Shown here: piece by piece, positions 1 to 64,000 of the stretch
Layout: every line of letters begins with the position of its first letter
How positions within the stretch are numbered: position 1 is the first letter of the stretch
NCBI GenBank assembly: GCA_016215105.1
Contig: JACRLJ010000002.1
Coordinates: forward strand, 1 to 64,000
Source: Candidatus Hydrogenedentota bacterium
GTDB taxonomy: Bacteria > Hydrogenedentota > Hydrogenedentia > Hydrogenedentales > SLHB01
Direction of reading: 5' to 3'
Length of the DNA stretch: 64,000 nt
The notes under the pieces: model-generated
Seen by the model: only the letters and a program-made list of their open reading frames with translations
Databases searched by the model: none
Told to the model about the DNA's origin: nothing
Translations under genes and position numbers: made by a program

Positions 1-786
1 CGAAACACATCCACGCATTCCCCCGAATGGCCACTCACCAAATTCGCCGCTCGCGAGCGCCGCAACTACCGCTCGCGTTAGGCCGTTTTCCCCGCTCGCG
101 CTACCCCGAATTCACCAACTGCTCGCGCCCGAAATATGCAGTTCTTGCTTTTCCTCGCCATCCCATAGCCCCCCGGTCATTGTCCCTCGCCCCTCCTACT
201 TGTCCCTTGTCAATTGTCCATTGCCCTTTCTTACCCGAATGGCGGTAAGAAAGGGCGTAGCGTTCCTGACGTAATCCACCTCCGTCAACTGTAACGCTGG
301 CATCGCGGCGGCCGGACTATGCCGGCAAGATGCCGGCGCTACACCGGATTTCGTGATCAATTCCCCCTATATGTATAGGGCGTCCGTTTCGGCTTTTCGC
401 GTTGATGATCGGAGCAGTGGAACTGCGTACGGAAGCGCAAGACTGGGGACCGAGGTGTCCCCAGGGCTGCAGGGCTGAGATAAGGCGGGGTTCAGCACCC
501 GGGGCACGCGGGGGGACGATCCGCCAGAACCCGCCGAGTTAGCCCATTTTCGAAACAAGGGGTCAGCCATGATAAGCCATTGTAAGCTATTGAGTTGTGG
601 AGGCGATGGCGGAGTGTGTCGGGGCCTTGGTTTGGCACGGGCGAGGAAGGGTAAATTGGCGGAACGACGATAGTTCTGGTCGTGCATAGCAGAAATTCCT
701 ACGACTTGCCTTTCGCTCCCGGAACATCAGCAGAAATATGGGTAGGGTATCATTGATTCACGGCCTGCTTCCTACCCTACCGGCGC
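1..786. other. Long region without a supported gene
   Basis: No reading frame here has a convincing start, ribosome binding site or recognisable protein. The stretch holds a GCCGGC-rich inverted repeat near 295-341 and ends in the promoter of the HTH-ParA gene. The rest looks like non-coding or decayed sequence. Confidence 0.5.
295..341. repeat. REP-like GCCGGC palindromic repeat, copy 1
   Basis: Two GC-rich arms, GCTGGCATC... and GCCGGCAAGATGCCGGCG, can pair imperfectly. The second arm nearly matches the repeat at 17840-17896, so this looks like a dispersed intergenic palindrome of the host chromosome. Confidence 0.45.
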
Positions 787-815
787 TTGACATTATTGTG
801 AGTTTCATTTACACT
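787..815 (+). promoter_or_regulatory. Sigma70-type promoter of the HTH-ParA gene
   Basis: TTGACA at 787-792 and TACACT at 810-815 are separated by exactly 17 bases. The predicted transcript starts near 822, shortly before the ATG at 850. Direct repeats overlap the spacer and the start region, so the promoter is probably repressed by a bound protein. Confidence 0.7.
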
Positions 816-851
816 GTGAATAAACCTTTCATCGTGAATGGAGTTTTCGAT
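798..851 (+). promoter_or_regulatory. Three GTGA(A/G)T direct repeats at 18-bp spacing (putative operators)
   Basis: GTGAGT at 798, GTGAAT at 816 and GTGAAT at 834 are spaced exactly 18 bases apart. They run from the promoter spacer to the start codon. A row of half-sites over a promoter is typical of autoregulated partition operons. The likely ligand is the N-terminal HTH of the ParA-like protein encoded just downstream (inference). Confidence 0.5.
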
Positions 852-1899
852 GTCGACGAAAGACGACGATTTAGTGGGACTGTTTGAAGTCGCAAAGATG
901 GCTGGGGTGACTCCGGCAGCGGTGGCTAACTGGCGGACTAGGCACGCTGAGTTTCCGCCAGCTATCTCGGAGCTTCGGTCTGGGCCGGTCTTTCAACGTA
1001 GCCAAGTGCGAAAATGGCTCAAGAAAAGGAGGGTTAGTATGGCAACGGTGATTTGCACGATCAATCTAAAGGGTGGCGTGGGCAAGACCACGACGACGGT
1101 AGCCGTGGGTGAGATAATGGCGCAGGCATTTAGAAAGCGTGTTCTGATCATTGACCTCGATCCTCAGACCAACGCTACCACCATGCTCATCGGCGAAGAA
1201 AAATGGGAAGAACTCAACAAGAATGGTAATACGTTAGCCCAGCTATTCCAAGACGCACTCAACGAAGATCCGGCGAGTTACCGTTTCAACTTCGAAAAGA
1301 CCCTTCAATGCGGCGTGTCGAATGTCCGAGATGTCCAAAACCTGGATCTGATTCCGTCTAGCCTCGATCTCATCGACGTGCAGGACCGTCTCGCGGCAAT
1401 GCCAAGCGGTCGCTTCTACACAAACAGCCCGACGGAGGTCCTTCGCAGAGCCGTGAAACCCGTGTTGGACAACTACGACTACGTACTGATTGACTGCCCG
1501 CCTAACCTTGGTCTCATCACCCTCAACGGCCTGCGGATTGCGAATGGATACATCATCCCGACAATCCCAGACGTGCTGTCTACGTACGGTATTCCACAGA
1601 TAGTGACTCGAATCAAGGGCTTTTCAGAGAGTATAGGTGAACCGGTTGAGCCATACGGTATTGTCGTAACCAAGTATCAATCGAATTCATCGCTGCACAA
1701 TCGCACGCTCAAGCAACTTCGCGACGATCGTGCGAAGTATCCGCATGTATTCTCAGCGGTTGTTCCACAGGCGAACCAGATCGCAGAATCCGCGGAGTTC
1801 ACGCCCATTGGCACGCTTCGCCAGAAGTACGGATATGCCGGGCAGTATGATGTGTTCCACGCCCTGACGAGCGAAATTCTGAAGGCGGTGGAACAATGA
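850..1899 (+). CDS. HTH-ParA fusion ATPase
   Basis: A 349-residue protein with two parts. Residues about 8-62 look like a MerR/AlpA-type helix-turn-helix (EVAKMAGVTPAAVANWR, then a basic tail). Residues 66-349 form a ParA/MinD-type P-loop ATPase with deviant Walker A KGGVGKTTT (74-82), Walker A' DLDPQTNAT and Walker B VLIDCPPNLG. ParA ATPases segregate plasmids or position cargo by ATP-dependent DNA binding, and those with an N-terminal HTH also repress their own operon. The start is taken at 850 because GGAG lies six bases upstream; the earlier ATG at 838 has none. The next gene overlaps by four bases, so the two are translationally coupled. No canonical ParB is present. This may be the partition cassette of a decayed integrated plasmid or element. 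Confidence 0.85.
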   Translation: MSTKDDDLVGLFEVAKMAGVTPAAVANWRTRHAEFPPAISELRSGPVFQRSQVRKWLKKRRVSMATVICTINLKGGVGKTTTTVAVGEIMAQAFRKRVLIIDLDPQTNATTMLIGEEKWEELNKNGNTLAQLFQDALNEDPASYRFNFEKTLQCGVSNVRDVQNLDLIPSSLDLIDVQDRLAAMPSGRFYTNSPTEVLRRAVKPVLDNYDYVLIDCPPNLGLITLNGLRIANGYIIPTIPDVLSTYGIPQIVTRIKGFSESIGEPVEPYGIVVTKYQSNSSLHNRTLKQLRDDRAKYPHVFSAVVPQANQIAESAEFTPIGTLRQKYGYAGQYDVFHALTSEILKAVEQ

Positions 1900-2312
1900 C
1901 TCTCCACAAGAAGCTGAAGGCCGTTTTCAGCGAACTCCTTGCCGAAGTCGAGCGGAACGATCATCTTCGAACAACATTGAATAGCATACTTGAAGATCCG
2001 AAGGAATCCACCGAATCACCTCCACAGAAGAGTGCCCGCAGACAACCAGGCCGATTCGATCCAATGGCGTTGCACCGTCAGAATCCAAAAGAACTGCCGC
2101 GACGGCTGGACGAACTCACGGTCGACGAACTGAAGGACATCATTGCGGAAAACGGCATAGATCGAGCCAAACTGGCCATGAAATGGAAGACAAAGGACCG
2201 ATTGATACAACTCATAGTAGACACTGTTGAGAGCCGTGCCTTGAAGGGCGATGTTTTTCGCACGCCCCTTACTGAGAGATTGACTGATCAAAGCGCAGAC
2301 CGCAGCGGCTGA
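1896..2312 (+). CDS. Small SAP-like protein coupled to ParA
   Basis: A 138-residue charged protein whose ATG overlaps the ParA stop (ATGA). Residues about 72-110 resemble a SAP or Rho-N type DNA-binding fold (LTVDELKDIIAENGI, then a basic KWKTKDRLIQLIV). The N-terminal half is helical with a proline- and serine-rich linker. Position and size suit a ParB-like adaptor or DNA-binding partner of the ParA protein, but there is no ParB nuclease or HTH signature. The role is inferred from position only. Confidence 0.6.
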   Translation: MTLHKKLKAVFSELLAEVERNDHLRTTLNSILEDPKESTESPPQKSARRQPGRFDPMALHRQNPKELPRRLDELTVDELKDIIAENGIDRAKLAMKWKTKDRLIQLIVDTVESRALKGDVFRTPLTERLTDQSADRSG

Positions 2313-2672
2313 ATATCAGTCTTGACAAGCGGTGGCGGTTCCGCGATTTCAGCTTCTCTTGATGCCGTCATACCAGACACGAAGTGATCTCCATGTCGAG
2401 ACTGGTACCGCAAAGCTCACGGACCTTGACGCTGCGCTTTCGAAACATTGATTTCCTCAGTGACTTGGCTTTTCGAATCCATCGCCAAAGCATCTCAAAC
2501 CATGACCGATTCCGCATGCGACGGGCGCGTTCGTCGAAAGCTCCCTATAGGATGGGCTCGGCGACATGGTTGAAGCCCATGCCAGAGGTCCAAACGCACG
2601 CCCCAGAATCCGTCGGCGGAGTAGAGTCGGCCTTAGGGCTTCAGCGCCATCAAGGCCCCCCGCTAGGAGTTG
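2313..2672. other. Intergenic region without a supported gene
   Basis: No frame has a ribosome binding site or a recognisable product. The frames on both strands are interrupted and atypical in composition. It may be decayed sequence next to the toxin-antitoxin pair. Confidence 0.4.
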
Positions 2673-2999
2673 CTAACTATCATTCTCGTCTCCGGTGATG
2701 CCGGAGAGGACAACGGGCTGACGGTCGGGGAATTCGGCGATGAGCGACAGGTTGCCACCCATGGCCTCGATGGTCTTCCGGAGTGTGGACAGCAGGAGGT
2801 TGCTGCGCTTCTCGAGGCGGGAAACACTGTCTTGGCTAATGCCAAGCGTCTTGGCCATGCGCGTCTGCGTGAGCTTGCGAGCGCGCCGAAGCTCGCGCAG
2901 GGTCATTTCCTCGGCGATGAGCTGGGCGGCGCGGATCTCGATCTTCTTGCGTTGGGCGGGGCGAAGCTTCCTGATTTTGTCATTCACGTTTGTGGGCAT
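2673..2999 (-). CDS. XRE-family antitoxin, HigA-like
   Basis: A 108-residue protein with a central XRE/Cro helix-turn-helix (about residues 35-85). The recognisable core is LTQTRMAKTLGISQDSVSRL, followed by an IEAMGG segment typical of HigA-type antitoxins. It would bind the toxin encoded immediately upstream and repress the operon. The toxin stop and this ATG are two bases apart, so the order is toxin then antitoxin, as in higBA. The basic N-terminal extension of about 30 residues is longer than in many relatives. Confidence 0.8.
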   Translation of the reverse strand: MPTNVNDKIRKLRPAQRKKIEIRAAQLIAEEMTLRELRRARKLTQTRMAKTLGISQDSVSRLEKRSNLLLSTLRKTIEAMGGNLSLIAEFPDRQPVVLSGITGDENDS

Positions 3000-3001
3000 G
3001 G

Positions 3002-3364
3002 CTAGTTCCTTTCCCGTTTCAGCCGGGCGAGATGAGCATCGAAACGGTCATCGGCTTTGCGAATCAATTCGTGGTAGAACTGTCTTTCGCTGACACCTGA
3101 TTTATCTCCAGCCACAAGCAGGATGGCCTTACGCTTCGTATCGAAAGCGAACGCCACTCTCCACTCGCCGTCAGCGGCGCTGAAGCGGAGTTCTTTCATA
3201 TTAGCGTGGCGAGAGCCGTTCAGGGTATCCACGCGAGGTCGCTTCAATTGCGGACCGAACCGTTCGAGAAGGCGGGCCAAAGCCAGAATTTCGAGCTGCA
3301 CATCCTCGTGCAGTTCGTCGAACTCCGGCTCAAACTCGTCGCCAATCTCAACGACCCAGTTCAT
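3002..3364 (-). CDS. RelE/HigB-type toxin (Gp49-like)
   Basis: A 120-residue protein of the phage-derived Gp49/HigB toxin type. A domain with E..FEPEFDEL near the N-terminus is followed by a LKRPRVDTLNGSRHANMKEL region and then WRVAFAFDTKRKAILLVAGDK. Members are ribosome-dependent mRNA interferases. I start at the ATG at 3364, where similarity begins; the longer open frame upstream to 3556 shows no homology. It is the first gene of a two-gene operon with the HigA-like antitoxin. Catalytic residues of this family are poorly conserved, so activity cannot be judged from sequence. Confidence 0.78.
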   Translation of the reverse strand: MNWVVEIGDEFEPEFDELHEDVQLEILALARLLERFGPQLKRPRVDTLNGSRHANMKELRFSAADGEWRVAFAFDTKRKAILLVAGDKSGVSERQFYHELIRKADDRFDAHLARLKRERN

Positions 3365-3520
3365 GACTGAATTATGACATGGAATACATATGGTGTCAAG
3401 TCCATATAAGCCCAGTTTCGGCGCGTCGAACGGCGGCTGGGGCAGCCGCAGTGCCCACCGCGCCGTACCCGCAACGCGACCTCCTGCGCCACTCGCCGGG
3501 AATAGGCCGGGAAGATCGTG

Positions 3521-3526
3521 TATAAT
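3521..3526 (+). promoter_or_regulatory. Possible -10 element of the radical SAM gene
   Basis: A perfect TATAAT preceded directly by TG lies about 90 bases upstream of the ATG at 3620. No good -35 hexamer is seen at the right distance, so this is tentative. Confidence 0.3.
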
Positions 3527-3619
3527 GGGTTTCTGTGAGTTCCGATGCGGCAACATGGGTAGTAGCAGGCGCTGTCAGGCCCGTCCCTTGCCCGCCAGAC
3601 AAAATCCGAAGAGCGAGCC

Positions 3620-6226
3620 ATGAACCTTAAAGAAGTCCTGTACAACGAGATATTGCCCGTGGTGGAGAAGCCCTCGCGCTATCTCGGTACGGAGCTGAAT
3701 ACGACGCACAAGAACGCGGACGCCGTTGATTTGCGTATCGCCTTGGTGTTCCCCGACCTGTACGACTTGGGTCTGGGCAACTTGGGAATTCTGATTCTGT
3801 ACGCGATTCTCAACGAGCGCCCCTGGTGCTGGGCAGAGCGCGCCTATGCCCCGGCGCCGGACATGGAACGGGAACTGCGCGCGCGCGGCCTTCCGCTGTT
3901 CTTGAACGAGTCGAAGGACTCCGTCGGCGACGTGGACATGATCGGCATCACGCTCCAGTCCGAATTGACGTACACCAACATCCTCACGGTGATCGACATG
4001 GCGGGCCTGCCTCTGCGCTCTAGCGCGCGACAGGATTCCGATCCGCTGGTGTTTGCCGGGGGACCCGCGGTGTTCAATCCGGAGCCGCTCGCGCCGTTCA
4101 TCGACTTCTTTGTCATGGGCGAGGGCGAAGATGTCATCGTGGAAATCGCCGAGTTGGCGCGCACGCTACGCGGAACGACGCGCCGCGAAAAGCTCGAGGC
4201 CTTCGCCAAACTCGAAGGCGTCTATGTCCCCGAACTGTATCCGATGGAGACGCTGCCGAACGGTCAGATCGTTCCGAAAGAGGACGCGCCGAGAATCCGC
4301 AAGCGCGTCGTGCAGGATTTCGACGGCGCGACCTTCCCGACGAATTACATCGTGCCGTTTACGCAGCAGGTACACGATCGGCTCGCGCTGGAAGTGCTGC
4401 GCGGTTGTACGCAGGGCTGCCGGTTCTGTCAGGCGGGCATGGTCACGCGGCCCGTGCGCGAGCGCAGTCTGACCAAGATTGACGAATTGATGGAGCGCGC
4501 GCTGGACGCCACGGGCTACGAGGAAGTGTCGCTGGTGTCGCTGTCCACGTGCGACTTTTCGCGCCCGCGCACGCTGGTGCAGCAAGCCGCGAACCGCGCC
4601 GCGGAGAATGACGTGGCCGTCTCGCTGCCGTCACTCCGGCTCGACTCGTTCAGCGTGGAACTCGCGGACATGGTCGCGGGTGTGCGCCGCAGCGGGCTGA
4701 CCTTCGCGCCGGAAGCCGCCAGCCCGCGGTTGCGCGCCGTGATCAACAAGTGGATTCCCGATGAGGACCTGCTCAAGATGGCGTGCGAGGCCTATGCGCG
4801 CGGCTGGGAACATGTGAAGACCTATTTCATGATCGGCCTGCCCACGGAACGCGACGACGATATCGAGGCGATTGTGGACTTGTGCAAGCGCACGCTCGAA
4901 ATGGGCCGCAAGCTGAATCCGAAGGCCAAGGTCCACACCGGCGTTTCGACTTTCGTCCCGAAACCGTTCACGCCCTTCCAGTGGGCCGCGCAGATTTCCT
5001 ACGACGAGACCGAGCGCAAGCAGAACATTCTCGAGCAGGGTTTCAAGAAAGTTCCGGGGGTGAAGTTCGGACGCCACACTCCTGAGACCACGTTTATCGA
5101 AGGGCTTTTTGCGCGCGCGGACCGGCGCGCCGCCGATCTGCTCGAGGCGGCCTGGCGCCGCGGCGCGCGATTCGAGGCGTGGGACGAACTCCTCAACATC
5201 ACCGCGTGGCGCGAAGCCGTCGCGGAAACGAATTTCGACGTCGCCTTCGAGCTTCGCGAGCGCGCCCTCGACGAGCGCCTGCCCTGGGACCACATCGACG
5301 TCCTCATCCCGAAGAAGTGGTTCCAGGAGGACTGGCAGCGCGCGATGGAACTCAAGCACGCCGCCGACTGCCGCGCGGGCAAGTGTCACATGTGCGGTGT
5401 GATTCGCCGCGAGCGCGACCTCTGCGTGCATATGCTCAAGCGCCAGAAGGCCGGCCGCATCGAGGAGGCGGATTGGAAACCCGCGCCGGCGCCCAAGCGC
5501 GTTGAACCCGAACCCGCGCAACGGCTCCGCTTCCGCATTGGCCGGACGGGCGAGGCCCGGTTCCTTTCGCACCTCGAAACGATGAATGCATGGGTGCGCA
5601 CGCTGCGCCGGGCCCGCACGCCCCTGTCTTACTCGCAAGGGTTCCACGCGCATCCTAAGCTGACGTTTTCGACGGCCGCGCCGGTGGGTGAAGAGTCCAT
5701 CGGTGACTACATGGACATAATTCTGCGCGAACGCGTTGCGCCAGAGGACCTGTTGCAGCGCATCGCCGCCACGGTACCCACGGGATTTCGCGCATTCGAC
5801 GTCGTCGAGGCGCCGGTGCGCGCGCCATCCCTGATGAGCAGCGTCACCGGATTCACCTACCGCCTCAGCGGCGCGGGCGACCCGCAGGATGTCGCCGAGC
5901 GCATTGACACGATCATGAACTCGGACGCGCTCGAGGTAACGCGGCGAAAAGCGGGCGGGTCGAGCGGCCGGCGCGGGAAACGTCCGCAGGAAAAGTCGCT
6001 GGATCTGCGCCCGCTGATTACGGGGATGTGGCTGCGCGGCCAAGCTACGGCTCAGGTTGTTGTCGAGTTCGAGACCCGCGTGATCAACAATCAGGTCGCG
6101 AAACCCCGCGAGGTGATGGCGCTGCTGGGGTTGAACCCGGCGTCAACACAGGTCCTGAAAATGGTGACGGACTTGGCGGACAATTTCCAGGAAGCGGGAA
6201 CCTGCGCCGCCGCTGGCGTCGAGTAG
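3620..6226 (+). CDS. Radical SAM protein with DUF2344 domain (TIGR03960/TIGR03936 type)
   Basis: An 868-residue two-domain protein. Residues about 1-600 contain an N-terminal B12-binding-like region and a radical SAM core with the cluster motif C263-x3-C267-x2-C270 (GCTQGCRFCQAG). Residues about 620-860 are the DUF2344 domain, beginning near RLRFRIGRTGEARFLSHLE and including YSQGFHAHPKL. In many bacteria the two halves are separate adjacent genes upstream of rne/rng and rplU; here they are fused, the common arrangement in TIGR03960 proteins. The function of the family is not firmly established; a role in RNA modification has been suggested from context. A cysteine pair (CHMCG) lies between the domains. 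Full length, chromosomal in character. Confidence 0.88.
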   Translation: MNLKEVLYNEILPVVEKPSRYLGTELNTTHKNADAVDLRIALVFPDLYDLGLGNLGILILYAILNERPWCWAERAYAPAPDMERELRARGLPLFLNESKDSVGDVDMIGITLQSELTYTNILTVIDMAGLPLRSSARQDSDPLVFAGGPAVFNPEPLAPFIDFFVMGEGEDVIVEIAELARTLRGTTRREKLEAFAKLEGVYVPELYPMETLPNGQIVPKEDAPRIRKRVVQDFDGATFPTNYIVPFTQQVHDRLALEVLRGCTQGCRFCQAGMVTRPVRERSLTKIDELMERALDATGYEEVSLVSLSTCDFSRPRTLVQQAANRAAENDVAVSLPSLRLDSFSVELADMVAGVRRSGLTFAPEAASPRLRAVINKWIPDEDLLKMACEAYARGWEHVKTYFMIGLPTERDDDIEAIVDLCKRTLEMGRKLNPKAKVHTGVSTFVPKPFTPFQWAAQISYDETERKQNILEQGFKKVPGVKFGRHTPETTFIEGLFARADRRAADLLEAAWRRGARFEAWDELLNITAWREAVAETNFDVAFELRERALDERLPWDHIDVLIPKKWFQEDWQRAMELKHAADCRAGKCHMCGVIRRERDLCVHMLKRQKAGRIEEADWKPAPAPKRVEPEPAQRLRFRIGRTGEARFLSHLETMNAWVRTLRRARTPLSYSQGFHAHPKLTFSTAAPVGEESIGDYMDIILRERVAPEDLLQRIAATVPTGFRAFDVVEAPVRAPSLMSSVTGFTYRLSGAGDPQDVAERIDTIMNSDALEVTRRKAGGSSGRRGKRPQEKSLDLRPLITGMWLRGQATAQVVVEFETRVINNQVAKPREVMALLGLNPASTQVLKMVTDLADNFQEAGTCAAAGVE

Positions 6227-6395
6227 GCGTTCGACAAAGCCGCGCAACGCGCCGGTGTGTCCATGCGCGCGTTTCCGTACATGGTGTGAATACGAGGCGC
6301 GACATCGATTGTGGCATTGCCAGCCTGTAAGATTCTACCAAGGCACCGGCAGACTGGATAGTACGGCGGCGAATACGAAAGTGGAGATTGCGCGA

Positions 6396-7331
6396 ATGAA
6401 ACGATGGACATGTGTCGTGATGGGGATACTGATGATGGGCGGATGCGAAACGTTCAAAGCGGGCGCGCCGAAAGGCGCAATTCAAGTGATTGGTCATCGC
6501 GGCGCCAGCGCCTACGCGCCGGAGAATACGCTGGCCTCGTTTCGCTTGGCGCAGGAACTGGGCGCGGACTGGTTCGAGTTGGACGTCCACCTGAGTAAGG
6601 ACGGCGAGGTCGTCGTGATCCACGATGGCGACGTGGACCGCACCACCACCGGGCGGGGCAATGTGCGGGACCTGACCCTGGCGCAGTTGAAGGCGATGGA
6701 CGCCGGGTCCAAGAAAAATCCGAAATACGCCGGGGAACCGTTGCCCACGTTGGCGGAAGCGCTCGACTTGGCGCGCGGCAAGTGCGGGGTCTATATCGAA
6801 ATCAAGGACGACGATGACGATGACGACCTTATGGCCAAGATTCTTCGCGACGCCGAAGGACAGGAACGCGGCTCGGACGGGCTGCTGCGCACGATGATGA
6901 AACGCATCCAGGACAGCGGCACGCGCAATCTCGAGTTGACGCGCAAGACGATTGCGTTGGTGCGTGAGCGGCGCATGGGGCGGGGCGTGGTCCTCCAATC
7001 CTTCTCGCCTATTGTCTGCGCGGTCGCGCTGGCCGAGGCGCCGGAGCTGCGCACGGAATTCCTCGGCGCACAAAGCGATAAGCATCCCGAGTATTGGAAC
7101 GCCTACATGCGCTGGGCCGCCCTGCTTCCCGTCGCCGGCATGAACGTGAGCGACGACTCGCTTACCGAAGAGCGCCTGAAACAGTTCCACCATGCCAAGC
7201 GAACTGTCGCGGTGTGGACGGTGGACGACGAAGCGGATATGCGCAAGTTAGCCGGCTGGGGCGTTGACGGCATCATCTCGAACCGGCCCGACGCGCTGCT
7301 GCGCGTGCTCAAGGAGATGGGAAAACACTAG
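6396..7331 (+). CDS. Lipoprotein glycerophosphodiester phosphodiesterase
   Basis: A 311-residue GDPD-family enzyme that should hydrolyse glycerophosphodiesters to glycerol-3-phosphate and an alcohol outside the cytoplasm. The start at 6396 gives a lipoprotein signal (lipobox LMMGGC, Cys17). Catalytic signatures follow: GHRGA with H33-R34, PENT (E43), ELDVHLSKDGEVVVIHD, then YIEIKDD. Metal ligands E and D in the ELDVH motif are present. An acidic run of seven aspartates follows the IEIK motif where metal-binding residues are expected; this is unusual and may shift the metal site. The C-terminal WTVDDEADM and DGIISNRPD motifs are typical. A GGAG lies 10 bases upstream of the ATG. Confidence 0.88.
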   Translation: MKRWTCVVMGILMMGGCETFKAGAPKGAIQVIGHRGASAYAPENTLASFRLAQELGADWFELDVHLSKDGEVVVIHDGDVDRTTTGRGNVRDLTLAQLKAMDAGSKKNPKYAGEPLPTLAEALDLARGKCGVYIEIKDDDDDDDLMAKILRDAEGQERGSDGLLRTMMKRIQDSGTRNLELTRKTIALVRERRMGRGVVLQSFSPIVCAVALAEAPELRTEFLGAQSDKHPEYWNAYMRWAALLPVAGMNVSDDSLTEERLKQFHHAKRTVAVWTVDDEADMRKLAGWGVDGIISNRPDALLRVLKEMGKH

Positions 7332-7335
7332 CTGG

Positions 7336-8280
7336 TCAGTCCCTCTCCGCTTTCATCGAGAGCCTGCGGAATTCGATCTTGGCGTCATACGGACCGGGAA
7401 TCTCCCAACCGAGATTGAACGAGGTAATCGCAAGATCCTCGAGGCGCGTATTCTTGAGATAGCCGTGTTCACGCGTGATCGCAAGGGCGTCGCGAATCAA
7501 TTGGGTGAGATCGGCGTCCAGGCTCCGCCATTCGCCGTCACCCGTGCGACCTTTCCAGAACCGCTTCCCATCGAGCAGGCAGATGAACTTGCCCGTCGCG
7601 TCGTCTTTGCCGGAGTCGAGCGCGTAGTGCGGCGGTGGAATATCGTGACGCGCGTCGAAGAGCGGAAGTCCAAACCAAATCATGTCTCGATGATCCGGAT
7701 TGCCGGGCGTCAAGTTGTGTACGGTCCAGTAGGCGGACACCTGCGTGGTGTGCAGACCGCGATCTAGCTTCAATTCCGGCGCGGACTTGCAGAACGGGAC
7801 ACGAAAATCGAGCGCGAAGCGAATCCGTTTCTGTGCGTCGAGCCGCAGGGGCGTGTCGAACGCCTGCTCGATCAACAAGTGCGGCCAGGCTTCCCCCGGC
7901 GCGCGAAGATGACCCGCATATTCGACGATGCCTCGTCCCTCGAGGCTCAATTGCGTAACGCCGGCGTTCGCGCGAAGTATCTCCACGCGTTTGGTTGAAT
8001 TCTCGGCGACCCATGCGCCGTTTGCCGCCGGCGCGCAAACTCCGGGCTGCAAGAGATCCCGTGTAGCCCATTGGGCGATGCGCCAGTCCGGCGGACGCGG
8101 CGATGGCGTCTTGTCCGTTTGGAGAACACCGATTTCGATCTTCGGCGCGGGGTGACTCGCGGCGGTCAGTGAAAAGCCGTTCTTGAACTCCGTGTCCCGG
8201 AAGAGCTCGCGCCCGGCGGGCTGCTCCGGCGCCTGCGAAGTCACGTACACTGTTAGTGCGATGATTGCTGATGTAAACAC
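7336..8280 (-). CDS. Secreted hypothetical protein
   Basis: A 314-residue protein starting at a GTG. The N-terminus has a hydrophobic signal-like stretch (TSAIIALTVYV), and the body is rich in beta-strand-type sequence with aromatic and charged alternation. I do not recognise the family. The pattern resembles extracellular beta-sandwich proteins that environmental bacteria encode near polysaccharide genes. It converges on the glycerophosphodiesterase gene with only four bases between the stops. Confidence 0.6.
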   Translation of the reverse strand: MFTSAIIALTVYVTSQAPEQPAGRELFRDTEFKNGFSLTAASHPAPKIEIGVLQTDKTPSPRPPDWRIAQWATRDLLQPGVCAPAANGAWVAENSTKRVEILRANAGVTQLSLEGRGIVEYAGHLRAPGEAWPHLLIEQAFDTPLRLDAQKRIRFALDFRVPFCKSAPELKLDRGLHTTQVSAYWTVHNLTPGNPDHRDMIWFGLPLFDARHDIPPPHYALDSGKDDATGKFICLLDGKRFWKGRTGDGEWRSLDADLTQLIRDALAITREHGYLKNTRLEDLAITSFNLGWEIPGPYDAKIEFRRLSMKAERD

Positions 8281-8532
8281 GCGCGGGGCCTTTCCTGCTA
8301 GACAAACGTCATCTTCCAGTCAACCTTTATCACCTAGCCCGCAGACTCGCAAAAACAGATACCAAGACGCAAGTCCCGATTAGTCCCGGAGGCCAAGTCC
8401 TGCGTAAGCGCTTTGTTCAGATTGGTGCGCACCCTGTCGTCTTCTGACGACGCAACGATGCCTTGCAGTCAATGTGGCCTGTTGCCGCTTCACTCAACTG
8501 TGTGACACTTTCACTCTTCTTGTCATGCCGGA

Positions 8533-9027
8533 CTAATCCGGCGCTTCTCCCTTACCGGTATCCCCGACTTCGTCGCACCCAACTCCGAGTTTGTTCCTAA
8601 TTTTCTGCGTAGCTCGGTCAAAAAGGAGAACCTCGTCCTTATCCCAGGCGCGTTTCAATCTCAGAGAATGATAACTCCCACTTACCACGGTAAGTATTGC
8701 GCACGCCACCGCCGTGCGAGGCTGACTACCCATGATTGACAAGGAGATGAGCATAAGCGCCAAGTGTAGCCCACCGCAGGTCGCAAATAGGTATCCTTTC
8801 TTGCATCTATAGAACGTTACTGAGACTTGCTTAGCCAATCTAGCAGCGACAATTTCATGGACCGCACTACTAAGATACATCCTCTCCCCCTCGCTAGTAA
8901 GCCTATGTATCTGGGAGTAGCTCGAGGATTCCTGAGGCGGCAAGTCAATATATCGAACGCCCCGCAACTCGCAAAACCTCATCCAGTAGTCAAAGAACGC
9001 GCCATAGAGCTTCGTCAGCGCCGCCAT
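8533..9027 (-). CDS. Hypothetical membrane protein
   Basis: A 164-residue protein with a soluble N-terminal half and two adjacent hydrophobic segments (about residues 84-101 and 107-122: FATCGGLHLALMLISLSI and AVACAILTVVSG). A charged C-terminal tail follows. The topology suggests a two-helix membrane hairpin with both termini on the same side. No family is recognised. Confidence 0.5.
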   Translation of the reverse strand: MAALTKLYGAFFDYWMRFCELRGVRYIDLPPQESSSYSQIHRLTSEGERMYLSSAVHEIVAARLAKQVSVTFYRCKKGYLFATCGGLHLALMLISLSIMGSQPRTAVACAILTVVSGSYHSLRLKRAWDKDEVLLFDRATQKIRNKLGVGCDEVGDTGKGEAPD

Positions 9028-9102
9028 CCGTCATCTCCAGGGTCGAGTCGTTGTATGGCGCAAGTCACTTCATCCCGGTGGGTTCCGGCCGCCAAAACGA
9101 AC

Positions 9103-10064
9103 CTAGCGCCAGCCGTATTCGTAGCCTGTCTCGTACATAGCGACGATGTTTTCCGGAGGGGTTACAGGTTGAATGTTGTGGCACGGCGCGAGGATGTAGC
9201 CGCCGCCAGCGCCAAGGATGCGGTAGTTGTCGATTACTTCGTTGCGCACATCGTCCACGGTACCGAACGGAATAGTTTGCTGATTGTCTACCGCGCCGTG
9301 GAACACGAGTTTGTCTCCGAAGTCCCGCTTGAGCCCTTCGCGTTCCATGCCACATGCGAGCCATTTTCGCGCGTGAGGTCCATCATACGTTTCATCCACG
9401 GGAACAGATATTCGCGAATGTGCTCGGGCGAATACATCAGGGCTTCTTGTCCGCCCAAGTCTTCCGCGACGTACGTGACCATAACTTGACCAGGAATCGC
9501 CTCGAAAATGCGCCGGGTGTTTTCGTAGGCGAGGCCAAACATCTTGTCCAGGCAATAATGAACAATCTCGGGATTGACGAGAAGGTCCAGAAATGCCTGT
9601 TGGTCGCCACGCAAATTCTTGTAAGTTAGGAACGGCTCGGAACCGCCGCCGCGAATGCAACGGTATTCGTTCCCCTTGATCTCCTCGGGAAGGTGCGAGA
9701 AGTCCCACCAATCGGGATTGGGCCACGTATAGTTTGCCTCGATGGCGTCAACAGTCTCGTACTGCGCGAGAGGATGATTCGTGACTTCGCTGTAGGCGCC
9801 CGTTCCGTATTCGATGGCGCGGTAGCTCATGCCCCAGATATCCTCACCGTCTTTCGGCGGCGGACCGACATAGCGGCCGCCCACGGTGAGCGGGGCGTCA
9901 ATGTGCAGTCGCTGCAACATGGTGTCGTAGTCGCAGCCGAGGTAGTTGAGAAGATTCTGCTTCGCCTCTTCCGTGTGCCAGATGTCCATGGGAACACGGT
10001 CCGGGGTCTTACGGCTTAACACGGCGAGCCAGCGCTCACGCGGGGTCATGGTCTCTTTTTGCAT
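9103..10064 (-). pseudogene. Uroporphyrinogen-decarboxylase-family methyltransferase, frame-disrupted
   Basis: The 5' part (from 10064) begins with MTPRERWLAVLSRKTPDRVP, characteristic of URO-D/MtaA/CmuA-type proteins, many of which move methyl groups to or from corrinoids. It runs in one frame to about 9345. The 3' part continues in another frame from GMEREGLKRDFGDKLVFHG to the end at 9103, with VDNQQT and ILAPCHNIQ motifs. At the junction, a HVAW segment meets CGMERE directly. Family members usually carry about 25-30 more residues there, including the DG and GVDILNP region. An out-of-frame deletion fits best; short CATG repeats at the junction could have mediated it. A sequencing error would not explain the missing residues. 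Confidence 0.75.
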
Positions 10065-10185
10065 GGTGTTTCCCTTCCCTCCGGCGACATACTACACCGC
10101 CTCACGGATTGAATGCCACGCTACTCGACGCCCGCTCCAGATGACTCTTCGCGGGCTAACGTGACACTTGCGCCAAGCGCCGAGT

Positions 10186-12315
10186 CTAGGGCAACTGGTC
10201 CTTCAGACGGTAAAACTTGAGTTGGGGCGCCTCGTTCCAGACTAGCTCGGCGTGTTCGCGGGTGAACCGTTCAAGGTGATACATCGCGAACGGAAGAGCC
10301 TTCCGTTTGTTCAGCGGAATGTTCTGAACTACCCACTCGATGTAGCCCTCGTCCACGAGAAGATAGCGGACGCGCTGCTTCGCCAGCGACGCCGCCACGC
10401 GCGCATAGTCACCGTCCGCGCGCGCAAATTCCGCAAGGAAGCGCTGGCCTATGCGGCTGCAATCCGGCAGGCTTCGGCACTTGAGGTGATACCCCGTTCC
10501 AGCGCCAACCATGAAGATGGTGTCGTTCTCGGATATTCCCGCGCCCGCCTGAATCTGCGTGTTGACATGGCGAATGAGATTCGGGACCGCCGTCGCGCCG
10601 TTGTACCCGGCGTACGAGATCCACTCGTCTACATCCGGCGCGTCGCGAAGCCAGTGCAGCGCGTGCCAGTGTTTCACCTTTTGGAGCTCCGCCACGGAGT
10701 TCACCGCCAGGTTCACCGTTAGCGCCGCTCCCAGGCAAACCATACCCCACCGCCGGTTTATCCGCGCGAGGACTACGCCGGCCCCGACTGCGAAAAGCGG
10801 TAACACGGGCAGCACATACCGCACCAGATAGGTTTGCGCCGCGATCACGAGATAGAGGGCCAGCGCGATGCCGTATAGCCACCAGAGGGTTCTGTCGCGC
10901 CGGAACAGCGGAGCCACGAAGAACACCACCAGGAATGGACTGAGCCAGTCGTAGGGCACGCGCGCGTACCAGCTTGGATGCGTCAGCATGTTCCACCAGT
11001 TCAAGAGCGTGCCCGGAACGGTGGCGGTGGGCGGACGGTTGAACTGTGACTCCGATTCCGTTGACGGAGGCATGCGGCTGTTCAATCTCGCGACCGCCGA
11101 ACTGAGTTTCTCGACGTGCCCCTGCTCCGTTCGATACACCGTCCCGTGAGCGAGGGGATAGACCGGGTCTCCCAACTCCAAAGCGTTTCGCACATACCAG
11201 AATCCGGACGGAATGGCCACGCAACACAGCGCAATGACTGCCGCCCGGTACAGTCCCGGTACTCCACGGCCACGCCACAGCAGGACGGCGGCCGTAGAAA
11301 CGCCGAGCACTGCGAGTGAGAACATGGCCGTAAACTTGACGCCCATGGTTACGCCCAGCATCATCCCCATGATCACCAGTAACCCCGTGTCGTGTATCCG
11401 GCGCTCCCACAGGAGAAACGCGTAGCACGCCAATACGGTGAGGAGGGTGAGATGGATGTCGATACGGGGCGTCATGCCCATTTCCCACAGGAGGTTCACC
11501 GAGGAACACACGACGGCGGCCAACGCCCCGGCCTTGGCGCCCCAGAACTCGCGCGCAAGACTGTACGTCGCGGCGACGACCGCCGCCGCGATAAGGAGAT
11601 TGAAGGGTTCAACCGCCTTGTCCGCGCCAAGCGCCATGAACAAGGCGTAGAACAGGTGGATCGCCCCCGCGAAGTTGTACTGCTCGAAGTCGGGGTCTGT
11701 AGACCATAGACCTTCCGTGAGAAACCGCTTCGCCAGCGGAAGGTGGTACATGGCCCCGTCCCAATCGGTACATGGAAGCAGCGTTTGAAGAAGATACGGA
11801 GACGCCCATGCAAGCGCGGCAATACCCGTCACGACGCCGATGACGGCGCGGCGGCGACTCAGGACGAACGAAGGCCGCTCACCCGGTCCCGCGGAAGGCG
11901 TCCCCCTGCTCGACCAAGCGAACCACCAGACAGCGAGAACTCCGATTGTTGTGGTGACTGCGTTGACCTGACCCATCCCCGCAAGTAGTAAGAGGACGGC
12001 ATAGGATAGGTAGAGACCGGTTCCCAGCGCGAACAGATGGAACGCGCCACCTCCTGCCGCGTAATCCAGAAGTTTGAAGCGGCGCAGTATTGCTGCTCCA
12101 AGCGCCCAATTGGCTCCCAGAAAGGACAGGGCCAGCCACCAGGAGTACAGGAGGGCCACCCACAGAAGGATCGCGCCATGCCCCCCGCCGACGCCGTTTG
12201 GAACGAAAAGGCGCGCGAGCGCGAACGGGGTCAAAGCGCCCCACACCACGAGGGCCGCCCACCGTAGAGCGCGCTCGAATGAGGATGACTGACACCGCAT
12301 GGTATCGTATGTCAC
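10186..12315 (-). CDS. GT-C fold membrane glycosyltransferase (PMT/ArnT-like)
   Basis: A protein of about 709 residues with 10-12 hydrophobic segments and a soluble C-terminal domain of about 160 residues. An extracytoplasmic loop motif TDWDGAMYHLPLAKRFL follows the first helices, typical of GT-C enzymes that use lipid-linked sugars. A GTG start at 12315 is preferred because GGAGG lies just upstream; an ATG 15 bases later is the alternative. It heads a cluster of glycan genes: two methyltransferases, a flippase-like protein and a GT2 enzyme on either strand nearby. The likely role is sugar transfer to a surface glycan or protein at the periplasmic face. The acceptor cannot be told from sequence. 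Confidence 0.75.
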   Translation of the reverse strand: MTYDTMRCQSSSFERALRWAALVVWGALTPFALARLFVPNGVGGGHGAILLWVALLYSWWLALSFLGANWALGAAILRRFKLLDYAAGGGAFHLFALGTGLYLSYAVLLLLAGMGQVNAVTTTIGVLAVWWFAWSSRGTPSAGPGERPSFVLSRRRAVIGVVTGIAALAWASPYLLQTLLPCTDWDGAMYHLPLAKRFLTEGLWSTDPDFEQYNFAGAIHLFYALFMALGADKAVEPFNLLIAAAVVAATYSLAREFWGAKAGALAAVVCSSVNLLWEMGMTPRIDIHLTLLTVLACYAFLLWERRIHDTGLLVIMGMMLGVTMGVKFTAMFSLAVLGVSTAAVLLWRGRGVPGLYRAAVIALCCVAIPSGFWYVRNALELGDPVYPLAHGTVYRTEQGHVEKLSSAVARLNSRMPPSTESESQFNRPPTATVPGTLLNWWNMLTHPSWYARVPYDWLSPFLVVFFVAPLFRRDRTLWWLYGIALALYLVIAAQTYLVRYVLPVLPLFAVGAGVVLARINRRWGMVCLGAALTVNLAVNSVAELQKVKHWHALHWLRDAPDVDEWISYAGYNGATAVPNLIRHVNTQIQAGAGISENDTIFMVGAGTGYHLKCRSLPDCSRIGQRFLAEFARADGDYARVAASLAKQRVRYLLVDEGYIEWVVQNIPLNKRKALPFAMYHLERFTREHAELVWNEAPQLKFYRLKDQLP

Positions 12316-13035
12316 TTCACCTCCATGACGCGCCAACGTTCTTAGTTTGTGTGACCCTAACCAGGCCACAGTGCATCTGCCTCTGCACTTCCCTCATCAC
12401 TCAGACCGCCGCACGGGCCCATCGCAATGCACGGGGACGCAGCGCCGCCCGCTCCGTTTCTCGTGGACCGTTCATGAACAACCTTGTGTACGTTGACGTG
12501 CGTCTACCGATCGAAACACTACTCCAGTTCCCGCTACGGGTCAAGATGGGAAGTGTCAGTTTTCCCACTTTGCAGTCCGGTTCGGCCTCGAGCCGCGCGT
12601 GAGGGTCTGCGTGTTCGCCAAGACCCCTGTCGAATCGTCTGATCGCATGAACAGAAGCGCGCGATGTGGCGTGGGCAGCATTGCCCAAGAACCTTGGCCT
12701 GGAAGGCCAAGCCACCCAAGCGCAGAACTGTCGTGTCCTTGCGTACGGGGTGTGGTTCGGCCGTGTCTCTGGATTACGACTCCGCCAATGTGCAAAATAC
12801 CGGTTGTGGACTGCTTACGGCGGCGCGTCCGCAACATAGGAGCAGTCAGCAAGACGTCAGTGTCAACGGCATTCGCGCGACTTGGGCGGACAGCGCCGAA
12901 GACTTGGCAAGAGACCGCGCACATGAAATGCCGCCCTGAGGAGACAGTTGTCTCCGTGCGCGGGCGGAATTCCGCCGCCGGGGGGACGATGTGATGGAAC
13001 CGGATCGAGACAAGGAAATGAGGAGTACCCGATAC
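12316..13035. other. Intergenic region without a supported gene
   Basis: About 720 bases between the divergent GT-C and methyltransferase genes. Several open frames exist on both strands but none has a ribosome binding site or a plausible product. The region probably contains the promoters of the two divergent genes; I could not assign boxes. Confidence 0.45.
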
Positions 13036-13668
13036 ATGGCGAGCAACGAAAACGATCCTCCTCGCGGGGGTAATCTTTATGACAAATACGCGAGCAAGAA
13101 TCCCATCGCGCGGGCGCTCTTTCAGGGATTCATGGCGAGCTTGCGCGACTTGTTGCCTGCCTCGCTCGACTCCACCTCGCGGATAGTCGAGGTCGGTTGC
13201 GGTGAAGGCCATCTGCTCAATCTTATTCACCAGCACTACGGCGGCCGAGTGTCGTGCATGGGCTATGACCTTGATCCCGCGGTTATCAGTCAGGCCAAGT
13301 CACTCTATCCACACCTCCACTTCGAGGTGAAGAACGTGGAGGAAATTACCTTTCCCGAGAATCCGCCCGAACTGCTGATCTGCTGCGAGGTGCTCGAGCA
13401 CGTCTCCAGCCCAACGCAAGCGCTTGAAAGATTGGCCGCCATCCCATGCAAGCACTATATCCTCTCGGTTCCACGGGAGCCAATCTGGTGTGTTCTCAAC
13501 CTGCTCCGGTTCAAATATGTCTCGGCTCTGGGCAATACACCCGGACATATCAATCATTGGACGCAGGCGCAATTCCGGCGTCTCGTTCAGGAGTATTTCT
13601 CCATCGAGCGCCTTCGCGCTCCGTTTCCCTGGACCATGGTACTCGTAAGACGAAGTGCGATTCAGTGA
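13036..13668 (+). CDS. Class I SAM-dependent methyltransferase
   Basis: A protein of about 210 residues with a methyltransferase fold. Motif I is VEVGCGEGHLL, followed by the acidic GYDLDP after strand 2 and LLICCEVLEHV for motif IV and post-motif. Type-11 methyltransferases of this sort act on small molecules, quinones or glycans. AGGAG about 10 bases upstream supports the start at 13036; an earlier ATG at 12991 is possible. It lies in the glycan cluster and is followed by a second, dissimilar methyltransferase, which suggests modification of a glycolipid or sugar. Confidence 0.8.
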   Translation: MASNENDPPRGGNLYDKYASKNPIARALFQGFMASLRDLLPASLDSTSRIVEVGCGEGHLLNLIHQHYGGRVSCMGYDLDPAVISQAKSLYPHLHFEVKNVEEITFPENPPELLICCEVLEHVSSPTQALERLAAIPCKHYILSVPREPIWCVLNLLRFKYVSALGNTPGHINHWTQAQFRRLVQEYFSIERLRAPFPWTMVLVRRSAIQ

Positions 13669-13831
13669 TCTGACCGAGCCGCGAAAACGCGGTAGACTGG
13701 GAATCTGGCCAGAAAGCCGGCTTTCTGGCCGCGCCTCTAGGACCAACTGGCTTTCCTTCGCGATGGGTTGTGATGGTGTGGACCGCGCCTTTTGGAGTAG
13801 TGTTGAACCGCAACAGAGGAGCGTGACCCCG

Positions 13832-14563
13832 ATGACTCGGAACAATCGTCCGCAAGGCGTGATGGATACGCAGTTCGCGCGCGACCGGCAGCAGATGCCC
13901 CACGTAATTTACCGTTTCAAGACACGGGCCCGGGCGCTGGCCAACGCGGCGGCGCGGCATCTGGATCCCGATGCGTCATTGAACGTCCTCGACTTTGGCG
14001 CGGCGGACGGCCGTACGCTGCTGGAACTCTACGCGGTATTTCCGAAGTGGAATTATTTTGGAGTCGAGTATTCCGAGGAATTGCTGCAAGCCGCGCCTGT
14101 CTTGCCGCCGAGTATATCGCTCACTCGGGGCGATGTCATGAATCTTCCGGATACGGTAACGCAGCGGCAGTACGACATGGTCTCCGCCCTCGCGCTTCTT
14201 GAACACTTGCCCGACCCGGGCAAAGCGGTGAAAGAGGCGGCCCGGGCGCTGAAACCCGGCGGCATATTTGTCGCCACCTGTCCCATCCCCTATTGGGACA
14301 AACTTGCCGAGCGCTTCGGGCTGATTCGCGGCGGATTTCACGAAACCGATATGGACCGGTCCCAGTTGATTAATGTGGTGACGGACGCTGGTCTCGAGCT
14401 GGTGTCGTACGAGCGTTTCGTTTGGGCGCCAATCGGAGTGCTGCCCAACCTGAAGATCCCCGTCGCCGCAGGGCTATCCGATTGGGTGGATCGCATGATC
14501 CGGCCGCTGCGCATATTCGACGGCCTCTTCGTCAACCAGTGCATCGTCGGGCGCAAACCATGA
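13832..14563 (+). CDS. Class I SAM-dependent methyltransferase
   Basis: A protein of about 243 residues. The Rossmann motif I is LDFGAADGRTL (GxxDG variant), with VEYSEELL after strand 2 and ALALLEHLPDPGKAVKEAAR for the post-motif helix. LKPGGIFVATCPIP is the usual strand-5 signature. The start at 13832 follows GAGGAG by about 10 bases. The extra open frame upstream is unlikely to be translated. Its substrate is probably a surface-glycan intermediate, inferred from neighbours only. Confidence 0.8.
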   Translation: MTRNNRPQGVMDTQFARDRQQMPHVIYRFKTRARALANAAARHLDPDASLNVLDFGAADGRTLLELYAVFPKWNYFGVEYSEELLQAAPVLPPSISLTRGDVMNLPDTVTQRQYDMVSALALLEHLPDPGKAVKEAARALKPGGIFVATCPIPYWDKLAERFGLIRGGFHETDMDRSQLINVVTDAGLELVSYERFVWAPIGVLPNLKIPVAAGLSDWVDRMIRPLRIFDGLFVNQCIVGRKP

Positions 14564-14627
14564 GCGAAAGCGGGTGTCCCTCGGCTGACATCCTTCGCGC
14601 GTCAGGGCGGAGCGTCAAGGCCGCGGT

Positions 14628-15716
14628 ATGAAACGGAATCTGAAAATAGCCGCGGGTTTCCTGCTCAGCGCGCTGCTTCTCGCGTGGCTGTTCCATGGCA
14701 CGCAGTGGAAACAAGTGGGCGCGGAGTTGCGTCGAGTCGATCTCGGGTGGCTCGCGGCGTCGCAAGCATTCCTATGGCTTCTCATCTTCACGCGCATCGA
14801 ACGCTGGAAACCTATTGTTCGCGCTGGAGGACCCGCCACCTATCGCACGCTGTTTAGCGCGACACAGATCGGTTTCCTGGCCAATTGGATCCTTCCGGGC
14901 CGCGCGGGCGAAGTCGTGCGCGCCGGACTCCTGACGCGTTTTGGCGGATTTCCGCTTACCCAGAGTCTTGCGCTGGTCGCGCTCGATCGGATGACGGATC
15001 TGGTGGGTCTCGTTTTTGTGCTGCTGGTGGCGCTGACCGCGTATCATCCGGTTCAGGACATTGTTCTGCCGGCGGAACTGTTTACGCGGCCCATTCCGGC
15101 CACGCTTGTGCGCAGCGGCGCGATCGCCACGAGCGTAGTGCTGTTCGCATTGGCGGGAATGCTGGCGCTGCTCTTTGTGAACCAGCGCCTCGTTTCGCGC
15201 ATAGCCGGCGCAGTCACCGGCGCGGTGTCGCACAAATTGCAGCAGCGGGTCCATCGGATGCTCGGGCATTTCGCGGCCGGTTTGACGGTGTTTGGTTCGG
15301 CGCCGAAGATGGCGTATTCGATTCTGCTCTCACTGGGAACGTGGCTCGGGTACGTAGCCGCCATGGCCTGCATTTTCAGGGCGTTCTCGATCGAGTGCCC
15401 GTGGTACACGTCGTTTCTGGTGCAGGCGGTGTTGTCCGTCGCAGTCAGCTTGCCGGCCGCTCCCGGTTTCCTGGGGCAATTTCACGCCGGCGTGGTTGCG
15501 TCGTTGTTGATGGCCGCCCCTGCGGTCGATATTTCGGTCGCCAAAGCCGCCGCCATACTGATGCACATTTCGTTTCTTGTGCCGGTTGCCGCCACCGGCT
15601 CGTACGCGCTGATTCGCGAACACATGGCGCTGTTTGAGATCGGCCAGGCGGAACTGGCCACCGCGAAACTTTCCGATGATAGTGAAACGCCTGCGGAGGG
15701 CTCAGGTCCCGGATGA
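14628..15716 (+). CDS. UPF0104/LPG-synthase-TM-like membrane protein
   Basis: A 362-residue polytopic protein with about 7-8 hydrophobic segments. It contains NWILPGRAGEVVRAGLL and LALVALDRMTDLVGL, hallmark motifs of the lysylphosphatidylglycerol-synthase TM region family (AglD2/YbhN-like). Members are implicated in lipid-linked sugar or lipid transport. Its C-terminus overlaps by 15 bases the end of the convergent GT2 gene. The pair resembles GT2 plus flippase-like modules that make and move polyprenyl-phosphate sugars. Confidence 0.8.
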   Translation: MKRNLKIAAGFLLSALLLAWLFHGTQWKQVGAELRRVDLGWLAASQAFLWLLIFTRIERWKPIVRAGGPATYRTLFSATQIGFLANWILPGRAGEVVRAGLLTRFGGFPLTQSLALVALDRMTDLVGLVFVLLVALTAYHPVQDIVLPAELFTRPIPATLVRSGAIATSVVLFALAGMLALLFVNQRLVSRIAGAVTGAVSHKLQQRVHRMLGHFAAGLTVFGSAPKMAYSILLSLGTWLGYVAAMACIFRAFSIECPWYTSFLVQAVLSVAVSLPAAPGFLGQFHAGVVASLLMAAPAVDISVAKAAAILMHISFLVPVAATGSYALIREHMALFEIGQAELATAKLSDDSETPAEGSGPG

Positions 15717-16667
15717 GTCCTTGGGAAGAGCGCCTTCGACGCGCGCAAGGCGCCAACGGATTTCCTCCAGCAGACTTCGATTGACCGCGATCAGGTCCAC
15801 CACCAGGCCGACGACTACCAGAAAGAATCCCGCCCCCAGCAGCAACGCCCCTAGAATCAGTGATTGTATGTGGCCCTGACCGCCGCCGGTAAAGTACATG
15901 TAGACAAAGCGAAGTCCGATCAGCATGCCAGCCAGGAACGACACGAGGCCGGGCAGCGCGAAGAATTTCAGCGGCCGGTACGTCATGTAGATGCGGCCTA
16001 TGGTCAGGATCGAGCGCTTCACGTAGCTCGGAATACTTTTCACCAGCCGGGACGGACGCAGGTCGGCGTTGGTGTGGATGGGAATGGACGTAATGGCCAT
16101 ATTCTTCTGGCCGGCCTGAATGATCGTCTCGAGCGTATAGGTGTACTCGTTGAACACGTTGAGCTGCATTGCGGCGTTGCGGCTCATTGCGCGAAACCCG
16201 CTCGGCGCATCGGGAATGTTGGTCCGGCTGGCCATGCGAACCACCCAACTGCCAAAAAGCTGCAACAGTTTCTTGATGGGCGAGAAATGCTCGATTTCGG
16301 TAATCGGACGGGCCCCGATGACAATGTCGGCTTCACCCTTCAAGATCGGCGCAATCAGCGCGGGAATGTCGCTGGCGTCGTACTGATTGTCGGCGTCCGT
16401 GTTCACGATGATGTCGGCGCCCGCGCGCAAACACGCGTCCAGCCCGGCCATAAACCCGCGCGCCAAGCCCAAGTTCTGGGGCAGCTTGACCACATGGTCC
16501 ACGCCGTTCGCCAGCGCCACCTCGACCGTGCGATCCGTGCTGCCATCGTCGATGATCAGCCATTCCACAGTATCCACACCGGCCACCTGCCGTGGCAACG
16601 CCGCCAACGCGATGGCCAGCGTCGCCTCTTCGTTGTAGCACGGTATCTGTATGACTAGCTTACGCAT
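15702..16667 (-). CDS. GT2 glycosyltransferase, polyprenyl-phosphate type
   Basis: A protein of about 321 residues of the dolichyl-phosphate mannose synthase/DPM1-like family. The catalytic domain (1-240) has IQIPCYNEEATL, IIDDGSTDRT and NTDADNQYD, the nucleotide-sugar and metal-binding motifs. Two C-terminal hydrophobic segments (around 230-300, FFALPGLVSFLAGMLIGL and ILGALLLGAGFFLVVVGLVV) anchor it in the membrane. It would load a sugar onto polyprenyl phosphate for use by the GT-C enzyme at 10-12 kb. The start at 16667 follows GGAAGGGGAAC. An upstream in-frame ATG at 16730 is less likely. Confidence 0.85.
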   Translation of the reverse strand: MRKLVIQIPCYNEEATLAIALAALPRQVAGVDTVEWLIIDDGSTDRTVEVALANGVDHVVKLPQNLGLARGFMAGLDACLRAGADIIVNTDADNQYDASDIPALIAPILKGEADIVIGARPITEIEHFSPIKKLLQLFGSWVVRMASRTNIPDAPSGFRAMSRNAAMQLNVFNEYTYTLETIIQAGQKNMAITSIPIHTNADLRPSRLVKSIPSYVKRSILTIGRIYMTYRPLKFFALPGLVSFLAGMLIGLRFVYMYFTGGGQGHIQSLILGALLLGAGFFLVVVGLVVDLIAVNRSLLEEIRWRLARVEGALPKDSSGT

Positions 16668-16942
16668 GATTTCGTTCCCCTTCCGGGAATCCGATTCCGA
16701 CGAGGCAACAGATCGATTCTGTCTATCCATGGTCCTATTGCTGGATTAGAATACCCGATGTGTCGTTGTCGAGCGAAATTTTGCTTTCCCGGGTCAAACT
16801 CTTTTGTGGCTCCTACCCTTTCCGGAGTGTATAGCGCAATCGAAAACCTGTCAACTCATAGCACGGTCCTGGAACCAGCCATCGCGGGTGGCGAGGTGTT
16901 CGGACTAGGAATCCAATCCGGGATTCAGGTATCGTATCGGGC

Positions 16943-17815
16943 ATGAAATCCCTTCCGTTTGAATTCGCCGTTCCGCAATATCCTCTGGCGCCAGCGACAC
17001 TCTACAACGTGGGCGGACCAGCGCAATTGGCGCTGCTGCCACGCTCGATGCAGGAAGCGCAGGACGCGTACCTGTGGATGTGCGAGCAACCCGGCCGCAA
17101 ACTCGTCTTGGGTGGCGGGTCGAATGTGCTGATAGCCGACGAAGGTTTTCCTGGCATTGTGTTGTTCACGACGGGACTGAATAATCTCGACACGCTTAGC
17201 GATGGCCGCTACGCCGTCGAATCCGGCGTTGAGTTGGCGCGTCTGGTAAGCGAAGTGATGCTCCCGAACAATTTCGAGGGCACGGCCGGTTTGACAGGGA
17301 TACCCGGTTCCGTGGGCGGGGCAATTTACATGAATGCGGGAACAGCCAGCGGGACCACCCTCGAGTGGGTCGAGGGGGTGGACGTGATGACACCGGATGG
17401 ATTGGTTTCGGTGAACATGGACCCGGCGCTTTACGGCTATCGCGGACAGACGTTTTGTCCGCCAGGCGGCTTGATCCTGCGCGGTCAGTTTCGATTCGTG
17501 CGTTCGGAGAAGGACCAGAAGCCGCTCTATGATCATTACATGCAGCGCCGCAAGGACACGCAGCCTCAGGGCCATTGCTGCGGAAGCGTGTTCAAGAATC
17601 CGGAGGGAAACCATGCGGGGCGCCTGATCGAAGCGTGTGGCTTGAAAGGCACGCGCCGGGGCGGCGCGGAAATCAGCCCGAAACACGCCAACTTCATCAT
17701 GAACGTATCCGGCGCAACGTGCAGTGACGTAGTGTGGCTCATCGATCTCGCGAAACGGAGCGTCAAGGAAAAGTTTGGCGTTGATCTCGAGGAAGAGGTC
17801 AAGATTATCCGATAG
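16943..17815 (+). CDS. murB: UDP-N-acetylenolpyruvoylglucosamine reductase
   Basis: A 290-residue MurB, the FAD-dependent cytoplasmic enzyme that makes UDP-N-acetylmuramate for peptidoglycan. The FAD-binding region has LVLGGGSNVLIAD and GLTGIPGSVGGAIYMNAG. The catalytic serine sits in CCGSVFKNP and the catalytic glutamate in the C-terminal LEEEVKII. The loop structure is that of short type II MurB enzymes. No clear Shine-Dalgarno sequence precedes the ATG. The gene stands alone here, outside a mur/fts cluster. Confidence 0.92.
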   Translation: MKSLPFEFAVPQYPLAPATLYNVGGPAQLALLPRSMQEAQDAYLWMCEQPGRKLVLGGGSNVLIADEGFPGIVLFTTGLNNLDTLSDGRYAVESGVELARLVSEVMLPNNFEGTAGLTGIPGSVGGAIYMNAGTASGTTLEWVEGVDVMTPDGLVSVNMDPALYGYRGQTFCPPGGLILRGQFRFVRSEKDQKPLYDHYMQRRKDTQPQGHCCGSVFKNPEGNHAGRLIEACGLKGTRRGGAEISPKHANFIMNVSGATCSDVVWLIDLAKRSVKEKFGVDLEEEVKIIR

Positions 17816-17839
17816 GTGTGGTCCGCGAAATCCGGAGTA

Positions 17840-17896
17840 GCGCTGGCATCTTGCCGGCTTAGTTCAGGCGCCGCGATGCCGGCAGGATGCCGGCGT
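17840..17896. repeat. REP-like GCCGGC palindromic repeat, copy 2
   Basis: Arms GCGCTGGCATCTTGCCGGC (17840-17858) and GCCGGCAGGATGCCGGCG (17878-17895) can form a stem with about three mismatches around a 19-base loop. It lies just after murB and nearly repeats the unit at 295-341. Confidence 0.55.
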
Positions 17897-17968
17897 CACG
17901 TCTGATGGACGAAGGCGTCGCCAGGAACTCCATGAGTCATGACTATCTACCCCCATACCGAAAGGTCC

Positions 17969-18739
17969 CTAACGCACCGTCACGAGTGGACGAATCTGCT
18001 CGACCCGGCGTGTCCCGAAGCCTGGGACTTTATCGACCTCGTCCACGGAATGAAACGGTGTCTTCGTCCTGTACGCGATGATCTGTTGGGCCAGTTTAGG
18101 CCCAATGCCGGGCAGCGATTCGAGCTGCTGCTGCGTAGCGGTGTTGAGGTTGATGAGTTCTCCCCGCCCCACCTTATCCGGAGCGGTCGCGTCGGCGCCG
18201 CCGCCCGGCGTCCCGGCGGAGACCTGCCCGCTGGCCCACCCCGAACGCGTGTATTGCGGGGGATTATAGGGAGACACCTGAGGGTCCATCTGGACGTATT
18301 GGCGTGTCTTGGGGTCCCACACCGGTTTGGCGGGAACGCTTAGGGTCGTTCCATCGATCAATCTTGCCGCGAGGTTGATGTCGATTACATTGGCGTCATC
18401 GGTAATGCCTCCGGCCTTGTCCAGTAGATCCTGAATCCGGGCGGCCGCCTCGAGCGTATAAACACCGGGCGCCTTCACGGCTCCGACGACGGATACGGTT
18501 GCCTGCGGGGGAGTGGGCGGAACATTTGCCGGCGGCGGTGGAGGGGCCTCCGGCGTTACGGGCTTGACCACGCGCTCGGCCGGCTTCGATTTCGTTTCAC
18601 TGGCCTGCGAAGTCGCCGCGACAGACGACAGGACTTTTTCATCGCGGTGAAAATACAGCGCCAGAGACCCCACCGAAATCGCCCCGGCCAAGGCCAGCAA
18701 GACCACCTGCTCTTTTCTCGTCAATAGTCGGCTGAGCAT
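17969..18739 (-). CDS. ComEA-like protein with SLBB and helix-hairpin-helix domains
   Basis: A 256-residue membrane-anchored protein. Residues about 10-30 form a single transmembrane segment, followed by a proline-rich linker. An SLBB-type domain (residues 80-135: VSVVGAVKAPGVYTL) comes next, then a C-terminal double helix-hairpin-helix (about 192-256) with INLNTATQQQLESLPGIG and VDEVDKVPGFG. ComEA proteins bind incoming DNA in the periplasm during natural transformation. The order TM-SLBB-HhH is the usual ComEA layout, though the proline linker is long. No comEC is seen nearby. Confidence 0.82.
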   Translation of the reverse strand: MLSRLLTRKEQVVLLALAGAISVGSLALYFHRDEKVLSSVAATSQASETKSKPAERVVKPVTPEAPPPPPANVPPTPPQATVSVVGAVKAPGVYTLEAAARIQDLLDKAGGITDDANVIDINLAARLIDGTTLSVPAKPVWDPKTRQYVQMDPQVSPYNPPQYTRSGWASGQVSAGTPGGGADATAPDKVGRGELINLNTATQQQLESLPGIGPKLAQQIIAYRTKTPFHSVDEVDKVPGFGTRRVEQIRPLVTVR

Positions 18740-19429
18740 ATCGAGAAATTCGCGGAACCCCTTTCCGAAAACAATCTATCCGAATCACCGCCGCAAAACA
18801 ATACCGTCTTCTGTAGCTGCAACAAAGGATTTGGCGCGCGCGCGCCTTTCACCTCGCGCAGCAGTCTCTCCGGCCGCTCCACGCGCATTATACGGACGCC
18901 GCAATCAATATGAACGTAAATTCATTTGGATTTCACGCTGTACTCATAGTGAACACGTACAATTTCCAATGTATCGGAATACGGCGATTCAGCGATTCAA
19001 CGGACACGAGGGGAAGACTTCGCAGAAGAGTTTTCCGGGAAGTGACAAATCGCTTGGAATTGAAGAATGCGCTAAGAGACAAGATTTCAGAAAGTAAGCG
19101 TGAGAAGACTCGTCTTAGTAGTTTCGCCACTCGAGCCCCGGCCCAAGGCGCCGAAGGTCCGCCAGATATTCGTCAGTACGCTCTACTAACATGCGCAGAA
19201 TTCTGCCGTTGTCGCACTATGCGCGAGATTCGTCCTTCTTCACTTTCACCCTATTCTGCATATGCGCACCAGGCGCCTCCGCAAGAATGATGGCGCAAGC
19301 GTTGCTTCAACAGGAGCCACGTAGTTTGTATGTCACAAATGGATAAGTTGGCGGTAGAGTGGCCGTTCACTACTGTGGGAACGGCGCCCTGTAGTCCAGC
19401 TTCGACGCAACCGAACAAGGAGTAAAACG
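18740..19429. other. Intergenic region before the secreted repeat protein
   Basis: About 690 bases with no supported gene. The sequence is more AT-rich than its surroundings, which fits promoter or leader function for one of the divergent genes. A ribosome binding site (CAAGGAGTAAAACG) immediately precedes the ATG at 19430. Confidence 0.45.
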
Positions 19430-21904
19430 ATGAGAAAACGCGCGGTGATCCTCCTGATCCTCCTCACGGCATTTGTTCCAACGGCGCTCGCCCGAACAGC
19501 GTATCTAACGAACGCAAAGGCGAAGTACCCATCTATTACGGGTACGAAACTCGACTCATGCACGCTTTGCCACAATTCCCCATTCGACGGCAGTAGAAAC
19601 CCGTATGGCGCGGACTTGCTCACTGCGGGATTGGATTTTGCCGCCATCGAGACGGCGGACTCGGACGGCGACGGGGCATCGAACAAGGACGAAATCGTCG
19701 CGTTGTTCTTTCCTGGCGACGCCTCCGACACTCCGCCTGCGGCTCCGGCTGACACTACCCCGCCGGTTCTGACGGTGCTGGGGTCAAATCCCGTGCATAT
19801 CGCTCAGAATGCTGTGTATTCTGACGCCGGGGCAACTGCCGTCGATAACGTGGATGGTAATATCACTGCCGCCATCGTAGTGACCGGTTCGGTGGACACC
19901 GCTGTGCCCGCAACGTACACGATCAACTACAGCGTGCAGGATGCGGCGGGGAACCCGGCCGCGGCCACACGCACCGTCATCGTCGATCCCGCCTCAGGGA
20001 CCGACACGACTCCTCCGGTGATCACGGTGCTCGGCTCCAATCCTGTGCATGTCGCGCAGAACGCCGCGTATACAGACGCCGGCGCGACTGCCAACGATAA
20101 TGTCGATGGCGATATCACTGCCGCCATCGTAGTGACCGGTTCGGTGGACACCGCCGTACCCGCAACCTACACGATCAACTACAGCGTGCAAGATGCAGCG
20201 GGGAACCCGGCTGCAGCCGCGCGTACCGTCATCGTCGATCCCACTTCGACGACCGATACCGTTCCGCCGGTGCTCACCGTGCTCGGCGCCAACCCGGCGC
20301 ATGTGGCCCAGAACGCCGCGTATACGGACGCCGGCGCGACTGCCGTTGATAACGTGGATGGCGATATCACAGCCGCCATCACGGTGACTGGTTCGGTGGA
20401 CACCGCCGTGCCCGGAAGTTACACGCTTCACTATCGCGTGCAAGACGCCGCAGGAAATGTAAGTGAAGCGACGCGTGCCGTAGTTGTTGATTCACCGACT
20501 CCGCCCCCTGCTGCAGCGTCGGAACTTACCGCCCAACTGGTGGCCGTCGGCGATGATCAACTGGCGTCGGGACGCGCGCGCTATGAAAACGAAATCGGCG
20601 ATGGGAATCAAGACGGTTCCCACGATGGCAGCGGCGACGGCGATTCGAACGACAGCAACTCGAACGACGGCGATTCGAACGACGGTAACTCGAATGATGG
20701 CGACTCGAATGACAGCGATTCCGGCAACAGCGACAAGAGCAGCCAGGCAGAATCTAAATTGGTGGTCGAGGTCCGCGGCGTGCTTTCCACTGAAACCGTC
20801 GAAGTCCGATTGAACGGTGAAATCATCGGCACAGCGTCGGTCGAAGAAGGCAGAGCCCGCTTCGAACTCAAGACCGAGCATGGAGACACAGTGCCGGCCG
20901 TTCAAAATGGCGACCTAATCGAAGTACTGCGCAGCGAAGACCAGGCTGTGCTGCTGAGCGGAAACTTCGCCGGCGAGGCGGATGATTCGCACGCGCAAGT
21001 ACCGCGTCAATCGGCGGACGTGAACCTGGACGGGGTGTACAGCTTCGCCGATCTGCGTGAAGTCGCACTGGCCGCGCTCGGCGAAATCCAGAGCATCTAC
21101 GACGTAGACCTCGATCACAACGGCGTCGTGGACGTCGCCGACGTGCAATTGGCGCTCAACGCGGGATGCGGTTTTGTTGACCATTACTTCTCGGGTGAAA
21201 TCGCCCGTAACGCGCGCATGGAAGCCCACCTCGAAGTCGAGTCCGATTCCAAGTCAGGACTCCACGGCAAGGCCAACTACGGTAACTACCAAGGCCATCG
21301 CAGTCTTCGCCTGGAGCTCGAGGGAACGCTCGGCGTTGCCCAAGTCGAGGTCACGGTAGATGGCAAAAGCCTTGGAACTGTTAACGTGACCGGCAACCAC
21401 GCCGGCGCCGTATGGGATACCCGCCACGGCGACACCGTACCGGAATTGCACGACGGTTCGACCATTGAAGTCGCGGACGCGGCCACGCATACGGTACTGG
21501 TCTCCGGACAATTCGAATTCCGGTCGAGCGACAGTGTCCGCCACTACTTGGAGTTCTACAACGCCGATGTCAACGCCGACGGCCGGGTGGACGCCGCGGA
21601 TATCCTGATCGCTTGGGCAGCGTCGTTGGGCCAGAACGTGGGCGCCGCTAACGCCGACGTAGATGGCGACGGCTCGGTCGACCAGGCCGATGTCGAGATT
21701 GTTACGCTCGTCGCGGCAATTTCCGGCTGCGGCGAAAGCTGCGATATTGACTCCGACGGCCAGATAAGCGCGTTGGACATACAGCAAGTGGTCAATAGCG
21801 CGCTTAATCTCGACCGTCACCCTGAGGATGCCGACGTGGATGGAGATGGCGGTGTGGACGCCGTCGATATCCAGTTGGTGATCAGCAAAGCGTTAAACCT
21901 CTAG
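19430..21904 (+). CDS. Secreted multidomain protein: CxxCH, DUF5011-like repeats, dockerin-like repeats
   Basis: An 824-residue exported protein. After a signal peptide (1-21) comes a segment with a single cytochrome-type CTLCH motif (about residue 41) and a calcium-type DSDGDGASNKDE loop. Three near-identical Ig-like repeats of 84 residues follow (about 108-355; each ends AAGN followed by a VIVD-like strand), of the DUF5011/HYR-like type. A low-complexity Asp/Ser/Asn/Gly linker precedes two repeats of a beta-domain (LVVEVRGVLSTETVEV and LRLELEGTLGVAQVEV). These alternate with three pairs of dockerin-like calcium loops (DVNLDG, DLDHNG, DVNADG, DVDGDG, DIDSDG, DVDGDG). The architecture suggests a cell-surface or secreted adhesin or scaffold binding calcium. 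No catalytic domain is visible. Confidence 0.85.
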   Translation: MRKRAVILLILLTAFVPTALARTAYLTNAKAKYPSITGTKLDSCTLCHNSPFDGSRNPYGADLLTAGLDFAAIETADSDGDGASNKDEIVALFFPGDASDTPPAAPADTTPPVLTVLGSNPVHIAQNAVYSDAGATAVDNVDGNITAAIVVTGSVDTAVPATYTINYSVQDAAGNPAAATRTVIVDPASGTDTTPPVITVLGSNPVHVAQNAAYTDAGATANDNVDGDITAAIVVTGSVDTAVPATYTINYSVQDAAGNPAAAARTVIVDPTSTTDTVPPVLTVLGANPAHVAQNAAYTDAGATAVDNVDGDITAAITVTGSVDTAVPGSYTLHYRVQDAAGNVSEATRAVVVDSPTPPPAAASELTAQLVAVGDDQLASGRARYENEIGDGNQDGSHDGSGDGDSNDSNSNDGDSNDGNSNDGDSNDSDSGNSDKSSQAESKLVVEVRGVLSTETVEVRLNGEIIGTASVEEGRARFELKTEHGDTVPAVQNGDLIEVLRSEDQAVLLSGNFAGEADDSHAQVPRQSADVNLDGVYSFADLREVALAALGEIQSIYDVDLDHNGVVDVADVQLALNAGCGFVDHYFSGEIARNARMEAHLEVESDSKSGLHGKANYGNYQGHRSLRLELEGTLGVAQVEVTVDGKSLGTVNVTGNHAGAVWDTRHGDTVPELHDGSTIEVADAATHTVLVSGQFEFRSSDSVRHYLEFYNADVNADGRVDAADILIAWAASLGQNVGAANADVDGDGSVDQADVEIVTLVAAISGCGESCDIDSDGQISALDIQQVVNSALNLDRHPEDADVDGDGGVDAVDIQLVISKALNL
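19751..20506 (+). repeat. Three 252-bp tandem repeats within the secreted protein gene
   Basis: Units begin near 19751, 20003 and 20255 and encode the three DUF5011-like domains. Long stretches are nearly identical in DNA, implying recent duplication or gene conversion. The third unit diverges most toward its end. Confidence 0.8.
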
Positions 21905-22090
21905 ATAAGAGACAGTTTCCGCAGAAATTGTGCGGTTGAGTGAAGAGCGGCGCCAGATGAATCAGTACTCTCCAAGGCGCCTTCTACCAGCGCAGACTCT
22001 GTCGCTAGTCCATACGTTCCGGCCCCTCGTACGCCAACCGCCGTTTGACGCGACTCGCCGCCACATGTTACTCTAGTGACGCTATTCATC

Positions 22091-22167
22091 GGGCGACTAG
22101 CTCAGTTGGTTAGAGTGCCGCCTTCACACGGCGGAGGTCACTGGTTCGAGCCCAGTGTCGCCCACCA
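22091..22167 (+). tRNA. tRNA-Val (anticodon CAC) with encoded CCA
   Basis: The acceptor stem GGGCGAC pairs with GTCGCCC. The anticodon arm is CCGCC-TTCACAC-GGCGG, giving anticodon CAC for valine codon GUG, and the T-arm is ACTGG-TTCGAGC-CCAGT. The discriminator A is followed by an encoded CCA. It is the integration target of the element to its right. Confidence 0.93.
22121..22167. other. Inferred attL attachment site in the tRNA 3' half
   Basis: The integrase gene ends inside the tRNA, antisense to it, which is the usual geometry when a tyrosine recombinase uses the tRNA 3' half as attachment core. The matching attR (a copy of the tRNA 3' end) is not found in this window, so the core is not defined. 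Confidence 0.5.
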
Positions 22168-23365
22168 TTACTAATTCATCGTAAGGCCCTTCTGGGTCTT
22201 TCTTTATGTCTTCCTGTGTTGCAGAGCTGGAATCGCCTGCAACATATTTGCAACACGGCGATGCCTGATGGTCCTGATCCAAGTGTTTCGTTGCAGCCTC
22301 CACAGCGCGACGTAGACGGGCGTCATCGGCGCTCGCGTACACCTCCATAGAAAGACTTGCCGTAGAGTGTCGCGCCAATTCCATGATCGTTTTCAGGTCT
22401 GCACCGGAACGCACCAACGAGTTAACGAACGCTTTTCGAAAACTGTGCCACGTTGCTTTCCCCTCCGGCGTCTGGTTGACGATACCAGCCGCACTGAGGT
22501 CTTCTTTGAGCGGCGCCCACGCCTCTCGCCCTGGAATGTCTAGCAAAGGCGCCTCTTCGGGACGACCTTGGTTGTTCGACCTCAATCTTTCGGCCAATTC
22601 TTGCGTGATTGGCTGTCGCGCGTTCTTCCGATTCTTCGTATAATCTGCCGCCAAGGGAAGTGATGGCCTGGAAAGATCTAGATCGCGTACCCGCAATGCA
22701 CGCAACTCCGATACTCTGTAACCGGTGGCGAGCGCCACTTCATACCAGAGACGGCGTTGCGGTGGCGCGACGCCCAGCAGAGAAGCGACCTCATTTTCGT
22801 TGAAAGCCCGATGTGGATCACGGGGTCTCGTGTCGATCTTTGCTAGCCCAGCCAAGGGATTACTTGGCAAATACCCCCGTCTAACCGCCCAAAGACACAA
22901 GGATTTCAACGCTTCGATGCGTAATGCCACGCTCTTTGGCGCATAGTGCCCACCAGATAACAAGTCCTGAGCCACCCTTTCGACTTTGTCCAGTCTGATA
23001 TCCACTAGTGACTTAAGGCCTAGCTCGTCCACCCACCAATCAAGATACCCTTCCTTAAGGGCGGCATTCTGTTCATCCCACGGGCGGCCGTCCTTTCCCC
23101 CTTGCGTACGTCCCCACTTCAAGTACGCCGCTATTCTCTCGGATAGCGCGTGATCGGCTTCGCTGGCCGGTCGTGGTAAAACGATTTTTTCACCTTTGCG
23201 AATCGCTCTTTGATCGGCCTCGACCTCAAGCGCATGATGCAACGTCTTTTGCTTATCCGGCCACCCGGTACCATAACGCCACCGTCCAGCAACATCTTTG
23301 AATTTGAATCTCCAGACCTTCTCCGGACGCCCATTTGGCCCTTTTCTTCTGTATACGCTGGCCAT
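22124..23365 (-). CDS. Tyrosine recombinase / integrase
   Basis: A 413-residue site-specific recombinase. The N-terminal part (1-150) holds an arm-binding/SAM-like domain; the catalytic domain has ATGYRVSELRALR (first Arg), HSFRKAF (H-x-x-R), LARHST (second His) and the nucleophile Tyr in MEVYAS. The start is taken at an ATG at 23365 with AGAGGG six bases upstream, seven codons after a possible GTG. The last residues (GDTGLEPVTSAV) are antisense to the tRNA, and the stop codon lies in its anticodon loop. Excision would replace this tail. It is last in a long minus-strand gene run. Confidence 0.92.
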   Translation of the reverse strand: MASVYRRKGPNGRPEKVWRFKFKDVAGRWRYGTGWPDKQKTLHHALEVEADQRAIRKGEKIVLPRPASEADHALSERIAAYLKWGRTQGGKDGRPWDEQNAALKEGYLDWWVDELGLKSLVDIRLDKVERVAQDLLSGGHYAPKSVALRIEALKSLCLWAVRRGYLPSNPLAGLAKIDTRPRDPHRAFNENEVASLLGVAPPQRRLWYEVALATGYRVSELRALRVRDLDLSRPSLPLAADYTKNRKNARQPITQELAERLRSNNQGRPEEAPLLDIPGREAWAPLKEDLSAAGIVNQTPEGKATWHSFRKAFVNSLVRSGADLKTIMELARHSTASLSMEVYASADDARLRRAVEAATKHLDQDHQASPCCKYVAGDSSSATQEDIKKDPEGPYDELVMVGDTGLEPVTSAV

Positions 23366-23578
23366 CGTTATCCCTCTTTGCGCCACGGACGCATTAGTAG
23401 CGAGGAAAGTGATACGCCTAGTCGCTTCGCCGAGGTCACTAGTCGCTTCTTCTCGCCTTTTGTCATTCGCACGTTGACCTGTTCACTATGCCTTTCGCTG
23501 GGCGATTTCGGTGGACGCCCCATGATCTGTCTGTTCTTCTTAGGCATAGACTTATGATACTTTCTGTATACGAATTAG

Positions 23579-23887
23579 TCAAGGCATGTTTTGCTTCAGA
23601 CGAGTCTGTCGTTGTTTCATCTGCTGGCAAGCTGCTCGTTGGCGCTCTTCAAAATGGTCCAGGATTGTCTTTACCAGCCAAACATGGCGCCCCATAAACT
23701 TAACTGGAGGGGGAAGTTCACCGCGTCGCACCGCACGCTGAATGGATTTCTTGCACCTTCCTATCAAACGTCCCAACTCTTTCGAGTCAATATAGGCATT
23801 TCCCGGAAGATCCGCTATGCCTGTCACTACGCCCATACTTCTGGATCCAGGATCAGTACTGATTTCGTCATCACCTACCGTGTTCAT
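23579..23887 (-). CDS. AlpA/excisionase-like HTH protein
   Basis: A 102-residue protein with a winged HTH of the MerR/AlpA type in its middle (about 32-85: YIDSKELGRLIGRCKKSIQR, then RGELPPPVKFMGRHVWL). Small proteins like this act as recombination directionality factors that favour excision or repress the integrase promoter. It lies directly upstream of the integrase in the same direction, which supports the role. Its 5' end overlaps the preceding small frame by 17 bases. Confidence 0.75.
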   Translation of the reverse strand: MNTVGDDEISTDPGSRSMGVVTGIADLPGNAYIDSKELGRLIGRCKKSIQRAVRRGELPPPVKFMGRHVWLVKTILDHFEERQRAACQQMKQRQTRLKQNMP

Positions 23888-24068
23888 ACGTCCTAGCGCC
23901 TTTGAGAGTTTTACCGCTTAAGTAATCGTCGTAGCACTTTTTAGGCTGAGAGAACTCCGAGCAATGATCGAAACCTCCCCGGCATTTGGCTGTCGGCGTA
24001 GAACGAGGCGCGCATTGCAACCGAGCGATACGCAATTCCATAAGAGCTTTCGTATTCTTGCTCACCAT
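23871..24068 (-). CDS. Small hypothetical protein
   Basis: A frame of about 65 residues starting at an ATG at 24068 with GAGG about nine bases upstream. The product is basic with three cysteines and matches nothing I recognise. It overlaps the start of the excisionase-like gene by 17 bases, which would suit coupling, but it could be chance. Confidence 0.35.
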   Translation of the reverse strand: MVSKNTKALMELRIARLQCAPRSTPTAKCRGGFDHCSEFSQPKKCYDDYLSGKTLKGARTYEHGR

Positions 24069-24188
24069 TCCGACCTGCCTCATTATGTTCGGAATCTTCC
24101 GTCTCCGGTTCTTCCTTACCCTTATAGACCGAATCACTTCACGTAATGATCTTTCGTGTCTACCTACCGCCTCGGGTCTTCTTCAGAC

Positions 24189-24422
24189 CTACCCGGCTAA
24201 CCACGATCCTAACTTCTGCTCTTCGTTGGATTCCTCGTTGGCGGCGTTGTGCCCAATCGAATCTGTTCGTATCTTGAGCGCAGATTTGTGGATTCTGCCG
24301 AAAGCGCGGCAATACGTTGTAAGTGCTTGCGACGGCGGATCGGCGTTGTAGCGAATGGAGTTGATTTGCGGGGCAATGCAGAGGCACCGTGTACAGATCC
24401 GTGAACACTTGGGTACCCTCAT
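24189..24422 (-). CDS. Small cysteine-rich hypothetical protein
   Basis: A 77-residue frame whose ATG overlaps the stop of the upstream HTH gene (ATGA), an arrangement that supports translation by coupling. The N-terminus has a cluster C-x3-C-x2-C-x-C (CSRICTRCLC) that could bind zinc. The rest is polar. No family recognised. Confidence 0.42.
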   Translation of the reverse strand: MRVPKCSRICTRCLCIAPQINSIRYNADPPSQALTTYCRAFGRIHKSALKIRTDSIGHNAANEESNEEQKLGSWLAG

Positions 24423-24787
24423 TTTTTGGCATGATCGGCATGCCACCTCTGCGCTGAGTCGAGAGATCTATCTCCATTTTTACTCAGGTACCGGTCCAGT
24501 TCTTCCCGGCGAAACCCGTAGCGGCCGGTGCTCAACGCGACGCGTTTGATCGAGCCCTGCTTGACGAGGTCATGAAGGTTACGAACGCTAATCCCGAGAA
24601 GACTCGTGGCTTGTTCCCGATTCAAGACGGCGCCGGTCAGTGCGCGCAGGTCTGCCCGCAGTCCTCGGACTTCTTCGATTAACGCAGCCATCATCGCATC
24701 GCCTGTGGCTTTGCCATGTCCGGTCGGATCGGTAATCGTCTCCAACACAAGTTCTTTCGCCGCCGTACTCTGTTTGCGCGCTTTCAT
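24419..24787 (-). CDS. HTH_17-type DNA-binding protein
   Basis: About 122 residues from the ATG at 24787; an ATG at 24829 is another option and the ribosome binding site is weak for both. A coiled-coil-like helix (ALIEEVRGLRADLRALTGAV) precedes an excisionase-type HTH (LNREQATSLLGISVRNLHDL, then KRVALSTGRYGFRREEL). Such proteins regulate element genes or assist recombination. It is one of two AlpA/Xis-like proteins on this arm, so one may act as repressor and the other in excision. Confidence 0.65.
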   Translation of the reverse strand: MKARKQSTAAKELVLETITDPTGHGKATGDAMMAALIEEVRGLRADLRALTGAVLNREQATSLLGISVRNLHDLVKQGSIKRVALSTGRYGFRREELDRYLSKNGDRSLDSAQRWHADHAKK

Positions 24788-25046
24788 TCCGTCATCGCCC
24801 ACCTTCACGCCGTTACATGCCAGACTCATGCCCACATTGTTTAGAAGTGTCAAGGGCGGCGACCATGCGGCAGCCCAAGACCTTTTCGTCGAATGCCGCA
24901 AGTGACGCGCAACGCCATTTTCCCAGTCGGGCATCAAACGCTTTCCTTAGCGGCTTAGCGCCGCGCCAGAAGATCCATGACTCGCCGTCATCGAACGGGG
25001 GCTGGGAGGAACCGAAGTGTCCCTCCCAGCCTCGTCAAAAGGCTGA

Positions 25047-25418
25047 TTACGTGCGCGCGTGCTCTACTATATTCGAATACACCTTGTTGCCTTCTACGGT
25101 GCGGTGCGCCACCGTTACGCGCAACGTCTTGCCCACCAGAGACTCCACGTCCATCATGCCATCGTGCGGCTGAACACCCAACACGCTCGTGGCAAGCTGC
25201 TTAAACAGCCGCAGTCCGTTCGGATGATCGAGATTGTAGTTCTGGTCGACCGTCATTCTGCGATCCTGACCTTCGATGATCTCGTACCGCACCCGCACAG
25301 CCGCGTCGCCGTCTGGCGTTGCGCTCTGGACCACCACCACGTGCTCTCCTTCGCTAGGAAGAGTCTTGTCGGGGTCGATTTGGTCGTAGAAATTGGGAAC
25401 TCGTACCAACTTCGGCAT
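25047..25418 (-). CDS. DUF669-like protein
   Basis: A 123-residue protein preceded by a strong AAGGAGGTGAA ribosome binding site. The C-terminal LVGKTLRVTVAHRTVEGN and SNIVEH region resembles DUF669, small proteins found in phage and plasmid replication or ssDNA-handling clusters. An N-terminal FYDQIDPDKTLPSEGEH segment also fits. The link to DNA replication is inferred from family context. It sits between a large hypothetical gene and an HTH gene. Confidence 0.6.
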   Translation of the reverse strand: MPKLVRVPNFYDQIDPDKTLPSEGEHVVVVQSATPDGDAAVRVRYEIIEGQDRRMTVDQNYNLDHPNGLRLFKQLATSVLGVQPHDGMMDVESLVGKTLRVTVAHRTVEGNKVYSNIVEHART

Positions 25419-25520
25419 CTGATTTCACCTCCTTTCCGATTAGTCTGTAGGACCAGCGCTAGGGCCACGCCCAACCACTGGACTGGCCGTGTCCGCGCGT
25501 TAACAACGTTCTTTGATTAC

Positions 25521-26336
25521 TCAGACCCATCCACTGGAAGACGCGTCGGGCTCGTCACAAGTTTCCGGTTCTTCGTCCTCCGTATCCTGTCCGTCATCCA
25601 CATCGTCGCCGAAGGATTGACGGTTGTCACCCATCCACTCGGGAGCAGGGCGAACGCGCCTCTCGCGAAGGGGTTCTGAAGCGACCTCGGAGCGATGCTC
25701 GCTCTCGTAAACGGCCATTTCTCCCCGGTACTGAGTAAATACGCGCTGCAACTCCGGGTCGTCCGGCGTGTAATCCTCATCCTCTAGTAGCGCGTCCGCC
25801 GGGGTGCGCGGCCGGCCAGCGCCGGCCTTTCGCAAAGCGCCATCCATGTCCAAGGAGTACAAGCGCTCCGCAGTAGAGCGCAGCGATTCTTTCAATTCCC
25901 TGAACTCCTCACGGTGTTGAGGAGAAACTTGCGACTCGTCCGTCCTCCAAGACACGCCCAATTCACCCATGCGCTCGGAAATTGAATGGATGCGGTCATG
26001 CAGCATCCCAGCCAGGCCGACCTGGTCCGGATCGGGCCGGCCGGCTGCGCCGTAATACGACATCGCGCCCCTCGCCCGGCCCATCGCCGCCAAACCCCCG
26101 GATCCGAAAGCGTAATCCTTGTCCTTTTTGTACTGCTCCCGCCACCTGCGGGCCGTGGAATCCACGAAGTCGGCGAACTGGCGGAACTGCATGCGATCGG
26201 CCCACCGATCCCGGGCATCCTGGTAGCCATCGCGGCGAGCCTGCTCATGCTCCTCGTCTGACCAGCGCGACGCCGGCGGCGCGTAGTAGCGCATGTCCAA
26301 GGCCGGATTCGGCGGCGGATTACGGAAAGTACCCAT
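25521..26336 (-). CDS. Hypothetical acidic protein
   Basis: About 271 residues, with the start placed at 26336 where GAGG lies 10 bases upstream; the frame is open to an ATG at 26489. The sequence is highly charged, with several predicted helices (DEEHEQARRDGYQDARDRW, REEFRELKESLRSTAERLY) and an acidic C-terminal tail (DDVDDGQDTEDEEPE). A glycine-rich AAMGRARGAMSYYGAAGR segment lies in the middle. I do not recognise the family. The acidic tail could bind a basic protein or DNA-binding surface. Confidence 0.6.
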   Translation of the reverse strand: MGTFRNPPPNPALDMRYYAPPASRWSDEEHEQARRDGYQDARDRWADRMQFRQFADFVDSTARRWREQYKKDKDYAFGSGGLAAMGRARGAMSYYGAAGRPDPDQVGLAGMLHDRIHSISERMGELGVSWRTDESQVSPQHREEFRELKESLRSTAERLYSLDMDGALRKAGAGRPRTPADALLEDEDYTPDDPELQRVFTQYRGEMAVYESEHRSEVASEPLRERRVRPAPEWMGDNRQSFGDDVDDGQDTEDEEPETCDEPDASSSGWV

Positions 26337-26571
26337 TTCTTCGGTTCCTCTCTTGGTGATGTGCTGGACAATCAACCACGCGAAGCGCATGGACAACACC
26401 GCCCAGCGGTTCTTTAGCATCGGGCGAAGCTTCGCATCTTCCTCAGCTATAGACCGGTTATCGTCCTTTCGTGTACGTTCCAAGCTCATCCTGGTCAGTA
26501 GAAGTGTTTCCTGGTACAGCTGTACGTACGGCTGCTTTCAGGCACCCAACCGATCGAGAACTCCTGCGACA

Positions 26572-26778
26572 TCATCTATCCCGCATCAGCCGGGCCAATC
26601 CAACAATTGTGATGCACAGAATGGCCAGCGCCCCGATGGCGTGAAGCTGGTCCAAGCGTGGCAACGACAGGTCAACCGTGCCAATTCGCACCTGGCGATT
26701 GAGGAAGGACCATATAAAATAGGCCGCAATGACAACTGCGACGATGCGGGCACGCGGGGGATTAAATGAGACTCTCAT
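26572..26778 (-). CDS. Small two-helix membrane protein
   Basis: A protein of about 68 residues with two hydrophobic segments (IVAVVIAAYFIWSFL and AIGALAILCITIVGLARL), separated by a short polar loop. GGAG lies just upstream of the ATG at 26778. It sits after the HerA-like ATPase gene and could be a membrane anchor for that ATPase or the lipoprotein complex (inference). Confidence 0.55.
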   Translation of the reverse strand: MRVSFNPPRARIVAVVIAAYFIWSFLNRQVRIGTVDLSLPRLDQLHAIGALAILCITIVGLARLMRDR

Positions 26779-26821
26779 CAAGCTCCATCCTCATCTTCAA
26801 GATCTGTCTGGATAAATACGT

Positions 26822-28888
26822 TCATATCCATTGCGCCAACGTTTCTACGGTAATCCGTGGCAAGAATGCCTGGAGGCCAGGGGCGGCATTGAGCGCACGC
26901 TTTACTTGCCGAACGTCGGACTGAGAAAGACAAACCATAACTAGACTCGCTAAACTAGCGACCATGAAGTCCTTCTCGGCATTATCGCAAGCATTTGTGA
27001 GCGAAAGAGTCACCTCTACGCCAACCAGTCCACCGGTCGGGTCGACACCAACCACGTCGATTGCTTTTGATCCGAAGAAGCACTCCTTGCGCAAATCTCG
27101 GTACCCGCGCGCCCTCATCGAGCTCATGACCTCTTCAATACCGAAGGCATGCATGAATCCACCTTTACCATAAGACGGAATCGATCGCTGTAATGCAGCG
27201 GCCAACGTTGGCAGAGGCTCCAGCAGGATCGGCGCTCTACCCTTGATAGGAACCGACCACTCCCGCACCCATCGCAACGCAAGCAATTCATCCTTGGAGC
27301 GCTGAGCGGATCCGCCGCCGAGTCCAAGCCGCGCGTAGCGTACGTTGAGAAAATCCCAGGGATGGTCCAAAACGTCGGACGCCAGCGCCTTTGCCGTTTG
27401 AGAGATCTGACCGGGCATGCGCGCTGGAGCGGCGCCGGTGCCAAAGGGCGTGAGCGCCCGCTCAACTACCTGTAGAGGTACTCCTGGCCGCCACGGCAAA
27501 GCTGCGAGAACCGGCGCCATAAGACGTGCTCGATCGGCTTCGGTGAACGTTTGAGTTGGCGCGGGAAACTGCCGCACCGTGCCGGCAAACGGCCTGCTGT
27601 ACCTTCCGAGTTTTTCCCGGGCGACGAATTCCCCCCGCGCAGGACTCTGGAGCCGGTCCCAATGAGAGGGCGGAAGTCCCAGGGCATTCCCCATGGCTTG
27701 CAAGTCTTTTTGATGCGTGAGCGAACCTGTGTTAACGATCAGGTCGGACTGGCTGGATACTGCCAACGCCAAATCTGACGGGCTTTGTGATGAGGCGATG
27801 AAACGTAATCCGGCCTGGCGCGCGAGAAGATACATGTGAGACAACGGCATGGCGCCGTCTTTATCGAGGCCCTGTCCAAGGAATCGCTGGGCATCATCGA
27901 GGACGAGGACAAACTGGGGAGATGAGTCGTTCGGTCCGTGGCACTGTAGGTAGGCATGGAGCCAATGAATCAACCAGTCGATCAAGAATCGCGCCGCCCG
28001 GGAATCGTTAAGATTGGGTATCATCAAGGCGGTTCCGCCAGTACCGAACAGGGATTGTGGGTCCATTCCATAACTGGTATCCAGCAGCTGGCCAGTCGCC
28101 CGTATAGTGATGTCTATTGTTGTCTCCGCTCCTTCCAGGTATTTACTTTTTTCGCGCCTCACCGCTTCCAGAAGATTAAGAAGTGTGAAATGCGTTTCGG
28201 TCCCGCACTGCTGTGAATACGCATCGTAGAGGCTTTGAAGGCGGTCCGCGCAGCGGTGGAACAATACCCTCGAATACTGCAGATTCCAGTCTTGGGCGAA
28301 TATTTCGATCACGGTCCTGTTCCAGTCCGCCTGGGGAACACCGGGCGAATGAAATAAACACAAGCGCCATTCGTTCAGGAAAAGTACCCGCTGGAAAACG
28401 CGCGGATCGACGAGCAGCCGCGCCACATCCACTTTCGGCGTGACGTACAGAAACGGAATCTTGCCGGAAAGTTGATGAAGGATGACGTACAATAAATTCG
28501 TCTTGCCCGACCCCGTGGAACCAGTGAGCAAAACGTGTGGCAGCGAGGACAACGGGATTGACCAATCCAAGCCAGTCTCACGGATACGACCAATTGCATT
28601 GTCCCCACGCTGCAACCCGCTTTCGAGACCTGGGTAAGGACGGAGCGCGTCGGGGTCGAGGACAGCTCGCACACGAAAAGAGTGCAAGACCTGTACGAGA
28701 AGTTCCATCGCCGCAGAGTCCTTAGGATCGGCTTCAAGAGCTCCGAACAAAGCTTGGACCATGAAATTCTGCCAAGCCCCCAACTCCTGTGCTTCGTCCA
28801 TCAGTAGCGCGAGCAAGTGCGAAGGGTCAGACGAACCACCTGGTGGATTCCCACGCCAAGGTTTATTCTGGGGGTTGTTCGGTTTCAT
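26822..28888 (-). CDS. HerA/VirD4-like ATPase with C-terminal nuclease-like domain
   Basis: About 688 residues. The central DUF87/HerA-type P-loop domain has Walker A GSTGSGKT (123-130) and Walker B QFVLVLDDAQRFL (about 320), plus FIASSQSP, the sensor-like motif of FtsK/HerA/VirD4 ATPases. These form hexameric DNA or protein pumps. The C-terminal 120 residues (from FGIEEVMSSMRARGYRD) include IDVVGVDP then VGVEVTLS, which looks like a PD-(D/E)XK nuclease core with the usual lysine replaced by threonine, so it may be inactive. The start is uncertain: ATGs at 28903 and 28888 lack clear ribosome binding sites and overlap the upstream gene. It is cotranscribed with zinc-ribbon, lipoprotein, PEGA, VWA and Hsp70-like genes. 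Confidence 0.75.
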   Translation of the reverse strand: MKPNNPQNKPWRGNPPGGSSDPSHLLALLMDEAQELGAWQNFMVQALFGALEADPKDSAAMELLVQVLHSFRVRAVLDPDALRPYPGLESGLQRGDNAIGRIRETGLDWSIPLSSLPHVLLTGSTGSGKTNLLYVILHQLSGKIPFLYVTPKVDVARLLVDPRVFQRVLFLNEWRLCLFHSPGVPQADWNRTVIEIFAQDWNLQYSRVLFHRCADRLQSLYDAYSQQCGTETHFTLLNLLEAVRREKSKYLEGAETTIDITIRATGQLLDTSYGMDPQSLFGTGGTALMIPNLNDSRAARFLIDWLIHWLHAYLQCHGPNDSSPQFVLVLDDAQRFLGQGLDKDGAMPLSHMYLLARQAGLRFIASSQSPSDLALAVSSQSDLIVNTGSLTHQKDLQAMGNALGLPPSHWDRLQSPARGEFVAREKLGRYSRPFAGTVRQFPAPTQTFTEADRARLMAPVLAALPWRPGVPLQVVERALTPFGTGAAPARMPGQISQTAKALASDVLDHPWDFLNVRYARLGLGGGSAQRSKDELLALRWVREWSVPIKGRAPILLEPLPTLAAALQRSIPSYGKGGFMHAFGIEEVMSSMRARGYRDLRKECFFGSKAIDVVGVDPTGGLVGVEVTLSLTNACDNAEKDFMVASLASLVMVCLSQSDVRQVKRALNAAPGLQAFLPRITVETLAQWI

Positions 28889-29309
28889 GGTCACCGTGGA
28901 CATCGAAGAGAGGCCAAACCAGGATTGCGAAAAGAGTACGCCAGAAGCCGCCGCCTCGGCGTTGACGCAACCGCTTGGATCTGCAACGAAGGCAAATGTG
29001 ATCCGCACATACATACCGCTGCGCGCGAGTCAGACGGACCCACAACGATCGCGCACAGGCGGGGCAGATGCCGGCGACTCTTGAAAGTGATGAGCAACGG
29101 CATCCGCAGGCGAGAACATAGTGATTTGCACTCTCGGTCGTGACGACTTCATTGCCATTTATGTCCCAATATGTGCGCTCCTGCATCGAGAACTCCGTGT
29201 TCGTAGTAACAGGCTTGGGGGATATTTGCCCTGTCTTCTTTCGGGTCCGTCCCATCAGCGTATTTCCGAGACGCTGCCGTAACGTTTGATAGGGGTCTGG
29301 TTGGCTCAT
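28863..29309 (-). CDS. Zinc-ribbon protein with hydrophobic C-terminus
   Basis: A 148-residue protein with several cysteine motifs: CGCRC, CPACA and CADHICLRC, in the pattern of a treble-clef or zinc ribbon (about 66-112). A hydrophobic patch (FWRTLFAILVWPLF) follows near the C-terminus. The family is unknown to me. Its stop overlaps the start of the HerA-like gene and it lies 10 bases after the lipoprotein gene, so it should be made with both. A role as adaptor between the ATPase and another partner is possible. Confidence 0.6.
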   Translation of the reverse strand: MSQPDPYQTLRQRLGNTLMGRTRKKTGQISPKPVTTNTEFSMQERTYWDINGNEVVTTESANHYVLACGCRCSSLSRVAGICPACARSLWVRLTRAQRYVCADHICLRCRSKRLRQRRGGGFWRTLFAILVWPLFDVHGDHETEQPPE

Positions 29310-29319
29310 GGATTACTCC

Positions 29320-30021
29320 TCACTTCGTTCGGGTCCGCAGGACGCGATACGCCCGGCACACCTCAGTTGGAAAGACATCGATACGGGGGGAAACCTGGGG
29401 GTCAGTCTGAATTGCCAGTGTTAGGAAGCTCACACACTCCCGCGGCCGGCTGACGAGATATGCGGCGGAGGCCGCGAACAGGAGGGCCGAGGCCTTATCG
29501 TGGTCGAACACATGTACGTCATCCATGAGGCGCAGGGTTTGCGCCATGACCTCCTCATAGTGAAAGTGCCCGTAGAGATCGGCAACCTCGGTGAGAGTGT
29601 CATGATCGCCTGCAAGCGATTCTTGATTCGGCCGTTCCGTGCTGCCGGATCCTTTTCTCGACTCCGACGCAGTGTCCCGCGGTGATGAGAACGCATCTTC
29701 CTGGCGGAGATTAGGAGGCCGCGCGCCGGACTGTTCACCCGAACTCTCAGACGAGTCTGAAGCGGGATTCGAAGTCGCAGCCGAGCGGATATTTGCGCTC
29801 GCCGACTCAGGCGGATCTGGTACGTGTTCCGGAGTTCCGCGAGGTATGGCCATCCCCGGCTCCAAATCGGTAGGTTGTGGGCGGCGAGACCAGATACCTG
29901 TTCCTTCCAAGAATTGCGCGGCCAGTGGCGACTTCGACGACACGTTGTCCAACATGGTCGTACATCCGGTCAAGAGCAGAAGGCCCAACCCGGCCGCTGA
30001 TATGTAGCGATTTCTTTTCAT
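29320..30021 (-). CDS. Lipoprotein
   Basis: A 233-residue protein with a lipoprotein signal: a basic start, then GLGLLLLTGC with Cys20 as the lipidated residue. A disordered Ser/Pro/Glu-rich region (50-130) precedes a C-terminal helical domain (HYEEVMAQTLRLMDDVHVFD, then SALLFAASAAYLVSRPREC) that looks like TPR helices. The ATG overlaps the PEGA gene stop (ATGA), so the two should be translated together. This places part of the module outside the cytoplasmic membrane. Confidence 0.7.
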   Translation of the reverse strand: MKRNRYISAAGLGLLLLTGCTTMLDNVSSKSPLAAQFLEGTGIWSRRPQPTDLEPGMAIPRGTPEHVPDPPESASANIRSAATSNPASDSSESSGEQSGARPPNLRQEDAFSSPRDTASESRKGSGSTERPNQESLAGDHDTLTEVADLYGHFHYEEVMAQTLRLMDDVHVFDHDKASALLFAASAAYLVSRPRECVSFLTLAIQTDPQVSPRIDVFPTEVCRAYRVLRTRTK

Positions 30022-31061
30022 GGGAATGCGCCCTCGTTCATAGTGGCTTCACCACTATCCAAGAAGACCTTGATGACATATGATTTGTCCGGATCGAAGG
30101 ACGCCTGTAATCTGAGCGCCGTCGGCGAAGCCCTTGCCACAAGCTCGAGAGTGTGGAAGCCAGGCGCCAAGAGAAAGGGCTGGGGCCGCGGCGCCTCACC
30201 GCAATACACCCCATCGATGTACACATCCGCCACCGGATGACACAGAATCCAGACTCGATCATTATCCGGTGTTGGAGCGAATGGCTCAGGTTCCAGGAAG
30301 TCGAGTGTCTGCATAGAAGCGAATTCGTCTTGAACACCATCTCCTGCGAACGGAACCGTTCTAGGCGCGCGCCGCGGAATCGGCGCAACGTCACGGACGT
30401 CATGAAGGTGATTCGCGGGCTCGCCCCAACCGGCAGCCCAAGCCGCAGGTTCCTCACGGCGCTTCGTGCCCCATGACATCAGCGCCACCAGGATTACGCC
30501 GGCAATCATAGCCACGTATAGCCAGCGATTGGGCCAAACGCGTCTGCCGAACGAATTCCACACTGTAGACCACCGCCAAGGCACGGTCGGAGGTGGTGCT
30601 GGAGTGGGTACTTGTTGTGTGGCCGTCTGAACCCTTGGAGGTCGTGATACCCCGCGTGCGGGCGCTTGCGAGCTGGTTCCGGCTGTGGTGTTGGGGGCTC
30701 GCGGCGCAGACGGAATAGGCGCGGGCCCCGCTGGTGAGGGCCTCGGCGCTGTCGCCATGGGGGGTGTCGGCGCTGGTTTAGACAACGGCGGTCGTACCGG
30801 CGCAGTGGTGGCCTGCTGCGTAGTCACCTTCACGGGCATTGCTGTCGCCGGGGCTGCGGGACCCAGCGGCAATAAGACATTGAACGCCTCCTGGTACGCC
30901 GCCATCTGCCGGATCACCTGGTCCCGGTCCACCTGACTTGAGGGCCTTAGCATCCGCACTTGCGCGGACACGACCTTCTTCTGCAACAGCGCCCGCAACA
31001 CATCAGCCGTTGCAGGCGGCGCCGAAAGGCCCAAAGTCTGAAGCGCCTGTTGCGGTGTCAT
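30018..31061 (-). CDS. Membrane protein with degenerate J-like N-terminus and PEGA domain
   Basis: A 347-residue protein in four parts. Residues 1-65 resemble a J domain in helix pattern (ALQTLGLSAPPATADVLRAL through QEAFNVLL) but have no HPD motif. A long Pro/Ala/Thr-rich linker (70-160) follows, then one transmembrane helix (about 180-198: LYVAMIAGVILVALMSW). The C-terminal part contains a PEGA domain (ILCHPVADVYIDGVYCGEAP then LLAPGFHTLELV), normally extracytoplasmic. Its ATG lies six bases after the VWA stop. A J-like domain beside an Hsp70-like gene suggests coupling of the chaperone-like ATPase to the membrane, though without HPD it may not stimulate ATP hydrolysis in the standard way. 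Confidence 0.65.
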   Translation of the reverse strand: MTPQQALQTLGLSAPPATADVLRALLQKKVVSAQVRMLRPSSQVDRDQVIRQMAAYQEAFNVLLPLGPAAPATAMPVKVTTQQATTAPVRPPLSKPAPTPPMATAPRPSPAGPAPIPSAPRAPNTTAGTSSQAPARGVSRPPRVQTATQQVPTPAPPPTVPWRWSTVWNSFGRRVWPNRWLYVAMIAGVILVALMSWGTKRREEPAAWAAGWGEPANHLHDVRDVAPIPRRAPRTVPFAGDGVQDEFASMQTLDFLEPEPFAPTPDNDRVWILCHPVADVYIDGVYCGEAPRPQPFLLAPGFHTLELVARASPTALRLQASFDPDKSYVIKVFLDSGEATMNEGAFP

Positions 31062-31067
31062 GTCCGG

Positions 31068-31721
31068 TTACGAGTCGACACTGAGCATGCCGGTCGCGAT
31101 ACGCGCGAAAGTGCGGCGAATTTCGTCGCCGTCGCCCAAGAAGCGGTAATGGTCGGGCGTTGTGGCGATCTGGCGCAGGAACTGCTCATCCACTTCCTGC
31201 CGCGTTTGCGCTACGCCGAAGGAGAGAATGATCACGCCGCGCTCTTTGAGGAATCCCGCACATTCCAACGCTGGGGCGGTTTTCTCATCGTGGCCGTCGC
31301 TATAGCAAATGAGCCTAGTGACTATCGGTTTGTACACGTCGGAAAGGCCCAGGTCGCGCTCATCAATCAGATCTAGAGCGATGCGCAACCCGCCCGCCAT
31401 ACGGGTACCACCACCGCACATGTCCTTCGCTTTCTTCAGGGCGCAACACAGCGGCTCGTATCCGTCCACCACATTCTCCAGCCCACAGAAGATTTTGGCC
31501 GTGGTTCCGTAAGCGATCACCGCCAAACGGTCCAGCGGGCGCTGATCTCGCTTAATCGCCAGGGCTGCGAGGCTGGCCGCGTACATTAGGTCTCGTTTGG
31601 ACTTACTCGGTTCAAAGCCCTTGCCACTCATACTTCCGCTGACATCCTTCAAGAGGATGTCGTGGAAGATACAATTCCCGGTCATTTCGGGGTTCGCGAA
31701 ACGTGTTCTGTCCATGTTCAT
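31068..31721 (-). CDS. VWA-domain protein
   Basis: A 217-residue protein that is almost entirely a von Willebrand factor A domain. The MIDAS motif DVSGSMSG lies near residue 27, GGTRM (about 117) supplies the Thr and YSDGHDE (about 151) the Asp. There is no signal peptide or membrane segment, so it is probably cytoplasmic. AAGGAG nine bases upstream supports the ATG at 31721. VWA proteins of this type are metal-dependent adaptors, often partnered with MoxR ATPases. Here its neighbours are Hsp70-like and PEGA proteins. Confidence 0.85.
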   Translation of the reverse strand: MNMDRTRFANPEMTGNCIFHDILLKDVSGSMSGKGFEPSKSKRDLMYAASLAALAIKRDQRPLDRLAVIAYGTTAKIFCGLENVVDGYEPLCCALKKAKDMCGGGTRMAGGLRIALDLIDERDLGLSDVYKPIVTRLICYSDGHDEKTAPALECAGFLKERGVIILSFGVAQTRQEVDEQFLRQIATTPDHYRFLGDGDEIRRTFARIATGMLSVDS

Positions 31722-31760
31722 GATTCCAAACTCCTTTCATTGTGCATTTGTGCAACGGAA

Positions 31761-31789
31761 GGCCGTGGACTCCCAGGCGGCCCACGGCC
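31761..31789. promoter_or_regulatory. Stem-loop between Hsp70-like and VWA genes
   Basis: GGCCGTGG and CCACGGCC form an eight-base stem around a 13-base loop in the space between the two genes, upstream of the VWA ribosome binding site. It has no following T-run on the minus transcript. It may set relative expression or mRNA stability. Confidence 0.5.
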
Positions 31790-31828
31790 ACTCCGTATAC
31801 GCAAGATCACGACAGCATTTGCGGCGCG

Positions 31829-33288
31829 TCAGCCCAAGTGGCTCTTAGTAACGGCGGCCGCCGTATGGGCCTGACCTTGAATCTCCTTGCCAGAGAAGGT
31901 GTCCACGGCGCGGACGCTTGCCAAAGCCGAAGTGTCCACATCCAACTCAACACGCACTCGCTCGTCCGTGGGTCCGGCGGGCAAGTCGTGCAACGGGAAC
32001 CGCGCCAACTCAGTCGCGTCGGACGGGTCACAGTTCGCTTTGCCTTGCAGCACGACGATATCCGCGCTGTCAACGCCCTCGGCGCCACCGATCAGGCCAA
32101 ACGTTGTGCTCGCCGTGGCTGGCAACGCCGTGCCCTGTGGAATCATGGCTGCCAACTGCTCACGCATCGTTCGGGTATTCACTGCAAGCACGCCGAGCGC
32201 CTGCCCCAGGACCTCGCGAAGGACTACGTTTCCCTTCAACTGATACTCCGGCGCCATACCTTGAAGGGCGACGTCACCGACCGCGATACGCTCTTGGACT
32301 TTGATGGCTATGGCGTCTACCGCGCCCATGACGACGCATTTGTCCACATCAAAGTCCTTCATAGCCTTTGCTGAACCGAACTTTACTTCGATATTTTCGC
32401 GAAGGTACCGTACCCGAGAGCCGCCGCCGACACTGGCCACACCATCGACTTCATCGGGTGTGATTTGCGCCTGGCTCAACGCTTCGTCCACGAGCGCCAG
32501 AATGTCTTGACAGAGATCGGCGATTAATTGGTTAAACGCAGACAGGGTCAGGGGGATATCCAACAACTTGTCCTTGGCCCGAATGGTTAACGTAACGGAA
32601 TCGCGGGACGATAAGTCCTGTTTGCAGGTTTCGGCTTCCGATTCGATGATGACGATATCTCTGGAATCCTCTTCGGGATCGAGAGCCACGCCGTGTTGGG
32701 AAGCATAATCCAGACAGTACTCCACGATTCTGCTTGTGACTTCTCGTCCGCCTCTGTCGTCACGGCCCGCTGTTGCCAGAATTGTTATGGTGTGGCCGTC
32801 GTCTTCCGAGCGCACCACTGATACGTCCGTCGTTCCCGCGCCAATATCCACGATGACGTAGACGCCGTTTTTGCCCTTGGCGACTGCGATTACCGCCGCC
32901 GAGGGTTCGTTGATGGTTCCCAACGGTCTGAATGTGGCTTGTTCCACGACTTCCAGGGAGGCACGTCTCTGCTGGTCATTGAAACATGCAGGAACACATA
33001 CCAATACGCCTGCGATGGACTCACCCGTGACCTCTTCATTGCGGTGCGCCCGAATAACGGCTTGTCCGGGTCGCCATCCTCGAACGCTATCGCGGTGGGT
33101 GTGCACATCAGACCCTCGCGGTCCGCGAGAACCACGATCTGGCCCAAAGCGTTCACAAATGCAATCAGCGTGGTGCCATTGCCAAGGTCAATCGCCATGA
33201 AAAGACCTTTGTGCTTCGGAGGGCGCCCACGCTTCTTTTTTTGGACGGATTCGTCCGGAGTTAATTGATCGGAATCTGAGTTGCTCAT
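31829..33288 (-). pseudogene. Hsp70-like ATPase gene interrupted by a frameshift
   Basis: The 5' frame (from 33288) begins with a basic stretch and then AIDLGNGTTLIAFV, the phosphate-1 loop of Hsp70/actin ATPases, continuing to FGRTA near 33055. From there similarity continues in the frame shifted by one base: VCVPACFNDQQRRAS, INEPSAAVIA, VDIGAGTTDVSVV (phosphate 2) and VGGGSRVRYLRE (adenosine loop), then a substrate-domain-like C-terminus to 31829. Joined, the product is about 485 residues. The segment between FGRTA and the VCVPA strand is about 50-60 residues shorter than in DnaK, so part of lobe IB is missing. A one-base indel is enough to restore the frame: it may be a sequencing error, a real mutation or recoding. 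No classical slippery heptamer is seen. Confidence 0.75.
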
Positions 33289-33551
33289 GCCTTGTCCTCC
33301 TTCTTCGTGTTCACTGGTTTCGGTGAATACTTCAAGACGGTTACGTGAGCAGTGCGGAACACCAGTCCGTTTCGCATGAAACCGCGGCGGCTCATTTCCA
33401 CTACCCGCCCATCCTCCTCCGGCAGATGGGTAATCTGAACCCGAACGGGAAGGTGCAGGTTGTAGTCCACGCGTTCGGGATAGGGCAGCGCCACTATGCC
33501 CAACTCGGCCAAACGTTCAAGATTGGTTTGGATGATATTCGTCAGAGTCAA
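33285..33551 (-). CDS. Small hypothetical protein, possibly the 3' part of a frameshifted gene
   Basis: An 88-residue frame that starts at a TTG overlapping the TGA of the 48-residue frame upstream (TTGA) and ends in an ATGA overlap with the Hsp70-like gene. Its content (VRVQITHLPEEDGRVVEMS, then GLVFRTAHVTVLKYS) is protein-like, beta-rich. Either it is coupled to the upstream frame, or both are halves of one gene of about 136 residues broken by an indel. Confidence 0.5.
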   Translation of the reverse strand: MTLTNIIQTNLERLAELGIVALPYPERVDYNLHLPVRVQITHLPEEDGRVVEMSRRGFMRNGLVFRTAHVTVLKYSPKPVNTKKEDKA

Positions 33552-33694
33552 TCGCTCAAGTACCGCAGGTGCGCTTCCATCACGCTGTCGTCCCCGGATT
33601 TCCGAAGCGTATCCACGTTGCAAGGAACTTCCCCTGCTGCTATTTCGTCGCGCGCAAAACAGAGCGGGTCGCCAAATTTCAGTTGAGATTCCAT
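33548..33694 (-). CDS. Small 48-residue protein
   Basis: A short frame with a good ribosome binding site (GGAGGAG, then TA, then ATG). The product starts MESQLKFGDPLCFARDEIAA and contains NVDTLRKSGDDSV. It ends in the TTGA junction described for the next gene and may be the 5' part of that gene. Confidence 0.5.
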   Translation of the reverse strand: MESQLKFGDPLCFARDEIAAGEVPCNVDTLRKSGDDSVMEAHLRYLSD

Positions 33695-33711
33695 TACTCC
33701 TCCTTCTTCCG

Positions 33712-33840
33712 CTAGCCGTACGGCCTCTTACGTGGGTGGCTATGGGGGCGCAAGACTGTGGCGGCTGTCTTGGCCACAATCTCCCGCAATGCCATCGGAT
33801 CGTGGGGGTCGGGTAAGTCCAGGTCTTCGGTAGTTTCCAT
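33712..33840 (-). CDS. Tiny 42-residue protein
   Basis: An ATG at 33840 follows AAAGGAGGT by 10 bases. The product is METTEDLDLPDPHDPMALRE and then IVAKTAATVLRPHSH followed by a basic end. It lies 17 bases before the next small gene in the same direction. No family recognised. The strong ribosome binding site is the main evidence. Confidence 0.45.
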   Translation of the reverse strand: METTEDLDLPDPHDPMALREIVAKTAATVLRPHSHPRKRPYG

Positions 33841-34000
33841 GTGCCTAGGTACCTCCTTTCATACGGCTCAGCTGAGGGTTCTCTGGAACGAAGGCGACGA
33901 CCACCAGGGGCTTCAAACTACCCTTGATCCACCTCGTCCCATTTGCTACTGACGGATGAACAAGGCAATCCGTCCGCATGCGGTCTTCGCCAGTGCTCGA

Positions 34001-34306
34001 TTACAGCGAAAACGGTTGGGTTAGGCGGGCGCTTGTCACCAGAATTGGCTCGTCGACGTCCGCCGCGCGCGCCGTTCCGAGTATGTCTGGAAATACGTTT
34101 CCGAGAAGCTCTCTTCCGTCCTGCAAGGCAAGATTCAGACGCGCGTGCCAGCGCGTTGGACGTAACCACCGCGCAAGAAATGCGCTCAATAGCTTTGCCG
34201 GTGCAGTTTGAAAATGCAGTATTAGACGCCCTTTGGCACTGTCCAATACGACGGGCCAATGCGGTACAAAACATAGCGCGAAGTCACAATCGCATTGAAT
34301 CGCCAT
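34001..34306 (-). CDS. Hypothetical protein
   Basis: A 101-residue protein starting at an ATG with AGGAGAG six bases upstream; the open frame further upstream is probably untranslated leader. The sequence (FVPHWPVVLDSAKGRLILHF, then LLSAFLARWLRP) is hydrophobic in places but has no clear membrane helix. It follows a GC-rich stem-loop and precedes the Hsp70-like operon genes. Function unknown. Confidence 0.55.
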   Translation of the reverse strand: MAIQCDCDFALCFVPHWPVVLDSAKGRLILHFQTAPAKLLSAFLARWLRPTRWHARLNLALQDGRELLGNVFPDILGTARAADVDEPILVTSARLTQPFSL

Positions 34307-34367
34307 CGTCTTTCTCTCCTCAGGCTCCGCGTCCGGCCTTTCACATGAGTCGCCGCTGACAACACAA

Positions 34368-34400
34368 GGCCGCGGCTGGATACTGAGACCATCCGCGGCC
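34368..34400. promoter_or_regulatory. GC-rich stem-loop in leader of the 101-residue gene
   Basis: GGCCGCGG and CCGCGGCC form an eight-base perfect stem around a 17-base loop, extendable at its base. It lies between the sigma-like gene and the next gene on the minus strand, so it could attenuate transcription from the sigma gene. Confidence 0.5.
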
Positions 34401-34471
34401 CTGCTATGAACTATTGTCGAATCTGTCTGCCGAACCGTCCGGTTCTCAGGTCCGGCCAATAACCCGTGAAC

Positions 34472-35176
34472 CTACGTGAGATACTCACCGAGAACGGGGA
34501 GCTCCTTACGGATGCGGTCAAACGCTTCTTTCCGGCGCTTGTACGCCTGCGTTCGTGAAGGCTTGATGGGCCAGTCTTTTTTCCCGATCTCGTACCCTTT
34601 CATGTCGTGGAGTTCGGCGACCCTTACACCTACCGAAGACTCCTGCGCGGCATGCTCCAAGGCCAGTTTCACGTCTAAGCGCCGCACGAGAGCGTGGATT
34701 TCCGCCATTCCGGCACGCGCTTCATGATTGAGGATGGCGTCCTGAATCGCGTCGTCGTCACCTTCGCAATCGCCAAAGTCGTGAAGGAAATCTGCTGTGA
34801 CTTGGCGACCGTTCTTTTGGCTCAACGTGATGGCCAGCCTCTTTGCGACCTTGTAGACCCATGTGTACTGTCCCCGTGCTTTAGGAACCCTGATGGGACA
34901 GCTCCAAGCGCGATAAAACGTTTCCTGCGCCAGGTCTTCACGGTCTTCCTTGCTCAATCCGAACGAGCGGGAGACGAAGAACACCACGCTCGCCAAGACC
35001 AAGAGAAAACTCTTCAAATGTTCCAGAAAATCCGCCTCATCCGTGAAGGTATCGTTTTTCTCGGGCTTGCGTTTGCGCGCCTTCGACGCTGAACCATGCG
35101 CAACGGACTTTTTGGGGGTTGAATTCTTCTTACGGGAACCTCTTTTCTTCCTTTTCGTTACGGTGAGGATAGACAC
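34472..35176 (-). CDS. ECF-like sigma factor
   Basis: About 234 residues from a GTG start at 35176 with AAGGAAG upstream. A very basic N-terminal extension of about 40 residues (TKRKKRGSRKK) precedes a sigma region 2-like domain (FGLSKEDREDLAQETFYRAW, then YTWVYKVAKRLAITL). A region 4-like helical part follows (KLALEHAAQESSVGVRVAEL, then SRTQAYKRRKEAFDRIRKEL). Extracytoplasmic-function sigma factors direct RNA polymerase to a small set of promoters. It is the first gene of the minus-strand arm and may switch on that operon. Region 4 is divergent and no anti-sigma factor is evident next to it, though the membrane PEGA protein could sense signals. Confidence 0.72.
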   Translation of the reverse strand: MSILTVTKRKKRGSRKKNSTPKKSVAHGSASKARKRKPEKNDTFTDEADFLEHLKSFLLVLASVVFFVSRSFGLSKEDREDLAQETFYRAWSCPIRVPKARGQYTWVYKVAKRLAITLSQKNGRQVTADFLHDFGDCEGDDDAIQDAILNHEARAGMAEIHALVRRLDVKLALEHAAQESSVGVRVAELHDMKGYEIGKKDWPIKPSRTQAYKRRKEAFDRIRKELPVLGEYLT

Positions 35177-35524
35177 GGCCGCTTCCTTTCTTCGGGAATG
35201 CCCGCTTGGGCGCGGCGCGCCAGCGCCGGCGGGATTCCTCGCTCGTTGAAGGGATGTCGGCCGACTCCATTCATCCAAAAACCAGCAGGATAACTGCCTG
35301 CTGCAAGAGTATTGTGGCGAATAGTTTTTCCTGGGCGATCTCTGCCGGCCGGAAAAACTAAGTCCTTAAATTCCAATGCTTTACAAATTCCGACATGCTG
35401 AGAGGTGGAAAAACTCGAGAGCCTGGTGTAACCTCAACCCGGGGCTGAACTGCGTGACGTGTGAGTAGCTGTACGAGGGCGACAATGGATGTTTGACAAG
35501 TGGCGTGAAGCGAGGGTTGATTAG
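35177..35524. other. Divergent intergenic region between sigma-like and STAND genes
   Basis: About 350 bases expected to hold both promoters. A TTGACA at 35493-35498 lies close to the STAND start but has no good -10 at 17 bases. No gene is supported. Confidence 0.4.
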
Positions 35525-38500
35525 GTGGGGCGCCCGGACGACCGTTGGCAAGCGTTTAGATCCACGGCCCGAAACTTAGGCTTGAACGGCGCATACATTG
35601 GACCGTTGCAGGAAATTGCGGACATTGTGTACGCAGCGGAGTTAAATTCCGACGCCGAAAAGAAGCTTGAATTGACTGAGGGAATGCTCAAATCCCATTT
35701 GCCCGAGAAACGGAAAGACACAAAGAATGATTACCTAAGGAAGCTCGAGCACAAGGACCGCTTTGCCGACTCAAACGCTTCTTGGGTTCTGTGGATAGCA
35801 AATGACTCACCCTACTATGCAGCTATCTCAAGTATTAAGGGAGTCATAGACGATCCGCTTCGCGAGGTGTATATCCTACTTCTTCTTCACGCTCTCATGC
35901 CCGCCCATTCGGAAAAAGTAACGGACTTTCTGATGAACCGAATGCGCGTTCTGAGCGGTGAAGCTTGCGATGAGACGCTACTGTACCAAATCAGGACCGG
36001 GCTAACCGAAGATAATCTGCTGAAGCTACCTCCAGGTCTGCGCATGCAACCCAAAGAGGCCATATCAAAGCTAGACGGCGTAGCCAGTACAGGTCTTAAA
36101 GCCCGCATGCTACGTGCCAGCATCATGGACTTTACCAAGGAGATAGAAAACGAGTGCAAACCGATTCACCACAAGGGTGCCCTCGCTCGAATTCGGAGTT
36201 TCCTCGAGGGTGATGGTCCCGCACAGTTCCTCATCTTGGTCGGATCCGCCGGATGGGGAAAGAGCGCAATCATTACCCATTTCCTCAAGCACCACAACGC
36301 GAAAACTACTCACGTATCAACTCTGATTCCTTTCCTGATCAAATGGGACGAGACACTACGCAGCGAAGCTGTCTTCGTTTGGCAGAGCTTGGGGGCTGCC
36401 CTCCAGATTCTGACGGGCCAATTGCTTGATGAGAAGGATAGGCCAGCTGACCGACCAGAAATCGCTTTCAACAACTTTAAATGCACTATGGATCGGTTGC
36501 GAGAGGAAAATGATCAAGTTCAACCACCGGATTGGAAACCCAAGTCTGCGAAAGAATCTTGTAACGAAGAAAAGCATATCTTCGGTCGCGCGTATCCCAA
36601 CCGAATCACTCTCGTTGTAGACGCTTTGGATGAACTCAATCCATCATCACGGCCGCTGCTGGACGACCTGGTCACGATTGACAACATCCCAGCCAGGATA
36701 CGATTCATTTTTACGTGTAGGCCCGATTCAGCTGGACTAAGTCGGTTCCTTAAGCGCGCCAAAGCGAAAGCCAAGGTTATTGACCTCCTGGATGGAGAGG
36801 GAAAGAAGCAGCGCGACGCCATAAAGCGATACTTTGAAGCCGAATTTGTCATTCTCAAGAAAGAAGCTCCCACCCCCGTAAGAATTGAACTGCTGGTTCA
36901 GCGCAGCGAAGGCTCCTTTCTATACGCCACGCTGGTGGCACGCGACATAATCGAGGTGGGCGGCCGCTACGACTTCACAAACGTTCCACGGGGACTCCAC
37001 GAACAGCTGGAGAACAAGGAGTGGGCCCGCCTAATGAAGGGACCCCTCGATCCCGGGAAAACGTCCAGGTTGCTCGCGGCAGTCGCGGCAATCCGTGGAC
37101 CATGCGAGCTCGAGCTTGTAGCTGAATCCGCTGGAATCCAGCTATCCGAGATAGAACGATTCCTCCAAGTGCATGGCTACCTGTTTCTCTGCGCGCCGGA
37201 TCAGGACGGCGCCTACAGGGCCAAAACGCGCATCACTGGCTACCGACACCAATCGATACACGCCTACTTCGTCGAGCACAAACTTGGCGAAGCAGCGATC
37301 CGACGGGCTCATGGCTTTATAGTCACCGCATTTCAACGATGGTGGGGATCGCGTCACAATGAGCGCTTGGCTGACAGCGGCTACTACTTTGAGCATATAG
37401 TGAATCACTTCCTCGACGCGAACGAGGTCTCCCGACTTATGGAACTCCTCACCGATTCACCGGACTGGCTCCTCGCGAACGAAACCGTGACCGGAAGTAC
37501 TGCCCATGGCTTGAGAGATATTGCGTCGGTCTGCGCCTTGCTGCCCAAATGCGAAGATGCGGTCACGATTCGTCGTCGATTCAAGCTGAGGGCCGCGCAG
37601 AGATTTCTGGAACAGCGAAATGTCCAATTTGACGACGACTATATCGAAATCTTGGCAATGCTAGGAAAAGACTCCACCGCGTTAGGACTTGCTCGCGGAC
37701 GGACCGGATACGCCGCGCGCATCACCGCGCTTCTAGCAGTGATACGCGCATTCCGGGCAATTGGCCGACCCTTCGATCAACTCCTCACCGAGGCCGAAGC
37801 GCTGTCTGCTCACCTCCAAATGTCTGCTAAAGCCGATCTCCGGGCATGGGTTTTCTTAATGGAGGAGAAAACCATTGGAAAGGACGAAAGTGACCCAGTA
37901 GCAGGACTATTCGTTCATACCACCCCAAACAGGATGGTTCTAGCGTTAGCGCGTGTAGCAGGCGCCCTAGTTGCCAAAGGCGAACATCAACAGGCTGTTG
38001 AGGTGGCAACTAGGTTTAGTGCGGATTCGTTACATAACGCCGCCTACGCAGGAATGGCGTTCGTCTGCGGCCGCGATGGGTTGCCGGACGAGGCGTTGAA
38101 GCTAGTCGACAATCTCTCAACTATAAATTGGAAGGCGGCACTCCTTGAATCACTAATAAGTGCTTGTGTAGAGAGACGTGACTACCCCAAGATAATCAAG
38201 GCATACCATTGCTTTATCGAATTGTATTCATCAGAGTCGGACGACCTATCCAGGTTCTCAGCAAACTGGGACGCCGTCCAAGTCGTTATTCGTCCTCTAA
38301 TACGTGCGAAATATTTTCACCAAGCGATCAGCTTCATACTTTTTACATATTGTGATTCTTCCTTTAATTCCCAGGAGCCGATGGGAGAGGCGCCAAGCGC
38401 CATTGAACACACTCTGAGTCAAGCGCTAGAAACGGTTACCGACCGATTAACAGTGGACGAGCGCGTGCCTGCTGAGCTCGCTCTTGCGCTTGTCGCAGTG

Positions 38501-40399
38501 TATGGAGGGTGTTTGAAAACATCAACCGACATTTTGGGACGAGTATTGACCGTTATTGCCAAAGACATCAATGTGGGGCTGCCCTGGTTTGCGTTTTTAC
38601 AACTGCAAGAGATCGCCTTGATTCTTTGCAAAAGCAATAATGTCGAATTCGCCATGAAAGACGTCTACCAGCCCCAAAGGATTGTTGATCTTTACATTGC
38701 GGTAGCAAACAGGCTAATTTATATGAACCGCCTGCAACACGCGGACGACGCCATTCTACGTGCCGTGTGCATCGGGAAGCAGGCAGGCAATGATTGGTCT
38801 TGGGAAACAACAATTACGCGGCTTGTTCGGACGTGCATAAAGATAAGCCGTATCGAAGAAGCCCGCTCCTTAATTCAGAATAAGCCTCGGCTGGCCTTTC
38901 TTCTAGGTGACCTAGCGGTCAGTGTCTGTCTACGTGACGGGCTAGAAGCGGCCATGACCTTAATTGAAGACCTGCCAATCGGAGCTAATAGAAACTACGC
39001 AATCCTCCTAATCGTACGGTCAGCGTCAATGGTGGAGAGAAGTCAGTTCGCTGATGCAATTCTTCAGCAAATCGCCTATTCTCAAGTTGAGCATACGAAA
39101 CCGTGGAACGAGCTTCTTGGCCTAAGCACCACGCTACTCTATTTGGGCTATCATGAAACCGCGCTCAATGTCGTGCGGAGAATCTCAGACTCACCGCTAC
39201 GCGTTGCCGGGTTAGCAGTAGTGGCTGAAAACGCAATGAGAATGGGTAGGTCGACCTCAGCGCGCAGAATATGCTTGGAAGCGTTTGCGGAGATCCGCTT
39301 ACTGCCCTCGGCCACTCGCGTGCGAGCCGGTTTCGCTATAGCCGCGATCCTGCGGCGCACTGGACATGAACGCGAAGCCGATCGACGTGCGCATGAACTG
39401 TGTCACGAGATTTCCGCCATGGAAGACGACAATGAGGTATATCTTTCGAGTGCGGCACTATGCTCCTACTACGATTATATGGACAAGTCAGGTGAAAGAA
39501 CTGAATTTACCGATGCGATTAGTAAGTTTGCATTAGAGTCAGTGTATACGCCCCGTAACGTGCGTATACACCCACGAAGTCTTGTTATATCCGATATTTG
39601 TTCTGAACTACGATCGCGCTGCGATGATTTTTTTCCATTGTTTTACTACGGAATCGCACACAGGCCTCACCGAAGGGCGTCGAGTCTGGAAGCACTCTCG
39701 GCTCGATGGGACTCGCTCAAATTGGAAGCCGATACGGTGGATAAGATCGAGGCATTCACTGATCTGGCGACGCAATGGATAGCTCGGGGCAACGAACGAA
39801 ACACCATGAATATCTACGAGGAGTCGGTAGTATTGGTTGAGAGGCTATTGCCCGCACTCTCTGAGCACGAGTTCATGTATCACCCTTTGATGTTTACCCT
39901 TATGAGGCTGTGTAAGGCCATGGTCCGTGATGGGTTTTACAAAGGTGCGGAGAGTATACTGAACACAGTTCATTCCAAAGTCGATAAAGTATGCTTCGAG
40001 CCTTATGTTGTTTACGCAATGTTTTTTTACGGAAATCTCTCCGGCGGGCTTGCGTATGCTAATGAGTGTTTGGCCCAAGACTTGTTTCTCACGCTCTCAT
40101 ACGGATCCGCGACGATGGAGAGGCTCAAAAGAGGCTTGTTTATTGAGGTAATTGAAGATATGACGCGAATCAAAGAATGGACAACCGGTACAGTCTCAGA
40201 ACTGATGAAGACTATCCAGAAAGTTGTTGCGAACGCGGAACCTAGAGCCCCAATCTATGATCCGGGTGACGATTGTCTCGCCCAACACTCCAACCGCGAA
40301 ACCTCACCCTACGACACCCTCCCATTTGAACTCCCGCTGCGCCTCGAATTGATGTCCAGAGCCTTGTTCGTGCCAAGATTTAGCGGAAGAGGGAGTTGA
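35525..40399 (+). CDS. Large STAND/NACHT-type NTPase with helical repeat C-terminus
   Basis: A 1624-residue protein starting at a GTG with a weak ribosome binding site. Residues about 1-215 form an N-terminal helical domain I do not recognise. The NTPase domain follows: Walker A GSAGWGKS (240-247), Walker B LVVDALDEL (363-371) and RFIFTCRP (393-400), the STAND/NACHT sensor motif, then a winged-helix-like region. Residues about 620-1600 are entirely helical with degenerate TPR-like repeats (for example AAYAGMAFVCGRDGLPDEAL, then VERRDYPKIIKAY). This is the layout of antiviral STAND proteins (Avs) and related conflict NTPases: the repeats sense a foreign protein and the N-terminus acts as effector. 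No known effector nuclease, protease or TIR is visible. The gene is more AT-rich than its neighbours, suggesting separate acquisition. Confidence 0.85.
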   Translation: MGRPDDRWQAFRSTARNLGLNGAYIGPLQEIADIVYAAELNSDAEKKLELTEGMLKSHLPEKRKDTKNDYLRKLEHKDRFADSNASWVLWIANDSPYYAAISSIKGVIDDPLREVYILLLLHALMPAHSEKVTDFLMNRMRVLSGEACDETLLYQIRTGLTEDNLLKLPPGLRMQPKEAISKLDGVASTGLKARMLRASIMDFTKEIENECKPIHHKGALARIRSFLEGDGPAQFLILVGSAGWGKSAIITHFLKHHNAKTTHVSTLIPFLIKWDETLRSEAVFVWQSLGAALQILTGQLLDEKDRPADRPEIAFNNFKCTMDRLREENDQVQPPDWKPKSAKESCNEEKHIFGRAYPNRITLVVDALDELNPSSRPLLDDLVTIDNIPARIRFIFTCRPDSAGLSRFLKRAKAKAKVIDLLDGEGKKQRDAIKRYFEAEFVILKKEAPTPVRIELLVQRSEGSFLYATLVARDIIEVGGRYDFTNVPRGLHEQLENKEWARLMKGPLDPGKTSRLLAAVAAIRGPCELELVAESAGIQLSEIERFLQVHGYLFLCAPDQDGAYRAKTRITGYRHQSIHAYFVEHKLGEAAIRRAHGFIVTAFQRWWGSRHNERLADSGYYFEHIVNHFLDANEVSRLMELLTDSPDWLLANETVTGSTAHGLRDIASVCALLPKCEDAVTIRRRFKLRAAQRFLEQRNVQFDDDYIEILAMLGKDSTALGLARGRTGYAARITALLAVIRAFRAIGRPFDQLLTEAEALSAHLQMSAKADLRAWVFLMEEKTIGKDESDPVAGLFVHTTPNRMVLALARVAGALVAKGEHQQAVEVATRFSADSLHNAAYAGMAFVCGRDGLPDEALKLVDNLSTINWKAALLESLISACVERRDYPKIIKAYHCFIELYSSESDDLSRFSANWDAVQVVIRPLIRAKYFHQAISFILFTYCDSSFNSQEPMGEAPSAIEHTLSQALETVTDRLTVDERVPAELALALVAVYGGCLKTSTDILGRVLTVIAKDINVGLPWFAFLQLQEIALILCKSNNVEFAMKDVYQPQRIVDLYIAVANRLIYMNRLQHADDAILRAVCIGKQAGNDWSWETTITRLVRTCIKISRIEEARSLIQNKPRLAFLLGDLAVSVCLRDGLEAAMTLIEDLPIGANRNYAILLIVRSASMVERSQFADAILQQIAYSQVEHTKPWNELLGLSTTLLYLGYHETALNVVRRISDSPLRVAGLAVVAENAMRMGRSTSARRICLEAFAEIRLLPSATRVRAGFAIAAILRRTGHEREADRRAHELCHEISAMEDDNEVYLSSAALCSYYDYMDKSGERTEFTDAISKFALESVYTPRNVRIHPRSLVISDICSELRSRCDDFFPLFYYGIAHRPHRRASSLEALSARWDSLKLEADTVDKIEAFTDLATQWIARGNERNTMNIYEESVVLVERLLPALSEHEFMYHPLMFTLMRLCKAMVRDGFYKGAESILNTVHSKVDKVCFEPYVVYAMFFYGNLSGGLAYANECLAQDLFLTLSYGSATMERLKRGLFIEVIEDMTRIKEWTTGTVSELMKTIQKVVANAEPRAPIYDPGDDCLAQHSNRETSPYDTLPFELPLRLELMSRALFVPRFSGRGS

Positions 40400-40411
40400 C
40401 GAGACGCTTAC

Positions 40412-40846
40412 TTACGATTGAGAGTAGCACGTAGCATACGGGGATGTCCATGATCTCAGTCGTGCTTCAGCGAGCTGGGCACGGTGTTGCGTAATGCTAT
40501 GGACCTCACGAACCAGATACCCGGGCCAGTCCCGTTTCAGATGGTTGGGATACACGGATATTACGGAGATTCCTGATGCTGTGTAGGCTGTGTTTTTCTC
40601 AATCACGCCTCGGTCGTAGTCTGGGTTTCCGATGAGTCCGTAATACTCGATGTATAACCCAAACTCGGGTAGATGAAAGTCCGGATACCAGATTCGACTT
40701 TTGCCGTGCTGATTGACTATGACGGGCGCTTCGTACATGTACCGGATGCCACACTGGTCCAATAATGCCGCGATCTGTCGCTCACCCTCAGATTTCAATA
40801 AGTGCGCGTAGGCGCAGTCAATGGTGTTTTCGAGTCCCGATGCCAT
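40412..40846 (-). CDS. PD-(D/E)XK-like endonuclease (Vsr/DUF559-like)
   Basis: A 144-residue protein. The core is E (SEGERQIAALL), then YPDFHLPEFGLYIEYYG, followed by ISVISVYP. This is the arrangement of Vsr-like and DUF559-like nucleases, where D and E in PDF and IEYYG are the metal ligands; the usual lysine after the second acidic residue is replaced by tyrosine here. GGGGGAAGA precedes the ATG. It converges on the STAND gene with 12 bases between the stops. It could be a defence nuclease or a mobile-element enzyme. Confidence 0.7.
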   Translation of the reverse strand: MASGLENTIDCAYAHLLKSEGERQIAALLDQCGIRYMYEAPVIVNQHGKSRIWYPDFHLPEFGLYIEYYGLIGNPDYDRGVIEKNTAYTASGISVISVYPNHLKRDWPGYLVREVHSITQHRAQLAEARLRSWTSPYATCYSQS

Positions 40847-41405
40847 TCTTCCCCCTATAGAAGGGCGGAGGTTGCGTTAGGCATTTAAGCTTTTGCTGTC
40901 ACGTGCGAGAAGCAACAAAACAGTGTGCCTTGTTCGCGACTCTCTTCCGAAGCGCAAAGTATATAAACTTGACCGCACTTCCCTCTGGCCGACCTAAAAC
41001 ACAACGCACACGCACCTCGGCCTTTGTGTCTCCTCTAACCTGGATGACTCGAGCCGCGAGCAAACGTTGTCTCCTGCACGTGATCCACAACGTCCCACGC
41101 TTCGATCAAGTATCGAATGATGTGACGTCTGGATCTCCCCGCAGGCAATGAACGCAGGTCTCGGAACCTCTCGACGAGTGGTCTGAGACCACGAAGTTTC
41201 TAGCGCCAGCTATCCCCAAACACAAAACAAAGCGTCTCGTCGGAATGCAGACTCCTGTCATCCGCGGAACCCGCCAATTCTTTCTTGCCAAGAAAAATGA
41301 AAGGAGGTAATCAACAACCCAAGCAACACCATCATTCTTCTTTGATGACAATTCACTAGAACCTCAGGGCCCGAGCCTTGAACCAACACAGAAAGGAGTC
41401 AACCC
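40847..41405. other. Intergenic region before the plus-strand operon
   Basis: About 560 bases with no supported gene. An AAAGGAGG at 41300-41307 stands in front of no good start. The region presumably carries the promoter of the plus-strand arm, which I could not place. Confidence 0.4.
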
Positions 41406-41852
41406 ATGGTGATTACTACGAAGTGCATGAAATGCGGCGTAACCATCAAGCTGGACTTCGGCGCACTAACCAAAGATGAAGCGTTGGCCGTGGCCGAAAG
41501 GATGGACCGCACACCACGCGAGTGTCCTGGACAACACGTCGAACTATCAGGTATGGCACAAGTCTGGTCAGTCCAGGAAGCCATACACAGGCTGTACGAT
41601 CTTCGCGAGGGCGAAGAACCCCAACCCATCAGTACAGACAAGGAATATGTGGAAAAGTTACTCGCCGAAGGCAAGGAGATCGTCGATGGCGGCAGCATGA
41701 CTGTGCCCGATTTGAACCTCCCCAGCATCCACGACTTCAAGAATCTCGAACACGTTGGATTCGGCAATTTCGCCTCGGACACCCACCTTTTTCTTCGTTG
41801 CGACAGCCCCCGCGCCACGCGGTTCTACTCTCGCGAGCCCCGCAGCGCCTGA
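41406..41852 (+). CDS. Hypothetical protein with CxxC motif
   Basis: A 148-residue protein with AAGGAG upstream. It starts with a possible zinc knuckle (CMKCGVTI, then RECPGQH). The rest is mixed with charged helices (TDKEYVEKLLAEGKEIVDGG). It resembles small orphan proteins common on plasmids and integrative elements. First gene of the plus-strand arm. Confidence 0.55.
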   Translation: MVITTKCMKCGVTIKLDFGALTKDEALAVAERMDRTPRECPGQHVELSGMAQVWSVQEAIHRLYDLREGEEPQPISTDKEYVEKLLAEGKEIVDGGSMTVPDLNLPSIHDFKNLEHVGFGNFASDTHLFLRCDSPRATRFYSREPRSA

Positions 41853-42006
41853 CCCGCCCAGTAGTTCACCCACCTAAACTCTTCGCGAGCTCCCATTTTT
41901 TCCAATCGAATCAAGGCGCCACAGACCGTCAACCGCTACACGATCAGTCGCCTGCAAATCTCGTCCGAAATACAAGCAAATAACTAAGTGAACCCGAAAC
42001 CGTGTC

Positions 42007-42039
42007 GGCCCAACAGGAACAACCATGCCCTGTTGGGCC
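42007..42039 (+). promoter_or_regulatory. Stem-loop just upstream of the ardC-like gene
   Basis: GGCCCAACAGG and CCTGTTGGGCC form a perfect 11-base stem around an 11-base loop, ending 11 bases before AAAAGGAGG. No T-run follows, so it is more likely an mRNA structure than a terminator. Confidence 0.6.
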
Positions 42040-42062
42040 AAACAATAAAAGGAGGTCAAACC

Positions 42063-42923
42063 ATGCACCTGTACGGAATTCACACTGAGGAAGTAGCACA
42101 GCGTATCGTTACCGCGTTTCAACAACCAGAAACGCTACCCAAAGCGCTAGCGCCGATTTTCATCCACCGCAAGGACGACGTACCTTGCCGGAAGTGGTCC
42201 TGGCATAACCAGCTGATCGCTGCCCTAAGTGGCACGACGGACGCCCGCGGCATGCGCCAATGGAACGAAGCAGGACGCAAGATACGGCCAGGCAGTAAAG
42301 CGATTTGGATTCTCGCACCCTGCCTCAAAACCATACGGGACAAAAACGATCAAGGCGAAGAAGTCCAACGCAGCGCGCTCTTTGGCTTTCGATCCGTTCC
42401 GGTTTTTGCTATCGAGGACACCAGCGGCAGTCCGTTACCTGTATCTGACGACTGCTACAATTCTTGGTTACAAGAGCTGCCCTTGCTCGAAGTCGCCAAG
42501 TCGTGGAACATCATGGTCGGCACGTACTCCGGAACAGGCGCCTCGGCGCTAGGATACTTTCAACGTAGCGCGTCCGGACAAGCGATTATGCTGGGCGTTG
42601 AGAACCGGTCGACCTGGGCTCATGAATTGACACACGCAGCTGATGACCGAATCAACGGGTTGCAGGAGCCCAAGTGGCATCGGGAGATTGTAGCCGAATT
42701 GGGAGGCGCGATACTTCTGGAATGCTTGGGTCTAACCCACGAATCCGATCTCGGGGGCGCATACGAGTACATCCAGCGTTACGCCGAAGACGCAAAGAAA
42801 GACCTCGTTAAAGCGTGCATCGAAGTATTGGACCGTGTCTGCAATTGCGTCAAGCTCATTCTGGACACGGCGGAATCTGCCGCTTCAACCGCCGCCACCG
42901 CAACACTGTCCGCCAGCGCGTAG
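42063..42923 (+). CDS. ArdC-like antirestriction protein
   Basis: A 286-residue protein. The N-terminal half is the ArdC-type ssDNA-binding domain (PCRKWSWHNQLIAAL, then ARGMRQWNEAGRKIRPGSKA). The C-terminal half holds a zincin-like metallopeptidase with H187-E-L-T-H191 (WAHELTHAADD) and the downstream EIVAELGG third ligand. ArdC proteins protect incoming plasmid DNA from host restriction during transfer. An AAAGGAGG precedes the ATG. This is a marker of a conjugative or mobilisable past, though no transfer genes are seen. Confidence 0.88.
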   Translation: MHLYGIHTEEVAQRIVTAFQQPETLPKALAPIFIHRKDDVPCRKWSWHNQLIAALSGTTDARGMRQWNEAGRKIRPGSKAIWILAPCLKTIRDKNDQGEEVQRSALFGFRSVPVFAIEDTSGSPLPVSDDCYNSWLQELPLLEVAKSWNIMVGTYSGTGASALGYFQRSASGQAIMLGVENRSTWAHELTHAADDRINGLQEPKWHREIVAELGGAILLECLGLTHESDLGGAYEYIQRYAEDAKKDLVKACIEVLDRVCNCVKLILDTAESAASTAATATLSASA

Positions 42924-43051
42924 GGATGTACTTTCCCATTACTCCTTGGCCGGATGATCAAAATCTCGCAGCCGCCTCCCGAGCCACGGACTCGTTCGCG
43001 GTTACGCCGACCAGGCATCGCGATAACCCGTCTCTGGATGCGGGCCCTCGC

Positions 43052-43930
43052 TCAGTCCCGTTTGAGTTCGGTCAATACCTGTATCACAAGTTCGTTTACG
43101 TCATGCGATGCAAGGAGCGCTGCCTCCCGCACACTCAGGTGGTCGTACAAGCGGCGGATCACCTCGCAGCCGAGGTAGTAGCCGGTCTGCCGGTATCCGT
43201 CGATCACATTGTCAGGCAATGACCCGAAGAACCTGCGCGTTGGGTCGTCGTTGGCCACCGCGGCGAGAAACTCCCGCGCCAAAAACGGTAGATGGTCGTC
43301 ACACCATTCCAGCCAGCCACCGGTCGTGGCTTGCATGTGCCAACTCGTGGCGCCGGCGATAAGGTGTTCGCAGTGTTGCGCAAAGCCTTCCTGGTACAAG
43401 CGCCAGAACGGCCCTTCGCCATCATTGAGGCCAGCTCGCTGCCGCCATTCGATGTGGACCAGATGCCCCAGTTCGTGAGCCACCAGGCCGAACAGCGTAT
43501 GAGGTTCGGTCCAGCCAAGGTCTGCAATCGTGTCCAGACCCAAAAGGCACGCGCGCCGTCCTCCGTAGACTGTACCCCAACCGGCGTAGCCGCAAGGTCC
43601 CATCACGATGACTTGAACGTCAAACTCCAGGAGTCGCAGACGCTCGGCTTTACGGCACACGTCTTGAACGATGCAAGGCAGGACGGCGGAGGCGTTCCGC
43701 ATCGCAGGAAGTAAGGTTGGCAGTTGGGGAAAGACCCGGGTCTGTAGAACCTCGGTCCAGTCTTCGCCATCCTCGGCGTGTGATGTGGTGTACATCCGGC
43801 GCAGTTCCGGCCAACGTGACCCAAACCGGCGCATCCACAGCTCCACCTGAGCCTGGATAGGCCGGTCGTGCAGATCATCCCAAACTGCAGCGAAGTCAGA
43901 GAAGGTGTCCAGAATCGCATACCGTGGCAT
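43052..43930 (-). CDS. Zinc metalloprotease-like protein (HExxH)
   Basis: A 292-residue protein with H152-E-x-x-H156 (VAHELGHLVHIEW) and a downstream glutamate motif E181-GFAQH, matching gluzincin geometry in which the second Glu is the third ligand. GGAGG seven bases before the ATG at 43930 decides the start. No signal peptide. It lies on the opposite strand to its neighbours. It could process an element protein or act as a toxin or antirestriction protease; nothing in the sequence decides. Confidence 0.68.
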   Translation of the reverse strand: MPRYAILDTFSDFAAVWDDLHDRPIQAQVELWMRRFGSRWPELRRMYTTSHAEDGEDWTEVLQTRVFPQLPTLLPAMRNASAVLPCIVQDVCRKAERLRLLEFDVQVIVMGPCGYAGWGTVYGGRRACLLGLDTIADLGWTEPHTLFGLVAHELGHLVHIEWRQRAGLNDGEGPFWRLYQEGFAQHCEHLIAGATSWHMQATTGGWLEWCDDHLPFLAREFLAAVANDDPTRRFFGSLPDNVIDGYRQTGYYLGCEVIRRLYDHLSVREAALLASHDVNELVIQVLTELKRD

Positions 43931-44101
43931 CAGCAAGCCTCCCGCTATGAAGCATTATCTTCACAGTCCCGCCAGTAACACAACATGACGCGCAGACCCT
44001 CTGAGCGTCGCTAACCACACCCATCGACTGAGTAACCAAGGCCGGGCACGGAGCAACCATTGCCCCTGCCGGGCCACAACCCTGTAAGGAGGAAGAGAAC
44101 C

Positions 44102-44404
44102 ATGAACACGCAACAAGAAGTGAAGTTTGATCTCGGCCAGATCGTGGCCACCCCCGGCGCCTTGGAAGCGCTGGGACGGAACCGAAATACAGGCCTGGAA
44201 TACCTGCAACGCCACGCCCGCGGTGACTGGGGAGTCGTGTGCGAGGAAGACCAACAAGCCAACCAGGAAGCGCTGCAAAACGGAGCCAGGATCCTCAGCG
44301 CATATCTTTTAGCAGATGAATCCAAAATCTGGATTATCACCGAAGCGGCAGACGACGCGGGAAAACGCGCCGCCACCACCTTCCTGCTCCCTGATGAGTA
44401 TTAG
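44102..44404 (+). CDS. Conserved plasmid/ICE small protein
   Basis: A 100-residue protein preceded by AAGGAGG. The pattern FDLGQIVATPGALEALG, RHARGDWG, EEDQQAN and KIWIITEA is a widespread plasmid-type family, often mislabelled as a type I restriction subunit. The function is not known. Its presence supports the view that this is a mobile element. The gene follows an imperfect GGCC-rich stem-loop at 44040-44075. Confidence 0.75.
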   Translation: MNTQQEVKFDLGQIVATPGALEALGRNRNTGLEYLQRHARGDWGVVCEEDQQANQEALQNGARILSAYLLADESKIWIITEAADDAGKRAATTFLLPDEY

Positions 44405-44445
44405 TCGTCCATCGGCGCAACCAACACAAACAATGAGGTGAAACC

Positions 44446-44994
44446 ATGAAAACAACCGAAGAAATAACCAAGCAAACCGTCTACACGTCGGAAGTCCTGC
44501 CCAGCGTGCGGACCACGAATGAGCGGCTCGCCCGGGTCATCGCCTGGGCGGACGCCCACCCCTACGCCTGGCAGATTGTCTGCGGTAGGCGCAGCAAACC
44601 CTTCGGCAAGAATTCGTGCGTTTACATAGGCTGGGCGCAGAGGGCAGATACAAGTGCTGCGGTATTAGAGCGCGCACGCCACCTGCACGAGTTGGTCCAT
44701 AACGAGTACCCGTATGCGGGCGAAGATTCGATTTTCGTCTTCCGCGCCCGATTCACGGCCGAGCATTTCGGCGACAAGGAGTTCGAAGGCGGATTTTTCC
44801 AGCAGCACGACGCCAAGTACCCGCGCAGTTGCCTGGACCTGGACTACACGCCGGAAACCTTCGAATTAGTACTGCAAAAGTTTATCGAGTGGATGGACAA
44901 GTCCTACCAAACCGCCCGCATCACCGTGAACGGAGAAACAGTGTGGACCGTTTCCGAGGGGAGGGCAATCGCATGTCCCGCCGCTCCCCAATAA
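44446..44994 (+). CDS. Hypothetical protein
   Basis: A 182-residue protein with a GAGGTGAAACC start context. It has alternating aromatic and charged residues (VIAWADAHPYAWQIVCGRR, then SIFVFRARFTAEHFGDKEF). No motif is recognised. Its 3' end overlaps by 22 bases the start of the first member of the small-protein family, so the genes are likely coupled. Confidence 0.6.
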   Translation: MKTTEEITKQTVYTSEVLPSVRTTNERLARVIAWADAHPYAWQIVCGRRSKPFGKNSCVYIGWAQRADTSAAVLERARHLHELVHNEYPYAGEDSIFVFRARFTAEHFGDKEFEGGFFQQHDAKYPRSCLDLDYTPETFELVLQKFIEWMDKSYQTARITVNGETVWTVSEGRAIACPAAPQ

Positions 44995-45284
44995 CGGACG
45001 TGAACCGTTTCATGCGCTCCCGCACCGGACGGCAATTCCTCAATGGAATCCGCGGTCATTTGTACGGCCGGACCGTCCTGGACGCGAGGTCCATCGGACG
45101 CGCTGACGGCGTCGCGACCATCCTTCGCCTGGACAATGGCGAGACCTACCGCTTTATGGACGAGGAACTGTCGTTGGACACACTACACGGCCAATTCAGT
45201 CCTCTTTTCAAATCACGAAATGCGCACCCGCGCAAAGGAGCGCGCCATGCAACAAACGAGTTCCGTTCAGAACGGGGTAATTGA
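44973..45284 (+). CDS. Small protein family A, member 1
   Basis: A 103-residue protein starting at an ATG at 44973 inside the end of the previous gene. Its core VNRFMRSRTGRQFLNGIRGH, then LDNGETYRFMDEELSLDTLH, is shared with the genes at 45247, 45549 and 46620. The predicted pattern is a helix followed by beta strands. No known family is recognised. The C-terminal 25 residues overlap the next gene in another frame. Confidence 0.6.
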   Translation: MSRRSPITDVNRFMRSRTGRQFLNGIRGHLYGRTVLDARSIGRADGVATILRLDNGETYRFMDEELSLDTLHGQFSPLFKSRNAHPRKGARHATNEFRSERGN

Positions 45285-45543
45285 ACCGGATTGCCCCATC
45301 GAGATTATGCAGTTCATGGAGTCGGACGAGGGCAAAAAGTTCCTGGATGGTATCCGTCACTATCTCAAGGGACTGACCATTACCGACGTGGAATTCAACC
45401 CTACGGATACCGGAATCACGACCAACCTCATATTCACGGAGGGAGAGTACTTTCCCTTTAACGATGAGGAACTCAGTCTGGATACGCTTCGAGGCCAATT
45501 CGGGCCACTGTTCCGGCGTTTCGCCGCGAAGGCCAGGGAGTAG
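45247..45543 (+). CDS. Small protein family A, member 2
   Basis: A 98-residue protein with AAAGGAG upstream of the ATG at 45247. It shares FMESDEGKKFLDGIRHYLKG and NDEELSLDTLRGQFGPLF with member 1; the last stretch is nearly identical, so these two are the closest pair. The mid-part (TITDVEFNPTDTGITTNLIF) corresponds to the VVDVSFANDVWCVATTLHL strands in member 4. Confidence 0.65.
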   Translation: MQQTSSVQNGVIEPDCPIEIMQFMESDEGKKFLDGIRHYLKGLTITDVEFNPTDTGITTNLIFTEGEYFPFNDEELSLDTLRGQFGPLFRRFAAKARE

Positions 45544-45548
45544 AAACC

Positions 45549-45788
45549 ATGCAAAGGGAACTTAATGTGAACGACGTCCTGCGGTTCCTGGCGTCGAAAG
45601 AGGGTCAGCGACGAATGAAACAAACCGAGGACCTGCTCACCAAAAAGAAGATCATGAAGGTGACCTTCTCCAATGAAGGGAGCTGTGTCGGAACCACGCT
45701 ACATCTGAGCGATGGCAGCACGTTCCTCGTGTATCAGCCGTCGCTAATCGTACACGCGTTACCCAATCCGCTCGTAGAAAAGGAATAG
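45549..45788 (+). CDS. Small protein family A, member 3
   Basis: A 79-residue protein with AGGGAG before the ATG. It has the family layout VLRFLASKEGQRRM, then VTFSNEGSCVGTTLHLSDGS and VYQPSLIVHAL. It is shorter and more divergent at the C-terminus than the others and lacks the final helix. Confidence 0.6.
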   Translation: MQRELNVNDVLRFLASKEGQRRMKQTEDLLTKKKIMKVTFSNEGSCVGTTLHLSDGSTFLVYQPSLIVHALPNPLVEKE

Positions 45789-45793
45789 AAACC

Positions 45794-46294
45794 ATGGGAA
45801 GCGTATCCAATCAAAACGACAATGATCGCGTCATGCGCTCTAGCAAAACCGCGGCGTTGCTGCGTCAGTTCGTCGAGGACTGGCGTGAATTGATCGAAAA
45901 GGATGAGCCGGTACCGGGTTCGGACGGTGTGGAACTTTTGGCATCGGGCGGTCAAGGTGTTGGGAGAAACAAACGGGCGGCGGCGCGCCGCTCGACTGGG
46001 TCGAACCGTTCCCGGAAGCGTTCGGACCCGAAACTCAAGAACGGAAGGAGGCAGGCCATGATCCGGGTCGCGATTGGCCTTGAAGGCGGATTAGTTCAAG
46101 ACGTGAAACTCTGCAAAACCAAGAAGGAAGTAAGCGTATTTGAAAAAAACTTCTACCGCATCCGCGGATACGACTCCGAAGTGGAGGAAGAGCGGGATCG
46201 GGCCTCGAGTGATCGGGATATCTATGTGGACTGTTGGGAATTCAAAGGAAAGCGTCTGATAGGAGACGCAACAGGAGTGGACGCGGAATCCTGA
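45794..46294 (+). CDS. Hypothetical protein, possibly two overlapping products
   Basis: A 166-residue frame from the ATG at 45794. Its N-terminal 88 residues are basic and disordered-looking. An internal ATG at 46058 has a much stronger ribosome binding site (AAGGAGG, six bases away), and the protein from there (78 residues, MIRVAIGLEGGLVQDVKLC) matches the core of the genes at 50372 and 50849 (family B). So the internal start may be the main one, giving a separate 78-residue protein. Confidence 0.55.
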   Translation: MGSVSNQNDNDRVMRSSKTAALLRQFVEDWRELIEKDEPVPGSDGVELLASGGQGVGRNKRAAARRSTGSNRSRKRSDPKLKNGRRQAMIRVAIGLEGGLVQDVKLCKTKKEVSVFEKNFYRIRGYDSEVEEERDRASSDRDIYVDCWEFKGKRLIGDATGVDAES

Positions 46295-46316
46295 AAAAGC
46301 GTCCAAGGAGAAGCAT

Positions 46317-46616
46317 ATGAGCAACCGGGCACACCTGAGTAGAACCAAGTTTATAGGAGACCACGACGGCGCCAGCTGGGGATGGCGTATGGGCGACGAC
46401 ACCTTCCGCAGCTACACCGACGCCTGCGAAGAACACGAAGTACCCACCGGCCCGCTGGAGTTGCTGGCCAAGGCGGCCGGCGAAGCCACCCCCGAAGAAC
46501 AGACCTTCCTGGACAACCAGCTCAGCTTCGGCCAGGGAATTTCCATCAACGGGTCATGGCGCACGATCGAGGAAATCGCCCCCGTATTACGCGCCGCGCT
46601 CGTTGGGGGGGACTAA
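46317..46616 (+). CDS. Hypothetical protein
   Basis: A 99-residue protein with AAGGAG upstream. It is acidic and helical (DDTFRSYTDACEEHEVPTGP, then LELLAKAAGEATPEEQTFLD). No known family. It lies between family B and family A genes in the same operon. Confidence 0.55.
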   Translation: MSNRAHLSRTKFIGDHDGASWGWRMGDDTFRSYTDACEEHEVPTGPLELLAKAAGEATPEEQTFLDNQLSFGQGISINGSWRTIEEIAPVLRAALVGGD

Positions 46617-46619
46617 GCC

Positions 46620-46910
46620 ATGGGAGACGCATGCAACATGGCGGATATCGACCGATTCATGCGGTCGAAGGCCGGGAAAAAACACCTGCGGGAAATCCGC
46701 CGGATGCTCAAAGGGCACACCGTCGTGGACGTGTCCTTCGCAAACGACGTGTGGTGTGTTGCAACGACGCTACACCTCGACGACGGCGAGACTTTTGAGG
46801 TGTATCAACCGTCGCTGGAAGTGGACGCGCTGCGCGAGGAGTTCCACGACGTCCTTCAAGAGGAGTACTTCAAGGACTATCCCGAGCGGCGCGGAACGGA
46901 GGAGTCATGA
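46620..46910 (+). CDS. Small protein family A, member 4
   Basis: A 96-residue protein with GGGGGG upstream. It has the clearest family core: IDRFMRSKAGKKHLREIRRM, LKGHTVVDVSFAND, VATTLHLDDGETF and VYQPSLEVDALREEF. The C-terminal part is acidic. It overlaps the next gene by four bases (ATGA). Confidence 0.65.
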   Translation: MGDACNMADIDRFMRSKAGKKHLREIRRMLKGHTVVDVSFANDVWCVATTLHLDDGETFEVYQPSLEVDALREEFHDVLQEEYFKDYPERRGTEES

Positions 46911-47239
46911 AGAGCGCTCCTCCCAAGAAGTGCGGCGCCTGCGACGGACGGGGCTGGCTGCTCATGTGCAATACCGACGAGGCCGCCTTTGAAATCCAGC
47001 GGTGCGACGCGTGCGAACGGTTCTCGTCCGATCCGCAGGCCCAAGAGTTCATCGCGCGAAACAAGTCGACCCTTGTGGAGGCGCTGTTCGAATTCTGCGA
47101 CGCCGTCTTGGCCGACGCGGCGCGAGCGGTAAACGAGAAGGAACTATCCCATACCGGGATGAAATGCCGGATGAAAATGATCCGCGACTCACTGCAAAAC
47201 GCCGTCGACCTTCATAGCAAACACAAAGCAAAGAAGTGA
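46907..47239 (+). CDS. Zinc-ribbon-like small protein
   Basis: A 110-residue protein with two CxxC pairs near the N-terminus: CGACDGRGW and CDACERF. This CxxCxGxG-type half resembles the DnaJ zinc finger or rubredoxin-like ribbons. The C-terminal part is helical. It overlaps the previous gene by four bases (ATGA) and is likely translated with it. Confidence 0.6.
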   Translation: MKSAPPKKCGACDGRGWLLMCNTDEAAFEIQRCDACERFSSDPQAQEFIARNKSTLVEALFEFCDAVLADAARAVNEKELSHTGMKCRMKMIRDSLQNAVDLHSKHKAKK

Positions 47240-47330
47240 TCCATCTGCTAGGGACCCTGTAATGCAGTCTGGCAATGAGGCCGGAAAACAAACGAGAACC
47301 TTTGGAAAATGACCAAGAAAGGAACAAACC

Positions 47331-47555
47331 ATGAGAAAGAAATACATCGTTGAAGTGGCAGAAGTGCACTATCGCCTGTATTCAGTCGTGGCGGAGAACA
47401 AGAAACAAGCGAAGGCTTTGGTCAACGAGCGCACACCAGAAGTAGTTGATTGTCAGACCCTCGAGTACTCGCACGAATTACGCCAGAGTATGTGGAACGT
47501 CCAGGAGGACCCGGAACCGGAGACGCCCTCAACTTGTGGAGAAACTGGGCCATGA
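47331..47555 (+). CDS. Small hypothetical protein
   Basis: A 74-residue protein preceded by AAAGGAAC. The first 30 residues (KYIVEVAEVHYRLYSVVAEN) form alternating strand-type sequence, with KKQAKALVNERTPEVVD next, a layout seen in many small plasmid proteins. It overlaps the next gene by an ATGA. Confidence 0.5.
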   Translation: MRKKYIVEVAEVHYRLYSVVAENKKQAKALVNERTPEVVDCQTLEYSHELRQSMWNVQEDPEPETPSTCGETGP

Positions 47556-47788
47556 ATCAGAAAAATACCATGCTGAACATCGCAGAACTGACCATCCGCC
47601 ACCGTGCAGAATTAGACGGTTACAAGAACGACGACTATGACGCCGTCGAAGACCCTGAAGGATACATCGTGTCAATCTTGGTTTCTCTTCAGCATTGGTG
47701 CAATGAGAATGAGATTAATTGGAACAGGGAAGTCACGATGGCGGCAAGGTTCGTTAAGGCGGACAAGAGAGAACAGACTGATGAGTAG
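47552..47788 (+). CDS. Small hypothetical protein
   Basis: A 78-residue frame from the ATG at 47552 that overlaps the previous stop (ATGA). The product (IAELTIRHRAELDGYKNDDY) is acidic and helical and resembles small orphan proteins of plasmids. Translation coupling is the main support. Confidence 0.5.
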   Translation: MNQKNTMLNIAELTIRHRAELDGYKNDDYDAVEDPEGYIVSILVSLQHWCNENEINWNREVTMAARFVKADKREQTDE

Positions 47789-47900
47789 CTCGGCCAATCC
47801 CATGAACTTTTCGAAAACGGATTTTGCAGACCCCCGCTGAATCCGACTGACCCTCTTCCCACCGTTCGTTTGACCTAAACCGACAATTCACAACCCAACC

Positions 47901-47946
47901 AAGGGCGGAGTCTGCCTGTACCGCGGCGGCTCCGCCCTTTCCTTTT
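47901..47946 (+). terminator. Stem-loop, possible terminator
   Basis: AAGGGCGGAG and CTCCGCCCTT form a 10-base stem with a 19-base loop, followed by a weak TCCTTTT tract. It sits between two gene groups, just ahead of the GP88-like gene and its AAAGGAC site. Confidence 0.55.
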
Positions 47947-47960
47947 AGAAAGGACCCGTT

Positions 47961-48572
47961 ATGACCCTCGTTCAACCCGTTATAGGCCGCGGAAATGTGA
48001 AGGTTGGGCCGATTCCTACCTTCAGCCTGCCGTCACGCTTCACTTGCCCCGGCGCCACGCCGTGGTGCCTGGAACATTGTTACGCGTGGCGGTTCGAACG
48101 AATCTGGCCAAACTGCCGAGCGGCCTATGCGCTCAATCTCGTGTTGAGCTGGAACACGCGCCGGTTCGTCAAGGTCATGCATCGGAGAATTCCCAAAGAT
48201 CTTCCAGCGATGCGTATCCACGTGAGCGGCGATTTCTACTCTGCGCCCTACGTAACCATGTGGATATACATCGCACGGAGTAGCCCTCGGACCCAATTCT
48301 GGGCGTACACTCGAAGTTGGAATGTTCCCGCACTGCTGCCCGCGTTGGAACGTTTACGCGCCTTGCCCAATTTTGAGTTGTTCGCTTCCTCAGATCCGGG
48401 CATGCCCGACCCGCCGAGTCACTGGCGCGTAGCGTACCTGGAAACCGACCCGCGCGCCAATGGCCTTCCCTGCCCTCACCAGTACGGCGGCGCTTCCTCC
48501 TGCCACGAGTGCCGCTACTGCTTGCGCCCATATGCGCGCCAGAGATCACGAATGCAAAGGAACCTATCATGA
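47961..48572 (+). CDS. GP88-like cysteine-rich protein
   Basis: A 203-residue protein with two cysteine clusters: CPGATPWCLEHCYAWRF near the N-terminus and CPHQYGGASSCHECRYCLRP near the C-terminus. The N-terminal FSLPSRFTCPGA and C-x3-C-type pattern is that of phage gene-product-88 proteins, which are thought to be related to radical SAM or iron-sulfur enzymes. The function is unknown. The stop overlaps the next gene's ATG by four bases. Confidence 0.68.
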   Translation: MTLVQPVIGRGNVKVGPIPTFSLPSRFTCPGATPWCLEHCYAWRFERIWPNCRAAYALNLVLSWNTRRFVKVMHRRIPKDLPAMRIHVSGDFYSAPYVTMWIYIARSSPRTQFWAYTRSWNVPALLPALERLRALPNFELFASSDPGMPDPPSHWRVAYLETDPRANGLPCPHQYGGASSCHECRYCLRPYARQRSRMQRNLS

Positions 48573-49045
48573 ACCAACCGTCCAAGCCGTACACCATTCC
48601 CGTGTACAAACTGCAACTTGTCCAAGAAGGGACCTGTGAAGTCACGCATCTGTCCGATCCGGAACGAGTAGCGGAGTATCTCAAAGATGTCGCCGTTTCT
48701 GACCGTGAACAAATGGTCTGCTTGCATCTCAACACCAAGAACCGGCCCATCGGCCGGCAGACGGTGAGCATCGGCACCCTCAACGCCACACTCGTCCATC
48801 CAAGGGAGGTCTTTAAGGCAGCCCTCATCGCGGATGGCAGTGGCGCGAGTAATATCATTTTGACCCACAACCATCCATCCGGCGACACCACACCCTCACG
48901 CGAGGACGACGAAATCACCCGCAAGATCGCGCGAGCCGGAGCGCTTCTGGGCGTGCCGCTCCTCGACCACGTCATCGTCGCTCCAGGGGGCGGTTTCTTC
49001 TCCTACCGGAACTCGCGTCCGGACTGCCTCAAGGGAGGAGACTAG
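48569..49045 (+). CDS. RadC-like JAB-domain protein
   Basis: A 158-residue protein with the RadC/JAB metalloprotease-like fold: H100-N-H102-PSGD with downstream SREDDE, and LVHPREVF plus LLDHVIV. The usual N-terminal helix-hairpin-helix of chromosomal RadC is missing, as in plasmid and ICE versions. AAAGGAACC precedes the ATG at 48569. The role is unclear; such proteins are common markers of mobile elements, often found near antirestriction genes. Confidence 0.85.
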   Translation: MNQPSKPYTIPVYKLQLVQEGTCEVTHLSDPERVAEYLKDVAVSDREQMVCLHLNTKNRPIGRQTVSIGTLNATLVHPREVFKAALIADGSGASNIILTHNHPSGDTTPSREDDEITRKIARAGALLGVPLLDHVIVAPGGGFFSYRNSRPDCLKGGD

Positions 49046-49047
49046 CC

Positions 49048-50355
49048 ATGAGAATCACCCTGGAAACCGTCCGCGAAACGCTCCGCAGCGCGTTAGGAAG
49101 GGATAGCTTCGTCGCCTCCTTCATCACTCGCGTCGACGAATCCGTCCACGTTCCGACCGCCAGCATCGGCGCCGATGGGCGCCTACGGTACAACCCTGAG
49201 TTCGTGAAACGCCACGTTCTGGGTGACGAAGACCTGTTCTGTCTTGTGCTTCATGAATGTATGCATCCCATGTTTGGTCATTTCATCCATGGTTTGGGCG
49301 AATTGGAGAACATAGCCGCGGACATGGTCATCAACGCCAGCATCAGCCAACTCTTCCCCCACCCAAGCGGCGAGGGCAGCCTTTTCAAGAAGCTCTACGA
49401 TCCCCATGGATTGCAGGGCCTGCTACGTCCCCAGAGCCGCATGGGCGACAGCCGCTACTGGAACCTGTACAACGTCTTCTACGGACGCAGCGTTGGCAAG
49501 GAATCCTGGCTCAGCGCCGGCGAAGTCATCCAAACGCTCAGGATTCTCACCCCGGAAGTGTCCATCCCACAGGTGCTGCTTCTGGGCTCCCATGGCGGCG
49601 GCGCAGGAGAAAAGCGCGAGACAAACGATTCTCCCGCTCTGGACACGGAAACCCTCGGAAGGATCGCGGAGGATCTCAAACGGGGCGTCAAGCGGAACGT
49701 GAATAAGATGGCCGGATACAGCGAGTGCCTCTATGAGTTGTTCCTCGACGCGCTCAAGACCCACCTCTCCATCAAGAAAGCACTGTTGCAAAAGTTTGCC
49801 ACCAAGCAAAAGGTGGATAACTTCCGGCAGAGCGTCGAGCAACCGCGGGTCAGCGTCTCACCCATTCCGCTGCATCCGTCCAAACGGGACCTGGTGCTGC
49901 TTTCCGCGGGCATCGTTCCGTTCCACTACCACAACCGCGCCACCGGCGTGGTAACGCAGAAGCAAGGTCTCGCGGTCTACCTCGATGTGTCCGGAAGCGT
50001 CAATGAACATCTGCCGCATATCGTGGGACTGCTGCACAGCCTTAAGACCGAATTACGAACCATCTTCCTATTCAGCAACACGGTCGTGGAAGTCCCCTTC
50101 CAAGCCCTGCTGCGCGGGGAGATCAACACAACCTACGGTACGGATTTCAACTGTATCGCCGAGTCCATCCTCGCGCGGGGTCTGGACAAGGCCGTAATCC
50201 TCACCGACGGCTACGCCAGCTTGAAGCCCGAACTGCAAGACGACCTGAAGCGCCGCCACATACGGACCTTCACGGTCCTCTTCGGCGGCAAGGACGAATG
50301 CCCGGAATTCGCGCCTTTGGGCGGCGTAGCGCAGTTGGAAGACATCACCCAATAG
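49048..50355 (+). CDS. DUF2201-type VWA protein with metallopeptidase-like domain
   Basis: A 435-residue protein. The N-terminal half (1-260) has H69-E-C-M-H73 (LVLHECMHPMFGHF), the putative metallopeptidase-like part of DUF2201_N. The C-terminal half (300-435) is a VWA domain with MIDAS D313-V-S-G-S and VILTDGY as the metal-binding Asp motif. GGGAGGAG precedes the ATG. DUF2201 VWA proteins form pairs with MoxR-type AAA ATPases. The ATPase here is 0.8 kb downstream, separated by two small genes and two hairpins. Confidence 0.85.
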   Translation: MRITLETVRETLRSALGRDSFVASFITRVDESVHVPTASIGADGRLRYNPEFVKRHVLGDEDLFCLVLHECMHPMFGHFIHGLGELENIAADMVINASISQLFPHPSGEGSLFKKLYDPHGLQGLLRPQSRMGDSRYWNLYNVFYGRSVGKESWLSAGEVIQTLRILTPEVSIPQVLLLGSHGGGAGEKRETNDSPALDTETLGRIAEDLKRGVKRNVNKMAGYSECLYELFLDALKTHLSIKKALLQKFATKQKVDNFRQSVEQPRVSVSPIPLHPSKRDLVLLSAGIVPFHYHNRATGVVTQKQGLAVYLDVSGSVNEHLPHIVGLLHSLKTELRTIFLFSNTVVEVPFQALLRGEINTTYGTDFNCIAESILARGLDKAVILTDGYASLKPELQDDLKRRHIRTFTVLFGGKDECPEFAPLGGVAQLEDITQ

Positions 50356-50371
50356 AAAGGAGACCAGTATC

Positions 50372-50746
50372 ATGCTCTACCGAGTTACCTGGGCCATCAA
50401 CATCGAATCCCGATCCTTTCCCGCCGCGGCGCGCAAGGCTCTCAGAATTCACCGCAACCCCGATTCAGTTGCCACGGTTTTTGATGTGCGGGACAGCCAA
50501 GGCGTCGTCCGCCAAATTCACCTTCCGTCCAACGCCGCGCCCAGTCCGGCTGGCACGGTACTCGTAGTCGTTCCCATGGAGGACGGCTTCGTACGCGACG
50601 TCCAGGTTTTTCGCACCCACCGGGCTGCAAAGAAAGCCGAAGCGGCCTGGCTACACCAGCAAGACATCCTCGATGAGCAGGAGCGCGAGCACAAAGCCGA
50701 CTGGGGTACAGGCATCGCCATCTGGGAGTGTGACCTCAAAGGGTAA
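50372..50746 (+). CDS. Small protein with family B core
   Basis: A 124-residue protein with AAAGGAG upstream. The first 45 residues (YRVTWAINIESRSFPAAARK, then PDSVATVFDVRD) are a widespread plasmid-type small domain. The second half (VLVVVPMEDGFVRDVQVFRT, then AAKKAEAAWLHQQ) matches the genes at 46058 and 50849, so this looks like a fusion of the two. Function unknown. Confidence 0.65.
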   Translation: MLYRVTWAINIESRSFPAAARKALRIHRNPDSVATVFDVRDSQGVVRQIHLPSNAAPSPAGTVLVVVPMEDGFVRDVQVFRTHRAAKKAEAAWLHQQDILDEQEREHKADWGTGIAIWECDLKG

Positions 50747-50773
50747 ACACCTCAGCATGGCGAACCACATACC

Positions 50774-50816
50774 GGGGAGACATCCATGCCATGGGATGTC
50801 TCCCCTCAGCTTTTTT
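50774..50816 (+). terminator. Rho-independent terminator
   Basis: GGGGAGACATCC and GGATGTCTCCCC form a perfect 12-base stem with an eight-base loop. TCAGC and a run of six T follow. It lies 27 bases after the stop at 50746 and ahead of the next ribosome binding site. Confidence 0.82.
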
Positions 50817-50848
50817 GAGCGCAAGAACAACGAAGGAGGTGATTGAAT

Positions 50849-51043
50849 GTGACCGTATTCGTGACCATCGAAACCTGCCAAGGCATCGTCTCGGAGACCC
50901 GGGTCTTCCTCACGGACAAATCCGCACGCAAAGCGGAACGGAAATGGCTGAAGGCCAACGGCATCAAGGACGACGAGAACCGGCAGGGGAAATCAGACAA
51001 CGGGACCGAGTGCCTCCGCCTGGAGTGCAAACTCGAACCGTAA
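50849..51043 (+). CDS. Small protein family B, short form
   Basis: A 64-residue protein from a GTG at 50849, chosen because GAAGGAGGT lies eight bases upstream; the TTG at 50843 is too close. The product (VFVTIETCQGIVSETRVFLT, then SARKAERKWLKANG) shares the core of the genes at 46058 and 50372: strand, turn, strand, then an Ala-rich helix ending in a Trp. It stands alone between two terminators, so it is transcribed as its own unit. Confidence 0.6.
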   Translation: MTVFVTIETCQGIVSETRVFLTDKSARKAERKWLKANGIKDDENRQGKSDNGTECLRLECKLEP

Positions 51044-51070
51044 GCAAAAAACGAATGTGTCGTGTGTGAC

Positions 51071-51110
51071 GTGGAGAAGCATCCCTGTTGGAGCTTCTCC
51101 ACACTTTTTT
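51071..51110 (+). terminator. Rho-independent terminator
   Basis: GTGGAGAAGC and GCTTCTCCAC form a 10-base perfect stem with a 12-base loop, followed by AC and six T. It lies 27 bases after the family B gene and before the MoxR gene. Confidence 0.82.
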
Positions 51111-51142
51111 GTGAACAAACCAATCAACGGAGGTAAACCATC

Positions 51143-52633
51143 ATGATCCTGCAACAACTCGGTATTTACGGATGGAAAGAAGCCGACGAAAACCTCGTCC
51201 TGGCTTCCCTGTTAACCGGCGACCCGCTATTGCTCATTGGCAACCACGGGTGCGCCAAAACGCATGTGGCCAACAAGGTGGCCCAAGCGCTGGGTCGAAA
51301 GTTCCTGGTATACGATGCCTCGAAGGCGATGTTCGAAGACGTGTTGGGCTATCCCAACGTGGAGAAGCTCAAACACGGCGTGGTCGAGTACGTGCCGAGT
51401 CCCGTCACCATCTGGGACAAGGAACTCGTACTCATTGATGAGCTGAACCGGGCCGTCCCGGAGCTTCAGTCCAAATGGCTCGAAGTGATCCGCTCACGCA
51501 AGATTATGGGCTTTCCGACCGAAGTAAAGTGGGTCTGGAGCGCCATGAATCCCATGAGTTATTCCGCCACCAACGTGCTCGACGCCGCGCTTATCGGGCG
51601 CTTTGCGTTCTTCGTCTACCCGCCCGATGTGCTGCAAATGGACGAGCAAGACCGCATCCGGGTCGCCACCCATATTAATGGTGATGACGCGCCCAGCCTG
51701 TGTGTTTGGACGCAGGGCCGCACCGCCGGGACCGTTCCATCGGACTTAGTCGCGGCCACCGGCGTGAAAATGCGCGAGACCTTGCAACGCGCCGGCGCGC
51801 ACTTCCTGCGCCTCAAAGAACAACTCTCGACGCTGGCGGAGTTCCTGGCCAAATTCGCCGACCTGCTCATGCGGGAAACCAAAGGCGAAGTATCCCTGGA
51901 CGGCCGGCGGCTCGGGTTCATCCACCGCAACCTGCTCGCCAACCGCGCCATCGAACTGGCCAAGGCGGAAGTGTTCCAGGCGTCCCTCCCAGATTTCGTT
52001 ACGTCATCCCGGTACGTGGTCCAATCCAGCATCCCCGTCGGACTGAATGACGCCTCCCTCAAACGCGAGGAAGCCGTCCACAAAATGGAAGTCTGCTTTG
52101 ACCTCCTCAACCGCTACTTCGAGGAAGGCGCCGAACTGGCCACGGTAAATCTCATCTACGAGTTGCTTACTACCCCCGACCTCATGCGGCGGGCAAAACT
52201 GCTGCTTACCGAGAACCTGGGTGAGTTCGCGTTGTCCAAAGCCTGGACCGATCTCATGGCCGAGGACCGGGACATCTCCCTCCTGGCCTATACCGCGCTC
52301 CAGGTCGAGGCGCGCCGGCCCGGCACCGTGCCGCAGGAACTCCTGGCGTCCCTGTGCGCCAAAGTGTCCCAAATCACGCTGAGTTCGGCGTGCGTGCCGC
52401 GCCTGGAAGGCGACGCCATCGAGTATGTCGAGGAAGTGGAGCGACTGCTCCAACAGGACTCGGACCTGGCCAAACTGGTGGCGTACCAGCGGGTCGGAGA
52501 GCTTGTCCGATCCGGAACTATCACTCCCAAGACCATCAAAGAGACCGAACAGGCGATCGCGGAAGACATCCAGACCTTTGAACAGATGCTGGCCGATCAC
52601 GACGCATCCATGAAAGGAGAGAAAGCCGCATGA
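51143..52633 (+). CDS. MoxR-type AAA ATPase
   Basis: A 496-residue AAA+ ATPase of the MoxR/AAA_5 group. Walker A is GNHGCAKT (33-40) and Walker B LVLIDELNRA (95-104), followed by WSAMNP (sensor 1 region) and GRFAFFVYPPD. A long helical C-terminal part follows. These ATPases act as chaperone-like remodelling machines together with VWA proteins (RavA-ViaA, MoxR-VWA pairs). Here the probable partner is the DUF2201 VWA protein at 49.0-50.4 kb. ACGGAGG precedes the ATG. Confidence 0.86.
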   Translation: MILQQLGIYGWKEADENLVLASLLTGDPLLLIGNHGCAKTHVANKVAQALGRKFLVYDASKAMFEDVLGYPNVEKLKHGVVEYVPSPVTIWDKELVLIDELNRAVPELQSKWLEVIRSRKIMGFPTEVKWVWSAMNPMSYSATNVLDAALIGRFAFFVYPPDVLQMDEQDRIRVATHINGDDAPSLCVWTQGRTAGTVPSDLVAATGVKMRETLQRAGAHFLRLKEQLSTLAEFLAKFADLLMRETKGEVSLDGRRLGFIHRNLLANRAIELAKAEVFQASLPDFVTSSRYVVQSSIPVGLNDASLKREEAVHKMEVCFDLLNRYFEEGAELATVNLIYELLTTPDLMRRAKLLLTENLGEFALSKAWTDLMAEDRDISLLAYTALQVEARRPGTVPQELLASLCAKVSQITLSSACVPRLEGDAIEYVEEVERLLQQDSDLAKLVAYQRVGELVRSGTITPKTIKETEQAIAEDIQTFEQMLADHDASMKGEKAA

Positions 52634-54021
52634 ACACCCTCAAAACCTTCCGGTTCTGGCTCGAGCCAGACCAGGACATCCCACGATTCAGACGGCTGCA
52701 ATGGGAGCTTATCGAGGTTCCCGTCGCTGAAGTCCTGCTTCAAGGCATCCACCCTTGGGCCGGCGCGGACAAACACCCCTCCTTGCTGGAGGAGTTCGTC
52801 AAGCACATGAACAGCGGCGCAGCCAAAGTGGCCTCGCTGGAGCCGATGCAGTACAGCCACGACATCACCTCCAGCCGTGACTATTGCTGGAGTGGGGCCT
52901 GCCTCTTCCAGGCCACGCTGAAGAATATCCAGCAAAACCTTTGTTTTGTCGACAGCCTTAGCTACCTCGAACTGCTGGAGATCGCCAAGGACCGCCTGCG
53001 AACGGCCTGGGGCAATGGACTAGCCTTGACACTGGCCAAGAGCGCCTATCCAGGGTTCCAGGAGTTACGCCAGTTCCTCAAAAGCAAGGACAAGAACATG
53101 AAACTGTCCAGCTACGACGACCTTGAACGTTACAATCTCGGGACGGTGCTCTCGCTGGACGACTTCGCGGAACGGGACACCCTGCTCATTTCCGAGGGTA
53201 TCCCGACCAAGAACTTCCGGTCCATGTCGGCGTTGTCCGAGATCGCGGACGAGCACGGGCGGCTATGCCTCGTTCCCGAAATACGGGACCTGAGTGTCGC
53301 GGTCATCACCAAGTCCGATCAGCCGCATGTCTGTGGCACGCACGTGATGTGGCACGTCACCCGCTCGGGAAACGTGTTAATGTTCCGGCCCGACACCGGA
53401 GAAAGCATCGTCAAACGCGAAGCCGCTGCCGAATTCGCCAAGCGCTGGCGTACGAACCAAGGCCACTTGGTGTTCCAAACCACCCTGGACCGGCTCAGCG
53501 AGATGACGGAAAAAGGAGAAGGCGCGCCATCCTTCCCCACCCTGCGCTACGGGGCGAAATCCAACGCGCCCACCGCGACGCTATCCCTGCAACCCTCCAA
53601 AGTGCCCGCGTTCTACATCGGGAAGTATCCAAGTAGACGATGCTCAGGAGACCAACTCCGGGAAATCCTGCGGACGCATGGCGTACCCATGACCGGCAAT
53701 AAGGAGGCCATGGTCCTGAAGCTGGCCAAGCTTGCGGCGGATAAGTACGAGCAAAGAAGGACGGAACTCGACCGCTTCTTCACGCGGCACCGTTACGTGC
53801 GCATCGGACAAGAACCGGCCAACGCCGAATACTTCGCTGTCTTGGAGGATATGGGTCACCTGCGTAACCTGCTGCTGACCATGTATGCGATGAAACACCT
53901 GCGCGGCGGCGCCGTTCTGGAGCCCGCGCACGAGAACGCGACGTACACGGTCGAGGAATTGGCCAGAGCGCTGGTGACGGGCAAGGTTGGCCTATCCGGA
54001 GGGTTCCTACGGGTGGCGTAA
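52630..54021 (+). CDS. Hypothetical protein with SAP-like domain
   Basis: A 463-residue protein whose ATG overlaps the MoxR stop (ATGA), indicating a tight functional link. Most of it is unrecognised mixed alpha/beta. Residues about 336-372 (SGDQLREILRTHGVPMTGNK, then EAMVLKLAKLAA) match the SAP motif that binds DNA. So the MoxR-VWA pair may act on DNA or a DNA-bound protein through this partner (inference). No catalytic motif is visible. Confidence 0.65.
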   Translation: MNTLKTFRFWLEPDQDIPRFRRLQWELIEVPVAEVLLQGIHPWAGADKHPSLLEEFVKHMNSGAAKVASLEPMQYSHDITSSRDYCWSGACLFQATLKNIQQNLCFVDSLSYLELLEIAKDRLRTAWGNGLALTLAKSAYPGFQELRQFLKSKDKNMKLSSYDDLERYNLGTVLSLDDFAERDTLLISEGIPTKNFRSMSALSEIADEHGRLCLVPEIRDLSVAVITKSDQPHVCGTHVMWHVTRSGNVLMFRPDTGESIVKREAAAEFAKRWRTNQGHLVFQTTLDRLSEMTEKGEGAPSFPTLRYGAKSNAPTATLSLQPSKVPAFYIGKYPSRRCSGDQLREILRTHGVPMTGNKEAMVLKLAKLAADKYEQRRTELDRFFTRHRYVRIGQEPANAEYFAVLEDMGHLRNLLLTMYAMKHLRGGAVLEPAHENATYTVEELARALVTGKVGLSGGFLRVA

Positions 54022-54031
54022 CCCATAACAG

Positions 54032-54070
54032 GGGAGGCGGAAGCGTCCAACATTGGCGCTTTCGCCTCCC
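54032..54070. terminator. Stem-loop between convergent genes
   Basis: GGGAGGCGGAAGCG and CGCTTTCGCCTCCC pair over 14 bases with one mismatch around an 11-base loop. It is placed between convergent genes and has no strong T-run. It may act as a bidirectional stop. Confidence 0.6.
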
Positions 54071-54107
54071 AAAGGCTGTCTTGTATGCTCGTCAAACCGC
54101 AGGCTGA

Positions 54108-55388
54108 CTACTGCTCCAGCGTAAATCCCGCGGGGAGGAGTTTCTGAGTAAGGCCGCCCGCGGTGAAAGAACGCTTGGCGGGAACGTCAACGAATCGTTG
54201 TTTACCAATATAGTTCTTAAGCGTGTTCGCAACATTCCGTTCGGGCCCCGACCCTTTCAACGCCTGAGACAATTCGATAAACCCGCCCAGACCGCATTCC
54301 TTCAAGATACTTGCAACGTCTTTGTCTTCTCGCAGATCGCCGTAAAGCAGGGTCCAGGGATCGTCAAGATGCAGGTATTCTATGTCTTCGCGTTTGAGGC
54401 CGAGCTTTTGGCGCAAGAGTTCCGCTTCCGGCGTGCCCTGCATGGTTGGGGACAGAAAAGTCCGAAGGACCACCTTCTCCTCAACCAGAGACGCGGCGAA
54501 GTAGCCGGGGATCGTCTCATCCGCTCCAACCTTGACGAGGTACTCCCCGTTGGGATTCCGTATGACTTCCGGCGTCAAGAGCGCCCTGACTGCCAGTCCC
54601 AGTACGAAATCCGCAACGATGGGCTGGTCGATGCGAAATCTCTCACAGAGACGCGTCAACGCATGCTCTTGGATATACACCGGAAGTGACTCCGTCCGGT
54701 CCTTGATCCCGAAGATGGAACTCGGCCATTCCAGCGGTTCGGGCTTCTCAACCCGGCCGAATCCATCGTAACACCGCACGCACGGACGGACCTTCCCGTC
54801 GATCGTAATGCGCTCAGTTTCGGGCGCCAATCTCTCGATGCGAACGATAATCACGGGACTCGCCGGGTTTTCCCTAAAATCCAGGGAAGACCAATACAAT
54901 GGCCCCTCGATGCGGGAATGGCAGGCGAGGATGGTCCCGACGTGCTTCTCCACCGTTACGAACGCCTGTTCTGCCAGTTCCTCTTTGTTCCAGGCGTCGA
55001 ATGCCCGGGCAAAACAGATCTCGGCGTCAGCGCACTGGTCGCGCGACGCGTCGGAATTGACCCAATTAACATAACTTTGTATGGGTATGATGAGTTCAAT
55101 CACGTCCTTGGCGTTGACACCACTTTTTCCATCGGTGCGGTCCACGACGGCCTTTTGAAGTTCTTCCGTGAGCGCGTGCTTGAGTTCCACTGACGCCGTG
55201 TCGCCCGCGTCACCACCGGCCACCTCGATTTCCAAGCGTGCCCTGTGGACCTTGCAGAAATAATTCTGGATGTGGGGTGGCAGCCCTTGAAAGGCGTCCA
55301 ACAGACCGCAAAGACTGAGGAAATGGCGGAACTTCTCGCGCCTATTCTGGCGTTTTTCACGATTTCGAAGCTTTTTCTTGCTCGGCAC
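54108..55388 (-). CDS. Hypothetical protein
   Basis: A 426-residue protein from a GTG with GAGGG seven bases upstream. The N-terminus is strongly basic (KKKLRNREKRQNRREKFRHF), followed by helical and then mixed sequence. A single C-x2-C (RPCVRCYDGF) lies near residue 205. No known domain is recognised. The basic tail suggests DNA or RNA binding. It is divergent from the radical SAM gene. Confidence 0.6.
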   Translation of the reverse strand: MPSKKKLRNREKRQNRREKFRHFLSLCGLLDAFQGLPPHIQNYFCKVHRARLEIEVAGGDAGDTASVELKHALTEELQKAVVDRTDGKSGVNAKDVIELIIPIQSYVNWVNSDASRDQCADAEICFARAFDAWNKEELAEQAFVTVEKHVGTILACHSRIEGPLYWSSLDFRENPASPVIIVRIERLAPETERITIDGKVRPCVRCYDGFGRVEKPEPLEWPSSIFGIKDRTESLPVYIQEHALTRLCERFRIDQPIVADFVLGLAVRALLTPEVIRNPNGEYLVKVGADETIPGYFAASLVEEKVVLRTFLSPTMQGTPEAELLRQKLGLKREDIEYLHLDDPWTLLYGDLREDKDVASILKECGLGGFIELSQALKGSGPERNVANTLKNYIGKQRFVDVPAKRSFTAGGLTQKLLPAGFTLEQ

Positions 55389-55787
55389 GAATCGTCCCTC
55401 AAGTTTGCTTCGTAGTGATTACGAATGGCCAACACGATTCCGCGTCCACTGCATCTACGGTCTTGCTTACGCCGGCCCTCAGAATCAGGTACATCGCGGC
55501 CGGTTTCATGACCTCAGGTGTGCCCGTCTTACGTACCCCATCTTACAACGGTGTCATGATGTGTCCCAAACTCGCCAGAGCCCTCCTGCGAACTGCGAAA
55601 GAACGCAAGAAAGGCAGGGATGGTTGTCTAATCCCGGTCTCTCAAGGGTGCCTGCCTCGGTGTACTGTCCACTGCCGGAGAGGCTTCGGAATTGCCTGTC
55701 AGCGCCGCGCCGCACATTCAGTGGACAAGAACGGTCTATAAGGGTAAGGGGGGACGCGCCGTCCCCTGCAAACAGGAGGTTCACACC
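55389..55787. other. Divergent intergenic region
   Basis: About 400 bases between the 426-residue gene and the radical SAM gene. No gene is supported here; the open frames lack ribosome binding sites and similarity. Both promoters should lie in this stretch. Confidence 0.45.
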
Positions 55788-56729
55788 ATGTCCACCGCAT
55801 ACAACGACCTATATAACCGGATCTTTGGCCACCAACCCCCGGACAGTGTGATTATTGGGGAGAGCGACGCGGATATCCTCAGTCCGGGCCGGGGATTCAT
55901 GGACGGCTTCCACTACACCATGCAACTTATGGTCGGCTGCCCCGGGGGATGCCTGTTTTGCTATGTTCCCACGGGATACATGCTGGCGCCTTCCGCCGTG
56001 AAGGGGCCCCACGGCAGCCTCTGGGGTTACGTCCTGCGAAACAAAAATGGTGTGCTGGCAAAGCTCCGCGCACACCTGGCCAAGGGAACGATTGCGGGCA
56101 AGACGCTCTATTGGAGCGGAGTGACGGATCCCTACGCGTCGTCTCCCAAGATAACCCGCGGAGTCTGGGAGGCGCTTTGTGACGCCGCCCCAGAACTTCG
56201 TCCGGGGCGCATTGCGGTGCAAAGCCGCTTCCGCCCCGACCGGGACGCGGAGTTCGTCACCGAATATGCGCGTCAGACACAACCTTCGGACGGAGGTCCC
56301 GCCGTGGTCTACAGCTATAGCATCGGAACGGATCGCAACGACCTGATTGACGCCTGGGAGCGCGCGACACCCTCGTTTGATCAACGTATGGCTTGCGTGG
56401 CCAAACTTCGGCAGGCGGGCCTGTTCGTGGTTATGACGCTTAGCCCTTTTGGCCCGTGGAACGATCTTCCCGGCGCGCTGGAACAGTTCAAAGCCCTGGG
56501 CGTAGCGTACATCACGGCGCTGTTCTTGAAGTGCGGCACACGGTCCGCAAACACCCCCAAGCTTTTCCGCGAATACCTTCAAGAGAACTATCCATATCTG
56601 CTGGACGAGCAGTGGCAGCATGAGCGGGTCCAGGAAATGCAGAGTGTTTTTGGCGTCGACCGCGTAATCGTGGGTCAGGATGGATTTCTCTCGTTGACGC
56701 GCCCACATCTGGTCGGCGCGAACGGTTAG
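55788..56729 (+). CDS. Radical SAM protein (SPL-like)
   Basis: A 313-residue protein with the radical SAM cluster motif C51-P-G-G-C55-L-F-C58 near the N-terminus, and YWSGVTDPYAS as a possible SAM-binding strand. The pattern resembles spore photoproduct lyase-like and phage-type radical SAM proteins. CAGGAGG upstream decides the ATG at 55788; an open frame continues 32 codons upstream without support. The reaction is unknown. It is the second cysteine-cluster enzyme on the element, beside the GP88-like protein. Confidence 0.78.
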   Translation: MSTAYNDLYNRIFGHQPPDSVIIGESDADILSPGRGFMDGFHYTMQLMVGCPGGCLFCYVPTGYMLAPSAVKGPHGSLWGYVLRNKNGVLAKLRAHLAKGTIAGKTLYWSGVTDPYASSPKITRGVWEALCDAAPELRPGRIAVQSRFRPDRDAEFVTEYARQTQPSDGGPAVVYSYSIGTDRNDLIDAWERATPSFDQRMACVAKLRQAGLFVVMTLSPFGPWNDLPGALEQFKALGVAYITALFLKCGTRSANTPKLFREYLQENYPYLLDEQWQHERVQEMQSVFGVDRVIVGQDGFLSLTRPHLVGANG

Positions 56730-56795
56730 GGATAATCTAACTTTAACGATTGCAGTCTCGCCCGCACTCGCCGAGGCCCGCAGAACAGCGAAAGG

Positions 56796-56803
56796 TTTAT
56801 ATA
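56796..56803 (+). promoter_or_regulatory. TTTATATA box in an AAAGG context (archaeal-like look)
   Basis: The sequence CGAAAGGTTTATATATTACC resembles a BRE-TATA element and shares AAGGTTTATA with 60459-60468. Both precede genes without a clear Shine-Dalgarno sequence. Chance is possible; the host signals are otherwise bacterial. Confidence 0.25.
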
Positions 56804-56848
56804 TTACCGGCCATTACCACTCCCCAGAAGCAACATACCGTGATTACC

Positions 56849-57469
56849 ATGCAATTCGGACCAACCCAATACCCCACTTATCGTGAATGGTACGCCTACA
56901 CATCCATCTACAAGCCCCGCTCTACATCTCAGACTGCCATTGCTCCTTCTTCGTCGTATTCCCGTTCTTTCTTTTCCGAACCTAGCCACAGCGCTGTCCC
57001 GTATATTCCAAGCCTGGCTTCTCCCCTGGACGCGCTCGCCGATTCCTTCACCACGCCGCCCGCGCAGGATCCGCTGGACGAACTCCTGTCCGGAAAACGC
57101 GCGTTCGCCGCCAAGAGTGTCGAAGACATCCTCGGCAGCATGTACGAACGCGAATCGCTCAAGTACGACAGCATCCGCGAACTGGACTACCAATCCTCCC
57201 AGATGAGAAACCGGCTCACCGCCTTGGAGAGCTGGCAGTGGGGCTTCAATCCGCAGATGGAGCGCGTCCGCCTCGGCGTCGAACAAGAACTTCATGACAT
57301 CGAGACCAACAAGCTCAAGGAACACGTGGAATGCTGGCGCGACGTTACCCGCCTCAAGACCGACCTGCGGGACGCGCTACGGGAGTTCAATCAGGAAAAA
57401 CAAAAAGGCGCGCTACTGGGCGCCGCCCCCTCAACCTCATGGATGTCCAAGAACTCTGCCGGAATCTGA
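56849..57469 (+). CDS. Helical protein upstream of HerA-like ATPase
   Basis: About 206 residues from the ATG at 56849; no ribosome binding site is apparent and a GTG lies nine bases earlier. The N-terminal part is Ser/Pro/Tyr-rich (TSIYKPRSTSQTAIAPSSSY) and probably disordered. The C-terminal part is a long helix or coiled coil (YERESLKYDSIRELDYQSSQ, then VEQELHDIETNKLKEHVECW). It overlaps the HerA-like gene by 31 bases, which suggests a partner or adaptor for that ATPase. No known family. Confidence 0.6.
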   Translation: MQFGPTQYPTYREWYAYTSIYKPRSTSQTAIAPSSSYSRSFFSEPSHSAVPYIPSLASPLDALADSFTTPPAQDPLDELLSGKRAFAAKSVEDILGSMYERESLKYDSIRELDYQSSQMRNRLTALESWQWGFNPQMERVRLGVEQELHDIETNKLKEHVECWRDVTRLKTDLRDALREFNQEKQKGALLGAAPSTSWMSKNSAGI

Positions 57470-59457
57470 AACCCCTCATCGGCCCCAAAGCGGACCAGTA
57501 CTGGCTCGCCTACCTCGCCGAAGACTATAAGGGCAAGCAGGAACTCGAAACAGCCTTAAGCCTCCTAGCTGCCCGCATGCTCGGCTCGGACGTCGAGAAT
57601 CCCGAAGTACACTTGTCCGCGCCACCCAAAGACGTCGTCGCCGGCGAGTACCCCCTGGGCACGCTGATATATGCAGACCGACCCCTGCACCCCTTCGGCC
57701 TACGGGAGGACGAACTCATCCAGCACACCGCCATCTTCGGCAGGTCGGGAGCGGGCAAAACGAATACGGTCTTTCACGTCATCCAAAATTTCATCAATCA
57801 TCAAAAACCATTCTTAATCTTCGATTGGAAACGCAACTACCGAGACCTGTTGGCCGTGTCTGAAAAAGAAATCCTCGTGTACACGGTGGGCCGGGACATC
57901 GCGCCCTTCGTGTTCAACCCCCTCATACCGCCTGAGGGCACGGACGCGGCCGTCTGGCTCAAAAAGCTCATTGAGATCATCGCCCACTCGTACTACCTCG
58001 GAGAGGGCGTCATGTTTCTGCTGCAGGAAGCCATCCACGCCGTGTATAAAGAGAACGGCGTGTATCAGGGAAAGCCAGCGAAATATCCGACGTTCAATGA
58101 CGTTCTAACGTGGCTCTATGAGCATCCGGTCAAGGGCAGGCAAGCCTTATGGATGGACTCAACTATGCGAGGCGTCAAGAGCATGTGCTTTGGCCACATG
58201 GGAAATGTAGTAAACACCGGGGTTCAACCCAATTTGGCGGAACTGCTCGGAAAGAACGTAATCATGGAATTAGACGGTCTGACCAATGCGGACAAGGCGC
58301 TCATTATCCAGTCTCTACTTCTGTGGATACACCATTACCGCCTGGCGCAGCCGAATAGGGAGACTTTCAAGCACGCGATCATCATCGAGGAAGCCCACCA
58401 TATCCTGGCCAAACAGGCGGCCGGACGCGGTGGAGAGGTCATTACCGAGACCATACTCCGAGAGATTCGTGAATTGGGTGAGGCGATCACGCTGGTCGAT
58501 CAGCATCCGAGCCTCATCTCATTGCCGGCCCTGGGCAACACGTACACGACCATCACCATGAACCTCAAACACAGCGCGGATGTGAGCGCCATCGCCGCCG
58601 CCATGCTGCTGCAAGATGAGGAGAAGGAAGTGCTGGGCCGCCTCCCTGTGGGTTCAGCAGTGGTGAAGCTTCAGGGGCGCTGGCCCCGCGCCTTCCGCAT
58701 CAAAGTCCCGCACTGGCCCATTCCAAAAGGAGCCGTGGATGACAATTCTTTGGCGGTGCGCATGAGCGCGCATAGGCTTGCGCCTCCCCCTGGTGCACTG
58801 CCGACTGACGATAACCCTTCTGCGGATTCCGAGGCGCCCGAGGACCGTGAGAGCCCCTCGGATCAGGACACGCGTCTCCTCACAGACATTGCCGCGCATC
58901 CCTTGTCCGGGGTGGTCGAACGCTACCGACGACTCGAAATAAGCCGGCGCAGAGGAAGCACACTGAAAGATAGCTACGTCCAGAAGGGATTAGTGGAAAC
59001 GGTAGATATTCCGACTCGTAGCGGCCGGGTCGTGCTCCTGCAATTGACCGAGCAAGGCAAACGTACGCTACGCGAGTTCGGGCATGAGGCGCCGGACCGG
59101 TCCCGCTGGGGCGGTCTCGAACACGAGTACTGGAAGGACAAAGTTTCCCAAGCCTTTACCGGCTGGGGATGGGAAGTGCGAGTCGAGGAACCGGTCAACG
59201 GATACACCGACCTCATCGCAAGAAAGGATGAACGGCAGGTCGCAGTCGAGATTGAAACGGGCAAGTCGGACTGGCGCGCCAATGTCGTTAAGAACGTCAA
59301 GAAGGGGTTCCCGAGCGTTCTGCTCGTGGCCACCAACGATCCCGCTTACGGCGAAATAGCCGCCGCGGCAGCCCAGGAGTTCCAGAACGCCGGTGTGAAA
59401 GTCATGCATGTTCAGGATGTGGTGGAGGTGAAAAACGAAGCAGAATTAGGGCTATAG
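57439..59457 (+). CDS. HerA-like ATPase fused to PD-(D/E)XK-like domain
   Basis: A protein of about 672 residues. An N-terminal region of about 85 residues precedes a DUF87/HerA ATPase domain with Walker A GRSGAGKT (101-108) and Walker B HAIIIEEAHHIL (about 313), plus an ITLVDQHPS sensor segment. A winged-helix-like stretch (about 490-560) follows. The C-terminal domain (about 565-670) has GYTDLIARKDERQVAVEIET, which fits a PD-(D/E)XK nuclease core (D..E-x-E) with a missing or displaced lysine, near a GWGWEVRVEEP strand. HerA ATPases pump DNA with nuclease partners; here the partner looks fused. There is no Shine-Dalgarno sequence, and the gene overlaps the upstream coiled-coil gene. Confidence 0.8.
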   Translation: MDVQELCRNLKPLIGPKADQYWLAYLAEDYKGKQELETALSLLAARMLGSDVENPEVHLSAPPKDVVAGEYPLGTLIYADRPLHPFGLREDELIQHTAIFGRSGAGKTNTVFHVIQNFINHQKPFLIFDWKRNYRDLLAVSEKEILVYTVGRDIAPFVFNPLIPPEGTDAAVWLKKLIEIIAHSYYLGEGVMFLLQEAIHAVYKENGVYQGKPAKYPTFNDVLTWLYEHPVKGRQALWMDSTMRGVKSMCFGHMGNVVNTGVQPNLAELLGKNVIMELDGLTNADKALIIQSLLLWIHHYRLAQPNRETFKHAIIIEEAHHILAKQAAGRGGEVITETILREIRELGEAITLVDQHPSLISLPALGNTYTTITMNLKHSADVSAIAAAMLLQDEEKEVLGRLPVGSAVVKLQGRWPRAFRIKVPHWPIPKGAVDDNSLAVRMSAHRLAPPPGALPTDDNPSADSEAPEDRESPSDQDTRLLTDIAAHPLSGVVERYRRLEISRRRGSTLKDSYVQKGLVETVDIPTRSGRVVLLQLTEQGKRTLREFGHEAPDRSRWGGLEHEYWKDKVSQAFTGWGWEVRVEEPVNGYTDLIARKDERQVAVEIETGKSDWRANVVKNVKKGFPSVLLVATNDPAYGEIAAAAAQEFQNAGVKVMHVQDVVEVKNEAELGL

Positions 59458-59600
59458 ACAAGCACTGGGTAATTGAATGGGGTGATCCCAGGAATACCCT
59501 GGAAGGATGACTGCTTCGAGCTAGTCCGAAGGCTATCCATCCGATTCCGTTCCCGCATAAGAGAACATTGGTCTATTCTTCGCAAGACAAGCTTGCTCGA

Positions 59601-59993
59601 CTATCCCAATATTCTCTTTAGAAACAAGAAGATGAGTTCCCAATCTTCTTGTTTCTCCGGCCTTCGCCCTCGAAAGTGAATACTCTTGAGCATATCCAGG
59701 TCTTCGTGACGAAGCCCGATTTCCTTCCCTCTCTTGCGCGCCAAGTCCCGCAGGGCCTTCGGGACCTTGGCCATAGTCTCTTCGGAATACTCCTCCGGGA
59801 CTCCCGCCAAGTCCGACACCGTAGTACCCAGGGCCGAGGCCAGCTTGCGCATGATCTCCCCCGTGGGGTTTGCGCGCCGGCCGCTTTCGATCTGCCAAAT
59901 GTAGGGTTTCGACACACTCGTTGCCTCGGCGAGTTCGGCCACGCTCAACCGCTTCGCCTCCCGCAAACTCTTTACCTTCTGCGCTAAGTCCAT
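59601..59993 (-). CDS. XRE-family repressor
   Basis: A protein of about 130 residues. The N-terminal HTH (1-65) has the cI/Cro pattern LREAKRLSVAELAEATSVSK, then YIWQIESGRRANPTGE. The C-terminal part (basic, then EDWELIFLFLKRILG) has no peptidase motif, so it is not a LexA-like self-cleaving repressor. GAGGG eight bases upstream of the ATG at 59993 decides the start. A promoter (TTGTCT-17-TATCAT) reads into it, and a second promoter faces right, so it probably controls the membrane-protein gene and its own expression. Confidence 0.78.
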   Translation of the reverse strand: MDLAQKVKSLREAKRLSVAELAEATSVSKPYIWQIESGRRANPTGEIMRKLASALGTTVSDLAGVPEEYSEETMAKVPKALRDLARKRGKEIGLRHEDLDMLKSIHFRGRRPEKQEDWELIFLFLKRILG

Positions 59994-60017
59994 ACGCCGA
60001 TCCCTCTTATGAATGCA

Positions 60018-60081
60018 ATGATACACGGAACCTATGCTTTAGACAACCCACTTGACGCAATTCGTGAGTATATGCGATAAT
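60018..60081. promoter_or_regulatory. Back-to-back promoters between repressor and membrane protein genes
   Basis: On the minus strand, TTGTCT (complement of 60041-60046) and TATCAT (complement of 60018-60023) are 17 bases apart and lead to the repressor. On the plus strand, TTGACG (60052-60057) and GATAAT (60076-60081) are 18 bases apart and lead to the membrane protein. The two -35 boxes are only five bases apart, so one bound repressor could block both. Confidence 0.7.
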
Positions 60082-60135
60082 ATATGTACAGTTTTCTTTC
60101 GAGAACACCCGGACACCCCACACAGGAGCATGGCC

Positions 60136-60429
60136 ATGGACTTCCTCAACAATACCTACTACCAAAACCCGGGGCTCTATAACGTCATCATCGGAGCCCT
60201 CATTTTCTACGGCCTCGGCCGCATCGCCTTCTGGCGCAACGCCGACGGCCTCCACGTCGGCGGACCACTCGCCGTTGGACTCGCCCTGCTACTCACCATC
60301 GCCATAACGGTTTGGGCGGAAGAGAACGGACGAAGTATCGCCGAGCTCGGGCCGATGGCCGCGGGACTCGTAGTGGGCGCCATCGTCACGATGGGCATTC
60401 ACGCATTCCGCAAGTCCGGCCAGTCCTGA
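60136..60429 (+). CDS. Small membrane protein with three helices
   Basis: A 97-residue protein from the ATG at 60136, seven bases after AGGAG; the ATG at 60130 is too close. Three hydrophobic segments are visible: LYNVIIGALIFYGLGRIAF, GPLAVGLALLLTIAITVWA and GPMAAGLVVGAIVTMGIHAF. No family is recognised; small three-helix proteins of this size occur on many integrative elements. It is transcribed away from the repressor. Confidence 0.6.
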   Translation: MDFLNNTYYQNPGLYNVIIGALIFYGLGRIAFWRNADGLHVGGPLAVGLALLLTIAITVWAEENGRSIAELGPMAAGLVVGAIVTMGIHAFRKSGQS

Positions 60430-60486
60430 CCCCACGCGGGAGTGGTGACAAATACGGAAGGTTTATAAGGACAGCCGCATTCCCTC

Positions 60487-60606
60487 ATGGGCATGAGGGA
60501 CTCTAACCAACTGAGGCGCTATCTGCGCGCCCGCGCCCGCCTGCGCGCCAAGCTCCGCGACATAGAACGAAGGCTGGCGCGCATCCCAAACCGGGTCAGG
60601 AGATAG
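60487..60606 (+). CDS. Tiny arginine-rich protein
   Basis: A frame of 37-39 residues (ATG at 60487 or 60493) rich in arginine: RRYLRARARLRAKLRDIERR, then a short tail. It forms one long basic helix. It has no Shine-Dalgarno sequence, but a TTTATAAG box lies about 20 bases upstream. A nucleic-acid-binding role is possible. It might be chance, but the composition is striking. Confidence 0.35.
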   Translation: MGMRDSNQLRRYLRARARLRAKLRDIERRLARIPNRVRR

Positions 60607-61119
60607 GCGCATAAACGCCATTACCAGCAGTTCGAGCAGGTCGCAACGCTCACTTCTCCCCTTCTGCTTCTTGGGGGGCAACCTTTTTGAGCAGAACACA
60701 CCCAATTTTAAGGGTAGGCGATAAACCCGGGCTGTTAAAACGCCACATCCACATAGTGCCTAACCCAGCGGTAAATTGAGCCACCCCGAAGACCGCGCGA
60801 AACCGGACGAATCCTGCGCAAGAACGTGATGTCCAGGCAAAATTCAGTCGGCCTTAAGCGTTTTCCGACCGGACCAAGGGTTTCAGCGGTGCTACGAGGC
60901 GGAGGGCAGTTACCTTTACAAAGTTGATTTACGTAATTGATTGCTCAGCTGACCTGTCCATCGTCGAGGAAGTGTGAAAATGAGCGACGCAACAAGGTCG
61001 TCACCAGCAAAGCGGACATCGTTACGATTCGTATGGTCTACTTGAATGGACTCAGACGGAACCAGAAATATCCGATGCAGCGGACCTCTGAACCGATTCC
61101 ATACTTACGGAGTGCCACG
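60607..61119. other. Intergenic region without a supported gene
   Basis: About 500 bases with no recognised gene. This may be the boundary zone of the element, but I find no copy of the tRNA 3' end here. Confidence 0.4.
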
Positions 61120-61815
61120 ATGGACGCCATACCCAAGACAGACAACAGTTTAGACATGAAGATAAGCGCAGCCAGAAACCTGATATTGGGCCATGAGGCA
61201 TGGATAAAAAAGCAATTGGATGGGTCAGATCCTGTCCTATCGCACTTAGTTCGGAGCCATGTTGTTAACCAGATGGAGCCCAGGCTAAAAGGGATGACCT
61301 TGTTAGCCTGCATGAGGGATCTCAAGGGCAGTACGGAATCGTGTGTTACCGCGGTAAACTGGATGGCCGCACTCGTCGAACGAGGTTTTCTAATTGCACT
61401 GCGCTCATTGATTTCCAAATTAGACGATAACGTACCACTCGTACGCCGAGTGACAATGGAAGCCTTAGAAATTGCGGTTCCGTTTGAAGCCATCGTCTGG
61501 CTCACCGAAAACGAGAACAAAGTACCTCTGGCAGGAAATAGATTCAACGACACGGAGGACTCGCTCCGTTTTGTCCGAAAGCTCTATTCCCTTGGTGCCC
61601 TGGCTGTTTTCATAGACGAAGACCGGATTTTTAACGAACCCCGGCGAATCGCCGAGTTCGGTGGCCCGTACACTGACGCGCTGATCGTGTACTTACCAAG
61701 TTCCCCACGGTCTCGAAAGAGAATGATACAGATGTGTAACGTGGAGCGGCAGCGAGAATGTGAAGATGAGATACACGACCGTGGTCAGACTGGCGTGCGC
61801 CTGTGGTGGGACTAG
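61120..61815 (+). CDS. Hypothetical protein
   Basis: A 231-residue protein from the ATG at 61120 with GGAG seven bases upstream. It is mostly helical (LSHLVRSHVVNQMEPRLKGM, then LRSLISKLDDNVPLVRRVTM) with a C-terminal part containing FIDEDRIFNEPRR. No family recognised. The composition is similar to that of small cargo proteins near insertion sequences. Confidence 0.5.
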   Translation: MDAIPKTDNSLDMKISAARNLILGHEAWIKKQLDGSDPVLSHLVRSHVVNQMEPRLKGMTLLACMRDLKGSTESCVTAVNWMAALVERGFLIALRSLISKLDDNVPLVRRVTMEALEIAVPFEAIVWLTENENKVPLAGNRFNDTEDSLRFVRKLYSLGALAVFIDEDRIFNEPRRIAEFGGPYTDALIVYLPSSPRSRKRMIQMCNVERQRECEDEIHDRGQTGVRLWWD

Positions 61816-62000
61816 AAATCGGGAGCGCAATTATCCGCCGCACGACATCGAGATTATCAAGTTTTCGGTAGTGCACAGGAACAACCGTGACAAGCTAGGG
61901 GAACCTTTGTTGTACCACCCCTACCAAGGCAGTATTCCTGGCTTGTATCGACTTGGTTACTTCGCGTAGTAACAACCACTTAGCCAATTTCAACTATACA

Positions 62001-62011
62001 GGACATTTACC
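62001..62011. repeat. Left target-site duplication of the IS
   Basis: GGACATTTACC at 62001-62011 is repeated at 63224-63234, directly flanking the terminal inverted repeats. An 11-bp duplication is usual for IS4-family elements. Confidence 0.85.
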
Positions 62012-63223
62012 TCAGTGCTCCCCAGTTTCAGGTTGGCAGCGCTGCCAGGGCGTCGAACGCTATTTCCAGCGGGCATTTGGCGATCTGCAGGAAGTAGTTT
62101 CCGATTCGAGCCAGTGACATAACCCTTTCTTCGCGTGTATTGGCCTTCATGAGTCGCGCAATTTCGAGAGTTTCGGCCGCTGCGCCAAACGCGCACAGGA
62201 ATACGTAGGCCAGGGCCAAGATATAAAAATGGCGGTCATGGCGCTCGGGTTGGGACAGGCGCACGTGGTCCATTCCGAGTCCCCAGTTACGGTTCTTGAG
62301 ATCTCGGAACATTGCTTCGGTCCACATGCGGCGTTTATAGATGCGTACCACCTGCGCCGGGGGCTCCGTATCTAGGTATGTTACCAGATACCACGCCTCG
62401 TCGGCCTCTCGATCAAAGGTCGTTACCACTCGAATAGGTCCCCATTGCTGTTCGTCCATGGTGCCCCATCCCCAGTCCTTGGGCTTCCATCCGCGGCGTA
62501 TCCCCAGTTCTTTAAGACTGCCCATATGATGCTCGACGGCGACCTGATGGATATGGGATAAACGTTGGACAAAGCGCCATCCCCGCTTTGTGATATCGCT
62601 TAACCATCTCACATTACCAAAGCCCCTGTCCGAAACAATGACTGGCGTGACCTGTGGGGGGCACATTGCTTGAAGCATGGCCAAGGCGTGGCGTTCGGCG
62701 GCGATCATGGCGCCTTCGTTCTCTCCCTGATGCTCACTCTTACGGATTGTGACGCATAGGAAAGGAAGAGCGCGGCCATCGCGCGGCAGGGAAAACACCA
62801 ACTGTTGGAAGGGGTTCATATCGGTCCAGTCAGCCAGGACGATGGTCAGGCCTGTCGCCGGACGCAGAAATGAAAACAGCGCTGCGCCTAATGCGGCGGT
62901 TTCCACTTGGTCATTGCGCAAGAAGCGCCAGACCCGTTTAATACAGTGTTTGGCGCCAACCATCCCCGACATCGCGCGGCCTAACGCCAAAACTCCAACC
63001 CCTTTCATTTGGAGCGCGGCACACACCAACTCGGCCAAGGTCTTACGCCGAGACTGACGCATAGACTGGACATGCGTCTCCAACCACGTCAAAATGTTGC
63101 TCGGGTCGTACATGGCATTCTCCTCCTTAAAGGACTGTTAGTGGCAACTTCAGCCCATTTTAGACGAGAACCGCCCTGTACGGCCCTTTCTAATGACTAC
63201 TTACGAAAACTGGGGATCACTGA
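62012..63223 (-). mobile_element. IS4-family insertion sequence, 1212 bp, complete
   Basis: The ends are TCAGTGCTCCCCAGTTTC (left, 62012-62029) and the complement of GAAAACTGGGGATCACTGA (right, 63205-63223), so the inverted repeats match at about 17 of 18 positions. A single transposase gene fills most of it and its stop overlaps the left repeat. The 11-bp target duplications are identical, so insertion was recent. Confidence 0.9.
62028..63113 (-). CDS. IS4-type DDE transposase
   Basis: A 361-residue transposase. The RNase-H-like catalytic residues are visible: D in VLADWTDMNP, D in PVIVSDRGFGNVRW, and the E in the IS4 signature Y-x2-R-x3-E-x6-K (YKRRMWTEAMFRDLK). The length and the signature fit the IS4 group. 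It is intact and without frameshift. Upstream spacing to the right inverted repeat is about 90 bases. Confidence 0.92.
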   Translation of the reverse strand: MYDPSNILTWLETHVQSMRQSRRKTLAELVCAALQMKGVGVLALGRAMSGMVGAKHCIKRVWRFLRNDQVETAALGAALFSFLRPATGLTIVLADWTDMNPFQQLVFSLPRDGRALPFLCVTIRKSEHQGENEGAMIAAERHALAMLQAMCPPQVTPVIVSDRGFGNVRWLSDITKRGWRFVQRLSHIHQVAVEHHMGSLKELGIRRGWKPKDWGWGTMDEQQWGPIRVVTTFDREADEAWYLVTYLDTEPPAQVVRIYKRRMWTEAMFRDLKNRNWGLGMDHVRLSQPERHDRHFYILALAYVFLCAFGAAAETLEIARLMKANTREERVMSLARIGNYFLQIAKCPLEIAFDALAALPT

Positions 63224-63234
63224 GGACATTTACC
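63224..63234. repeat. Right target-site duplication of the IS
   Basis: Second copy of GGACATTTACC, identical to 62001-62011. Confidence 0.85.
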
Positions 63235-64000
63235 ACGAGCCGTGACTTTTTGTCAAATAGTGGCACACCGAGTAGCACACTTCTTGAAGTCTGATTTTCG
63301 CCAAATTCCGCAACTTATGTGGTCGAAAGTTAGACGGTCGAGCGTAGCGATATTTGGGTCCAGATCTTCGGCCGATGGAGGAGTGTATCCCTTTTGTCTT
63401 CGGAACGCGAAAGGTTTCTGGTCACGCTCATGGTTATTGGGGTGGGAACAGCGCGGGCGACGCCGAAAAACACCTTCGCTCGACTGGCCAAGCGACTTGG
63501 CCTTAACTTCGTGGCCCCCTACAAATCTTGTGCGCGCTGAAGACCTGAGGTGTCGCGGCAAGGGGCAGGCATTGTGCTTCGACGCCCAAATCGTTATTAC
63601 GAAGACTTGGAGGAAGCGTTCTGGCTTACGTCCAGCCCCGCAACGATCTAATACATCTGCCTCGCACACCGATTTTTCAAATCAGTTGCGGTTCCGTGGC
63701 ACGGACGGCCCGAGACTTCATCGAGCGCGCTATGAAATAAACGGCGCGACTGGAGTTTGTTCACTTGGAGGTAATGATTCCTGACGCGCCGGAATAATAC
63801 CTCCCGGATTTGGGTAGTTTGGATGGCCACCGACCCGGCGGTGCAACCTTCTGCGACCGTGTGCATAGGCCGTTTATCCCGAACGCCGAGTAGGTTCTGA
63901 CCTTTGTCTATGTAGCCGAAAAGGATATGCGAATACCGTCCAGTCCAATTTACGCTAATGCTTGCTGGGCCACGAGAGTTTGAGGAACGACGTTAATTTT
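63235..64000. other. Region after the IS without a supported gene
   Basis: Two overlapping open frames on opposite strands exist here but neither has a ribosome binding site or a recognisable product. The sequence may be part of a gene interrupted long ago or non-coding. Nothing further is visible to the window end. Confidence 0.4.

Follow-up and report, generated by a model that had tools for sequence, protein, structure and literature searches.

An Hsp70-GrpE-VWA-HerA gene cassette carried by a family of Hydrogenedentota integrative elements

Several described or predicted systems share components with the gene cassette reported here. GAP1-N2 GTPase systems are predicted conflict systems that include Hsp70, GrpE, DnaJ- or TPR-fused proteins, vWA proteins, zinc ribbons and PEGA/beta-sandwich membrane proteins (Kaur et al. 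2020, PMC7159879). Type III-A CoCoNuT, also a predicted conflict system, contains Hsp70, a TerY-like VWA protein and VWA-flanked HerA/VirB4-like ATPases (PMC11090510). The Ced system uses two HerA-like ATPases that jointly resemble VirB4 (PMC11868833). The GAP1-N2 Hsp70/GrpE theme and Type III-A CoCoNuT are the closest published relatives of the cassette, and both lack its gene set. As an earlier note on this DNA had supposed, the literature searched describes no system of this composition.

Gene content and layout of the cassette

The window, that is, the whole stretch of 64,000 nucleotides that was analysed, belongs to a draft genome of Candidatus Hydrogenedentota (6.68 Mb, 171 contigs). The cassette is encoded entirely on the minus strand, in the order sigma factor, GrpE, Hsp70, VWA protein, TM/beta-sandwich protein, lipoprotein, zinc ribbon, HerA-A, 2-TM protein, 322-aa protein and DUF669-like protein (Table 1). 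The gene calls bear out the order and tight packing given in the earlier note, whose list left out GrpE and the sigma factor, both part of the unit. The genes of the TM/beta-sandwich protein and the lipoprotein overlap by ATGA (30018-30021), as do those of GrpE and Hsp70 (33285-33288). The zinc ribbon and HerA-A genes overlap by ~26 nt if HerA-A starts at 28888, which is probably its start rather than 29014. Family support is present for Hsp70, GrpE, the VWA protein, the sigma factor and the integrase. The 322-aa protein has no family match in the profile scans, the G047 homologue of the DUF669-like protein scores 4.6e-4 with DUF669, and the small TM protein, already listed in the earlier note, is kept in G047.

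Table 1 Features of the cassette and of the element that carries it
Feature	Position	Strand	Basis or remark
tRNA-Val (CAC)	22091..22167	+	ARAGORN; presumed integration site
Tyrosine integrase of the element	22124..23386	-	Pfam Phage_integrase 3e-14
DUF669-like small protein, distal cassette end	25047..25418	-	DUF669 0.016; syntenic G047 homologue 1e-11
322-aa charged, mostly helical protein	25521..26489	-	Syntenic in G047 (43%)
Small protein, two hydrophobic stretches (69 aa)	26572..26781	-	Hydropathy; G047 match 1e-15
HerA-A: HerA/FtsK-superfamily ATPase, wHTH-like segment, nuclease-like tail	26822..28888	-	
Zinc-ribbon-like protein, conserved Cys pairs, C-terminal hydrophobic segment	28863..29309	-	
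Lipoprotein, TPR-like C-terminal part (TPR by eye)	29320..30021	-	Lipobox LLLTGC
TM/beta-sandwich membrane protein	30018..31061	-	N-terminal helices, Pro-rich linker, TM helix ~181-199, C-terminal beta-sandwich
VWA protein, intact MIDAS (DVSGS...T...D)	31068..31721	-	Pfam VWA 7e-11
Hsp70 3' part	31829..33040	-	Frame of ORF 31829-33106; Pfam HSP70 4e-48; tblastn with G047 Hsp70 residues 139-545
Hsp70 5' part, different frame	33036..33288	-	~52 codons missing at junction (~33035)
GrpE 3' part	33285..33554	-	GrpE 7e-4; tblastn of G047 GrpE 3e-17
Probable GrpE 5' part, different frame	33548..33694	-	~30 codons missing at junction; compared with G047 GrpE
Sigma-70-like (ECF-type) factor, cassette head	34472..35278	-	Sigma70_r2 3e-7; homologue at corresponding place in G047
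STAND-type NTPase (1624 aa), between cassette and element core	35525..40399	+	AAA_16/NACHT, APAF1_C- and TPR-like
Small PD-(D/E)XK-like nuclease	40412..40846	-	PADLOC HEAT_CxxC_PDDEXK 9e-15; kept in G047 element
Element core: ArdC-like, 182-aa protein, GP88, RadC, VWA/DUF2201-like, MoxR ATPase, SAP protein	41988..54021	+	
HerA-B, second HerA-like ATPase of the element	57331..59457	+	DUF87 1e-9; CedD model 2e-21; hhalign to HerA-A
XRE regulator, right end of element	59601..60026	-	
Small conserved membrane protein, right end of element	60130..60429	+	Weak holin model 5.6e-4

The VWA label is certain from its Pfam match, and the MIDAS residues (DVSGS, T106, D142) are conserved. The lipobox likewise supports the lipoprotein label, and the zinc ribbon cysteines are invariant in comparison with G047 and G048. 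The TM/beta-sandwich protein is predicted to consist of N-terminal helices, a TM helix and a C-terminal beta-sandwich. The earlier note had assigned it a J-like N-terminus and a PEGA domain, and neither label is supported by profiles: no Pfam or NCBIfam match to either was obtained in the homologues scanned. In hhalign comparisons with J and PEGA domains from the window's own genome, the direct J profile test gave 3%, with HPD in 0 of 3 homologues, and the PEGA comparison gave 14% (E 0.002). The helical N-terminus is J-like in outline, without HPD and without a profile match, and a PEGA-like nature of the C-terminal beta-sandwich is at most suggestive. A fold search with this protein returned weak beta-sandwich matches alone (best E 0.02). 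Judged by the sequences of the lipoprotein, the TM/beta-sandwich protein and the 2-TM protein, it is plausible that part of the cassette is located at the envelope.

The Hsp70-like gene of the earlier note belongs to the family and is not intact, since an internal deletion splits it into the frames 31829-33106 and 32890-33288. When the intact Hsp70 of G047 was searched against the window with tblastn, residues 1-91 matched in one frame and 143-545 in a second, and the stretch between them gave no match. Lost with this segment are subdomain IB and the lysine that corresponds to DnaK K70 in the alignment. Both deletions are out of frame, with ~154 nt lost from Hsp70 (33030-33045) and ~90-100 nt from GrpE (33548-33554), and the downstream cassette genes are all intact. 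Because the remainder of both genes carries no further stop, the deletions, if real, are recent. As written, the window's chaperone cannot work, GrpE and Hsp70 both being frameshifted. The cassette of the window is probably inactive or altered, unless DnaK and GrpE of the host take over or the deletions arose in assembly, which could still be the case in a draft of this kind.

Both chaperone genes are intact in G047 (HSP70 1.6e-67, GrpE 6.6e-8) and in G004, where the encoded Hsp70 proteins retain the catalytic lysine (K70 of DnaK), the glutamate and SBDbeta. The C-terminal helical lid is absent from these two proteins, which end at ~545 aa, and the Pfam coverage stops at position 497 of 599. 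The cassette Hsp70 forms a clade of its own. In a scoring of 386 genomes, its three members score 470 bits or more with a model that was built from two of them, and other Hsp70s reach at most 222 bits.

HerA-A carries the Walker motifs GSTGSGKT and VLVLDDA and scores with DUF87 (5.5e-4, below the curated cut-off), AAA_16 (1.6e-4) and PADLOC mad8 (1e-12). The earlier designation as a HerA-like ATPase stands: the Pfam match is weak and the profile-profile match to HerA-B is strong (hhalign 99.5%, 1.4e-22). By profile comparison, HerA-A is a paralogue of HerA-B across the ATPase, wHTH-like and tail regions. Of the nuclease-like tail described previously, homology to the HerA-B tail is retained, and the nuclease character stays putative, the AlphaFold model of HerA-A being of low confidence (pLDDT 35). 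The best NCBIfam model is CedB for HerA-A (1.7e-5, mainly the P-loop region) and CedD for HerA-B (2e-21), with scores far under the family cut-offs (24 vs 700 and 76 vs 600, respectively). The PADLOC HerA models are generic and match the non-cassette HerA-B equally. Membership of HerA-A in CedB or MADS mad8 was dismissed, the scores being too low or unspecific.

Recurrence of the cassette and its carriage on integrative elements

The complete cassette recurs in identical order in another genus (G047, contig C23), at ~32-64% protein identity. A 5.9-kb contig of G048 (C47) comprises the Hsp70 end, the VWA, TM/beta-sandwich, lipoprotein, zinc ribbon and HerA-A genes and the start of the 322-aa protein gene. 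The earlier note had proposed looking for at least four of its six genes as neighbours elsewhere; all of them are neighbours in G047:C23, and six cassette genes are in G048:C47. With an order that recurs in G047 and mostly in G048, the cassette is a co-inherited multi-gene set, as had been claimed. Identity to the window proteins in G047 and G048 is highest for the zinc ribbon (62-64%) and HerA-A (53%), followed by the VWA protein (42-48%), the TM/beta-sandwich protein (36-40%) and the lipoprotein (29-32%). The cassette genes are under purifying selection: each gene compared shows far less non-synonymous than synonymous change. Between G047 and G048, two species of one genus, HerA-A is 76% identical, the VWA and TM/beta-sandwich proteins 43-48%. 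This would be quicker evolution or exchange of the latter two, as diversifying sensing parts would show.

In a different family of the order (G004), GrpE, Hsp70 and the VWA protein occur together at 35-36% identity on a contig that stops inside the VWA gene. This triad (contig C194, L045:3450-6340) adjoins a possible primase/helicase gene and an insertion-sequence-like gene. Among 68 Hydrogenedentota genomes, HerA-A is found at high identity in G047 and G048 only. It is otherwise absent from these genomes, 291 sampled relatives, viral contigs, phages and plasmids, and a wide distribution of the cassette was dismissed on the negative viral contig, phage and plasmid searches. The viral contigs searched contain no relatives of the VWA, zinc-ribbon or TM/beta-sandwich proteins, and the plasmids searched none of the TM/beta-sandwich and VWA proteins. 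The sole viral Hsp70 match (L107) was set aside as an ordinary full-length DnaK without cassette neighbours. The cassette is a real, small family without a published name, present in two or three copies.

The tRNA-Val and the integrase delimit an integrative element on its left side, and recognisable genes of this element reach ~60.4 kb. The end of the integrase gene overlaps the 3' part of the tRNA on the opposite strand, and the cassette occupies the left arm, beside the integrase. The element of G047:C23 likewise adjoins a tRNA-Val, there with the anticodon TAC, with the integrase alongside. A search for attR via repeats of the tRNA found none beyond chance level, and a tRNA-like match at 60497-60515 was rejected as a chance D-arm match. 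The MoxR ATPase and the core VWA protein of the element (49048-52633) lie outside the cassette. The STAND-type NTPase is not at the corresponding place in G047. The small membrane protein and XRE regulator of the right end are also found in the elements of G041 and G052.

The core, situated on the right arm (ArdC-like, GP88, VWA/DUF2201-like, MoxR and SAP proteins), is common to the sister elements G047:C6, G041:C134 and G052:C37 at 42-81% identity (MoxR 74-81%), and G053 and G051 are linked to them by MoxR. Homologues of HerA-A and of the VWA, zinc-ribbon and TM/beta-sandwich proteins were not found in any of these five. Their cargo is different and includes HerA-like, NACHT/STAND and ThiF/JAB genes. 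Since core-sharing sister elements lack it, the cassette is optional cargo: an accessory unit of a family of Hydrogenedentota integrative elements. HerA-B is 76% identical between the two complete carriers vs ~35% in the cassette-less G047:C6; these are two cases, too few to call co-inheritance of HerA-B and cassette.

The three sister elements sharing the full core also encode a Cdc6/Orc1-like protein (Cdc6_C 1.6e-17) next to ArdC (L047:10907-12352 in G047:C6, G041:C134:162321-163586 and G052:C37:88119-89432), an archaeal/eukaryotic-type initiator on bacterial mobile elements. It is accompanied by ParA in two of the three and was not found in the window or G047:C23. In G047:C6, ThiF/E1-like, small and JAB proteins form one operon (L046:7277-10251) beside genes for HerA-like and large proteins, which resembles bacterial ubiquitin-like defence operons. 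Arrays of several related ~200-aa proteins are located near the core in G041 (C134:175474-186136) and G052 (C37:60157-61425).

Possible functions

We tentatively read the cassette as an envelope-anchored, NTP-driven conflict (exclusion/defence) system, a variant of the Hsp70-GrpE systems in which HerA replaces the GTPase. The sigma factor would turn the operon on, with the TM/beta-sandwich protein and the lipoprotein acting as monitors or anchors at the envelope. The Hsp70-GrpE pair and the VWA protein could provide ATP-dependent control of complex assembly or release, and a HerA hexamer with its DNA-binding and nuclease-like tail might act on DNA. A conflict function is our best guess because of the published relatives, the optional carriage, the adjoining STAND NTPase and the quicker divergence of the VWA and TM/beta-sandwich proteins. 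Synteny of the gene order, purifying selection and the scores of HerA-A with the PADLOC mad8 and HerA models also speak for it. Against it, the PADLOC scan found no defence gene family matching the whole set, and no recognised effector is present among the cassette proteins. Two or three copies are known, of which that of the window is broken, and in each complete example the cassette neighbours the integrase, a placement that also agrees with a function in the life cycle of the element.

The main rival in our ranking is a DNA-transfer or uptake machine of the element, which we regard as possible, if rather unlikely. HerA-A and HerA-B would then act like CedB/CedD or VirB4/VirD4, with an envelope scaffold and the chaperone as assembly factor. 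The two ATPases are paralogues of one architecture with Ced models as their best NCBIfam matches, in the two complete elements the integrase at tRNA-Val is the immediate neighbour of the cassette, and the element carries ArdC-like and RadC genes, which are typical of transferring elements. However, the Ced scores fall far short of their cut-offs, and the scanned proteins include no relaxase or MPF family match and no polytopic VirB6/CedA-like channel. By hydropathy, no protein between 22 and 61 kb has more than ~3 TM segments, a measure that a very divergent channel could escape. Moreover, the sister elements that share the core lack the cassette, and G048 has the cassette with no HerA-B or MoxR match, on a contig of just 5.9 kb and in a bin that may be incomplete.

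An element-encoded envelope stress or protein-quality module, built from the lid-less Hsp70, its own GrpE and the sigma factor, with HerA-A as a separate neighbouring function, appears improbable. The dedicated sigma factor at the operon head agrees with it, and the triad of G004, on a contig ending in the VWA gene, suggests that GrpE, Hsp70 and VWA may be separable; yet in both genomes whose contigs extend far enough downstream, the zinc ribbon and HerA-A come immediately next, their genes overlapping. That unrelated genes came together by chance, or that the assembly produced the cluster, is hardly credible. The many contigs of the draft and the two adjacent frameshift deletions would fit an artefact, but the identical order in two other assemblies at ~32-64% protein identity contradicts it, and a chance cluster was dismissed on the synteny in G047 and G048.

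Beyond the conflict reading, the cassette might represent a new class of envelope-spanning machine on mobile elements, a proposal that we consider doubtful. Here, a lid-less Hsp70-GrpE-VWA assembly would control a HerA-type translocase with a nuclease-like tail and either block incoming DNA or move the element's DNA without a type IV secretion channel. If the cassette works as a unit, it would couple the Hsp70/GrpE chaperone cycle with a HerA-type DNA pump across the cell envelope; the literature and libraries searched contain no such pairing. It would also extend the Hsp70/VWA conflict systems, so far described chiefly around GTPases or McrBC, by a HerA-based branch, in a phylum without described systems of this kind. 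The cassette is besides an example of exchangeable, ATPase-centred cargo on one family of Hydrogenedentota integrative elements.

Comparison with known systems

With the GAP1-N2 Hsp70/GrpE theme, the cassette shares Hsp70 and GrpE, a TPR-like partner, a zinc ribbon and a TM/beta-sandwich protein; vWA proteins are found in related GAP1-N2 themes. In contrast to GAP1-N2, the cassette proteins have no TRAFAC GTPase or GAP1 match (Pfam, PADLOC, NCBIfam) and include a HerA-family ATPase instead, a J domain is not demonstrable, and the cassette resides on a Hydrogenedentota integrative element. Similar to Type III-A CoCoNuT, it joins an Hsp70-like ATPase, a VWA protein, a HerA/FtsK-superfamily ATPase and a zinc ribbon in one operon. 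It differs in having no McrB/McrC, kinase, phosphatase or HEPN gene, and neither an McrB GTPase nor a CnuB-CnuC pair is present among the cassette or scanned element proteins. The cassette Hsp70 is furthermore a separate protein with canonical-type NBD and SBDbeta and its own GrpE.

HerA-A resembles the MADS and HerA-nuclease antiphage systems in its mad8 and HerA model matches, whereas PADLOC identified no other partner gene among the cassette proteins and the mad8/mad3-like similarity is confined to HerA-A. The two HerA-like ATPases of the element, with CedD and CedB as best NCBIfam models, recall Ced; unlike Ced, the cassette is bacterial, no CedA-like channel was found, and an envelope lipoprotein and a chaperone are added. 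As in MoxR-vWA ternary systems, the element carries a MoxR ATPase and a VWA protein, but these belong to the element core, and the VWA protein of the cassette is paired with Hsp70.
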